Positions 1 through 64,000 of a stretch of 64,000 nt of DNA are shown in pieces. Made by a program: the position numbers and the translations under genes. The DNA comes from Mastigias papua (lineage: Eukaryota > Cnidaria > Scyphozoa > Rhizostomeae > Mastigiidae). Position 1 is the first letter of the stretch. Each line of letters begins with the position of its first letter. The stretch lies in assembly GCA_964019165.1 (NCBI GenBank), contig OZ025271.1:16772459-16836458 (forward strand), given 5' to 3'. The notes under the pieces are model-generated. The model worked only from the letters and a program-made list of their open reading frames with translations. It was not told the origin of the DNA and ran no database searches.

Positions 1-1700
1 ATTGACTTTTTTGCTTCAGGTGCTGTTTTGAATTAGCGTTTTCTGTTGGACGGAATTTGGTACAATTTCTGCGTAAAAAATTGTGCTAAACCAGCCTTGA
101 TGCTTTAGTATGGGAATATATAACCCAACCAGATAGAGTAATAGTTGCGTAGAAAAAAGTTCTAAAAAGTCTGAAGTTTGCCAAAATATTTAAGAAAAAG
201 GACGATCTGTCGGACGGAATAGATAGCATTGTAACTGATGGTAGAACACTTCGGTGATTAAAATTGCATTTAAAATGCTTGACTTAACAACTTCAACTCA
301 TAATATTATACAACAATAGAATACTTGCAACATCTTAAACACTTATTCCGAACGAAAAACATTGAATTTTGAATACAATCAAGCCTAAAGTCTGTAGATT
401 AAATCTTTTGGACGGAACTTTTGGATGGAAAAATGCAAAATTCAATGTTTTTCGCTTAATGTTTTTCAATGTCAATGTCTTTTTAAACAATTTCCTTAAA
501 ATTGTTAAATGCATGCTTCACATTGATTCTAGTGGAATACTTCGATAAGTTATCGAGAGGAACTGAATACCAAGCATACATAGCATGGTTTAATTTGGAT
601 TCAAGAGAAGGATCCCGCCCAGCAGAAAAATCAAATGCCACATTTTGAACCGAATGTCTACACAAAGCAGAAAAAATGTTTCATCTGTCCATAAGTAGGT
701 CCCATGTGGTGATTGTCGTAGCTCTAAAAATAGAAACGGTGTTTGTGTAACCTTTTTTTGCAAATGGGACACTCTATCCATTCTTCATACCTTTGAAACT
801 TCTCATTACAGTAGCGACATGTATTTTAGTTGGAGCCATTAAAAAGATTTCCAGAAGTACACCAATAAGTACATCAAAAAGACAAAATTTACTGTGAGTT
901 GTTGTGAAGGTATGCGTCTGACGTGTGTGGCTTTGAGAATCGCTAATTTCCCGCCAATTTTTCAAATTCTTCGGCCCCTGTGGAATCTGTTGGACGAAAT
1001 GGTCACTTTTGAAATAAAAATAATAAGACTTATCATTTGCAGCACGCAACTGCAAGCACACTTCTTTCCACGCTAGTCAGTGTTATTGATAACTGAGCAA
1101 TGATCTGTCTTAAAATGATCGGCTGTTTTTCTGAGAAAATAACTTTAATGGTCAAATTTCTGTTGGACGGAAAACTAATAAAATTTTAAAGAGAAATCAG
1201 TGCAATGTTCCTATTATACAATAGCAACGTACTTGGCTGTCTTTTTTGATCAAAGGGAATTCATAGTGGCTAAATAACATACAAAAGCCTGAAAAATATC
1301 AAACAGTCTTTCAGAAGTTATGAGCTTCTGTTTATTAGGCCTTTTCTATCATATAAATTTTGGAAACAAAATTGTTACTTGAATGTCTTAAAAAAACACA
1401 AAATAATAATTTTCCGAACTATGTCATCGGCATTTTTATAAAGTTTCATCTTTGTACTTTTCGGATTTTGCCTTTTTACTATTACTAAATCACCTTTTTA
1501 TGCAGCTTATATGCTACCCTAATTCAAAACATCACCCACATAGCACTATAAGGTCAATACACTACCATCCTAACTGCAATATTTTCGCATACTTAGGGGT
1601 GATAAATTCTTATCCGTAGGTAATGCCCTGCATGTAGATTGGTGAAAACAAGCGAGTTTAAGCGGCTCGGCAATGCGGACTGGCGCAGCTTCATCCGTTC
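1..1700. repeat. Gene-free stretch with a recurring GTTGGACGGAA motif
   Basis: I see no convincing gene here. A short motif, TCTGTTGGACGGAA or close variants, recurs at about 42-55, 206-219, 405-417, 986-999 and 1159-1172, with a weaker copy at about 421-430. All copies are on the same strand in otherwise dissimilar AT-rich sequence. This looks like the remains of a transposon with internal short repeats or a decayed tandem repeat. The family was not recognised. Confidence 0.45.
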
Positions 1701-1819
1701 TGTCACTTACTGGGTAGATGTTAGACGTAAAATTAAGAGCAATCTTTAGGAAGCTATACCTTAAAGAGTCAATCCAATTGAGAGCCATGCTACATTCTTT
1801 ACTGAATAAGCTTTTTGCT

Positions 1820-2285
1820 GTTTACTTGAAATTGTCCTGGACTGGAAATGTTTCATCAAAATTTGACAACGAAATTGATAAAGCCATTACATCTTGTTTT
1901 TATGCTGTGAAGCCCCGTGCGGTTTATAATACTAGGGTCATGCTACCATCTGCTAAAAAGGATATCGTTCCTACCACCCAAAAAAGTTGTGTAGTTTACG
2001 AATTTTCGTGCCGATGTGAAGCTCGGTACGTAGGGCGCACTACGCAGAGGCTAGCAGATAGAATAAAACAACATGTACCCACGAGCATCAGGACGAAAAA
2101 CACTACAACAAGAGAACAGCCACCTCGTATGTGTAAAAACTCTAATTCTAAAATGAAAAGTGATTCGGCCATAGGACAACATCTTATTACAAATCCAGAA
2201 TGCGCCAAAACATATACATACGATATTTTTCGGATCATTGGGCAAGCAAGATCGTCCTTTCATTTAGGTGTTTTGGAATCCGTAT
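1820..2285 (+). pseudogene. Penelope-like retroelement fragment, GIY-YIG endonuclease region
   Basis: The frame reads a segment typical of the C-terminal part of Penelope-like elements: a linker resembling LSWTGNVSSKF, then VYEFSCRCEARYVGRT, where the tyrosine, paired cysteines and YVGRT form the GIY-YIG nuclease core, followed by RLADRIKQH and a later SAIGQHL segment. The nuclease nicks the target DNA for priming in intact elements. The reverse transcriptase half is missing upstream, and the frame loses family resemblance after the LES motif near 2280. This is therefore an internal fragment truncated at both ends. The reading frame is open for 219 codons, but residues before about 1820 and after about 2285 do not look like the family. 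Confidence 0.75.
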
Positions 2286-2385
2286 CTGGCTATATATTTC
2301 GGTTCACCTTTCGGTCGTTATCCGGCATTTCATACTCTGACGAGTGTCGGAAGAAAAAAGCTTTCAATAAACTTTAACCTGGTAA

Positions 2386-5300
2386 TATCAGTCTTTAGAC
2401 GGTTTGTTTACTACTAGTTGAAATTCCCAAGCAGAATGGTAGTAGAAAAAGTCGAAGTAGGATACGTGTCAATGGTATTTAACTTGTACTGCACTGTTAT
2501 AACTGGAAAATTGTTAGGGAGAGCAATAGAGAGTCGTTATTAAATAATATCTTGACACCAACGGTACTGGGAACACCATGGTGCAGTTTCTATCGAGCTA
2601 TGTGACCCAAACAGCAACAGACACTAAACTTCATTTTGTGTTCGTGTCTACACACTTTTATAAAAATATAATCCATAAGAATATTGAGACTCAACATCGC
2701 TGACAGTTAAGAATAGTTTAAGAAAAAATAATGCAACCCTCAAGCATCAAGAAGACTTAGGTTGTTTATTTATTTGAGTTTTTTGGAGAATAGAAAGGTG
2801 TCAGTGTGATGTGTGATTTTCCGGTCAGGGAGTCATTACTTTATGATACAACACTGTAATTCTAAGGAGAGTATCCGCACACTTTTTTATTATAATAGTG
2901 TAATCTATATGAATGATAGTGCCCAAAATCGATGAGAATATTAGATTACGTTAAGAATAATGTAGGCTGAAAATCGGAAAACTTAAAGAATATCAAAGCT
3001 TAGCAAAAATTCAGTATTATTATAAAAATTGTGTATAGGATTTGTCGTTCGTAGTATGCCAGCATAACATTGATGTTGCACAGCAATACTTTTCGGTTCT
3101 ATATATCACCGTAAAAGCTCTCAAACTTCACATTACTAGGTATTGTCTATTTTTATCAGATGCATCTTATGGATATAGATCAAATATGTTTATTGTTACT
3201 GTATTAAGATTATTTGAGCAAATATATGTTAAATATGGTGTTTTAGGTCAAAATGATCATTTTTAGCTATGTCACCCTAAAAGCCCCAAAAGTTTACATT
3301 GTTAAGTAATTTTTATTTACATCACATGCAGCATACCAAAATGGATTAAATAAGTTCATAATCACTTTATTAAGATCATTCTGAACAAAATTATGGTAAT
3401 TTCAGTTTTACCAGATGCACCATACCAGAATGGATCAAATAAGTTCATAATCACTTTATTGAGGCCATTTTGAGCAAAAGTGTGTTTGATATTGTGTTTT
3501 AGGCCAAAGGTACCATATATGGCAATATCACCCTAAAAACCCCCAAAACTCACATTTTTAGATAATTTCTATTTTTATCCGATGCATCTCACACACATGC
3601 ACAAAATATAGTCATAATCATTTTATAAACATGATTTTGAGTGAGGATATAGTTAAAAATGTATTTTGGCCACATTGCCCATATTTGGTACTAAGTCCCC
3701 ATCAACCCCTAAAATGAAAGATCTTCAGCTATAGTCACTTTCATCAAATTCCCTAGATAATTCTGATTCAAATGAGCCCCAACCATTATCCTGAGATGAA
3801 CTAGAGTATTGTAATGGACTTTTCCCAAATTTCTGCTCTCTGATCACACTTTGCGTCATGCCAACATAGCAGCCACAGCACTAAAGCGAGGTTTTCATTC
3901 TCCCAAGTTCTTGTGGCTACCTCCATTCTCTAGCTTTGCATCATGATCTCCTTTGACGTCAGACATTTGCAAACATTCTGGGTACTTTTTACCTTTGATC
4001 TCATAAGTGCTCGCAGCTATAATTTATTAAAACAACTTTTGACATTCGCCACGAATCCTATTGGCTCCTGAAAATAGTCAAGTTGGGAGATTACCCTGGG
4101 GGGAGGGGAATGCATCGAAGTGTTAAATGAAAACGAGGTGGTTGTATGAAGCACGTATTTCGATAGATGCAATAGGAAAGATGATTAGAATTGCGAAGAA
4201 TACTTCTGAGCTTTAACTAACAGTTGCAACAACCTAAAAGTTCAAAGGAGATATTAAAGATATCTAAGCATTAAAATGTTTCAATAGATCTTTTAAGAGT
4301 TTTCAGAAGGGTCTAAATTCTGACATTCGCCTGTGCGAATGTCTAGACCAGCAACCTGTTGACTGCAGAACAGTTTTTTCCTTGACAAGATTTGCAGGTA
4401 GTGCCTCAGGCTCATCTTTGGTAGAGAGATTAAAATGTTGAGGTGCAATTTGCCCATGCTCTGCTCCGCAACACGTAATTGTTTCAATCTTTTCACACAT
4501 GTGGTACTTGCTGAAATGCTGCATCAAGCGAAGTTTGCAAAAAAGAAGCATACAGCTCTGTTTTACCCTGATGGAGTAAAATACACTTAGATTACACTTC
4601 AACTGAACTTTCATTTTGAATTTCGGCAAAGTATGATACAACAATTCTTGAATAATATTCCAAGAAAAGTCCCTCTCCCTGATCCCTGGAGAAGTTGATA
4701 TTCCCTTGGTCCTTTTTAATTTTGGCCATGATCCCTTTTTCCCTGGAGATATCTTGTATGTTCTTCTGTTCCCTGGAACCCCTAAACGACCCTCAAGGTG
4801 TGTACTAAAGATAAGTACTCAATATGTACTCCAGCCGGACATGGTTTGAATGTACTATGGAACACTCCTTTTTAGCTTTTGAAAAAACCTACTATTACGA
4901 GATGAGATAATGATTCATATTGATTTGACAGACACCATGGAAATCAGTGACTTACTATCGCTGTTGAGATGCTGTGCACTATTGCTAGAAGTTAATTACT
5001 GCTAGTTTTGTTCCTGTTTTTCAAGTCGTGTCATGTTCAGCTAAGCAGCGTATGTTTCTCTGGCCTATCTTGTATTATAATACCTACAACAAAGGGAGTG
5101 CTATTTTACGATATATTTCATGATCAGCATATCGTATCATAAAATCGTTCATACTTATTAACGACAATTCAGTTGATCTTTCATAACAGACCAGCGGATA
5201 CGTCCATCAATTTCAATGGACTTTATTTGTTTGATACATTTTCAGAGTACGTGAAAAGTCTGTTGGTACTACAGACCTTCACTACAGCACGAAAATGCAT

Positions 5301-5436
5301 CACCATGTTTTAGGCATACTGAAAAGCTTTTCCAGAGTAGTCTGCCTAATTAATTTAGATCAAAGTAGAATGAATAGGTTGACTACACGTCACCGTAGAG
5401 TAACAGCAACTGATTTCACAGTAGTTACATTTTCAG
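2386..5436. other. Gene-free stretch with diverged tandem repeats
   Basis: No gene is supported. At 3100-3720 a sequence block beginning CACCNTAAAAGC and including a GATGCATC motif and a TTCATAATCACTTTAT motif recurs about three times (near 3108, 3271 and 3528), as a diverged tandem repeat with a period of roughly 165 bp plus a partial copy. At 4660-4800 the phrase TCCCTGGA recurs three times in a pyrimidine-rich tract. The rest is unremarkable AT-rich DNA. Confidence 0.4.
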
Positions 5437-5952
5437 GCTCCAAATGCAACATGGAGTTACACAAGGAGAAAGAAAACTATCTAAAAATATCCGAAATTGT
5501 GTTGGAAATAGTTCCGAAATATTTGAGGATCCTATTCAAAGAACTCTGGGATAGAAAGTATCCTGAGATGATGTGGCAAAGTAGCGAAGCAAGTGGGGAA
5601 TTTCTTGGCAAAGAACTAGGAGATAAATTTTTTGAAGACAAGAAGAATAAAGACTGTGCTTCATTAATATTGAAAGGAAATGAGCAGGATTGGGATACAA
5701 CAATGTTGGCAAGGGTTATGCTAGATAATAAACTCGATCTGATACAAAATGATTCCAAAGTACGTCAAAGGGTTGAGAATTTGAAAAAAATACGAAATGA
5801 TTCATTTCGACGCCTATCGAAGGTATCATATCCATCTGACAGGTGTGCTGATGTTATAGGAGCGATCAAGACTGAAGTAAAGAGTCTATTTGGAGAGGAT
5901 GCTGAAAAAGAGATTCATCGTGCTGAAAATTTAGAAGATGTAAATTTGAAAG
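5437..5952 (+). CDS. HEPN-domain exon 1 (DZIP3-like HEPN), NLR-type gene
   Basis: The exon encodes an all-helical domain that I assign to the DZIP3-like HEPN family, common at the N-terminus of invertebrate NACHT proteins. Seen: an N-terminal KENYLKISEIVLEIVPKYL helix, a mid-domain GNEQDWDTTMLA segment, then LKKIRNDSF and a C-terminal VKSLFGEDAEKEI helix. The acceptor is TTTTCAG at 5436 and the donor is AAAG/GTAAAG at 5952. Both ends are phase 1. An ATG at 5451 could start a protein here, but the open frame also runs back through the acceptor. The HEPN catalytic motif R-x5-H reads RNDSFRR, so the histidine is replaced by arginine. It is closely similar at DNA level to the exon at 10172, implying duplication. 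I infer that it is the first of three HEPN exons of one gene. Confidence 0.7.
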
Positions 5953-6370
5953 GTAAAGTATTAATATGCCCAGGTTATACGGCGCATTTCAAATTTTTCA
6001 AACTCAATTACTATATTCGGTACTTGTAAATACGGCGTTTGACTTTCTTAAATATGAATGTTGTATTGCAGTCAATTTCGTGTGCTTAAACATGACAGAT
6101 TATGAGTCGATCATATCTTTGTGTCAAATGTCATATTTAACATGTGTCGAATGAAATTGATGAATTGTTTTATTAATTTTCCTTGAATATAGCTATAGAG
6201 CAATGGGACCAAAACTGCGCCAATGTGTCAAACAGAACTTCACCAGCTGCTACAACAAGCTAGAATAATCTTCAAATAATATCTTCTTCCGGCAGTAGTA
6301 ACTGAAATGAGTTTTCTCAAAAGCTCTTGGCCCCTATGTTTTGGTGCGAAAGCTCTTCTAAATTACAGAA

Positions 6371-6489
6371 CTCTTCTCTTTCTCTTTCTCTCTTTCTCTT
6401 TCTCTTTCTCTTTCTCTTTCTCTTTCTCTTTCTCTTTCTCTTTCTCTTTCTCTTTCTCTTTCTCTTCTCTTCTCTTCTCTTCTCTTCTC
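6371..6489. repeat. Hexanucleotide microsatellite (TTTCTC)n
   Basis: About 120 bp of uninterrupted polypyrimidine, mostly TTTCTC units that shift to TTCTC at the right end. Long apparent reading frames here (Ser/Phe-rich on +, Lys/Arg-rich on -) are artefacts of the repeat. Confidence 0.95.
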
Positions 6490-6726
6490 TTGCTACTTGT
6501 TGATAGAAAACTAGAGTAGATACGCATCCCAAATGCAGAGAGGTTGAGATAGGATGGGTGGTTGCAAATGTCTTAAAAACTTAATAAGCAGTAGAGAGTT
6601 GGAGAAAGCAAGTGAGTGGAAAATCTCTCCGATTATAATGACAGCTATGGATGGGTTTTACAAGTCGTTTGAACGGTAAGCAAACAGAAGAACATGGCTG
6701 TCTGGTGTTCATCATCATCACCATCA

Positions 6727-7055
6727 TTAATGCATTGTTCGAGTTCGAACTGTCGTGGCCCATTGAACAAAGCTCCTCCAGTTTCCTCTTTCCTGCGCTT
6801 TTCTCTCAATCTCAATCAATGAGTGTCCGCATGCCTCCTTAATATTGTCACAGAACCTGGTTCTTGGTCTTCCACGTGATCTTTTACCATATACTGATCC
6901 AATCAGTAGTATTTTCTCAAGAGAGTTGGATTTTCTCAACTGATGTCCGACAAACGATAATTTCCTTTCATCCAAGACAGTAGTAAGACGCTTCCTGCAG
7001 TTTACTCTTCTGATAACTTCCTCATTGGTCTTCTTCTCCTTCCAACTGAAATTAC
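6727..7055 (-). pseudogene. 3' tail of a non-LTR retrotransposon polyprotein
   Basis: On the minus strand the frame reads SWKEKKTNEEVIRRVN, then LSFVGHQLRKSN, GKRSRGRPRTRF and a RKAQERGNWRSFV ending. This order (ISW..K.NEEV, L.F.GH..R, GKR.RGRPR, RKAQ.R..W) is the familiar C-terminus of jockey/RTE-like reverse transcriptase polyproteins in animals. The reverse transcriptase core is absent upstream, so this is a 5'-truncated copy, the usual outcome of incomplete target-primed reverse transcription. The clade cannot be fixed from this piece. Confidence 0.75.
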
Positions 7056-7374
7056 AGTTTCAAAAATAATAAACGAGGTGCCTGGAATAAAAACTTCCTT
7101 GGTGGAAGGTTTTTAGAAACGCAATAGGCAAGGGTGGGTACGTTGACCAAAGATGAAAAAATCCCGAGGAGCTATGAAGGTTTCCAAGGTCGCTCTATCG
7201 TCCATACGAAGAAAGAGGTAGCAGAAAAAAGGGGAGTAAGGAATTTGTAGGCAAAATAAGAAGAAGAAAAGAGGGGAAGAATGAAGAAAAAAGACACCAT
7301 AGATCTTTCCATCGTAGAACATAAATTATGAGGTTCTTACTTTTAGGTAGATGTCACTTTGAATTAAAACTCAA

Positions 7375-8126
7375 ACTTGAAAAAAGTATAAATAAGTCAT
7401 ATAATGAAAATATGACGAGCTTTTTGAGTCATAGTAATATGTACTTTTTGGATGTTTGATCAAATGTTTGGTCACGGAGTGCAAACATGAATAAATTTGC
7501 TGAAAACTCTTCTTATGGACTAAAAAAACAATGGGCATTGTTGTTGTTTACTTGGTTTTGAGTAGGCTGCTTTATGCCTAGTTTTTTCAGCTAACTCAGG
7601 CCTACTGTGCACTTCGCATCCACGCATGGGACTCCTACTTTAATGTTCTTTCCGGAACGGCTTAGCGGATGAGACCAAACGATGTCAGTCGTTAATCAGA
7701 TGCCGTTAAGTATTGTTGAATAAAAGTCACTGTTAAGTCAAAATCATTGCCGTAGTCCTTGTCGTGGTTACCGTAGTTGTTTGCAGTTGTTGCCTGAGTT
7801 GCTTGTCATTGTCGCAAGTGGACAAGTACTTGGGCAAAAGATATAGCTTTCACTCACCCGCTAAGCCCTCCGGAAAGAACATTAAACTAGGAGTCCCATG
7901 CGTGGATGCGATGTCCCCCCCAGACCCCCATTTTTCCTCAGAAAGTCTATGATAACCACTACCTTGGCAAATACTTATGTATAACATGTAATGCTCCCCC
8001 CAAAGGGTTCTAACTTGACTTCTACATCTGTGCCCCCCCCAATCCGGTTCAGCTGTCTACGGGCCTGCTATGACTCATAAAACTCTTCATATTTTCATTA
8101 TATGACTTATTTATACTTTTTCAAGT
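7375..8126. mobile_element. Foldback-type element with two nested pairs of inverted arms
   Basis: The outer arms are 7375-7433 and 8069-8126: AGTATAAATAAGTCATATAA on the left reappears reverse-complemented on the right. The inner arms are 7612-7673 and 7851-7913, sharing CATCCACGCATGGGACTCCT and TTCTTTCCGGA. The spacers between outer and inner arms do not match, so one side has had insertions. There is no coding capacity. It was probably a non-autonomous DNA element or foldback transposon. Confidence 0.6.
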
Positions 8127-8251
8127 TCTAAGCCTGTAATTTCGACTTTAAGACAACGTCTGTTAGGCAATTTTCTGTGCTTCAGTACAACATTCAGTAG
8201 ACAGCGCAAGGGTGTGTTCTATAATCTGTAAGTTTGTATTAGCCTCATACA

Positions 8252-8548
8252 CAGGGGCGTCCCGAAGTAGGGGGTGTGGGGGTGTCACACTTTGTTGCAG
8301 AAGCCGTCGGTAATTTTATGCCTTGTCAGTAATTTTATGCCTTGTCAGTAATTTTATGCCTTGTCGGTAATTATTTTCCTTGTTGGTAAAAGTTTACACA
8401 ACGATAATAGTGTGTAGATATTTCGGCGAAGACTTAAACTAAATCTGCCTTTTGCACATTTTGATTAACTATCTTCTATCAACTCCGTCAGTAAATTTCT
8501 CTTCCTCCCCCCCCCCCCCCCACTAAAAAACTCTTGGGCATGCCACTG
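8252..8548. mobile_element. hAT-like MITE with 8-bp target duplication
   Basis: The left end reads CAGGGGCGTCCCGAAG and the right end, read inward, CAGTGGCATGCCCAAGAG. Both match the CAGxGGCGT-type termini of hAT-superfamily MITEs. The direct repeat CTCATACA flanks it at 8244-8251 and 8549-8556, the 8-bp duplication typical of hAT. Inside is a short minisatellite at about 8306-8393 (3-4 copies of GTCAGTAATTTTATGCCTT) and a C-homopolymer near the right end. There is no open frame of note. Confidence 0.75.
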
Positions 8549-10171
8549 CTCATACACGATATCAGAAGAGGACACCAAATTGGAAGATATTTTAAGGTTT
8601 AAAGAGTACTTCCCGCACGAGCATTTGATATGAGAACTTTCACTTTTGGACGAAAACATTTACTGTCATTTCCAATCTGAAGTTTTATCCGAAATAGCAA
8701 CAGAAGGAATATAATATAGAAACGCAAAGGCAGTATTTTCGTCATGTTTTATAACGAAATTTTCTTGTTACGTATAGCATAAGATAATAATGGTCATCGC
8801 AGAGGTATAAGTCTCTAATAGCTTGTTAGTTTTTGATAAGCATTTTCTTCCGGATTTCTTAGTTATATTTTGTCCAGACTATTCAGGCAGCTCTTCACAC
8901 GATATGTTGAATGAACTACAAGTTTTTACATAGCAAGATTTTTACATAGCGAGATTTTGATACTATTTTAATTGAAGCTTCCCGTGTTGACCTACGTTTA
9001 GCCATTCTGCTTGATTGACAGCAATTGGCCGCTGCGCAATACTACCTACAGAACCGCAAGTTAGCATATATCCTTTCCCCTAAACCCATCTTTCCGTATG
9101 GGCCATTGCTGAAATAGTATCAGAAGGAATATGAAACAGAAACACGATGCAGTATTTCCGTTGGTTTCACAAAGAAATCTTGTTGTTCTTACGATATACC
9201 GTAAATCCACGAATTTACTTCTCTGGAACCCCTCTGAATAAAAATCCATCCAAGATGATGAAGAAGACCTTGATAATGACTAATGCTTAAATTTAGAATG
9301 TTGTCTTAATCGTGCAGAGAAAAGAAGTTTTGGCATGAGCTATTTCTGCAGTATCCATTAAAAAACACAAACGTTTTCTTCTGTGTATGCCAATTAATTT
9401 AATAAGTCCCCCTTGAATGATAGTATAAGTCCCTACCAAAAATTATCAAAAATGAATGATCTCCCCGGGGGACGGATCGGAGGATTTACGATAGTGGTGA
9501 TATTCGAAGTATGATAAACTCCCTTAACGATCTGATGGCAGATGAAATCATATCTGTGTGAGAAACTTCAATAGATCTCTTAGGGAGCGGTCATTATTTA
9601 TGGCCGGGGTGGGGGCTGAAGAGAAAGTATTCTATGCCATAAAAAATGTTGCCCTACCATTTGCCCAAGTCAGACTTCTACTCCGCCAGAGGAAAACTAT
9701 TAAACAAAGCTGCATGATGATGCAGTAAATATTATCTACTGAAGAAGAACTGCCCTTTTTCTTCTAATAAATATGTTTTTCTTCGTTCATTCAAAGCTGG
9801 AGAGCCAGTAATTTGCAACATGCCAGGAACTCTTCTCCATCCTGCTTACTTACATATCTTCAAACTCTGGCGCTCAGCTGTTCACTTATCTCTTAGTGAA
9901 ACACATTTGCTTATATTTGACATTCTAGGCTTAATATTCATGCATAAATGCTTTTACCCTACCCCAGAATTATGATAGAGCCCATACACAACTGACTTGG
10001 TCCTATTCTCTTTGGTGAGAAAAGTTTCTCGGGAGGGTTGAGCCCTATGAAGCATTACCTACAAGGGCTCGAGCCTCCAAGCCCTACCCTCGTAGTTGGC
10101 TTCTATGTATATAAAATGGAACTGACGAGTTCACAGTATCCACAACTGACTTCATGATGGTTACTTTTTAG

Positions 10172-10741
10172 GTTTTGTATACAAAATGAATTTATCCAAG
10201 GAGAAGGAAAACTATATAAAAATGTCCGAGATTGTGTTGGAAATTATTCCGAAATACTTGAGGATCCTATTCAAAGAACACTGGGATAAAAAGTACCCTG
10301 AGATGAAATGGCAAAGTGACAATGCAAGTGGGAAACTTCTTGGCAGAGAACTAGGAGATAAATTTTTGAATAACCGAATGAATAAAGATTATGCTCCTAA
10401 GTTATTGGCAGGAAATGAGCAGAAATGGGATACAACAATACTGGCAAAGGTTATGCTAGAGCATAAACTCAATCTGTTCCCAGAAGAGTGCAAATTTCGT
10501 AAAGGAGTTGAAAAATTGAAAAAAAGACGAAATGAATCTTTTGGCCATCTACCAAAGGCTTCATGTCAAGATCAAGAATTTGCAAAGTTTATAGAAGAGG
10601 TCAAGGCTGAGGTAAAAGGTCTATTTGGAGAGGATGCTGTAAGTGAGATTGACCAGATTGCAAATTTAGCAAAAGTCGATCCTAAGGAACATCCAGTCAA
10701 AGTCAATCCTAATGAAGAAGTTAGTCAACAGGATGTGGAAG
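10172..10741 (+). CDS. HEPN-domain exon 2 (DZIP3-like HEPN), NLR-type gene
   Basis: A second, close copy of the HEPN exon. It reads KENYIKMSEIVLEIIPKYL, then GNEQKWDTTILAKVMLEHKL, then LKKRRNESFGHLPKAS and VKAEVKGLFGEDAVSEIDQI. The HEPN motif R-x5-H (RNESFGH) is intact, so this copy could be an active RNase or a competent dimerisation domain. HEPN domains are established as RNA-cleaving or structural modules in immunity and stress proteins. The acceptor is TTTTTAG at 10171 and the donor GAAG/GTAAGG at 10741. Both boundaries are phase 1. After the HEPN core it has a longer hydrophilic tail (KVDPKEHPVKVNPNEEV). It lies 4.2 kb after exon 1, and a retrotransposon follows it. Confidence 0.75.
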
Positions 10742-11153
10742 GTAAGGTTTATAAGTGATTTCGTAGTTTTCTTCGAATTTCCAGAGTAGCTAAAGTAGTT
10801 TTTTATTGAATATCTAAGGGTATGTGCGAATGGAAGTTGTTACTATCGAGTTTTTTATCGGTTTTATTGACTATTGGTGGGTATAAGCGAATGAAAGTTG
10901 TTGTTATCGCCCCTTTGCAAATATTGAGAGACATAATTAAGTGAGAATGGCTACAGGAATTGGATACAGGATTCATACTTATTTAGAAACAGAGGAAACT
11001 AATTGTAAAGAGACTAACGTTGTAGTAATTTACGTAACTTCCGCTGACGTTGTACCATCTGAATTTAGTCACGATATCAGAATTTAAAGCAACTTTTGGG
11101 ATCATGTAAAATCACAGCTAGTTTCTAGTACTTCATCTTCTCCATCTTCCAGT

Positions 11154-13798
11154 ATGCCAGCCTGCACTAACTTCTTTCATGATTTTTTCCCTGCAAGACA
11201 TCCGTTAAAGTGTTTCAAAATCCCAAGCTGGATTCCTTTCCTTCCTCAGCCTTCAGTACCATATAATATGTCTCCACCTACGTATCAACAAATAACGAAG
11301 GTTGTGCGTAGAATGAAAGCTTCTGGTTCTCCTTGTCCTCTTAACAAGATTTCAATTATTCCTTTCAAGCGCTGTCCTTACCTCCGAACGTACTTAACAG
11401 AAGTATTTTCCTTACCTTGGAAATCTGGTGAGATTCCTGATGATTTGAAACAGGCTTGTACAGTCCTCATTCACAAGAAAGGTGATATATCACACCCATC
11501 TAACTTTAGGCCAACAACACTTGAAAGTGTTGCTCTAAAAATCTTTACTTCTTGCATCCGTGACTTTTTATTTTTTCTTTTTTTTGAGCTCTAATAATTT
11601 ATTGAGCACAAAGTCCAGAAAGGTTTTCTTCCTAAACTAACAAGTACATTTGAACATACTTCTCAAATGGCAAATGTCATAAATAAAACAAGGTTGAAAC
11701 AGCGATCACTTGTCATCACGTTGCTAGATCTTAAGAACGCATTTCGTGAAGTTCACCACAATCTTATGCAGGAAGTGCTATAATACCATCATATCCCCAT
11801 TACATATTTAGAAAATAATTGGCAAACTTTAGTATAATTTTCGTTCATCAATTGTTACCAAATCCTTTCGAACTCCATTCATAAAGATGGGCCGGGGCAT
11901 TCTTCAGGGGGACTGTCTCAGCCCATTAGCCTTTAACCTATGCTTTAATACCTTTATTGAATATATATCTAATCCCAAGTTTACATAATTTGGTTTTTCT
12001 ACAAATTCTCTCTATCCACTGCTTTGGTTTCAATTTGCCGAGGATGCAGCCGTTATTACCAGCCTAGAACGTGAGAATTAACTATTGCTAAGTCACTTCT
12101 CCAGATGGTGTACTTTGGCTGACGTGATAATTCGTGTAGTCAAATGTTCCTCATTTGGAATAAGGAAATACGCATCTTCATCTGTACAGTTCTTACCTAA
12201 ACTCATCAGTAATAAAGATCTTGTGCCAATCGCTAAAATTGGTGAGTCGTTTAAGTATTTTGTTCGATATTTCTCTTTCTCTATGCAGAATGTTGAACAT
12301 CAAAACTATAACGTTACTGACTTATTGCCTAAAATTGATAATACTCCTTGCCATCCAAAGAATAAACTTATACTTTACCATCGCTTTGTTCTCTCTAAGA
12401 TCACTTGGCATTTTACTATAGCAGACCTAAGCAAAACATGGGTAGTTGAAAACCTGGATAGCATTGTTGGAAGGTATGTGCGAAGATGGTTTGAACTACC
12501 ACTTAGCGCCACTTTAAGTACTCCCATTATCAGCAAATCAAACTATGGCTTAAATCTCGTTCTTCCCTCCACAAAGTTCATTCAGTGCCAAACTATAATT
12601 CGAAACGCTTTGAAATCTTCCCCTAACGCTGATATTCAGTCTTTATGGCATGATTCAAATACCTTTGCTAACATCCAATATGATCAATATAGAAACACCA
12701 AGCAAGTTCTGAAATCTATTCAAAGCCATCACCACCATCGTATTACAAATGACTTAACATCACGGAGATTAGTTATTTCATCCATCCTTAAGTTTGCTTC
12801 TCAATCTATTACTAAACTATGGTCAACTGTTCATCAGAAAATGCCGAGAAACACCTTTAACTTCACTCTTAAATATTAAAATAACTCTCTAGCCCTTGCA
12901 AAAACCTATGCAAATGGTCCATTGTTCAATCATCAGCATGTTCTTTCTGTCTTCAGCCCGAAACCTTACAAGATATTGTATCTAGTTGCAAGATGTACCT
13001 TGAACGCGGAAGGCATACTTGGAGGCACGATTCTGTTCTAAATTTTATAGCCAAGGCCTTTTCTGTAGTACCAGATTGTTTGCTGAATGCTGATCTTACC
13101 TCTTCCCCTTCTATTATCACAGGCAATTCCTTCCGCTGTGACCTTATCTTACTCACCAACGACAATATCTCATATATTCTTGAGCTCACTATTGGCTTTT
13201 AAACTAATATCAAAACCAATAATGATCGTAAGGCTTCTAAATGTTATCATCTAAGACAAAATTTACTCTAAAAATATTATCAAATCTCATTTATTAATCT
13301 TTCTCTATGAGCCATTGGTGCCCTTAGGCTTTAATAAGAACTCACAAAAACAGATTCTATCCCAACTTATCAATATTACTATTAGATGTACTTACTACAT
13401 ATTCTTTTTGCGGCAATAAATCATGGACAAATCCCGACTTATTAGAAATATGAAAATCATTATTACTATTTTGTTTCTTACCTCATTATTATTAATGTTA
13501 TCTACTTTATATATAGGCTACTAAATATCTCCCTCTTATTGCTGACCTCCAAAATTCTTACTCTACTGTCAAATTTATAAACCTCTCCATGAGTGCTCTC
13601 GAAATACTTGGAACGTCTTCTGAGTTCTTTCCATCAATGCTCACAGACTTAAACTTTGATGATACTACTAAACATAAAATCCTGTTGAAAACAAGAAATT
13701 TTGCAGTACGATGTACTTATTATATCTTTTGTAGAAGAAATAAACCTTGGACTAGCCCAAATTTACTGAACTATAAGGCTATAACTTTACTACCATAG
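11154..13798 (+). pseudogene. Decayed REL-type non-LTR retrotransposon (reverse transcriptase plus C-terminal endonuclease)
   Basis: Successive, frame-broken segments give a nearly full-length polyprotein. At 11154-11594 there is MKASGSPCPLNKIS and IHKKGDISHPSNFRPTTL. Near 11718 is reverse transcriptase motif A, TLLDLKNAFREV. Near 11886 is motif B, GRGILQGDCLSPLAFNL. At about 12034 motif C reads FAED where FADD is expected. The thumb and connection region is open at 12085-12879 (LSKTWVVENLDSIVGRYVRR). A C-terminal part at 12930-13202 has a Cys-x2-Cys...Cys zinc-like motif and CDLILLTNDNISYILELTI, resembling the PD-(D/E)xK endonuclease of R2-like elements. The last recognisable segment ends with RRNKPWTSPNLL near 13780. 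Multiple in-frame stops and the D-to-E change show it is dead. The R2-like assignment is inference. It probably sits in the intron between HEPN exons 2 and 3. Confidence 0.8.
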
Positions 13799-14233
13799 TA
13801 TTACAGTTATTATTGTTACTATTTAAATCTGAGGTTGATGTATTTTTTGTTTTGTTTTTTCTTGTTATGTGCAGAACTCAATTTGCAGACTTGCCAATTA
13901 CGCACTGCCTTATTATAGTGAGGTGTATGATTGTATTATTATCATGAGGTTTCAAAATTGTATGTAATCTATATTTGTTTACTAAACCTGACAACCAGTT
14001 GTACGTTGTACGACGTAGGATTGAGTATTTAGTTGATATGTTTTAAAGATTCGAAGTTTAAAAAAAATTAAATAAACGATAAAATTAAGCTTTGCTTATC
14101 AGATAATTGGAATGCTGCTTAGAAGTATCCCAATTGAAGGCACAATAAATTTAAATGCTAAATAACCAGAATGGACCTCATTCCCGCTGTTTGTAAGGTT
14201 TAAAATACGTTGTGATAATTTAATTACATTCAG
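13799..14233. other. AT-rich intron stretch
   Basis: No gene is seen. It includes possible 3' untranslated sequence of the preceding retroelement, ending in an A-rich run near 14060, and then a normal polypyrimidine-poor acceptor (ATTCAG) for HEPN exon 3. Confidence 0.4.
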
Positions 14234-14800
14234 GTGTGTCCGAGGCCAGAGAGAATTTTGTGAAGATGGCTTACATTGTCGTGGAGATGATTCCGAATCA
14301 CTTTAGAACGTTATTCACAAAGCAATGGAATAAAACTTATCCGGATAAGGTATGGCAAAGTAACGCAAAAAGTGGACTAATTCTGAATGATCATTTAGGA
14401 TATGATTTCAAGAAAGATATGAAAAAAAATAAAAATTTCATTGACAAGATAAAGACCGGAAATGAAAAGGAATGGGATACAACAACATTAGCGAAAGTTT
14501 TGCTGCATTCTGATCTCAACCTGATCCAAGAGGATAATACGCGAAAGGGGATCAGTCAATTAGTTGATATAAGGTATAATGATTTTGCCCATCTATCGAG
14601 TGCATCAATACCAGCAGATAAATTTGAAGAAATGATAGAAATAGTCAAGACTTCAGTAAGGAATCTACTTGGAGAAGGTGCTGAAGATGAAATTGATCAG
14701 GTTGTACGCCTGCAGCAAGCCCAAGACGGGGCTAATATTGAACTGCGAACGGCCACAAATCGAGAGTCTAAAACAGAAGGTAGTCAAGCCCTGCAGAAAG
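14234..14800 (+). CDS. HEPN-domain exon 3 (DZIP3-like HEPN), spliced to NACHT exon
   Basis: A third and more diverged HEPN exon. It reads ARENFVKMAYIVVEMIPNHF, then GNEKEWDTTTLAKVLLHSDL, then VDIRYNDFAHLSSAS and VKTSVRNLLGEGAEDEIDQV. The R-x5-H motif (RYNDFAH) is retained. There is no ATG before the domain in this exon: the open frame begins at the acceptor (CATTCAG at 14233), so it must be spliced to something upstream. The donor is AAAG/GTAAGC at 14800. Entry and exit are both phase 1. Its exit phase matches the NACHT exon at 15535 exactly (G + AT gives a codon, then LLRKKYRQQ). I infer a HEPN(x1-3)-NACHT protein, a known invertebrate NLR-like architecture. Confidence 0.75.
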
Positions 14801-15534
14801 GTAAGCGCAAATTGGTGATTTATTTCATAGAATTCTTTGTAATCCCTGCAATATACTGGTCTTTTTATGCTCAATTCTGCAAATATTGCATTTTATAAGA
14901 ATGGACTATAGGTGCTTTCCTACCTATACTTAATTCGTTATGTTATTCTAGATCCATTGTTCATAGTTTATATATGTATTGTCTTCTAAATATAAATTCA
15001 AATATATCGCTGACAACAAGAATCTCTTGCCTCTGACTACTGCACAAGGGCGAGTTTTGTCGCCAAGGACTGCGGATTTGTCTTCTAGCATTTCAGGCTT
15101 TGTTCCTAATGACAGAAATCGTCCCGAGTACAACAGGCTTAAAGGTCACTAGGGGTATCCAATTGTTACATCACGTGTGGGAGACCTTTAATATTTCGAA
15201 GGAAGAAGCGGATATGAATCGATCTTATTTCAGTGTAGAAGCAATTTTGTTTTATGCAACCATCTATGTTTTATGACTATCAAACAAGTGCATAGGATAA
15301 CTGGCCTTATTATTGTTTTCGGCAAGCATTTTTTCATCATATTTGATAATAAAAATTTTTATGGGATTTTAATCTTTGGAATAGTGCCTTCATTTCATCA
15401 TTTTGCTAAATATTCATTTTCACTAGTTTGCTACCATTTTTATATATTTACTCATTGTTCGTTGGCAAGGATTGCCACTCCAATTGATTTGTGTACTCTA
15501 TCTTGTGATTTATAAAGGTAATTTACTATTTAAG

Positions 15535-16661
15535 ATCTGTTGCGGAAAAAGTATAGACAACAGATGTATGAAAAGCATAGTATTAACAGTATTGGTGCCA
15601 GCAATAGCATAGAATTCAAAGAGGTAAAGATTGAGGAGTTTGCTGTTATGATAACGATCTCCCCGTATTCAAGAGCTTTTGATGAGCCTAATGATGAAAG
15701 TAGCCGGCAAGTGCATTATCTGAGAGATGTCACAGATGGCTCTATTAAAATGGACCAGTTGATCGATAAAAAAAATCGCGTATCATTTGTCTGCGGCGCT
15801 GCAGGTATGGGAAAGTCCGTTCTTGCGAAACGATTAGCTTGTGGATGGGCGAATGGTGACATGTATCAAGAATTCAAATTTTGTATCATGTTCGAATGCA
15901 GGGAATTGAATTACTTCAAGATACTAAAAGATGTACAAGGAACTCATCTTACAAGGGACAAATTGGTATGTAATTTTCTAGAAGAGACATTTTGCTGCCA
16001 CTTGGGAGATGGAGAGGGAATTTTGTTTATCGTCGATGGTCTCAGTGACCTCTACGACATTAACGATGATTCCATCATCGGGCAGCTACTTGACCTCGAC
16101 CGCACTGCGTATAAGAAATCGGAAATTATATTACTAGGAAGACCCCATATTGACAGCGTGCTGCAGAGGTATGAGCGCATAGGGGGCTTGCGACAGCTGG
16201 AGATTGTTGGGCTAGATGATGATCAAATCAAGTTATTCATCAACGCATATCCTTTTAAAAACAGTTTGTCAGTTATGGATAAAGTAAAAGACTCACTAGA
16301 CAAATATCGTTCAATCCTACGTGTCCCTCAGTTTTTGAACACGTTTTGTTGTGTTGCTATTTTAACAAATGGAGAGGTAATTCAGAATCCAGTCGAGTTG
16401 TATTGTTGGACCTTATACCTGTTACTAACTGAACATACCGTCAGCACAGATGATCTCGAGTTGACCCCAAACGTTTTCCGGAGATATTCTGATTCATTGT
16501 TAGCCCTGAGTAGTATCTGCTACGAATTACTGACAAAAAACACAACCATTTTCGAAGGAAATATTCTAGAAAGGTTTCGCAACATTACGGTGGGTAGGCA
16601 CTTTGCTTTAAGCCTATTTATTGTCTCCGATTGCTCCACTGAGAGATATCAGTTTGCCCAT
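15535..16661 (+). pseudogene. NACHT ATPase exon of an NLR-like protein, cut off by transposon insertion
   Basis: A P-loop NTPase of the NACHT family, the nucleotide-dependent oligomerisation switch of NLR immune receptors. Seen, counting from the codon at 15540: Walker A GAAGMGKS (residues 86-93), Walker B ILFIVDGLSDLYD, where the usual DGLDEL acidic pair reads DGLSDL, sensor-1-like LLGRPH, and winged-helix segments VPQFLNTFCC and VELYCWTLYLLLTEH. The frame ends in YQFAH, the conserved FxH near the end of the winged helix. It then runs straight into transposon sequence at 16662, whose terminal repeat supplies the stop at 16671-16673. The acceptor is TATTTAAG at 15534, phase 1. The expected continuation is found at 32571. 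Only the native part is given as the span. As it stands the gene is interrupted and probably not functional unless the element is spliced out. Confidence 0.8.
16655..16661. other. Left target-site duplication (TGCCCAT)
   Basis: Seven bases, TGCCCAT, directly before the left terminus of the large element. They match TGCCCAC at 32571-32577, directly after the right terminus, with one mismatch. They lie in the codons of the NLR FAH motif. An 8-bp duplication with more decay cannot be excluded. Confidence 0.7.
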
Positions 16662-16726
16662 TCGTCCAATTAAATCATTGGACGATTTCCATTTTTATCC
16701 AATGATTAATCTGGGATATGCCCAAG
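16662..16726 (+). repeat. Left terminal inverted repeat of the KDZ element
   Basis: It begins TCGTCCAATTAAATCA and ends AATGATTAATCTGGG-ATATGCCCAAG. The right end read inward begins TCATCCAAAATAATCA and continues ATTGATTAATCCGGG-AATTGCCCGAG. The left copy has about 23-25 extra bases in the middle, which form a small internal hairpin (AAATCATTGGA / TCCAATGATT). Confidence 0.75.
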
Positions 16727-16762
16727 TCAGCATGCTGTTTTTGCATGATGAGATTGGTCATA

Positions 16763-16840
16763 CCGGATTAATCGTGGAATAGCCAGAGGAAACAGCTGTC
16801 TGAGCCTGCAGAGATAGGCCAATAAGGATTGATCGTGAAC
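16763..16840 (+). promoter_or_regulatory. Subterminal GGATTRATCGTG repeats
   Basis: GGATTAATCGTGGAA near 16764 and GGATTGATCGTGAAC near 16826 repeat the GATTAATC core of the terminal repeat just inside the left end, before the start codon at 16878. Subterminal repeats of this kind commonly bind transposase. They also lie where a promoter for the homeodomain gene would be. Function is inferred only. Confidence 0.4.
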
Positions 16841-16877
16841 TAGGATACTGAGAAGGTAGGAAGAGAGTCTTGGTACA

Positions 16878-19800
16878 ATGGCTGCGCGAAAGTTTTCCGA
16901 GGCACAAGTGGACTTGATGGAGAAAGAGTATAACGCCGGTTTAAACTCTGTCTCAGTAAAAAAGGTTGGGGATCAAATAAAGCGGTTAGCTGAAAGAACA
17001 GGCCTAGAAGAAGCCACTGTTAAAACGTGGATCAACAACAGGAAGCGAGGCCCACCTCCATCGTGCTTCCCTTCTACGTCTGATAGTAATAATGAAAGTA
17101 AAGCCAAGAAAGCGTTGAGGGTGCCCTCCATTTCTCGTCAGCCCTCAGGATACAATATGTTTGCTGGAAATTTATTTTCAAACGGTGATTTTGTAAATTT
17201 TTCCGTGTTCTTTCGTATGTTGTCAGGGATCGTTGTATTGACAACGTGTCCTATCACTAGTCAGTTAATTGTTATTTTTTAAGTAGGAAAGACAATATAG
17301 ACTTACATGAGGAAGGTAATTGCAACCTCTATAGAGTCCGACTACTTTGAATAAATACGATTGTGTTGATGACCTTCAATGTGAATGTCATTGTGTGTTA
17401 TTTTCCCCAATTGGCATCACCGGTCGTGCACTGTGATCTGGATTGTTCAAAAGCACTATGAAAATGCGCGGGAACTCTAAGGACTTTTGTCTTGAAACAT
17501 TTAGGTAAGTCAAGCGGCAAAAAGCAGGCCTTTTGTCGGTTTCGAAGGGATACAATGTATATTTGATGATATCTTCATTATAAGTGATAATGAATTGAGG
17601 TGTAACTACGGAATATTTTATTTGTAAGTTAGTTTCACATATTTTCAATAAACTTTGAGATATGTACCGCAGCCTGCTGTGATATGTAAGGGTTAATTTT
17701 GAAGGAAAAGCCAACTACTGTATTTGTGAAATGGCGGAAGTTATTGTTGCATTTCTATTTATTTTTGCTATTGATATATGAATGTGTTCTACATTTGCAT
17801 TCAGTTAGGACAGATAACAAACTGAAATATCTGGTCTATGAATGGAGAACAGGAATGCTACTATATGGGAATGAGCCTACTCAGCTCTAGAGAGGGAGGC
17901 TGTCAGCAGAAAGCAGAAATGCATTATGCTGTTGGTTTTCAAAAGGTTTTTGTAAAAGCCACTAGACAGGCCATGTTAGCTGGCTGACTTAGTAACCACA
18001 CATGATACTAATAGGATACATAACCAGTTAGGCATTCCATTTCACTACTGTTGATTAAATTTTGTCTTTGCTGAATAATTGTTTTGTAGAACACTGACAG
18101 CCTATTTTGTGTTTTGCTGCCTGTCTACTCATCTGCAATATTGCTAACATAAAATCTTTATACTTATGGCAAATTGAGTTTGTGTTTCATACCCATGTTG
18201 ACTAGAATAATAATAATGTTAATGATAATAATTGTAAATGATATACAAGTTAATTTGAGAGGCAACACAGCCATGTTAGTAAGCTATTTTGGTATCAGTT
18301 ACTCAAGTAAAGACCATGGAGTTTTTCCATAATGCAGAATTACGTGGGTGCCCCATTTCTGAAAGGAATACTGTTGCAAGTAGAAGGTGGCGAGAATTGA
18401 ATAATGAAGAAAAGCAGCAGTGGATTGAAAAGGCGAATAAAAGGGAGAAACCAGCTTTGGAGGATCTGACAGAAAATCAAAAGAAGAAACTGGTTGATGC
18501 AGCCCTTCATCGAATAGATGTAGAGGTACATGATTCTGCCAATAGATGTGCCATAGAGTACAGAGGCCTAATTTTTAAGTTTCATTAGAAAGAAAGTTAT
18601 AGACATCCCTTGCATGGTTGCTTCAGTTATAGGAAGCATTGGAACAGTCCTTCACTAATTAAGTTTGATCATTTATTGAAAAAAGTTTTTAATAGTAGAT
18701 CAGATAAACAGGAAAACTATTAGACTTGCACTAGAACTAATGATGGGACATAGAATGTAAATGGTTGAAAGTACTGTCCTCTTTATAATGTCTGAGGATG
18801 AAATTTGCAGTGATCATTGAAACTTAGAGGTATGTTAAAATCTTACTTTATATTGTTTGAAAGCCAATGAAAATATGACTACTTTGCTACATGGTTTTTC
18901 ATGTTATGCTCCTTATATGCTGGTGGAATCCTTCTAGCATAGATAATGAATAGTAAATGTGGCTTTCAAACCAGCATGTTACTATCTATATGTGTAATAG
19001 CTTACCTCAAGTATGAATAGCCTGTATTAAATATAACTGCAATGTTCTTTACCATGCAGATGCAAAATTTATCCCATTATGGGGGAAGGGGTATAGCAAT
19101 TGTGTTGCGACCATATGATGATAAATTGGTCATGTCTTCAACTGCTGGTGATGAAGAGTTTCTGCTAAAGAACACCAGCATACTGAAAGAGTTCTCATTA
19201 TTTACATGTAAGATATATGTCATGTAATGAAATGTTTGAAAGTTATTGTTAGAGACAATGTAACAGGAAACATAGTATGAAAGGGAATGAACTATTATTT
19301 GAATGCTTTTGCTTTGGAAGCTATATGTTTTCCCTTTAGATATTGGCAAGTTTTTGAGTTATTGTAAAGTTGAATGCAAGAAATGCATCTATTTGGATTG
19401 GTTTTGTAGTGTCAGTCAAGGACTAAGAAGAAGAGAAGAATGAATTCAGATGGGTGCTGCCTACTTAGCTTATATCATATATAGTTTTGTTTTGGATGAA
19501 AGCTGAAACAAAAAAGATAACTAGATGCTGGTGTGAAAATATAGTAATGGATTCTATGAAATTGGAGAACTTTGCACTATATAACTGTACATGCCATGAA
19601 GTGAATGATAAGAAACACAATCCTATCACTTCCTCTCCTGTCTCATTATATGATGAATTAGGTAATGGTTTGTGTCGAGTAGGCATGATTGGACTGTCGC
19701 ATTGTCAAGATAGACAGTTTTGCAAGCATTTTAGCTTATTAGTATACTCCTTTTTCCTTACCATGGCACTACAGTGCTATAATGAGACAGTAGAATTAGC

Positions 19801-20971
19801 CCCATAAAAACTCCATAAAACCATGACTAGTTATACAAACATGCACTGACCTTATATGCAACCTGCGAATGCCAAATTTCCATTCTTCTTTTCATCAATA
19901 GCATATTGCAGAAGACAATTTACTTCTTAAAGTGAATTGCGTTGTTGTGGATATGACTTATTTTGACTGTAACCTTTCTTGTAGCCAAGAAGGACCCATG
20001 TGATACTGAGGTGACAGTTAAAAGTGTCCAAAATTTGCTAAATAAGAAATATAGTGAGTGAGAATTTAGTTCATTTTATCTGCTTTTTTCTTTAGAGCAA
20101 GATAGCTTTGTTTCACATAATTAAAGGATTTTTGATGTAAATGTGGTAAAAGTTAATGCTATTGCTATATCTTTAAAAGTTATCGCTATAACATTAGTTA
20201 ATTTGGAATAGACTTATATTTCACTTTTATTTTTCTCCCACATAATGCTGCAAATGCTCACTTAGATTATTGTTTTTTATGTGCTTATTTGAAGGAGAAT
20301 GTTTTGACAGAGTGAATGTGGAATACTCCAAGAAAGGCATAAAATTCAATGTGGAGGGTTGGCCTGAAGATGTTCCGTTTAGACAGCCAAGCAGATTAGG
20401 TGGTGTTCAATTGAGAAGAATATGGGAGAAGAGAGAAGAAATATCGTTTTCGCATAATATCGTAACTGTGATCACACAACGAGAATGTCAGTCATTGGTA
20501 CCCGAAAGCAAGTATGACGAGCAAGAGCACTCTGACCATGAGGACGAAACAGAGATTGAAGAGGTAGTTAGCTTCAGTGAAGAAACCGGAGCAACAATGA
20601 AGAAAGCAAAGTCAAAATCATTGGTCAGGAAAGGAGATGTTATTCCATTATTAGCTCCAGGTGTCCTTGACTGTAGATTTTGGCTTTTCCTATGTGGAAG
20701 TAAATGCAAACGGGATGGTTCCATCAATGGCAAATGGTTGGACAGAATAGGGGAAACTTTGGAATATAGGGTCTTGCCATGCCGGGATACAACTAGAGAG
20801 AATTGTATTCTGTGGAACGCCAGAAAGAATTGCAGGGAAGTTCTTTCGAGTGATAGTTTCGACAGGTTGGATCTTGCGAAAGGAATCTTTGTCTTGTCAG
20901 TTGCAGCTCACAACTATTTAAATGATCTTGCTGATTTGCAACTGCAATCTGTAGCAGACGATAAGGATTAG
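16878..20971 (+). CDS. Homeodomain plus HMG-box-like protein, five exons, transposon cargo
   Basis: The exon model is 16878-17184, 18338-18525, 19060-19207, 19985-20053 and 20295-20971. All junctions are GT-AG with matching phases, giving 462 residues. Residues 4-62 form a homeodomain: the third helix reads VKTWINNRKR with the expected W, N and R. Residues about 88-140, across the first intron, read like an HMG box (SGYNMFAGNLFSN, then RWRELNNEEKQQWIEKA). The last exon holds GWPEDVPFRQPSRLGGVQLRRI, which I do not recognise as a named domain, an acidic stretch (DEQEHSDHEDETEIEE) and a Cys/Trp-rich C-terminus. It is probably a nuclear DNA-binding protein. It lies just inside the left transposon end, convergent with the transposase. 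By analogy with fungal KDZ elements that carry divergent HMG proteins it may assist transposition or target choice. That role is inference. Confidence 0.7.
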
Positions 20972-23900
20972 AGAAGTAGTCCGCAATGTCCATCTATCAT
21001 GAGTAGATCTTTACTAATTTAGATCCTGTCATGCAATTCTCATACTTTTGGGTGGCTTCTGCAGTACAATAGAAGGGGGTTGGAGTAAAGGAGGGGTTGG
21101 ATTTTGACCTGAATTATAATAGAATGGGGGTTTGGGAAAAGTTCCGAAAAGGAAGTCACTTAATAAAACAATATTAAGTAATACAACATATCTCATCAGC
21201 TGACTTTCTTTATGCTAGTTTATGTTCACACTGGAGAGTACCTCCAGAAATTGTCTTGGGTGGGAGCTAATTTGACAATTAATAGGCGGGGCAGAAATAA
21301 GAATTTTGTTATAACCTAGGCCCTCAGGTTAACAGGGAACTGTCCCTTAGAGTAGATTCACACAGAAAACCAGAATACATCTAACACAATGGGCTTGATC
21401 TATGTAAATGCAACATTTCCGACGATTGCAGATTTTAGCCTAGCCATGAATAAAAAGCACGAGGAAGATGCAACCACAACAACATTACAAAGTTCAAGAT
21501 GGTGGCTTAGAACATAAACAATAATAAAGTTCAGGATACAAGAAATGCCCTGGCTGGAAAGTGTTAGAAAAATGATTATCGAGGGGGATGTTTATTAGGC
21601 ACCAGAGAGTACTTGAGAAAGGCAGTGCTCTCAATTTACTACTTCGATAAAACATTGATATTTGTTGATCGTTGGGCCTACTGCACCGTATTTTGTATCG
21701 CATCGTACGGTCTTGTTTCCCTGTGATCATATCTTTTTAATAAGAAACTACTCTCCAGTCCGGAATAGAAGGGGGGTGGCAATAAGCGGGGGGGAGGGGG
21801 TTGGAAAAAAGTCTCAAAGCAAATAAGCGGGGGGGGTTGCAATAAGCGGGGGGGGGTGGAACAAGCTCCTAGGTGAATGTCTATGGGGTTGGCTGTTATA
21901 AATGGATGTGGAGAGAAGACCAACATATGCATTAGATGAAACTTAAAACTTTTTGAAAAAAAAATTTAATACGTTTATTACATATTTCCAGCATGCTAGA
22001 AATGTGTCTATCATCGGCGTTCAGAATGTCATCATCATTGGCACAACTAACTGCACCGTTTTCAGTGCTTCTTGCAGCAATTACGCATTTCACGCTAGCA
22101 TTTTTTCAGCGCAACAAACATTCACAAGGAGTTACTTTCGCCGGACAATTCTTGGTCTGGTTGGGAAAATTTCCTCTTGGCTCAAAATTAATAAGCGGGG
22201 GGGTTGCAATAAGAATGTCCTGGTGTGCATTTTTTGAAAAAATAAATAGTCGGGGGGGACGTCTATTCCGGACTGGAGAGTATGTAAGAAACAAGGATAT
22301 AAGAAAGACGAGGCTCAGAACAGCAAAAAGTAAGAAACGAGTAAGAAACACAGACAGGCTGAGTTTCAACAGAAAACTTAAAAACATGTTTTTCCGAGAA
22401 ATGTTCCATTGAATTGGAAACAGAACACAAACAGCATCCGTCTCTCTCAATGTGTTTAACTAAAATTCAATTGCTCCTCTCATACTGGCTCTGTTACTAT
22501 AGGAAATTGCAAAAATTTAAGAAAACACCTCAGAAACATTGCAGGCTATATTACACAAAATGTTAAGAACATCAAGTCTGAAGCGAGAAACTTTGTTTCT
22601 TATATAACAAAGCGTGTAGTATGACTTGCACTTGTGCAATGTGATTAAGGTAGGAAAATTAGGTAACTCTTCCGTTACTCACTCTGAAAAATATATGAAC
22701 ATTTGCATGTAAATGGACTGTTTTTGAGACATAAACTATTGTTCGAATTTTCCCAATACAAACAATTGAAAAATTTTCACGAAGCGCGATATTGATCATT
22801 AAGAAAAGGGGCGACTTGTCCCCTACATCTCCCATTGCATGTTAATTTTACAAGACAATGACATTTCCCCACCATTATTGATACACCACTGGTATGTCAT
22901 GGTACGTCAGTCTGGGAAGTCATTTTGTCTGCACCCCCCTCCCCAAACATTAGATTGCAACACTGTCAATTGCAATCACGCAGTAAAAGTAAAGGACTCC
23001 ATTGGTATCTTAACACCATGTACCACATAAGTAACAAAATGTAAATAAGACAAAACTGTTTGCTGCAGTCAGGCAACTAGGAATTTTCGAGGGCAGGGGT
23101 CCAGTCCACATAAAAAGGCACACCAAAAATTCAGCTTGGGATATTATTCAGGCTTAGAAGAGGCCGTAGCTAAGGGGGATTTTTAGGAGAGAGGGGGCAC
23201 ATGGCGACTACTAATCTACTAAGTGAAACCCACCATGGTTGGGTCCGACGCGACAGAAAATGTTTCAAATTTCACCCCTCTGGACTGGCCCAGAAAGGCA
23301 TCTGCCGGGCTAAAATTTTGCTGATTAGTATAGTGCTCAATGGTCCAATGTATCCACGAAAAAATTAAAAGAAAAGCAAACTTGAGACTAAGAAGTTTCA
23401 TGAAAAATGTTCTCAGTTGAAGTCTTCCATACTCCAAAGGTGCAATGCCTGATGGATGAAAAACAAAGCAAGACCCCCAGGACCCCCCCCCCCGTAGTTG
23501 CGCGCCTGGCAGTTGTGAATTGATTTTATAAGAAAAATGAGCAGCCTGCAAATATATCATTCGAGGTTAAATGAGCCGGGTAACTTTCGACAGATCAGGA
23601 GAAATGCTGGTGGGCATTATGAATGTCAGATTGTTCGTACACGAAGAATGCGCATATTTCAGTGTTTCTACTAAATCTCTTTCAGTTTTTTATCTCATGT
23701 TTATATTCAGTGGTGTAGATAGGGAAATACTATGGAAAGTAATACCCGGGGGTTCTAAGAAATGGGGAGGGAATTTGAAAATAGAGCACATGGATATTGC
23801 GAAGAACAACTTACCAGAATTGACTAATGATGCATTGTCAATTACAAGCAGGTTCAAGGAAATCATACTTGTAATGTCAGGGATTATTTCGTAAATTTCT

Positions 23901-25540
23901 TGTTGGTGTCTGAGTAATTGACAAAAGTCCCTGGGAAAGATACTATTTAACAAAAAAATCTTCCAACTTAATAAATGGAGAAGGATTGCACTCAGTGCGG
24001 GAGGTGGGAAAATATTTCCAAAGTTGAAAATTTGGGGGATTATTGGGTACTCAAGAGTATATGAGGGTTTTACACGACTGCGAACAATGTTTTAGCCCTG
24101 TTTTTCCTTTTCCACTTGGGTCTCAATATCCTTGAAGGTTTTCTTCTTTGAATTGAAGGTGATAGTATGTAATTCTCATTCAGTAGAAAGATATATCTCT
24201 TCGGTGATGCAGTAGAAAGGTATATCTCTTCAGTGCTGTCGTGTTAAGTAGCCGAAGAAGGGGGCGGTCTAAGTTGTGCGCTATTAAATCGACTGCACAC
24301 ATGTTCACACCAAGGATGAATGTATAAATATTGAAATTGAAAGATGTAGGAGGATTTACACGACTTACATAGAGTTTACAGTAAAATGCACGTCTTTCTA
24401 TAGGAAAGCTTTTAGAAACCCTGCAATGTATCGTTCACAATCCATGTATGATTTGAGTTGAAGCACTGTATGAAGAAAGTGTTACCTATTCCTTCCACTG
24501 ATGGGCATAATTTTGGTTTGGGAGAAAACTCAGGGGATAAAAGGGGGTCTGTGCTGCTAATCTTTGCAAAGGTCAGGCCCAAGAACTTATTATACACCAC
24601 AGTGATACACAAACAGAGAGACAGTGCAGAAACAACAGTACAATACATAGCCTATAACTCTAAAATATCTTTTCATTAAAGCAGTAGCCATTATTGTCAC
24701 GAATACTAACCTTCTCCAAGTATATGATTTATGATCTTTGCAGGTATCTAAACTCCAGTTTACAGCAGGACACAGGAAGTAGCAAGCTATCATTTGAAGG
24801 AGGACTGAGCTACCACCCAAAAAAATTATCCCTCTTCTAGGGCTGGGCAGGGGCCCAAGTCCATTTCCGGTCCACCAATGCTTTCAAGCCAAACTTGATA
24901 TGTGTTAGGAGGCTTGTGAACGTGCTTAATGTAGCCTTCTTTATTATACTGGCTGAAAATCACTCAGCGTTAAGTGTTGTTATTAGGGCAATATTTTTTA
25001 GAATAGTTTTGAAATGAATTGGTCATGTGGAATGCTACATAGACCCAATACTCACTGGAGAAAGCAAATTATGGACACCATGGATAATAAAGCGATAATC
25101 AGGGGTGTAGTATCTACGAAATAGTTACTAATTACAATTTATTTTTAAGAATAACAATTTTTAGTTATCTCCTTTCAATGATAGATAATTTTATGGATAT
25201 GAAATGTTTACGAATATTGAAAAATAGGGAATTGACATCCTGTCTTAAACAATAGCTTCCTTTCAAAACCGTAGCTATCACGTGGGTGCTATGAGAAACG
25301 GCAATCAACGCGTGTACATAGAAATTGTGCAGTTAATTGTGTGTTGATGCAAAGCTAACTGTGCTAATTGTTCACTACACGGTTTTTACTTCAATGGCTT
25401 CACTACTGATGAATTATTTCAAAATGAAGAACGTTATTTTCTGCTCAGAGAGAGATGCGAGGAGGTTTGACCAAAATAATAGCAAGCAAACTGTATTTAT
25501 CACCTGTATGCATGAATGTCTAGCATTTGCCAGTAATTAA
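20972..25540. other. Spacer between the two transposon genes, with nested repeats
   Basis: No gene is seen. It contains the MITE at 21749-22284 and G- or C-rich patches at 21070-21140 and 23160-23510 that resemble ends of other hAT-type MITEs (GTAGCTAAGGGGG near 23166 and CGTAGTTGCGCGCCTG near 23490). There is also a 29-bp tandem duplication around 24180-24236 (CAGTAGAAAGRTATATCTCT twice). Confidence 0.4.
21749..22284. mobile_element. MITE nested inside the KDZ element
   Basis: Terminal inverted repeats TACTCTCCAGTCCGGAATAG (21749-21768) and its reverse complement ending near 22282. The interior repeats AATAAGCGGGGGGG several times near the left end and again near 22190. The flanks share TAAGAAAC (21741-21748 and 22285-22292), an apparent 8-bp target duplication. 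There is no coding capacity. Confidence 0.7.
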
Positions 25541-28500
25541 TTAATAGTCGAATAGATCATTGTCAAGCAAATTTTCCTCCCATACTTCTTGTTCTGTATC
25601 TATATTTTCATCAATGTTCTCATCCATTTCCCCTTGATAGTTGCCAATGTCCAGCTGCATCATAGGTATATTCAAGACTACAGCTTGGCGCTCATGTATT
25701 TCCCGCTTGATATCATCAAAGTTAAGCGGTGACCCTTCACATAAGTAATTGGTCTCTTCAAACAAAGAAATAGCCTTCGCAGCAAAAAATGTCAATCTTG
25801 ATAGCTCTTCATACAATAGAGCTTTAGAACCAATGGTGTACCTACTCGTCCCACCTAGGTTGCTTATAGCTGATTGTAATAATTGCCGTTCATGTACTAT
25901 GAAGGCAATTACATTGTGAGCATCATTTCGAAGCAACTGAATTTCCTCTAGGGATCTCTCCCACGTCAAATAGAAGTTGACCGCCTTAACTTTAAGACAT
26001 GTTGGAACCCGTGGATCATCATTCATGATATCCAATTGTGAGTAAATTTCACTGTCAATGTCGAAAGCTGTCCTCTTCTCAATTACTTTATCTCTCATAC
26101 CAGGGATGAAGCTGTTGAGGTATACAACTTTCTTGTTGAACGGCCGCAACAACTTGTCAATGCTGAGAACCTTTTTGTTGATGGAATTTGAGAGTGACTT
26201 GGCAAGCTTCTGTCCATCTGCATGGAATATGCGAAAGCAATATAAGAATACAGGCATCAGTAAGAAGTAGACGCTTAAAAGCTATATAGATTTCTAAATA
26301 CATTGAAGTTTAGAAAAAGGGCAACTTTAGAAAATTTTGCAAACTACTTTTCCCCACACCTGCAAACTTTCTTTTCAGGCTGAGTAAGAAAGATCTTTCA
26401 AAGGCCATAACTCGCAGGTTTCTTAACAGTTCAACTCGTTCATTGTCAATAACATCAACGACCAACTGTTTCACACCATCTGCACTTAGATCCCAACGGC
26501 GCTGTACTTTGTATAGCTTTTCGAATTCCTTGAGGTCTCTCTCAGAGCTGAAAAGTAAAATGAAGCTTAGAAGTGCTACCTGCTAAAAGGTATAGCAAAA
26601 CGTATAGCATGCATCATACTCCCTATTTTCCAGTATGGTTTTTTTATGATTTTATGACCTGCTTTGTTGATGGAAGATTTTGCTAGTTATGTATAACAGT
26701 CAAGGCAAATGTCACTTCACGCTTTAAATTCGAGCTGCATATTTCATTGATAATACCTCCTCAATAACGAAACATTCAGGGCGACTGTCTCCTCATTTTC
26801 ATTTTCCATCATAAGACTTTGCCTAAAAAAAAGGCTCGGAACATAGACTTTGGATAACAGAAAGAATTGTACACAGTCAATCAAACCAATAGTATATATA
26901 GAAGCTGTCTGCAAAATCAAGCTTCAAATACCTCAGCTGTCTATTGGATAGAATCTTCTGGATGTACTGTCTTTGCCAAGAACTGGGATCATCAGATGAA
27001 GACTCTAAGAGTAACATAACGCGACATCAAATTTACGTTTACAAATTGCATGAAAGGTAGAAGCTGACATTATCTCCCATCGTGAGTTAATAGCAGTAGA
27101 AGAGGAGCGAGAAATGGCTACGTAGTAAAATGTAAAATATCAGGCCTTGTCTTCACAAGGAAGGAAATAGACGGTATCTAACAGTAAATTAAAAAGGCAC
27201 TTAGGTATCTAACAGTAATTGTGATATTTCACAAATATCCTTGCTGCAGAGAAATTGAAATATAATATGAGACCTCATTTATTACTGCAGATAACTGAAT
27301 ATATATTCGCTACTTTACAGGAGGAAGACATTTTAAGTCATTCAACAAGAGGTGAGAAGATTGCAAACCACTCGTTGGAAGAAACCTTCTTCGCTGTTCT
27401 TCAACCCAAATAGAAACATCATCAAATGATGCTGCAAGGTATAATTGAATATAAGGTAAAATCAGCTTAAGAAAAGAAGACATAAAAATACATAACATTC
27501 TTTCGTAAATTGCATTGTTAAGTATGATATATCAATATACAATATATGACATAGAAACCAATTATCTAACAGACTACACCTACCAGGGATAGGAAGAGAA
27601 TGAAGTAATTGTTTTAATTGTTCCTCTGATTCAACTACCAGTTTCTGTGCTTTTACAAGCCTCTTACATAACAGCATAGCTAAAGAGAGGGAAATTCTAA
27701 ACATGAATCATAATCTTCATAAAACAAGGTACACTGTTGCAAAATAATGTACCAATGTGCCAGCGATTCATAGATCAGAAGTTGAAACTCCTTCATAAAT
27801 CATAACGTACATAATCAGCTATACAGATAAATGGAATTAAATCCTTACGAAGTTTTTCCATCTTTTTATTAGCATAGTATAGCAAAGCATCTGTCAGAAG
27901 GTCACTTCTGTTTGCAGCTGACATCTCTTTAGTAATGGAGCTGAAACATCGCAAATAGGACCAAAGGCGTTCACATTGCTCTCCATCTGTGAGACCTATT
28001 TGTTTACAATACTTTGCTCCAAGGGCTATCTGCAAGCGACATGAATAAACATATAACGATGATACTCATTACCACAAACGATCCTACCGAATGCAGTTTA
28101 TTATATTGGGAATATGTCTGAAAGAAAACATTACCGATAGGGATACGCCTGATAGGTGGCTAGAAATTTCAATGAAATTATGCGACTCATTAATAACAGG
28201 CAGTGTATCATAAAGGTCCAAAATTTACCTGACATGATGGTCGATGCGCATAAGTATGGAATGCTGGCAATGCCAAGTGAAACTTTTGCAGCAGTGATTC
28301 TTGATTTGAACTCTACAGTTGATGAATAAATGGAATTTACCCTTAAAATACCAACTACTGATAACAGTGCTCTTCAGTAGACCTAATGACAGAACTAACT
28401 TGCTAATGATATGTCACATATTGATTATCTGATTACTCCATTCCTTGAATCACTGTCATTCTCGATACTATTCTAGATGTACTTGAATTTGACAGGGCAA

Positions 28501-31500
28501 CTCGCTCTTTCATGAATGGTATACATGTGTTCATGGTGATTTTTATTCAACACCAAACAGAATGCAAGTATACAGTATGGAAGAGTAAGCTCACCACAAG
28601 GTGTCTCTTCAAAATACATGCTATATCATAGCTGATGTGTAATTCAAGGTTAGGCTTCAACAGGAGGCTTTCCAAGTGCTCCTTTATCAATAACACAGGG
28701 TAGGCAATTCTGAAAAAGAAGGAGGAATCAAGATAATATTAAAGTCAGCATAGAACTCACCCTTCTGGTAAAAGCTATATTCAAGCTACTATGTCACATA
28801 ATCATTTCATAGAGTGAATATTACGCAACAACTAAACAAATTGGACACAAATTTAGGCAATTTGATATAACATGATAAATGCCACTTCTAACTATCTTCA
28901 AGGAAATCAAGTTAATCTCATAATGAGACAATACACATATGTGGAGAAACAAATTGATACCTATCACATCTAGGAATGCATTAACTCTGCACATGATTAA
29001 ATACCTTTCACCATGCTTCAAATTAAAAAACTTTTGAGGAAACTCATGACGGCAAACTGAACCAAATACTGCCTTTATATCAAACAATTTGTTCCTGTTA
29101 AGATTCTCAGCCACTGCGGATCCTGCATTAAAGCTGCTGCAATCCTAAATGAAATGTATACACCAATTCAAATCTCATTTAAAGACACAACTAATAATCA
29201 ATGCAAATAACATCATTCTATAAAATATCAAAGACAGCCAAAAATGCCCATATAAAAAGCATGGTATAACCTTTCTCAAAACTTTTGTATGTTTGTATGA
29301 ATGCACAAAGTGATCCACATTGTCCTGGTCTATAAAGAAGAGATCTCCATGACGACTGGGTAGAACATGCTTAGAAGCTGATTTCTTCCTAACCAGCCCA
29401 AAGCAAGCATCCATTGTTAAGTACACAGAACCATATTCCTAGCATTCAAAAAAGTACTGACATTATATCATGGCTTTCAATTCTATTTATTGCATTTCAA
29501 ACAATTATCTAGTAGGTGCAATAGTGATAGAAACAGCAAGTTAGTGTACACTTCTCATTTTATAGCCCAGTAGGTGAGGACTTGCTAACACCAGTTACCC
29601 ACTTAACTCCTAAAAATCAAGTTGCTAGCTAGCCATGGAGGGACTAATCCCCTTGCATATTATATGAAAACAGTGGTCTTGTGTAATACCACTTCAACCC
29701 TAACAGAAATATCATCATGTGCAGGATGATGTATGGAAGTTACTGATGGTTTATGTAATTATTGTTCTATTTCATAGCAACTGTGATCTGTGATGATGTT
29801 CTACAGAATATATTTAACAAATGATGGTTAGTTTTCAGATGTTTCAGTAAACACATTAATGTTGTCTAAAATTAACACTCCATCTAAATCACATTGCATG
29901 ATACTGCACTGTCTTTTACCACTGTATGCAACAATCAAACAATGCAAATTTCTTGCTCATTTTGCAACCTTACCTTTGGGCATGCAGGACATGTATTTCC
30001 CTGACTCCTTCCAGGACAAATCACTCCTAGGCTTCTCACATTATGTCTAAAAAACCTACAAGAAATAGTGGAATGCAATTACAATGTAAGATCCTTTGTA
30101 TATTTAACACTAACCATTTACTCTACCAAATTTGTGCATGCTAACATAAAAACAAAGGCAATAGAGATATTTATCACTGCAAATAAACTTAATCCATTCA
30201 TATCCCATTAGTATAGATGAATATGCTGAAATTACCTATATTCTGCAAATGTATGTCCTTTAAGAGCTCTATAAATATCCTTTCCCTGAAAATCAAGAAG
30301 TGAATTCAAATAATCTGCATTTTAGGTATGGTCATCAATAACTCCAAAAATCCAAGAACGACAGCATTATGACAATACACTCCAATATTGCATAGGAGTC
30401 AAATGATCAAAATCATATATTGCATCCAGAAAATAAATTGACATATTGCCTATAAGGAAAAGGATCAAAATCACACATTGTGCTTGATCAATTTTGGTAA
30501 TGCTTCCTTAATCCCATCACAAAACCCCTTCAATGATGTCTGATTTTCAAGCAGCAGACTCTCTATTCTATCAAGGAACTGAAACTGAAAGCAGAATTGA
30601 GGCTTGCATGGAGAAGCTGGCCAAAGGCCCTGTAGAATGAAATAAATTGCATCATTTCGACAGGAACATAGCTCGATATTTGCAAGGTGCTGCCTCCCTA
30701 AAACAAAAAAGAAGCCATAGTCCCTTAGAAATAATAAATGTATGAAAAGGGTAGAATTAATAGGCATCCAATGAGATACTATGATACATCTATAAAGAGC
30801 TGTAGATAGTGCTCTCAGTTGTCTAAATATATATACATACATACATACATACATACATACATACATACATACACACACACATACATACATACATACATAC
30901 ATACATACATACATACATACATACATACATACATACATACATACATACATACATACATACATACATACATACATACCAGTACACCATGATACTGACTAGC
31001 ATCATTTGTCATTCAAAAATATTCATTGTGAAATTTCTCAAGTTTACAAAATTATTTATGTCAAAATATATACCATAAATGTCAACAACTATCACCATCC
31101 GAACTGATCTTGTACAACCATCTTTATGCCACATTGTGGGACAAGTCAGGTGTGGTATTGGTTGCTCCATAAATGGACAGAACTCTTGTCCATTCTATGA
31201 TTGAAGAGATGTAATGTGCCAACTATTAACATGCTACTTATCTCTACTTATCTTCATTTTGTGAAAAATCTATCCACAAATCATTATGAATACAACAAAC
31301 ATTGCAAAGGTATAACAAATGAGTATAACAGAAACTATTGAAAGCTATTAGATGGAGACACTTACACTGAAGCTTAACTGCCCATTATTACATTATCTCA
31401 ATTTCCTGATATTTTGTTAAGTTTTGTTTGCCATAAGAACAGCTATTCTATATTATACATAACACAAGATTCATAATTTAGCATTTAGTGTTAGACACGT

Positions 31501-32430
31501 GCAGAGAAAGCCCAAAACGTGCCCCTAAATCACTTAATTTTTTGACCATGAGTTACAGACATAAGGGGATTAGTCAGCACATGATATATGATATAGCTGT
31601 CGCAATTTATGATGAAATCTAACTAGTACTTCCTGAAAAGCCTAGATAGAAAGGATCCTTACAATTACAAGAGTAATGTGCACATACATACCAACCAGTG
31701 TTCCATGTAATGAAAGTGATTTCTAAACTGGTGCAACTTTATTCCACAGCTTTTGCAAAAAAACTGACCAGGGCCACAGTCACGACATCGTAGGCAAGCA
31801 GGTTCAATTTCGCAAACCATGCACAATTGATCATATGGCATACCTTCACTTTCAATGGCCGCAGTAATCAGTTTCTCTCTCAGCGCAGTCCATTGATCAT
31901 TTAGATTTTGCTGATGAGCACGATAGGTCGTATTACTTTCCACACAGTCTGATTTATTCCTGTATAATAGATATTTATGTACTGTATGGAAATGACGTGC
32001 CCTCTTAAGTAAAGAAACTTAATATTGACAAATGTATAACTCGCGCTGTACTGGCCGAAGCAACCAGAAACAACTCGCGAGCTTTATACCGCACAAAGTT
32101 CAATCAGTTTCCATACTAATACAAGCTACGTTTTGCAAATAAATACCTTACTGGTTTACACTACCTGAATGGTTGACCTGCATCATCACAGGGTATTTCA
32201 CTTTCGTCTAGGGTGAAGTATCCACCAGTTGCTACCCTTGATCCTGCATTGTCACACTCACTTTCCTTCCCAATATCCCTCGAGCTGTTTCCAGCATCTT
32301 GAGTGCCAATCACTTCTCTTGGTGAAAATTTAAGAACTGTTGCGTTTGTTCTCGCTGAGATGACCTCTATATGATCGTCAAACACCATTAATTTTCTTTT
32401 TTTCCCCTTTGGCTTTTGCCTACCCGCCAT
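25541..32430 (-). CDS. KDZ transposase with CxC3-like zinc cluster, 17 exons, intact
   Basis: Minus-strand exon model: 32430-32165, 31959-31692, 31194-31074, 30697-30477, 30285-30236, 30055-29974, 29438-29271, 29144-29005, 28709-28595, 28312-28229, 28029-27849, 27679-27584, 27431-27369, 27004-26932, 26822-26757, 26547-26360, 26217-25541. Phases agree throughout, giving 952 residues with no stop. Seen: a basic N-terminus (RQKPKGKKRK), a cysteine cluster at 135-165 (CMVC, CLRCRDC, CKSC...H) matching the CxC domains linked to KDZ transposases, TMDACF with D346, CRHE (423-426), YDIAC (467-471), LPAFHTYAHRPSCQ, and DGEQCERLWS (520-529). A GQKLAKSLSNSI segment and an acidic tail follow. These are the conserved motifs of the RNase H-fold KDZ transposase, which cuts and rejoins transposon ends. 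The least certain junctions are the donor at 27369 and the donor at 30477. Intactness suggests recent activity or host use. Confidence 0.85.
30833..30975. repeat. Tetranucleotide microsatellite (ATAC)n
   Basis: About 140 bp of ATAC repeats with a short ACAC interruption near 30872, inside an intron of the transposase gene. Reading frames of repeated MYVC type across it are artefacts. Confidence 0.95.
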
Positions 32431-32528
32431 TTTTTACATAACCTCCTTCACAATTCATATAGATTACAGTAATGATAGCATTGCTTTGTGCAAACCATGT
32501 ATCTTAGCATGCGCAGGCATCTGTTTCT

Positions 32529-32570
32529 CTCGGGCAATTCCCGGATTAATCAATTGATTATTTTGGATGA
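32529..32570 (-). repeat. Right terminal inverted repeat of the KDZ element
   Basis: Read inward from 32570 it begins TCATCCAAAATAATCA, continues ATTGATTAATCCGGG and ends AATTGCCCGAG. It pairs with 16662-16726. TGCCCAC follows it at 32571-32577. Confidence 0.75.
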
Positions 32571-33508
32571 TGCCCACAGATTTCTACAGACATGCCTGGG
32601 TGCTGATGGAATTTCTCTCTGCACTTTACATATGCAAATCCGAAACGCCATTGGAACTTTTGAAGGAGAGGTTCAAAGATGAATTAGCTGAAGATATCTT
32701 ACATGCATGCCGTTTAATGGCAGGATTTTCCACTTCGAAAATCATTAACCTCCTTCTTAGTAATTTCATGGTATCAAATGAAGGACATGGGGTGCACTTT
32801 TTATTACAAATGTTGCATGCGGTGAGTGAATTCAATTCAGCGAAAGACAGACAATTCAGCTATTCGATTCAAATTCTTCTTTGCTTGTTGAATACGAATT
32901 TGACAAGAAAGGAGGATCTTCATTCAGTCATTACCAAGTTTGAGTGCAGAAACTTTGCATCAAATGTAACAGATACAAATACTCTTATGTATATTTGTAG
33001 AAAGTTATTAGAAGAGTACAGATACTCTGAGGATGAAGTTATGAAGGATTTTGAATGCGTAAGCTTTGAAAGTTTCAATGTAAATAATACCAACAACTTT
33101 CATTACATAAGCCTATTCAAGCTTAGTGGTGGAGTAAAGTTGTATGACATGCAGTTGAATTCTAGCGCTGTTCAAGAATTGAGGGAAGAAGTTTTAGGTC
33201 ATTGTAAGTGGGTAGAGATTGCAGACTGCAAATTCAAAGATGAGAGTTATGATCAGTGTACTTCCATGGCAGCATTGAAAAAGCTAGCGATCAGTAAATG
33301 CATATTGAATATAAACGCTTTTACACTACTTTGCGGTTGGGGATTGTCTAGTGAAGCTTTTCACCTATGGGATAATACAATGGAAAATGAATGTTGGAAT
33401 GAGTTGGTGTCCGGTATGGAGGAAATGAAAAATAAAGATGAATTGCAATTGAAGGTATTGGATGTAAAGCAGCAGTCTAACCAGATTGCCACAGATGCAC
33501 AGAGGAGG
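32571..33508 (+). pseudogene. Second half of the split NLR gene (end of winged helix and downstream repeat region)
   Basis: In the frame of the upstream NACHT exon this begins AHRFLQ, so NACHT ...YQFA plus HRFLQ would rebuild the FAHxxxQ motif across the insertion. The next expected residues, EFLSALYICKSE, are present but one base out of frame: 19 bases separate CAG from the GAA that starts EFLSALYIC. In that second frame 32610-33508 is open and reads LACRLMAG-type helices, then weak leucine-rich-like segments (ALKKLAISKCILNINAFTLL). The donor is AGGAGG/GTAAGA at 33508, phase 0. So besides the transposon there is an independent frameshift, or an unusual splice using the CTACAG just before it. 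The function would be ligand sensing and autoinhibition in an NLR. The domain family of the tail is not certain. Confidence 0.65.
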
Positions 33509-33731
33509 GTAAGAGGAAATGCTAGTTATTTATTTGCTCTGCTAGTTAGTATCCACTGGTTATAACGTCACAGGAATTTATAGTCCACTAATTATTACAT
33601 AAAAAACGAGAAATCTGCAGAAGTCTGTAGATTTTAACGTTTGCACTTCAAATATTGGATACAAGAGCAAGGGGACATCAGTGTTATGGTTGGTCAGAGT
33701 CATTCATACGAAATCCCGTAATTTTTGAAAA

Positions 33732-35469
33732 GTTCCCATGTGACCCATTTCAGATTTTCCTCAAATTCTCATTATAAACTACTCCCACGGAGAAAAGAAC
33801 ATCCTGAAAATCATAGCTTAATAGAGCAATCCTATGAAAAGTTATAGGCAATTGAAATTTAGCTGATTTTGCATGCAAAAGATTTAAGATACTCTTTTTC
33901 AGTTTCAATGACCCATATCTTCATAGATACTTGTAGAAATGAGTTAAAATTTTGCACATATGCAATGTTTTACCCACAAAAGCAGTTTTTAGGCATTATA
34001 TTTCGCCAAAGATAAACATCTTCCAAAATAAATAGTGCCAAAAATGCTAAAGATTGCCAGTTAAAGGAGGTCGTCTTACATTTCAAGAAGCTCTACTAAT
34101 AATACACAAAGCACAACAGAGTGTATGCTTGATTTTCCGATTCCTTGGTCTAGTTACAGCAAATGTATTTTTAAAATGAATATTATAAAGCAGCATAAAA
34201 TTGTAAGATCAAAACATGTATTTGTCTGGCTTCTACTTTTTCGGAAAACTTCGAAAAATACCAACAATTGTTAGGTCCAGAAAGTTGCGTAATCAGGTAG
34301 AATAGAGTATGAGACTTTGCAGGCTGAAGGATCTTCTTATAATCTGTCATTATTGATAATTAGAAGACTAGTACTGTCCTTATATAGCAAGGGCAGGCAA
34401 GGTTTTAACTGAGATACATTATTTGACGTTTTTCGGTTGTACAGAACAACCCTTCAATGCCAATTACATATCATTTTGAGATCTGTGATGACAACAGAGG
34501 CCAATAATAGCTTGACGTACATTGAAACTTCATTGAAGAAGTCGGATAAAATATTGTTGGTCATAGGACAGAGTGTATTATAGGTACTAAGATCATAGGG
34601 TTTGTACAAAAATAAAGTATTACGAGATTTTGCCGACTCTTCATATGGTGAAGAACCAAATTCTTCAATGAAGTTTCAATGTGCGTCAAGCTATTATTGG
34701 CCTCTGTTGTCATCACAGATCTCAAAATGATATGTAATTGGCATTGAAGGGTTGTTCTGTACAACCGAAAAACGTCAAATAATGTATCTCAGTTAAAACC
34801 TTGCCTGCCCTTGCTATATAAGGACAGTACTAGTCTTCTAATTATCAATAATGACAGATTATAAGAAGATCCTTCAGCCTGCAAAGTCTCATACTCTATT
34901 CTACCTGATTACGCAACTTTCTGGACCTAACAATTGTTGGTATTTTTCGAAGTTTTCCGAAAAAGTAGAAGCCAGACAAATACATGTTTTGATCTTACAA
35001 TTTTATGCTGCTTTATAATATTCATTTTAAAAATACATTTGCTGTAACTAGACCAAGGAATCAGAAAATCAAGCATACACTCTGTTGTGCTTTGTGTATT
35101 ATTAGTAGAGCTTCTTGAAATGTAAGACGACCTCCTTTAACTGGCAATCTTTAGCATTTTTGGCACTATTTATTTTGGAAGATGTTTATCTTTGGCGAAA
35201 TATAATGCCTAAAAACTGCTTTTGTGGGTAAAACATTGCATATGTGCAAAATTTTAACTCATTTCTACAAGTATCTATGAAGATATGGGCCATTGAAACT
35301 GAAAAAGAGTATCTTAAATCTTTTGCATGCAAAATCAGCTAAATTTCAATTGCCTATAACTTTTCATAGGATTGCTCTATTAAGCTATGATTTTCAGGAT
35401 GTTCTTTTCTCCGTGGGAGTAGTTTATACTGAGAATTTGAGGAAAATCTGAGATGGGTCATATGGGACC
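33732..35469. mobile_element. 1.7-kb near-perfect palindrome (foldback or long-TIR element)
   Basis: The left arm 33732-34540 and right arm 34661-35469 are reverse complements with only scattered mismatches, separated by about 120 bp. The ends read GTTCCCATGTGACCCATTT on the left and, inward from the right, GGTCCCATATGACCCATCT. The centre also has short complementary stretches (GTCGGATAAAAT against GTCGGCAAAAT). There is no coding capacity. The arms are about 810 bp each. The high arm identity indicates a young element. It probably lies in an intron of the NLR tail. Confidence 0.85.
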
Positions 35470-35598
35470 ATTAGGTGACTTAACATGGAAAAGCACACAT
35501 CAGTAACTGTCAATTTCTCATTTATGTGAAAAGTTCTTTACATACAAGACAATTGTATGTAGTTACCCAAAAACATACAATTTTACTCACTTTTATAG

Positions 35599-36791
35599 AT
35601 TGTAGATTGTGGTGTAACGTTGAAGATTGATGGGCAAGATGTGGTGAGTTGTTTAGAGTCATTTTTTAGCGAGATTGTCGACAATTAAAACTCTTCTATA
35701 TCTAGCCAGCTTGCTATCTGGATTATGTGATTTGTCTGGGAAATCATATAGAATTCAGAGGGACCGTAATAGTACTAAATCTTGAGGATTGGCAGCTACG
35801 TATGCCGTTAGATTATTAATGCTTTTTCAGATTGAGGGGAGTAAATGCACTCATCCAGCTGATGTCATATGTATGGATCACCAAATCATCATGCTTCATC
35901 TCTGTCCACGGAACTTAAAAATACTTCAGTATTCTTACTTGTCATCTATTGAGCCGATTTGCATCCACAGCGTAATATCGCGATTCTACTTCTTCCGAAG
36001 CACCTTGACATAGTTTTGTTACTTCATCGAGATATCATTACACTGCAACCACCTTTAGTAATTAGCCAGATTTGCATTGATATGATGCGCAATCATTAGT
36101 CTCACCCCCATATTATTTGTCATTCTAGATTAGGCTTACTAATTTAGGTAACAGGTCCACATCAGCTCTCTTGCTGCCATAACTTGACCTTCGTAAAATA
36201 AAATATGTATGTACAATACTCGCCAAAAGTCCTTGGGACACTTAGAAAAAACCGATGAAAGCCACTTTCCTCTACAAATTGTCATTTGCTACATACTTGT
36301 AACCCCCCCTTCCCCCTAGAACAAGGTTGGTTCGTTTGTGGGACGACATTTTCACATGTACTTGTCCAAAAAAACCAACATTGTTTCAGGGGGGAGGGGG
36401 GGTGAAAGTTTGTTGCAGAATACAAAAATTTCAAAGTGTCCTAGGGCTATTAGCGACTATTGCATGTATGGTATCTGTAGAGGGGAATAAGGTTTGTGAC
36501 TTAGTTGCATATATGATAAAAGAAACTTCTGATCTACTACAAGAAGAAACTTCCAGTTCCTCCACAATACCTCCTTACTCATCAATCATATTATATATAA
36601 TTGCACCATTTTGCAATTCATCTTCATATGATGCTTATTGCTTCCTTTCTATATTGCCACTGATAGGGAATGAGGTATGTGTAAAATATGATTGCCAAAA
36701 AATCAACATCATTTTCTGCTTATTATAGGTTGCCAAAGGTAGTGAAGACATGAAAGCATCTGCTGATAGCGATAGAACTGCTGTGTTCAAA
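35599..36791 (+). CDS. Candidate downstream exons of the NLR-tail gene
   Basis: Possible exons with good splice sites: 35599-35643 (phase 0 to 0, VDCGVTLKIDGQDV), 35831 to about 35971 (IEGSKCTHPADVICMDHQ, LCPRNLKILQYSYLSS), about 36480-36674 (GNKVCDLVAYMIKETSDLLQ, donor GAG/GTATGT) and 36729-36791 (21 codons, VAKGSEDMKASADSD, donor AAA/GTACAA). The first follows in phase from the donor at 33508. The acceptor of the third is unclear because a MITE lies just upstream. No domain is recognised, and the set could belong to a separate gene. The last donor is the point where the tandem array begins. Confidence 0.35.
36214..36462. mobile_element. Tc1/mariner-like MITE, older copy
   Basis: The left end CAATACTCGCCAAAAGTCCT follows TA at 36212-36213. 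The right end read inward is CAATAGTCGCTAATAGCCCT. The interior has a G/C-rich inverted pair (TAACCCCCCCTTCCCC against GGGGGGAGGGGGGG) around CAACATTGTTT, the same plan as the MITE that starts each array unit. The right-hand TA is not conserved. Confidence 0.65.
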
Positions 36792-36794
36792 GTA

Positions 36795-37070
36795 CAATGC
36801 CTGCCAAAAGTAGTTGGAACACCACACAATTGTATAGATTTCCGACTCCTGCCGCTTCTCCTTGACACCACTTAAAATGTAGACCCCCTCCCCCCCTGAA
36901 ACAATGTTGATTCGATAGCGGAGACCAGTAGCTTTAAAAACAGGCATCACTTTTGGCCTTCGAGTTGCCCATATTTGCTTCATACAACATTGTTTAACGG
37001 GGGAGGGGATGCTATAGCTCATCTATAGCGTAAATCATAGCAAGTGTTCCAAGACTTTTGGCAGGCATTG
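36795..37070. mobile_element. Tc1/mariner-like MITE at the start of each array unit
   Basis: Terminal repeats CAATGCCTGCCAAAAGT and, at the right, ACTTTTGGCAGGCATTG. The termini resemble the CAGTGCCTTGCAAAAGTATT-type ends of Tc1/mariner elements. TA precedes the first copy. The same 276 bp recurs at +2,675 intervals (39470, 42145, 44820, 47495, 50170, 52845, 55520, 58195). At 60870 it is cut by the gap 22 bases before its expected end. In all later copies the flanks are ATTCAGA on the left and TCTGAAT on the right instead of TA. Confidence 0.8.
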
Positions 37071-37559
37071 TCTGAATTTTATATTCGAACCTATACGATA
37101 CAGCCGTACAACCTGTCCCAAACATGGGGTAATTGAGGGCGCTGATTTCATTTCCGCTGACGAAATCTCAATTAGGTAACACCTTACCGAGATACTGGCA
37201 GGGGGCTTGACAAATCCCCTAAATTCAATGATGATTATGATGTCATGTTTCTTTGCTAATGAATTGTAAATGAAGGAAGTAAATTCACAAATGAAACAGA
37301 TAGTCAACCTCTCTACCAGCATATGAAAAGAAGATATCGACTTGATTACACCTTTTCTTTGTGTATTTCGATAATAGAGTTGCGGAGTCGTTTACCTATA
37401 ATTGATCTTACAGTAGCAACAATGCATCATTGTCTAAGCAATAGGTAAGCTTTAGGGCTTCAATCAAGTATTGACTGGCGCATTGCATCTGTTTTCTGTT
37501 TTATTTGATTTTTAACTCAAGCTGATCAGCTAGATCTGCCATGGGGATTTAAAGCATAG

Positions 37560-37752
37560 CCATGTATAGATAAATATACATATAAAAATATAAGTATAAA
37601 TAAATATATAGAAATATAGGCAAATACCTTTATATATAAATATACATTTATACAAATATATATAAATATGTATGAATAAATATATATATTTATATATATG
37701 TTGATACCTATATTAATATCTATATGTTCATATACACGATATATATATAATG
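37560..37752. repeat. AT-rich low-complexity tract in the array unit
   Basis: Irregular TATA/AAATA repeats of about 190 bp, present in every unit. It is likely a replication- or recombination-prone spot. No function is assigned. Confidence 0.8.
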
Positions 37753-37898
37753 AAGGGGGTGCGTTCCTCTGCTTTTCCTTGTGCGAATGTGCCTACTTTA
37801 GAAGGAGCCCGATCCACGAATGTTACAGGTATAGAACCCCTCTTCTTAGTATCGAGGCTACTGACTTGCATAATGACTGACGTCATGGCCGACTATCT

Positions 37899-38302
37899 CA
37901 ACGGTCTACACAACGGTCTACAAACTTTGGAAAATGAAAATAAATGTTATGGTAGAGATTTCGACATTGAGAACTATGCACAAGATAGCTTTTCTAACGA
38001 GTATTTCACCTGCAATAGATTGCGTACAGTTATTGTACCATTGCCGAGGAAAAGATGAAAACGTCAACGGTCTACACTTTTTGTGAAATAGTTTAATACT
38101 AGGTCAAATTTATTTTCAAAAAAGTGTAGACCGTTGAGATATTTGCTAATTTTGCTGAAAATGCTCATTATTCGGCAGAGACTACACAACATGCACAAAC
38201 TAGCACATAAAGCACAACGTTTGGGAACCATTTTTGGGGTAATACTTCTCACTGGAAGGGACAGTGGGAGTTATAGAAAGTGTAGACCGTTGTAGACCGT
38301 TG
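37899..38302. mobile_element. 404-bp element with repeated CAACGGTCTAC ends, in each unit
   Basis: CAACGGTCTAC occurs twice in tandem at the left edge (37899, 37912) and again at 38065. Its reverse complement occurs at about 38126-38136 and twice in tandem at 38281-38302. The inner pair 38065-38082 / 38117-38136 forms a strong hairpin. The surrounding bases ATGGCC and GTAGCCAT extend the symmetry. The layout suggests a MITE with subterminal transposase-binding repeats, and perhaps a second copy nested in it. The superfamily is unknown. Confidence 0.6.
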
Positions 38303-38954
38303 CTCGTAGCCATTGTGTACAAAGATGAACTCATGCGAAGCGTGCAAACTGCGAAGGACAATTACGTGTCTATGGAGTTGATGACATAGTTATTGTAGTA
38401 GTAATGTTGCGCAACAATATTCACAGGATATAGCTGCTTTCTGGCTTTGAATATCAACATCGTGCTTGAAATCGGAAAGTTGTCCAGGAACAGTGATGAT
38501 TTCTAATGATTTCTATTTCCCGATCGTCAATAACTGAGCGATATTCGGGCGTTTGGTGGGGTAAGATGGAAGTATCTTTGTGTCCTCTCTAATAGCAAAG
38601 CATATAAAAAAGGTAACTGCCAGTTTTATGCTGCTTCATACACTGCACTGATTGAATATAACTCCTGATGCTGTAACAGACTGAAAGGATTGGAATATTG
38701 CAGGGGAGAACTTGTTTCTGCCTACTACCTCAGTGCCAGCGTTACTGTAGGCAATTAAATAAGCTTTGTTCACACTATTCCTGCATAGTTATAAGGACAT
38801 TGCAGTGTCATGAGAGTCTGAAATAGTCTTCTACGCTTACTATTAAAGTTTTCTTAACTGGTACAATATGGAAATGCGGTAAAATATAAATATTCAGCTT
38901 TGTAACGGCTCAGCTTTTATCCCCCATCTCATGAGAGGACAGATTTCGCTTCCA

Positions 38955-39030
38955 GTTCATGTAGCTCAGGTTGTTATTTAAAAGGCAATTCTTTGAGCGC
39001 AAAAGTTGCAGGCTCGAAACTTCCTACATA
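38955..39030 (+). ncRNA. Degenerate tRNA-like sequence in the array unit
   Basis: TAGCTCAGGTTGTTA resembles a polymerase III A box. GCAGGCTCGAAAC, about 45 bp downstream, resembles a B box, with a T-loop-like CTCGAAA between weakly paired arms. The stems are poor and there is no clear anticodon arm, so this is a tRNA pseudogene or the head of a SINE rather than a working tRNA. It recurs in every unit of the array. Confidence 0.35.
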
Positions 39031-42000
39031 ATTTTAATGATATATAAAGAATAAGGTTTACTTATTATCAGTTACACTTACCTCACTTGTACTAGTAATG
39101 TACTGCAATGTATACATTTTTAGATACCCCAATGACATAAAAACGTATAACTTGTTTATTTATTTTCTCTGCTGTTTATCTAAGAATTCTACCCATATGT
39201 CCGATATATGCTAATAATATGAAGAGGAGATGATCGCAGTGCATTTCAATTATTTTTGACAGCATTTGTACTATAGTTGAAATTTCTAGACATTTTGCTG
39301 AATTTTCGTCAATAAACTGCATATAAAGACATCACATTAGCACGAAAGCTAATGATCCCGTGGAGATATGGCTCTGATTTCGCTAAAAATGAAATCAGCA
39401 CCCTCGAAAACCTATTAGTATGATCCATCGTTGGAACTCTACCTGTCCTCCTTAAATATGAGATTCAGACAATGCCTGCCAAAAGTAGTTGGAACACCAC
39501 ACAATTGTATAGATTTCCGACTCCTGCCGCTTCTCCTTGACACCACTTAAAATGTAGACCCCCTCCCCCCCTGAAACAATGTTGATTCGATAGCGGAGAC
39601 CAGTAGCTTTAAAAACAGGCATCACTTTTGGCCTTCGAGTTGCCCATATTTGCTTCATACAACATTGTTTAACGGGGGAGGGGATGCTATAGCTCATCTA
39701 TAGCGTAAATCATAGCAAGTGTTCCAAGACTTTTGGCAGGCATTGTCTGAATTTTATATTCGAACCTATACGATACAGCCGTACAACCTGTCCCAAACAT
39801 GGGGTAATTGAGGGCGCTGATTTCATTTCCGCTGACGAAATCTCAATTAGGTAACACCTTACCGAGATACTGGCAGGGGGCTTGACAAATCCCCTAAATT
39901 CAATGATGATTATGATGTCATGTTTCTTTGCTAATGAATTGTAAATGAAGGAAGTAAATTCACAAATGAAACAGATAGTCAACCTCTCTACCAGCATATG
40001 AAAAGAAGATATCGACTTGATTACACCTTTTCTTTGTGTATTTCGATAATAGAGTTGCGGAGTCGTTTACCTATAATTGATCTTACAGTAGCAACAATGC
40101 ATCATTGTCTAAGCAATAGGTAAGCTTTAGGGCTTCAATCAAGTATTGACTGGCGCATTGCATCTGTTTTCTGTTTTATTTGATTTTTAACTCAAGCTGA
40201 TCAGCTAGATCTGCCATGGGGATTTAAAGCATAGCCATGTATAGATAAATATACATATAAAAATATAAGTATAAATAAATATATAGAAATATAGGCAAAT
40301 ACCTTTATATATAAATATACATTTATACAAATATATATAAATATGTATGAATAAATATATATATTTATATATATGTTGATACCTATATTAATATCTATAT
40401 GTTCATATACACGATATATATATAATGAAGGGGGTGCGTTCCTCTGCTTTTCCTTGTGCGAATGTGCCTACTTTAGAAGGAGCCCGATCCACGAATGTTA
40501 CAGGTATAGAACCCCTCTTCTTAGTATCGAGGCTACTGACTTGCATAATGACTGACGTCATGGCCGACTATCTCAACGGTCTACACAACGGTCTACAAAC
40601 TTTGGAAAATGAAAATAAATGTTATGGTAGAGATTTCGACATTGAGAACTATGCACAAGATAGCTTTTCTAACGAGTATTTCACCTGCAATAGATTGCGT
40701 ACAGTTATTGTACCATTGCCGAGGAAAAGATGAAAACGTCAACGGTCTACACTTTTTGTGAAATAGTTTAATACTAGGTCAAATTTATTTTCAAAAAAGT
40801 GTAGACCGTTGAGATATTTGCTAATTTTGCTGAAAATGCTCATTATTCGGCAGAGACTACACAACATGCACAAACTAGCACATAAAGCACAACGTTTGGG
40901 AACCATTTTTGGGGTAATACTTCTCACTGGAAGGGACAGTGGGAGTTATAGAAAGTGTAGACCGTTGTAGACCGTTGCTCGTAGCCATTGTGTACAAAGA
41001 TGAACTCATGCGAAGCGTGCAAACTGCGAAGGACAATTACGTGTCTATGGAGTTGATGACATAGTTATTGTAGTAGTAATGTTGCGCAACAATATTCACA
41101 GGATATAGCTGCTTTCTGGCTTTGAATATCAACATCGTGCTTGAAATCGGAAAGTTGTCCAGGAACAGTGATGATTTCTAATGATTTCTATTTCCCGATC
41201 GTCAATAACTGAGCGATATTCGGGCGTTTGGTGGGGTAAGATGGAAGTATCTTTGTGTCCTCTCTAATAGCAAAGCATATAAAAAAGGTAACTGCCAGTT
41301 TTATGCTGCTTCATACACTGCACTGATTGAATATAACTCCTGATGCTGTAACAGACTGAAAGGATTGGAATATTGCAGGGGAGAACTTGTTTCTGCCTAC
41401 TACCTCAGTGCCAGCGTTACTGTAGGCAATTAAATAAGCTTTGTTCACACTATTCCTGCATAGTTATAAGGACATTGCAGTGTCATGAGAGTCTGAAATA
41501 GTCTTCTACGCTTACTATTAAAGTTTTCTTAACTGGTACAATATGGAAATGCGGTAAAATATAAATATTCAGCTTTGTAACGGCTCAGCTTTTATCCCCC
41601 ATCTCATGAGAGGACAGATTTCGCTTCCAGTTCATGTAGCTCAGGTTGTTATTTAAAAGGCAATTCTTTGAGCGCAAAAGTTGCAGGCTCGAAACTTCCT
41701 ACATAATTTTAATGATATATAAAGAATAAGGTTTACTTATTATCAGTTACACTTACCTCACTTGTACTAGTAATGTACTGCAATGTATACATTTTTAGAT
41801 ACCCCAATGACATAAAAACGTATAACTTGTTTATTTATTTTCTCTGCTGTTTATCTAAGAATTCTACCCATATGTCCGATATATGCTAATAATATGAAGA
41901 GGAGATGATCGCAGTGCATTTCAATTATTTTTGACAGCATTTGTACTATAGTTGAAATTTCTAGACATTTTGCTGAATTTTCGTCAATAAACTGCATATA

Positions 42001-45000
42001 AAGACATCACATTAGCACGAAAGCTAATGATCCCGTGGAGATATGGCTCTGATTTCGCTAAAAATGAAATCAGCACCCTCGAAAACCTATTAGTATGATC
42101 CATCGTTGGAACTCTACCTGTCCTCCTTAAATATGAGATTCAGACAATGCCTGCCAAAAGTAGTTGGAACACCACACAATTGTATAGATTTCCGACTCCT
42201 GCCGCTTCTCCTTGACACCACTTAAAATGTAGACCCCCTCCCCCCCTGAAACAATGTTGATTCGATAGCGGAGACCAGTAGCTGTAAAAACAGGCATCAC
42301 TTTTGGCCTTCGAGTTGCCCATATTTGCTTCATACAACATTGTTTAACGGGGGAGGGGATGCTATAGCTCATCTATAGCGTAAATCATAGCAAGTGTTCC
42401 AAGACTTTTGGCAGGCATTGTCTGAATTTTATATTCGAACCTATACGATACAGCCGTACAACCTGTCCCAAACATGGGGTAATTGAGGGCGCTGATTTCA
42501 TTTCCGCTGACGAAATCTCAATTAGGTAACACCTTACCGAGATACTGGCAGGGGGCTTGACAAATCCCCTAAATTCAATGATGATTATGATGTCATGTTT
42601 CTTTGCTAATGAATTGTAAATGAAGGAAGTAAATTCACAAATGAAACAGATAGTCAACCTCTCTACCAGCATATGAAAAGAAGATATCGACTTGATTACA
42701 CCTTTTCTTTGTGTATTTCGATAATAGAGTTGCGGAGTCGTTTACCTATAATTGATCTTACAGTAGCAACAATGCATCATTGTCTAAGCAATAGGTAAGC
42801 TTTAGGGCTTCAATCAAGTATTGACTGGCGCATTGCATCTGTTTTCTGTTTTATTTGATTTTTAACTCAAGCTGATCAGCTAGATCTGCCATGGGGATTT
42901 AAAGCATAGCCATGTATAGATAAATATACATATAAAAATATAAGTATAAATAAATATATAGAAATATAGGCAAATACCTTTATATATAAATATACATTTA
43001 TACAAATATATATAAATATGTATGAATAAATATATATATTTATATATATGTTGATACCTATATTAATATCTATATGTTCATATACACGATATATATATAA
43101 TGAAGGGGGTGCGTTCCTCTGCTTTTCCTTGTGCGAATGTGCCTACTTTAGAAGGAGCCCGATCCACGAATGTTACAGGTATAGAACCCCTCTTCTTAGT
43201 ATCGAGGCTACTGACTTGCATAATGACTGACGTCATGGCCGACTATCTCAACGGTCTACACAACGGTCTACAAACTTTGGAAAATGAAAATAAATGTTAT
43301 GGTAGAGATTTCGACATTGAGAACTATGCACAAGATAGCTTTTCTAACGAGTATTTCACCTGCAATAGATTGCGTACAGTTATTGTACCATTGCCGAGGA
43401 AAAGATGAAAACGTCAACGGTCTACACTTTTTGTGAAATAGTTTAATACTAGGTCAAATTTATTTTCAAAAAAGTGTAGACCGTTGAGATATTTGCTAAT
43501 TTTGCTGAAAATGCTCATTATTCGGCAGAGACTACACAACATGCACAAACTAGCACATAAAGCACAACGTTTGGGAACCATTTTTGGGGTAATACTTCTC
43601 ACTGGAAGGGACAGTGGGAGTTATAGAAAGTGTAGACCGTTGTAGACCGTTGCTCGTAGCCATTGTGTACAAAGATGAACTCATGCGAAGCGTGCAAACT
43701 GCGAAGGACAATTACGTGTCTATGGAGTTGATGACATAGTTATTGTAGTAGTAATGTTGCGCAACAATATTCACAGGATATAGCTGCTTTCTGGCTTTGA
43801 ATATCAACATCGTGCTTGAAATCGGAAAGTTGTCCAGGAACAGTGATGATTTCTAATGATTTCTATTTCCCGATCGTCAATAACTGAGCGATATTCGGGC
43901 GTTTGGTGGGGTAAGATGGAAGTATCTTTGTGTCCTCTCTAATAGCAAAGCATATAAAAAAGGTAACTGCCAGTTTTATGCTGCTTCATACACTGCACTG
44001 ATTGAATATAACTCCTGATGCTGTAACAGACTGAAAGGATTGGAATATTGCAGGGGAGAACTTGTTTCTGCCTACTACCTCAGTGCCAGCGTTACTGTAG
44101 GCAATTAAATAAGCTTTGTTCACACTATTCCTGCATAGTTATAAGGACATTGCAGTGTCATGAGAGTCTGAAATAGTCTTCTACGCTTACTATTAAAGTT
44201 TTCTTAACTGGTACAATATGGAAATGCGGTAAAATATAAATATTCAGCTTTGTAACGGCTCAGCTTTTATCCCCCATCTCATGAGAGGACAGATTTCGCT
44301 TCCAGTTCATGTAGCTCAGGTTGTTATTTAAAAGGCAATTCTTTGAGCGCAAAAGTTGCAGGCTCGAAACTTCCTACATAATTTTAATGATATATAAAGA
44401 ATAAGGTTTACTTATTATCAGTTACACTTACCTCACTTGTACTAGTAATGTACTGCAATGTATACATTTTTAGATACCCCAATGACATAAAAACGTATAA
44501 CTTGTTTATTTATTTTCTCTGCTGTTTATCTAAGAATTCTACCCATATGTCCGATATATGCTAATAATATGAAGAGGAGATGATCGCAGTGCATTTCAAT
44601 TATTTTTGACAGCATTTGTACTATAGTTGAAATTTCTAGACATTTTGCTGAATTTTCGTCAATAAACTGCATATAAAGACATCACATTAGCACGAAAGCT
44701 AATGATCCCGTGGAGATATGGCTCTGATTTCGCTAAAAATGAAATCAGCACCCTCGAAAACCTATTAGTATGATCCATCGTTGGAACTCTACCTGTCCTC
44801 CTTAAATATGAGATTCAGACAATGCCTGCCAAAAGTAGTTGGAACACCACACAATTGTATAGATTTCCGACTCCTGCCGCTTCTCCTTGACACCACTTAA
44901 AATGTAGACCCCCTCCCCCCCTGAAACAATGTTGATTCGATAGCGGAGACCAGTAGCTTTAAAAACAGGCATCACTTTTGGCCTTCGAGTTGCCCATATT

Positions 45001-48000
45001 TGCTTCATACAACATTGTTTAACGGGGGAGGGGATGCTATAGCTCATCTATAGCGTAAATCATAGCAAGTGTTCCAAGACTTTTGGCAGGCATTGTCTGA
45101 ATTTTATATTCGAACCTATACGATACAGCCGTACAACCTGTCCCAAACATGGGGTAATTGAGGGCGCTGATTTCATTTCCGCTGACGAAATCTCAATTAG
45201 GTAACACCTTACCGAGATACTGGCAGGGGGCTTGACAAATCCCCTAAATTCAATGATGATTATGATGTCATGTTTCTTTGCTAATGAATTGTAAATGAAG
45301 GAAGTAAATTCACAAATGAAACAGATAGTCAACCTCTCTACCAGCATATGAAAAGAAGATATCGACTTGATTACACCTTTTCTTTGTGTATTTCGATAAT
45401 AGAGTTGCGGAGTCGTTTACCTATAATTGATCTTACAGTAGCAACAATGCATCATTGTCTAAGCAATAGGTAAGCTTTAGGGCTTCAATCAAGTATTGAC
45501 TGGCGCATTGCATCTGTTTTCTGTTTTATTTGATTTTTAACTCAAGCTGATCAGCTAGATCTGCCATGGGGATTTAAAGCATAGCCATGTATAGATAAAT
45601 ATACATATAAAAATATAAGTATAAATAAATATATAGAAATATAGGCAAATACCTTTATATATAAATATACATTTATACAAATATATATAAATATGTATGA
45701 ATAAATATATATATTTATATATATGTTGATACCTATATTAATATCTATATGTTCATATACACGATATATATATAATGAAGGGGGTGCGTTCCTCTGCTTT
45801 TCCTTGTGCGAATGTGCCTACTTTAGAAGGAGCCCGATCCACGAATGTTACAGGTATAGAACCCCTCTTCTTAGTATCGAGGCTACTGACTTGCATAATG
45901 ACTGACGTCATGGCCGACTATCTCAACGGTCTACACAACGGTCTACAAACTTTGGAAAATGAAAATAAATGTTATGGTAGAGATTTCGACATTGAGAACT
46001 ATGCACAAGATAGCTTTTCTAACGAGTATTTCACCTGCAATAGATTGCGTACAGTTATTGTACCATTGCCGAGGAAAAGATGAAAACGTCAACGGTCTAC
46101 ACTTTTTGTGAAATAGTTTAATACTAGGTCAAATTTATTTTCAAAAAAGTGTAGACCGTTGAGATATTTGCTAATTTTGCTGAAAATGCTCATTATTCGG
46201 CAGAGACTACACAACATGCACAAACTAGCACATAAAGCACAACGTTTGGGAACCATTTTTGGGGTAATACTTCTCACTGGAAGGGACAGTGGGAGTTATA
46301 GAAAGTGTAGACCGTTGTAGACCGTTGCTCGTAGCCATTGTGTACAAAGATGAACTCATGCGAAGCGTGCAAACTGCGAAGGACAATTACGTGTCTATGG
46401 AGTTGATGACATAGTTATTGTAGTAGTAATGTTGCGCAACAATATTCACAGGATATAGCTGCTTTCTGGCTTTGAATATCAACATCGTGCTTGAAATCGG
46501 AAAGTTGTCCAGGAACAGTGATGATTTCTAATGATTTCTATTTCCCGATCGTCAATAACTGAGCGATATTCGGGCGTTTGGTGGGGTAAGATGGAAGTAT
46601 CTTTGTGTCCTCTCTAATAGCAAAGCATATAAAAAAGGTAACTGCCAGTTTTATGCTGCTTCATACACTGCACTGATTGAATATAACTCCTGATGCTGTA
46701 ACAGACTGAAAGGATTGGAATATTGCAGGGGAGAACTTGTTTCTGCCTACTACCTCAGTGCCAGCGTTACTGTAGGCAATTAAATAAGCTTTGTTCACAC
46801 TATTCCTGCATAGTTATAAGGACATTGCAGTGTCATGAGAGTCTGAAATAGTCTTCTACGCTTACTATTAAAGTTTTCTTAACTGGTACAATATGGAAAT
46901 GCGGTAAAATATAAATATTCAGCTTTGTAACGGCTCAGCTTTTATCCCCCATCTCATGAGAGGACAGATTTCGCTTCCAGTTCATGTAGCTCAGGTTGTT
47001 ATTTAAAAGGCAATTCTTTGAGCGCAAAAGTTGCAGGCTCGAAACTTCCTACATAATTTTAATGATATATAAAGAATAAGGTTTACTTATTATCAGTTAC
47101 ACTTACCTCACTTGTACTAGTAATGTACTGCAATGTATACATTTTTAGATACCCCAATGACATAAAAACGTATAACTTGTTTATTTATTTTCTCTGCTGT
47201 TTATCTAAGAATTCTACCCATATGTCCGATATATGCTAATAATATGAAGAGGAGATGATCGCAGTGCATTTCAATTATTTTTGACAGCATTTGTACTATA
47301 GTTGAAATTTCTAGACATTTTGCTGAATTTTCGTCAATAAACTGCATATAAAGACATCACATTAGCACGAAAGCTAATGATCCCGTGGAGATATGGCTCT
47401 GATTTCGCTAAAAATGAAATCAGCACCCTCGAAAACCTATTAGTATGATCCATCGTTGGAACTCTACCTGTCCTCCTTAAATATGAGATTCAGACAATGC
47501 CTGCCAAAAGTAGTTGGAACACCACACAATTGTATAGATTTCCGACTCCTGCCGCTTCTCCTTGACACCACTTAAAATGTAGACCCCCTCCCCCCCTGAA
47601 ACAATGTTGATTCGATAGCGGAGACCAGTAGCTTTAAAAACAGGCATCACTTTTGGCCTTCGAGTTGCCCATATTTGCTTCATACAACATTGTTTAACGG
47701 GGGAGGGGATGCTATAGCTCATCTATAGCGTAAATCATAGCAAGTGTTCCAAGACTTTTGGCAGGCATTGTCTGAATTTTATATTCGAACCTATACGATA
47801 CAGCCGTACAACCTGTCCCAAACATGGGGTAATTGAGGGCGCTGATTTCATTTCCGCTGACGAAATCTCAATTAGGTAACACCTTACCGAGATACTGGCA
47901 GGGGGCTTGACAAATCCCCTAAATTCAATGATGATTATGATGTCATGTTTCTTTGCTAATGAATTGTAAATGAAGGAAGTAAATTCACAAATGAAACAGA

Positions 48001-51000
48001 TAGTCAACCTCTCTACCAGCATATGAAAAGAAGATATCGACTTGATTACACCTTTTCTTTGTGTATTTCGATAATAGAGTTGCGGAGTCGTTTACCTATA
48101 ATTGATCTTACAGTAGCAACAATGCATCATTGTCTAAGCAATAGGTAAGCTTTAGGGCTTCAATCAAGTATTGACTGGCGCATTGCATCTGTTTTCTGTT
48201 TTATTTGATTTTTAACTCAAGCTGATCAGCTAGATCTGCCATGGGGATTTAAAGCATAGCCATGTATAGATAAATATACATATAAAAATATAAGTATAAA
48301 TAAATATATAGAAATATAGGCAAATACCTTTATATATAAATATACATTTATACAAATATATATAAATATGTATGAATAAATATATATATTTATATATATG
48401 TTGATACCTATATTAATATCTATATGTTCATATACACGATATATATATAATGAAGGGGGTGCGTTCCTCTGCTTTTCCTTGTGCGAATGTGCCTACTTTA
48501 GAAGGAGCCCGATCCACGAATGTTACAGGTATAGAACCCCTCTTCTTAGTATCGAGGCTACTGACTTGCATAATGACTGACGTCATGGCCGACTATCTCA
48601 ACGGTCTACACAACGGTCTACAAACTTTGGAAAATGAAAATAAATGTTATGGTAGAGATTTCGACATTGAGAACTATGCACAAGATAGCTTTTCTAACGA
48701 GTATTTCACCTGCAATAGATTGCGTACAGTTATTGTACCATTGCCGAGGAAAAGATGAAAACGTCAACGGTCTACACTTTTTGTGAAATAGTTTAATACT
48801 AGGTCAAATTTATTTTCAAAAAAGTGTAGACCGTTGAGATATTTGCTAATTTTGCTGAAAATGCTCATTATTCGGCAGAGACTACACAACATGCACAAAC
48901 TAGCACATAAAGCACAACGTTTGGGAACCATTTTTGGGGTAATACTTCTCACTGGAAGGGACAGTGGGAGTTATAGAAAGTGTAGACCGTTGTAGACCGT
49001 TGCTCGTAGCCATTGTGTACAAAGATGAACTCATGCGAAGCGTGCAAACTGCGAAGGACAATTACGTGTCTATGGAGTTGATGACATAGTTATTGTAGTA
49101 GTAATGTTGCGCAACAATATTCACAGGATATAGCTGCTTTCTGGCTTTGAATATCAACATCGTGCTTGAAATCGGAAAGTTGTCCAGGAACAGTGATGAT
49201 TTCTAATGATTTCTATTTCCCGATCGTCAATAACTGAGCGATATTCGGGCGTTTGGTGGGGTAAGATGGAAGTATCTTTGTGTCCTCTCTAATAGCAAAG
49301 CATATAAAAAAGGTAACTGCCAGTTTTATGCTGCTTCATACACTGCACTGATTGAATATAACTCCTGATGCTGTAACAGACTGAAAGGATTGGAATATTG
49401 CAGGGGAGAACTTGTTTCTGCCTACTACCTCAGTGCCAGCGTTACTGTAGGCAATTAAATAAGCTTTGTTCACACTATTCCTGCATAGTTATAAGGACAT
49501 TGCAGTGTCATGAGAGTCTGAAATAGTCTTCTACGCTTACTATTAAAGTTTTCTTAACTGGTACAATATGGAAATGCGGTAAAATATAAATATTCAGCTT
49601 TGTAACGGCTCAGCTTTTATCCCCCATCTCATGAGAGGACAGATTTCGCTTCCAGTTCATGTAGCTCAGGTTGTTATTTAAAAGGCAATTCTTTGAGCGC
49701 AAAAGTTGCAGGCTCGAAACTTCCTACATAATTTTAATGATATATAAAGAATAAGGTTTACTTATTATCAGTTACACTTACCTCACTTGTACTAGTAATG
49801 TACTGCAATGTATACATTTTTAGATACCCCAATGACATAAAAACGTATAACTTGTTTATTTATTTTCTCTGCTGTTTATCTAAGAATTCTACCCATATGT
49901 CCGATATATGCTAATAATATGAAGAGGAGATGATCGCAGTGCATTTCAATTATTTTTGACAGCATTTGTACTATAGTTGAAATTTCTAGACATTTTGCTG
50001 AATTTTCGTCAATAAACTGCATATAAAGACATCACATTAGCACGAAAGCTAATGATCCCGTGGAGATATGGCTCTGATTTCGCTAAAAATGAAATCAGCA
50101 CCCTCGAAAACCTATTAGTATGATCCATCGTTGGAACTCTACCTGTCCTCCTTAAATATGAGATTCAGACAATGCCTGCCAAAAGTAGTTGGAACACCAC
50201 ACAATTGTATAGATTTCCGACTCCTGCCGCTTCTCCTTGACACCACTTAAAATGTAGACCCCCTCCCCCCCTGAAACAATGTTGATTCGATAGCGGAGAC
50301 CAGTAGCTTTAAAAACAGGCATCACTTTTGGCCTTCGAGTTGCCCATATTTGCTTCATACAACATTGTTTAACGGGGGAGGGGATGCTATAGCTCATCTA
50401 TAGCGTAAATCATAGCAAGTGTTCCAAGACTTTTGGCAGGCATTGTCTGAATTTTATATTCGAACCTATACGATACAGCCGTACAACCTGTCCCAAACAT
50501 GGGGTAATTGAGGGCGCTGATTTCATTTCCGCTGACGAAATCTCAATTAGGTAACACCTTACCGAGATACTGGCAGGGGGCTTGACAAATCCCCTAAATT
50601 CAATGATGATTATGATGTCATGTTTCTTTGCTAATGAATTGTAAATGAAGGAAGTAAATTCACAAATGAAACAGATAGTCAACCTCTCTACCAGCATATG
50701 AAAAGAAGATATCGACTTGATTACACCTTTTCTTTGTGTATTTCGATAATAGAGTTGCGGAGTCGTTTACCTATAATTGATCTTACAGTAGCAACAATGC
50801 ATCATTGTCTAAGCAATAGGTAAGCTTTAGGGCTTCAATCAAGTATTGACTGGCGCATTGCATCTGTTTTCTGTTTTATTTGATTTTTAACTCAAGCTGA
50901 TCAGCTAGATCTGCCATGGGGATTTAAAGCATAGCCATGTATAGATAAATATACATATAAAAATATAAGTATAAATAAATATATAGAAATATAGGCAAAT

Positions 51001-54000
51001 ACCTTTATATATAAATATACATTTATACAAATATATATAAATATGTATGAATAAATATATATATTTATATATATGTTGATACCTATATTAATATCTATAT
51101 GTTCATATACACGATATATATATAATGAAGGGGGTGCGTTCCTCTGCTTTTCCTTGTGCGAATGTGCCTACTTTAGAAGGAGCCCGATCCACGAATGTTA
51201 CAGGTATAGAACCCCTCTTCTTAGTATCGAGGCTACTGACTTGCATAATGACTGACGTCATGGCCGACTATCTCAACGGTCTACACAACGGTCTACAAAC
51301 TTTGGAAAATGAAAATAAATGTTATGGTAGAGATTTCGACATTGAGAACTATGCACAAGATAGCTTTTCTAACGAGTATTTCACCTGCAATAGATTGCGT
51401 ACAGTTATTGTACCATTGCCGAGGAAAAGATGAAAACGTCAACGGTCTACACTTTTTGTGAAATAGTTTAATACTAGGTCAAATTTATTTTCAAAAAAGT
51501 GTAGACCGTTGAGATATTTGCTAATTTTGCTGAAAATGCTCATTATTCGGCAGAGACTACACAACATGCACAAACTAGCACATAAAGCACAACGTTTGGG
51601 AACCATTTTTGGGGTAATACTTCTCACTGGAAGGGACAGTGGGAGTTATAGAAAGTGTAGACCGTTGTAGACCGTTGCTCGTAGCCATTGTGTACAAAGA
51701 TGAACTCATGCGAAGCGTGCAAACTGCGAAGGACAATTACGTGTCTATGGAGTTGATGACATAGTTATTGTAGTAGTAATGTTGCGCAACAATATTCACA
51801 GGATATAGCTGCTTTCTGGCTTTGAATATCAACATCGTGCTTGAAATCGGAAAGTTGTCCAGGAACAGTGATGATTTCTAATGATTTCTATTTCCCGATC
51901 GTCAATAACTGAGCGATATTCGGGCGTTTGGTGGGGTAAGATGGAAGTATCTTTGTGTCCTCTCTAATAGCAAAGCATATAAAAAAGGTAACTGCCAGTT
52001 TTATGCTGCTTCATACACTGCACTGATTGAATATAACTCCTGATGCTGTAACAGACTGAAAGGATTGGAATATTGCAGGGGAGAACTTGTTTCTGCCTAC
52101 TACCTCAGTGCCAGCGTTACTGTAGGCAATTAAATAAGCTTTGTTCACACTATTCCTGCATAGTTATAAGGACATTGCAGTGTCATGAGAGTCTGAAATA
52201 GTCTTCTACGCTTACTATTAAAGTTTTCTTAACTGGTACAATATGGAAATGCGGTAAAATATAAATATTCAGCTTTGTAACGGCTCAGCTTTTATCCCCC
52301 ATCTCATGAGAGGACAGATTTCGCTTCCAGTTCATGTAGCTCAGGTTGTTATTTAAAAGGCAATTCTTTGAGCGCAAAAGTTGCAGGCTCGAAACTTCCT
52401 ACATAATTTTAATGATATATAAAGAATAAGGTTTACTTATTATCAGTTACACTTACCTCACTTGTACTAGTAATGTACTGCAATGTATACATTTTTAGAT
52501 ACCCCAATGACATAAAAACGTATAACTTGTTTATTTATTTTCTCTGCTGTTTATCTAAGAATTCTACCCATATGTCCGATATATGCTAATAATATGAAGA
52601 GGAGATGATCGCAGTGCATTTCAATTATTTTTGACAGCATTTGTACTATAGTTGAAATTTCTAGACATTTTGCTGAATTTTCGTCAATAAACTGCATATA
52701 AAGACATCACATTAGCACGAAAGCTAATGATCCCGTGGAGATATGGCTCTGATTTCGCTAAAAATGAAATCAGCACCCTCGAAAACCTATTAGTATGATC
52801 CATCGTTGGAACTCTACCTGTCCTCCTTAAATATGAGATTCAGACAATGCCTGCCAAAAGTAGTTGGAACACCACACAATTGTATAGATTTCCGACTCCT
52901 GCCGCTTCTCCTTGACACCACTTAAAATGTAGACCCCCTCCCCCCCTGAAACAATGTTGATTCGATAGCGGAGACCAGTAGCTTTAAAAACAGGCATCAC
53001 TTTTGGCCTTCGAGTTGCCCATATTTGCTTCATACAACATTGTTTAACGGGGGAGGGGATGCTATAGCTCATCTATAGCGTAAATCATAGCAAGTGTTCC
53101 AAGACTTTTGGCAGGCATTGTCTGAATTTTATATTCGAACCTATACGATACAGCCGTACAACCTGTCCCAAACATGGGGTAATTGAGGGCGCTGATTTCA
53201 TTTCCGCTGACGAAATCTCAATTAGGTAACACCTTACCGAGATACTGGCAGGGGGCTTGACAAATCCCCTAAATTCAATGATGATTATGATGTCATGTTT
53301 CTTTGCTAATGAATTGTAAATGAAGGAAGTAAATTCACAAATGAAACAGATAGTCAACCTCTCTACCAGCATATGAAAAGAAGATATCGACTTGATTACA
53401 CCTTTTCTTTGTGTATTTCGATAATAGAGTTGCGGAGTCGTTTACCTATAATTGATCTTACAGTAGCAACAATGCATCATTGTCTAAGCAATAGGTAAGC
53501 TTTAGGGCTTCAATCAAGTATTGACTGGCGCATTGCATCTGTTTTCTGTTTTATTTGATTTTTAACTCAAGCTGATCAGCTAGATCTGCCATGGGGATTT
53601 AAAGCATAGCCATGTATAGATAAATATACATATAAAAATATAAGTATAAATAAATATATAGAAATATAGGCAAATACCTTTATATATAAATATACATTTA
53701 TACAAATATATATAAATATGTATGAATAAATATATATATTTATATATATGTTGATACCTATATTAATATCTATATGTTCATATACACGATATATATATAA
53801 TGAAGGGGGTGCGTTCCTCTGCTTTTCCTTGTGCGAATGTGCCTACTTTAGAAGGAGCCCGATCCACGAATGTTACAGGTATAGAACCCCTCTTCTTAGT
53901 ATCGAGGCTACTGACTTGCATAATGACTGACGTCATGGCCGACTATCTCAACGGTCTACACAACGGTCTACAAACTTTGGAAAATGAAAATAAATGTTAT

Positions 54001-57000
54001 GGTAGAGATTTCGACATTGAGAACTATGCACAAGATAGCTTTTCTAACGAGTATTTCACCTGCAATAGATTGCGTACAGTTATTGTACCATTGCCGAGGA
54101 AAAGATGAAAACGTCAACGGTCTACACTTTTTGTGAAATAGTTTAATACTAGGTCAAATTTATTTTCAAAAAAGTGTAGACCGTTGAGATATTTGCTAAT
54201 TTTGCTGAAAATGCTCATTATTCGGCAGAGACTACACAACATGCACAAACTAGCACATAAAGCACAACGTTTGGGAACCATTTTTGGGGTAATACTTCTC
54301 ACTGGAAGGGACAGTGGGAGTTATAGAAAGTGTAGACCGTTGTAGACCGTTGCTCGTAGCCATTGTGTACAAAGATGAACTCATGCGAAGCGTGCAAACT
54401 GCGAAGGACAATTACGTGTCTATGGAGTTGATGACATAGTTATTGTAGTAGTAATGTTGCGCAACAATATTCACAGGATATAGCTGCTTTCTGGCTTTGA
54501 ATATCAACATCGTGCTTGAAATCGGAAAGTTGTCCAGGAACAGTGATGATTTCTAATGATTTCTATTTCCCGATCGTCAATAACTGAGCGATATTCGGGC
54601 GTTTGGTGGGGTAAGATGGAAGTATCTTTGTGTCCTCTCTAATAGCAAAGCATATAAAAAAGGTAACTGCCAGTTTTATGCTGCTTCATACACTGCACTG
54701 ATTGAATATAACTCCTGATGCTGTAACAGACTGAAAGGATTGGAATATTGCAGGGGAGAACTTGTTTCTGCCTACTACCTCAGTGCCAGCGTTACTGTAG
54801 GCAATTAAATAAGCTTTGTTCACACTATTCCTGCATAGTTATAAGGACATTGCAGTGTCATGAGAGTCTGAAATAGTCTTCTACGCTTACTATTAAAGTT
54901 TTCTTAACTGGTACAATATGGAAATGCGGTAAAATATAAATATTCAGCTTTGTAACGGCTCAGCTTTTATCCCCCATCTCATGAGAGGACAGATTTCGCT
55001 TCCAGTTCATGTAGCTCAGGTTGTTATTTAAAAGGCAATTCTTTGAGCGCAAAAGTTGCAGGCTCGAAACTTCCTACATAATTTTAATGATATATAAAGA
55101 ATAAGGTTTACTTATTATCAGTTACACTTACCTCACTTGTACTAGTAATGTACTGCAATGTATACATTTTTAGATACCCCAATGACATAAAAACGTATAA
55201 CTTGTTTATTTATTTTCTCTGCTGTTTATCTAAGAATTCTACCCATATGTCCGATATATGCTAATAATATGAAGAGGAGATGATCGCAGTGCATTTCAAT
55301 TATTTTTGACAGCATTTGTACTATAGTTGAAATTTCTAGACATTTTGCTGAATTTTCGTCAATAAACTGCATATAAAGACATCACATTAGCACGAAAGCT
55401 AATGATCCCGTGGAGATATGGCTCTGATTTCGCTAAAAATGAAATCAGCACCCTCGAAAACCTATTAGTATGATCCATCGTTGGAACTCTACCTGTCCTC
55501 CTTAAATATGAGATTCAGACAATGCCTGCCAAAAGTAGTTGGAACACCACACAATTGTATAGATTTCCGACTCCTGCCGCTTCTCCTTGACACCACTTAA
55601 AATGTAGACCCCCTCCCCCCCTGAAACAATGTTGATTCGATAGCGGAGACCAGTAGCTTTAAAAACAGGCATCACTTTTGGCCTTCGAGTTGCCCATATT
55701 TGCTTCATACAACATTGTTTAACGGGGGAGGGGATGCTATAGCTCATCTATAGCGTAAATCATAGCAAGTGTTCCAAGACTTTTGGCAGGCATTGTCTGA
55801 ATTTTATATTCGAACCTATACGATACAGCCGTACAACCTGTCCCAAACATGGGGTAATTGAGGGCGCTGATTTCATTTCCGCTGACGAAATCTCAATTAG
55901 GTAACACCTTACCGAGATACTGGCAGGGGGCTTGACAAATCCCCTAAATTCAATGATGATTATGATGTCATGTTTCTTTGCTAATGAATTGTAAATGAAG
56001 GAAGTAAATTCACAAATGAAACAGATAGTCAACCTCTCTACCAGCATATGAAAAGAAGATATCGACTTGATTACACCTTTTCTTTGTGTATTTCGATAAT
56101 AGAGTTGCGGAGTCGTTTACCTATAATTGATCTTACAGTAGCAACAATGCATCATTGTCTAAGCAATAGGTAAGCTTTAGGGCTTCAATCAAGTATTGAC
56201 TGGCGCATTGCATCTGTTTTCTGTTTTATTTGATTTTTAACTCAAGCTGATCAGCTAGATCTGCCATGGGGATTTAAAGCATAGCCATGTATAGATAAAT
56301 ATACATATAAAAATATAAGTATAAATAAATATATAGAAATATAGGCAAATACCTTTATATATAAATATACATTTATACAAATATATATAAATATGTATGA
56401 ATAAATATATATATTTATATATATGTTGATACCTATATTAATATCTATATGTTCATATACACGATATATATATAATGAAGGGGGTGCGTTCCTCTGCTTT
56501 TCCTTGTGCGAATGTGCCTACTTTAGAAGGAGCCCGATCCACGAATGTTACAGGTATAGAACCCCTCTTCTTAGTATCGAGGCTACTGACTTGCATAATG
56601 ACTGACGTCATGGCCGACTATCTCAACGGTCTACACAACGGTCTACAAACTTTGGAAAATGAAAATAAATGTTATGGTAGAGATTTCGACATTGAGAACT
56701 ATGCACAAGATAGCTTTTCTAACGAGTATTTCACCTGCAATAGATTGCGTACAGTTATTGTACCATTGCCGAGGAAAAGATGAAAACGTCAACGGTCTAC
56801 ACTTTTTGTGAAATAGTTTAATACTAGGTCAAATTTATTTTCAAAAAAGTGTAGACCGTTGAGATATTTGCTAATTTTGCTGAAAATGCTCATTATTCGG
56901 CAGAGACTACACAACATGCACAAACTAGCACATAAAGCACAACGTTTGGGAACCATTTTTGGGGTAATACTTCTCACTGGAAGGGACAGTGGGAGTTATA

Positions 57001-60000
57001 GAAAGTGTAGACCGTTGTAGACCGTTGCTCGTAGCCATTGTGTACAAAGATGAACTCATGCGAAGCGTGCAAACTGCGAAGGACAATTACGTGTCTATGG
57101 AGTTGATGACATAGTTATTGTAGTAGTAATGTTGCGCAACAATATTCACAGGATATAGCTGCTTTCTGGCTTTGAATATCAACATCGTGCTTGAAATCGG
57201 AAAGTTGTCCAGGAACAGTGATGATTTCTAATGATTTCTATTTCCCGATCGTCAATAACTGAGCGATATTCGGGCGTTTGGTGGGGTAAGATGGAAGTAT
57301 CTTTGTGTCCTCTCTAATAGCAAAGCATATAAAAAAGGTAACTGCCAGTTTTATGCTGCTTCATACACTGCACTGATTGAATATAACTCCTGATGCTGTA
57401 ACAGACTGAAAGGATTGGAATATTGCAGGGGAGAACTTGTTTCTGCCTACTACCTCAGTGCCAGCGTTACTGTAGGCAATTAAATAAGCTTTGTTCACAC
57501 TATTCCTGCATAGTTATAAGGACATTGCAGTGTCATGAGAGTCTGAAATAGTCTTCTACGCTTACTATTAAAGTTTTCTTAACTGGTACAATATGGAAAT
57601 GCGGTAAAATATAAATATTCAGCTTTGTAACGGCTCAGCTTTTATCCCCCATCTCATGAGAGGACAGATTTCGCTTCCAGTTCATGTAGCTCAGGTTGTT
57701 ATTTAAAAGGCAATTCTTTGAGCGCAAAAGTTGCAGGCTCGAAACTTCCTACATAATTTTAATGATATATAAAGAATAAGGTTTACTTATTATCAGTTAC
57801 ACTTACCTCACTTGTACTAGTAATGTACTGCAATGTATACATTTTTAGATACCCCAATGACATAAAAACGTATAACTTGTTTATTTATTTTCTCTGCTGT
57901 TTATCTAAGAATTCTACCCATATGTCCGATATATGCTAATAATATGAAGAGGAGATGATCGCAGTGCATTTCAATTATTTTTGACAGCATTTGTACTATA
58001 GTTGAAATTTCTAGACATTTTGCTGAATTTTCGTCAATAAACTGCATATAAAGACATCACATTAGCACGAAAGCTAATGATCCCGTGGAGATATGGCTCT
58101 GATTTCGCTAAAAATGAAATCAGCACCCTCGAAAACCTATTAGTATGATCCATCGTTGGAACTCTACCTGTCCTCCTTAAATATGAGATTCAGACAATGC
58201 CTGCCAAAAGTAGTTGGAACACCACACAATTGTATAGATTTCCGACTCCTGCCGCTTCTCCTTGACACCACTTAAAATGTAGACCCCCTCCCCCCCTGAA
58301 ACAATGTTGATTCGATAGCGGAGACCAGTAGCTTTAAAAACAGGCATCACTTTTGGCCTTCGAGTTGCCCATATTTGCTTCATACAACATTGTTTAACGG
58401 GGGAGGGGATGCTATAGCTCATCTATAGCGTAAATCATAGCAAGTGTTCCAAGACTTTTGGCAGGCATTGTCTGAATTTTATATTCGAACCTATACGATA
58501 CAGCCGTACAACCTGTCCCAAACATGGGGTAATTGAGGGCGCTGATTTCATTTCCGCTGACGAAATCTCAATTAGGTAACACCTTACCGAGATACTGGCA
58601 GGGGGCTTGACAAATCCCCTAAATTCAATGATGATTATGATGTCATGTTTCTTTGCTAATGAATTGTAAATGAAGGAAGTAAATTCACAAATGAAACAGA
58701 TAGTCAACCTCTCTACCAGCATATGAAAAGAAGATATCGACTTGATTACACCTTTTCTTTGTGTATTTCGATAATAGAGTTGCGGAGTCGTTTACCTATA
58801 ATTGATCTTACAGTAGCAACAATGCATCATTGTCTAAGCAATAGGTAAGCTTTAGGGCTTCAATCAAGTATTGACTGGCGCATTGCATCTGTTTTCTGTT
58901 TTATTTGATTTTTAACTCAAGCTGATCAGCTAGATCTGCCATGGGGATTTAAAGCATAGCCATGTATAGATAAATATACATATAAAAATATAAGTATAAA
59001 TAAATATATAGAAATATAGGCAAATACCTTTATATATAAATATACATTTATACAAATATATATAAATATGTATGAATAAATATATATATTTATATATATG
59101 TTGATACCTATATTAATATCTATATGTTCATATACACGATATATATATAATGAAGGGGGTGCGTTCCTCTGCTTTTCCTTGTGCGAATGTGCCTACTTTA
59201 GAAGGAGCCCGATCCACGAATGTTACAGGTATAGAACCCCTCTTCTTAGTATCGAGGCTACTGACTTGCATAATGACTGACGTCATGGCCGACTATCTCA
59301 ACGGTCTACACAACGGTCTACAAACTTTGGAAAATGAAAATAAATGTTATGGTAGAGATTTCGACATTGAGAACTATGCACAAGATAGCTTTTCTAACGA
59401 GTATTTCACCTGCAATAGATTGCGTACAGTTATTGTACCATTGCCGAGGAAAAGATGAAAACGTCAACGGTCTACACTTTTTGTGAAATAGTTTAATACT
59501 AGGTCAAATTTATTTTCAAAAAAGTGTAGACCGTTGAGATATTTGCTAATTTTGCTGAAAATGCTCATTATTCGGCAGAGACTACACAACATGCACAAAC
59601 TAGCACATAAAGCACAACGTTTGGGAACCATTTTTGGGGTAATACTTCTCACTGGAAGGGACAGTGGGAGTTATAGAAAGTGTAGACCGTTGTAGACCGT
59701 TGCTCGTAGCCATTGTGTACAAAGATGAACTCATGCGAAGCGTGCAAACTGCGAAGGACAATTACGTGTCTATGGAGTTGATGACATAGTTATTGTAGTA
59801 GTAATGTTGCGCAACAATATTCACAGGATATAGCTGCTTTCTGGCTTTGAATATCAACATCGTGCTTGAAATCGGAAAGTTGTCCAGGAACAGTGATGAT
59901 TTCTAATGATTTCTATTTCCCGATCGTCAATAACTGAGCGATATTCGGGCGTTTGGTGGGGTAAGATGGAAGTATCTTTGTGTCCTCTCTAATAGCAAAG

Positions 60001-61123
60001 CATATAAAAAAGGTAACTGCCAGTTTTATGCTGCTTCATACACTGCACTGATTGAATATAACTCCTGATGCTGTAACAGACTGAAAGGATTGGAATATTG
60101 CAGGGGAGAACTTGTTTCTGCCTACTACCTCAGTGCCAGCGTTACTGTAGGCAATTAAATAAGCTTTGTTCACACTATTCCTGCATAGTTATAAGGACAT
60201 TGCAGTGTCATGAGAGTCTGAAATAGTCTTCTACGCTTACTATTAAAGTTTTCTTAACTGGTACAATATGGAAATGCGGTAAAATATAAATATTCAGCTT
60301 TGTAACGGCTCAGCTTTTATCCCCCATCTCATGAGAGGACAGATTTCGCTTCCAGTTCATGTAGCTCAGGTTGTTATTTAAAAGGCAATTCTTTGAGCGC
60401 AAAAGTTGCAGGCTCGAAACTTCCTACATAATTTTAATGATATATAAAGAATAAGGTTTACTTATTATCAGTTACACTTACCTCACTTGTACTAGTAATG
60501 TACTGCAATGTATACATTTTTAGATACCCCAATGACATAAAAACGTATAACTTGTTTATTTATTTTCTCTGCTGTTTATCTAAGAATTCTACCCATATGT
60601 CCGATATATGCTAATAATATGAAGAGGAGATGATCGCAGTGCATTTCAATTATTTTTGACAGCATTTGTACTATAGTTGAAATTTCTAGACATTTTGCTG
60701 AATTTTCGTCAATAAACTGCATATAAAGACATCACATTAGCACGAAAGCTAATGATCCCGTGGAGATATGGCTCTGATTTCGCTAAAAATGAAATCAGCA
60801 CCCTCGAAAACCTATTAGTATGATCCATCGTTGGAACTCTACCTGTCCTCCTTAAATATGAGATTCAGACAATGCCTGCCAAAAGTAGTTGGAACACCAC
60901 ACAATTGTATAGATTTCCGACTCCTGCCGCTTCTCCTTGACACCACTTAAAATGTAGACCCCCTCCCCCCCTGAAACAATGTTGATTCGATAGCGGAGAC
61001 CAGTAGCTTTAAAAACAGGCATCACTTTTGGCCTTCGAGTTGCCCATATTTGCTTCATACAACATTGTTTAACGGGGGAGGGGATGCTATAGCTCATCTA
61101 TAGCGTAAATCATAGCAAGTGTT

Positions 61124-61323
61124 NNNNNNNNNNNNNNNNNNNNNNNNNNNNNNNNNNNNNNNNNNNNNNNNNNNNNNNNNNNNNNNNNNNNNNNNNNNNN
61201 NNNNNNNNNNNNNNNNNNNNNNNNNNNNNNNNNNNNNNNNNNNNNNNNNNNNNNNNNNNNNNNNNNNNNNNNNNNNNNNNNNNNNNNNNNNNNNNNNNNN
61301 NNNNNNNNNNNNNNNNNNNNNNN
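61124..61323. other. Assembly gap (200 N)
   Basis: Exactly 200 N, probably a placeholder of unknown true size. It begins inside the tenth MITE, so the right boundary of the array is not visible. Confidence 0.98.
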
Positions 61324-61330
61324 ATTACAG

Positions 61331-61393
61331 GATACAAACCCTAAAGCCCGCATAGCGAACTTATTGAAAAGCGACGGAATCACAACAAAAAAG
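61331..61393 (+). CDS. Candidate exon after the array
   Basis: An ATTACAG acceptor, 21 open codons (DTNPKARIANLLKSDGITTK...) and an AAG/GTAATT donor, phase 0 at both ends. This matches the phase-0 donor at 36791 on the other side of the array, so the array plus gap may be one intron. It is too short to identify a domain. Confidence 0.35.
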
Positions 61394-61947
61394 GTAATTT
61401 TCAAACCTTCAAGGCACTTACCTCTCATCTTATTCATTCACTACACCGAAAATTGCATTTTACGGTCTACGTAGGCTCATTATTAGCCCAAATAGATTGA
61501 AAACAACATTTGACGGCATACACCGCAACAACCTTTTGCCAACTTGTTGCTACCATCTTTGTTTCCCATGGGTATTACATACCAGACAATAGCGAAACAA
61601 TAGAGCGCGCATTCTATGATAGCCGCAGGCAGTGTATAGTTCTAACATATCGCTTGCGTTATACACAAGATTCTGTATGAACATGCACGCATTTTTGCCC
61701 ATATTTTAAAGCATTTCCAATCAATTTTCACTTCAAACACCTATTGCTGGATCCAAGCTATCATAAAAGTTAATAATACACATAAGTAAACTTTTGTGTT
61801 TAAGCTCTTGTGAGAACTAGAAACGGACTGAGACTTTGAAGTGACAGCGAATGTGTAGCTTTCAGTAGTTTTTAATTTTGGAGTGTGGATATTGTACTGA
61901 ACATCGATACTGCCTGTGCATATAGTACTGGTCTGTACAGTTCTAAG

Positions 61948-63048
61948 TCAAATTTTGTCCTGAAGCTACAGGCGGATTTGTTTAAATCAAATTATTAATC
62001 AATAATATGCTTCTATTTTCTATACCTTTAATTGTGGCGCAATTGTAAGGCGGAGTGGCTGTGGAGAAATCACAACTCACAAATTTTGGCCGGAATAAGA
62101 CTTACATTACTTTACAGAGACAAGCTTTGGCAGGCAATCTCGTAAGTACATTCTACATTAGTATCTCGGTGCCCAGAGCAGGGAAATGAATGGTTCCAAG
62201 GCATTCAAGATATTGGGTAGCGCCCATTGTTTACCTTATATACTAGAAGCCCTTTAAGAACTACCAGTAATTGTTAACACGACGGGAACATATTTATTCC
62301 TGAACAAAATGTGAAACTGACTTTGGATTGCTTACATAATGCTACAATTGGTTTCTGTACTTCACGGCACAGGGCTAGGAAGTCTAAAAGTACCCAATAG
62401 TTAAGATTAGCTGCCATATCAGTACCTGACTTTGAAATGCTTTTTGGCATCCATTTTATCATTCCAAAGATCGATGCTTTTAATATCTTGCGACCCGAGC
62501 ACAGCATGGCTTTAGAGCATTGCTGACAAAATATGTGTGAAACTTAAATCACAAAATATAGGAATTATCACCTTGGCCAATTTTTTGCGAAGTCATTATT
62601 GGTTTATAATGCCAACACGGCATTCATTTCAGTCCTCAGATAATGTTGAGCATTACGTATGGAAGCCAAAGTCACTTTCGCATCTGTTGCATGAATTACT
62701 AGGCTCCCATCGTGTTAACGATTACTGATGGTTCTGAAGGGATTGTTTCATATAAGGTAAACAATGGGCGCTGCTCGATATATTGAATATCTTGGAAACC
62801 ATTTATTTCCCAGCTCTGGGCTCCGAGATACCAATGTAAAATGTATTTCCGAGATTGCGTGTCAAAACTTGTTTCTGTAAATAACTGTAAATTTCTTCCC
62901 GCCAAAATTTGAGTAGTGATTTCTCCACAGCCATTTCATTTCAAAATTGCGCTACAATGAAAGATATAAAAATTGGAAGCATCTTATTAGTTAATAATCT
63001 GATGTAAACAAATCGGCTGATTGGTTTAGAGCAAACTTTTGCTATGTT
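61948..63048. mobile_element. 1.1-kb foldback element
   Basis: The left arm of about 61948-62370 and right arm of about 62620-63048 are diverged reverse complements. Shared blocks include GGCTGTGGAGAAATCAC, GCGCCCATTGTTTACCTTA and GTTAACACGAYGGGA in mirrored order. The arms are clearly older than those of the palindrome at 33.7 kb. There is no gene inside. Confidence 0.7.
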
Positions 63049-63416
63049 GAGCAAACATAATTTAGATTATGCACATGTGTTTTCAGAATTCCAAGCGAGA
63101 ATAGCTTCCAAATGAAATGGCAGGCCTTTGCCCCATCTGCTCTAAAGTGCAAAATCACTGTTGAATGACACTGTCCTAGTTATTGCAAGGAGGGTGTTTC
63201 CTTGCGGACAGGGAAATACATACGAGATAAATCGATAATAAAGACATAACCTAACCCACTACAGATTCTAGCTGTCTCATTACTTATCAGGAAGGCTCAA
63301 GAGCAATGAATTTAGTCACTGCCAAGTAATCAGCTTGCAGTTATAGGGTATTTATATGAGGTGTACTGTGGAAATATTTGAGCCGGATGAAGAAAACTAG
63401 CAATTCTTCTATGACA

Positions 63417-63668
63417 TGGCTGCCCATTTGGCCCTTACAAGCATTCACTTCAGCCCCAAAATTTGCCCAATCCAATAACATAATTTGGTTCAATTTAATC
63501 CCAATTCATTCAATTTACTCTTGCTCATCAAGAAAATGTTTAATATAAAGTGTAAAAAATTTAATGACTTGGGATTAAATTGAACTAAATTATGTTATTG
63601 GATTGAACATATTGTGGGACTGAGTTGAGTACTTAAAAGGACAGAATATTGCTACAAATGGGCAGCCA
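63417..63668. mobile_element. 252-bp hairpin MITE
   Basis: The terminal inverted repeats TGGCTGCCCATTTG and CAAATGGGCAGCCA lie at 63417-63430 and 63655-63668. A second inner pair, CCAATAACATAATTTGGTTC against its complement near 63585-63606, makes a long hairpin. There is no coding capacity. Confidence 0.7.
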
Positions 63669-64000
63669 AACACTGGCCTTCAGCTGTAGAGGGGAGTTGA
63701 AGATTTGAAGGGCAGCATGCAAAGTTTGCCAATAACTGATAGGCGAGAAGGCTTTATTAGAGGGCTATTCGAAAATATGCCACGAGTTCGTATGCAAGCT
63801 TCAATAGAGAGTGAAAATTAAGCGTGAAAGAGACGGTTATGCATGCAGGTTAGCTTTTAGTATGCTTGTTTTAGCTTGACGTTTTTGTATGTTAATCGCT
63901 ATTTTCGTATTTGGGTAGAAAACATGCTGATGGTAGAACGTTTCATCTTAATTATCTTAGATTAAGGTTCATTCAAAGCATACGTCAAACCCTTCGGGGA
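63669..64000. other. No feature seen
   Basis: AT-rich sequence without a supported gene or repeat. Confidence 0.4.

What the first reader, a model, noticed from the sequence alone, without database searches (positions are those of the whole stretch)
16662..32570. A 15.9-kb two-gene KDZ transposon in an animal genome
Seen: imperfect terminal inverted repeats (TCRTCCAA...AATCA, then GATTAATCYGGG...TGCCCRAG), a TGCCCAY duplication on both sides, an intact 17-exon transposase and a convergent homeodomain/HMG gene. Host codons stop and resume exactly at the termini. Established: KDZ elements carry accessory genes in fungi. The combination and size in an animal look undescribed to me.
Basis: partly seen in the sequence, partly recalled or inferred. 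Interest (0 to 1): 0.92.

Follow-up and report, generated by a model that had tools for sequence, protein, structure and literature searches.

The report
Two-gene KDZ transposon in an animal
A 15.9-kb piece of mobile DNA carrying a transposase gene and a second gene for a probable DNA-binding protein has jumped into an immune-receptor gene of an apparent animal, and a nearly identical copy on another contig shows its exact ends and that the two genes move together.

Summary
The finding is real, but its ends are wrong. The window lies in a 346.8-Mb assembly that holds a second full-length copy on contig C17, 99.44% identical over 15.9 kb. The C17 copy is flanked by an exact 8-bp duplication, CTATCAAG, and its ends read 5'-CA...TG-3'. 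On the left, the window copy seems to have lost its duplication and about 7 terminal bases. All 120 listed receptor relatives read through the insertion point. Both genes are intact in both copies: a 17-exon, 952-aa KDZ transposase (E = 3.7e-41) and a convergent 5-exon, 462-aa homeodomain + HMG-box + GTF2I-like protein. Relatives of the two genes carry consecutive EukProt gene numbers twice. Best reading: a two-component cut-and-paste transposon whose second protein probably helps recognise the TAAT-rich ends (inferred, untested). My paper searches showed no such pair in an animal.

The parts
15534..16661 (+). Host gene, left part: NACHT receptor (NLR) exon, interrupted after codons QFAH
   Evidence: PF05729 E=1.4e-13; 120 of 120 listed relatives continue without interruption
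16662..16663 (.). Two junction bases (TC); the left target duplication and about 7 terminal element bases (CACCCCT in the C17 copy) are missing here
   Evidence: comparison with the C17 copy, L012 and L015
16664..32598 (.). KDZ transposon, window copy (15,935 bp; C17 copy 15,976 bp when its two nested inserts are left out)
   Evidence: 99.44% identical to G000:C17:2629799-2653721, which has the 8-bp duplication CTATCAAG
16664..16726 (+). Left terminal inverted repeat (offsets 8-70 of the intact end)
   Evidence: 41 of 63 ungapped against the right end in the window copy; 45 of 70 in the C17 copy, random maximum 35 of 70 in about 20,000 pairs
16704..16711 (+). GATTAATC motif, left copy 1
   Evidence: 3 in the whole 64-kb window, all in the element's ends
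16766..16816 (+). Left subterminal repeat, holding GATTAATC copy 2
   Evidence: 79% of 52 columns inverted against 32500-32551; motif at 16766
16878..20971 (+). Accessory gene: 5 exons (16878-17184, 18338-18525, 19060-19207, 19985-20053, 20295-20971), 462 aa, homeodomain + HMG box + GTF2I-like repeat
   Evidence: intact in the C17 copy with 2 codon differences
21749..22282 (.). Nested short inverted-repeat element between the two genes; its left end was also found in the C17 copy
   Evidence: 21-bp inverted ends; left end in C17 at 2636364
25541..32430 (-). KDZ transposase gene, 17 exons, 952 aa
   Evidence: intact in the C17 copy, 7 synonymous and 5 non-synonymous codon differences
32529..32598 (-). 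Right terminal inverted repeat; GATTAATC at 32544 and palindrome TAATCAATTGATTA at 32547
32571..32577 (+).
   Evidence: same bases at the same place in the C17 copy
32599..33565 (+). Host gene, right part of the NLR (resumes GGTG-CTG-ATG-GAA, ...LMEFLSALYIC)

Best explanation
This is a recently mobile, two-gene cut-and-paste DNA transposon of the KDZ superfamily. Shown: two nearly identical full-length copies at unrelated sites; short inverted repeats with CA...TG ends; an 8-bp target duplication at one copy; a transposase and an accessory gene open in both copies. Inferred: the KDZ transposase cuts at the CA/TG ends and inserts with an 8-bp stagger. The accessory protein (homeodomain, HMG box, GTF2I-like repeat) acts with it by binding the TAAT-type motifs (GATTAATC, TAATCAATTGATTA) near the ends and bending or bringing together the 16-kb element's ends. 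The window copy disrupted an NLR gene and later lost its left terminus by a small deletion, so it is probably no longer mobilisable.
For: Second copy at G000:C17:2629799-2653721, 99.44% identical (15,836 matches, 89 mismatches, 54 gap columns), different flanks, exact CTATCAAG duplication. Corrected inverted repeats 45/70 ungapped in the C17 copy; 0 of about 20,000 random pairs reach this. KDZ domain E=3.7e-41 with CxC1 and CxC2 above cut-off. Both reading frames open in both copies. EukProt relatives of the two genes have consecutive numbers twice: gene768-60/gene769-61 and gene6783-7548/gene6782-7547. 120 of 120 listed NLR relatives uninterrupted, as are three paralogues within 100 kb of the window. 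For end binding: GATTAATC occurs 3 times in 64 kb, all in the ends; GATTA and TAATC together are counted 7 times (overlapping, at four places) in 276 bp of ends against a mean of 0.51 (0 of 20,000 random pairs); the homeodomain's last helix reads W-I-N-N-R (that its last N is the usual DNA-contacting residue is recalled).
Against: No target duplication is visible at the window copy itself; I explain that by a deletion I did not observe. The motif test is after the fact: the motif was chosen because it lies in the inverted repeats, which share it by descent. No binding, excision or expression data. Homeodomain and HMG-box scores are barely above cut-off. The accessory model is low confidence (mean pLDDT 43), and the transposase model of an amphioxus relative had no significant match among solved structures (0 of 410 matches with E<=0.001), so an RNase H-like DDE core was not confirmed. 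Nine of the 13 KDZ matches in this genome belong to other elements; seven of those nine were held with short flanks (about 3.3 kb each) and showed no accessory gene.
Confidence: 0.85

Rival explanations
1. The accessory protein is a passenger that protects the element from silencing or regulates host chromatin (as TET/JBP enzymes are thought to do for fungal KDZ elements), and is not needed to cut or join the ends.
For: Fungal KDZ elements carry TET/JBP genes thought to counter methylation (abstract and passages of PMC12730594). The accessory's domains match transcription-factor families.
Against: It has no enzyme domain above cut-off in Pfam, and homeodomain-type TAAT motifs are concentrated at the element's own ends.
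Confidence: 0.35
2. Two separate mobile elements or genes that happen to lie side by side, carried to C17 by an ordinary segmental duplication.
For: Copy number is low: two full-length copies found (such counts are lower bounds).
Against: The shared block ends exactly at matching inverted repeats and at an 8-bp duplication at C17, with unrelated flanks; relatives of the pair have consecutive gene numbers twice.
Confidence: 0.03
3. The insertion is now spliced out as a giant intron and the NLR gene still works.
For: Both NLR halves remain open. By eye, a site-like TTTCTACAG lies just before the right junction.
Against: That AG belongs to the element (it is in the C17 copy); the left flank offers only a weak GT by eye; no transcript data.
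Confidence: 0.05
4. The window copy inserted without making a target duplication, rather than losing it later.
For: No 8-bp duplication links its two flanks.
Against: It also lacks the first 7 element bases that the C17 copy has, of which a third, partial copy shows at least ACCCCT, so material was lost at that junction.
Confidence: 0.15

Closest known systems
Zisupton / KDZ elements of animals (fish Zisupton; Pristionchus pacificus Zisupton)
   Same: KDZ transposase; many exons (18 and 31 in the two P. pacificus families), terminal inverted repeats, recent activity (passages of PMC9297572); 8-bp duplications for Zisupton (passage of PMC12730594).
   Different: The passages I saw describe only transposase genes and, for P. 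pacificus, no detectable duplication; none mentions a second gene with homeodomain, HMG and GTF2I-like domains. The founding fish paper was not available to me.
TET/JBP-carrying Kyakuja, Dileera and Zisupton elements of fungi (PMC12730594)
   Same: KDZ elements carrying a second gene; Kyakuja has 5'-CA..TG-3' ends, as here.
   Different: Their second gene is a dioxygenase; Kyakuja makes 7-bp duplications and has no inverted repeats, while this element has 8 bp and inverted repeats.
Two-protein transposons such as Harbinger/Nuwa (transposase plus a Myb/SANT protein)
   Same: Works like: a transposase and a separate DNA-binding protein in one element (Nuwa as stated in a passage of PMC12730594).
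   Different: Unrelated transposase and different DNA-binding domains (that Nuwa's transposase is unrelated is recalled).
Vertebrate TFII-I family (GTF2I, GTF2IRD1)
   Same: One I-repeat: PF02946 in 4 of 4 accessory proteins (the window's and three relatives), best E=7.8e-10; solved I-repeats match at E=1.8e-6.
   Different: A single repeat, joined to a homeodomain and HMG box and carried by a transposon; TFII-I proteins have several repeats (recalled).

Membership tests
KDZ superfamily | KDZ transposase domain (PF18758) | tested here: met
   E=3.7e-41, 141.6 bits against cut-off 26.6; tree groups it with animal KDZ proteins
KDZ superfamily | CxC cysteine cluster N-terminal to the transposase domain | tested here: met
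   CxC1 35.5 bits (cut-off 26.9) and CxC2 28.5 bits (cut-off 27)
KDZ superfamily (Zisupton/Dileera type) | 8-bp target site duplication | tested here: met
   CTATCAAG on both sides of the C17 copy; not seen at the window copy
KDZ superfamily | terminal inverted repeats | tested here: met
   imperfect: 45 of 70 ungapped in the C17 copy, 41 of 63 in the window copy
KDZ superfamily | catalytic D, D, E residues in an RNase H-like core | tested here: inconclusive
   D316, D435, E490 and E493 (P0004 numbering) at least 90% conserved in 84 proteins; the model of P0004 is confident (pLDDT 83) but has no significant PDB match
Kyakuja subfamily | 7-bp duplication, no inverted repeats, CA..TG ends | tested here: not met
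   CA..TG ends yes, but 8-bp duplication and inverted repeats present
Zisupton or Dileera subfamily | branching with named subfamily members | not tested
   no named reference sequences were in the tree
Homeodomain / HMG-box proteins | domain match above Pfam cut-off | tested here: met
   window protein: homeodomain 24.4 bits (cut-off 22.9), HMG_box_2 22.5 (cut-off 22.4), both only just above; of 4 members 3 match the homeodomain and 2 HMG_box_2 at E<=0.1 (one member lacks the N-terminus)
TFII-I family | several I-repeats | tested here: not met
   one repeat only in the window protein

The most novel reading that the evidence does not exclude
A lineage of animal KDZ elements is obligately two-component: the homeodomain-HMG-GTF2I protein is a dedicated end-recognition subunit of the transposition complex, and the GTF2I-like repeat known from the vertebrate TFII-I factors shares ancestry with this transposon-carried module.
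Probability: 0.25. Interest if true: 0.75.

Novelty: new variant of a known kind. Interest (0 to 1): 0.55.

Why it matters
The KDZ transposition mechanism is poorly understood as far as I could see: the model of an amphioxus relative has no significant solved match, and a 2013 paper counted Zisupton among superfamilies without a DDE transposase (passage). Two nearly identical copies with open genes, one with exact ends and an 8-bp duplication, plus a conserved partner protein, make the mechanism directly testable in cells. The element also shows a homeodomain-HMG-GTF2I protein travelling with a transposon in an apparent animal, a possible source of transcription-factor modules, and a large transposon breaking a member of a tandem immune-receptor family.

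Tried and rejected
I first accepted it myself on a random-pair test (5 of about 20,000). The 8 extra residues at the right host junction looked like a small host insertion until the C17 copy showed they belong to the element.

Led nowhere: IMG/VR scans with both protein alignments and one GTDB scan with the accessory alignment found no relatives. Rfam: 0 matches at gathering scores. The accessory structure model was too poor to search. Foldseek of the KDZ model gave nothing significant. Paper search returned only unrelated papers in its 20 listed of 131,923, and 125 listed 5 of 10,470, none relevant. The solved-structure search with the joined NLR aligned only the NACHT part, not the insertion point. 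My first gene models missed or added exons; one accessory model had an exon that relatives do not have (removed).

Full report
WHAT IS THERE. Window 16664-32598 is a DNA transposon. It carries a KDZ transposase gene on the minus strand (32430 to 25541; 17 exons, 952 aa, no internal stop, GT/AG at every intron) and a convergent gene on the plus strand (16878-20971; 5 exons, 462 aa). Both models were hand-guided: unguided runs gave shorter transposase models (649-693 aa), and I anchored KDZ-like segments and adjusted exons to fit relatives. The transposase matches PF18758 at E=3.7e-41 and the KDZ-associated cysteine clusters CxC1 and CxC2 above their cut-offs. The second protein has a homeodomain, an HMG box and one GTF2I-like repeat. 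The first two are only just above cut-off. The GTF2I-like repeat is the firmest: 4 of 4 family members (the window's and three relatives) match it, best E=7.8e-10, and solved I-repeats match a profile of the family at E=1.8e-6.

THE SECOND COPY. The genome search placed the window at C6:16772459-16836458 of an unnamed 346.8-Mb assembly of 172 contigs. The KDZ domain and the left end both found a second copy on contig C17. I fetched it. It spans 2629799-2653721 (23,923 bp) because it carries two later inserts: 1,462 bp, and a 6,485-bp LTR retrotransposon with identical 476-bp LTRs. Apart from these the two copies differ at 89 of 15,925 aligned bases (99.44% identical, 54 gap columns). Both genes are open in both copies, with 12 codon differences in the transposase (7 synonymous, 5 not) and 2 in the accessory gene.

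THE TRUE ENDS. At C17 the left flank ends in CTATCAAG before CACCCCTGTCC, and the right end GACATGCCTG is followed by CTATCAAG. So the element has 5'-CA...TG-3' ends and an 8-bp target duplication. With these ends the two terminal 70-mers of the C17 copy match at 45 of 70 positions with no gap; the window copy matches at 41 of the 63 positions it keeps. In the window copy the right end is therefore 32598. The left duplication and the first 7 bases appear lost: shared sequence starts at 16664, after two junction bases. A third, partial copy (C6:5943574) keeps at least ACCCCTGTCC at its left end, so the longer left end is the older state.

THE HOST SITE. The element splits a NACHT receptor gene. 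The protein search scored 7,999 candidates, had 161 below E 0.001 and listed 120; the other 41 I did not see. All 120 have exactly three residues between the position of the conserved H and the [ML]-E-F-type motif, where the window's gene has the junction. 119 have H there and one (P0152) D; 117 fit [LI][ST][LIV]MEF and three differ by one residue. Since a split gene could hardly appear as one long protein, this shows the uninterrupted form, not its frequency. Three paralogues within 100 kb of the window are also uninterrupted (one with C instead of H). The window gene reads QFAH, then the element, then LMEFLSALYIC. The C17 copy also lies in an open reading frame that reads through when one CTATCAAG is removed.

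THE GENES TRAVEL TOGETHER. The two best relatives of the transposase are EukProt proteins named gene768-60_t and gene6783-7548_t (58% and 53% in alignment A2). Two of the three relatives of the accessory protein are gene769-61_t and gene6782-7547_t. Consecutive numbers in both pairs indicate neighbouring genes at two further loci; I could not see the species or the DNA. The third relative is from a JGI contig of 4,884 bp. In this genome the accessory protein gave 15 matches: 5 exons in each of the two full copies, and pieces at C21:1753026-1754909 (3 matches, the longest with 1 stop), C10:12980696 and C6:5946459, so older relics exist. Of 13 KDZ matches, 4 belong to the two full copies and 9 to other KDZ elements. 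For seven of those nine I held short flanks and saw no accessory gene, which decides little.

RELATIONSHIPS. In a tree of 21 KDZ proteins the window protein pairs with P0001 (96/90), then P0002 (100/100), then P0003 (97/98). The eleven non-fungal proteins (amphioxus, Rhopilema, Apostichopus, three EukProt, one more unnamed, and the window's) separate from ten fungal ones at 100/100; the program warned of long branches, above all the fungal P0028. P0010, a EukProt protein with the same naming style, sits at branch length 0.05 from a Rhopilema protein, so a jellyfish proteome is a likely source for that one; the source of P0001 and P0002 was not stated. That the window is animal is inferred from this tree and the NACHT family.

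HOW IT PROBABLY WORKS. Shown: mobility, ends, duplication, open genes, conserved pairing. Inferred: the KDZ transposase does the cutting and joining. Positions D316, D435, E490 and E493 of the amphioxus relative P0004 are at least 90% conserved in 84 proteins, and a confident model of it (pLDDT 83) places them at or next to strand and helix ends as an RNase H-like core would, by my reading; Foldseek found no significant solved match, so this is not confirmed. The accessory protein is the candidate end-binder. GATTAATC occurs three times in the 64-kb window, all in the element's ends, and GATTA plus TAATC are counted 7 times (overlapping, at four places) in 276 bp of ends against a mean of 0.51 in random pairs (0 of 20,000). 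TAAT is the usual homeodomain core (recalled). The motif was chosen after seeing the repeats, so this is a lead, not proof.

WHAT IS KNOWN. Multi-exon Zisupton elements with inverted repeats but no detected duplication are described in nematodes (passages of PMC9297572); fish Zisupton and F-box/CxC7 links appear in passages of PMC12062965. Fungal KDZ elements carry TET/JBP genes; Kyakuja has CA..TG ends but 7-bp duplications and no inverted repeats, while Zisupton and a Dileera element make 8-bp duplications (abstract, passages and section 3.2.1 of PMC12730594). A 2013 paper listed Zisupton among superfamilies lacking a DDE transposase (passage of PMC3706591). The one passage I saw of PMC10641963 concerns hAT transposons mistaken for GTF2IRD2. 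The listings (8 of 8 papers; 40 of 65; 20 of 131,923; 10 of 10; 12 of 12; 6 of 6; 0 found; 8 of 19; 5 of 10,470) showed no paper on a KDZ element with a homeodomain, HMG or GTF2I protein. These are titles and abstract starts, some lists capped. The founding papers (Bohne 2012, Iyer 2014) and Repbase were not available, so 'undescribed' is provisional.

VERDICT. A real, recently mobile two-gene KDZ transposon with corrected ends: a new variant of a known kind.

Noticed in passing
window 36800-60900: Tandem array of a 2,675-bp unit, about nine copies, neighbouring copies identical to two decimals, close to a run of 200 N (61124-61323); very recent expansion or an assembly effect.
   Followed up: partly
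window 33729-35472: Inverted repeat with 817-nt arms, 99% complementary, 110 nt apart, right behind the broken NLR exon.
   Followed up: no
window 5469-5936, 10192-10668, 14224-14895: Three mutually similar exons; two of the three match HEPN_DZIP3 weakly, below cut-off, and the third has no Pfam match. This suggests a tandem NLR family; three NACHT paralogues lie within 100 kb of the window (L019, L024, L029).
   Followed up: partly
L009:2410-8894 (G000:C17:2638409-2644893): A 6,485-bp LTR retrotransposon with 100% identical 476-bp LTRs nested in the C17 transposon copy, so younger than that insertion.
   Followed up: partly
G000:C17 flanks of the second copy (L015, L010): The second copy also interrupts an open reading frame that reads through when the flanks are joined; the two full copies known both lie in open frames.
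   Followed up: no
window 1718-2377: Open frame with a weak GIY-YIG match (E=0.0059, below cut-off), perhaps a Penelope-like element remnant.
   Followed up: no
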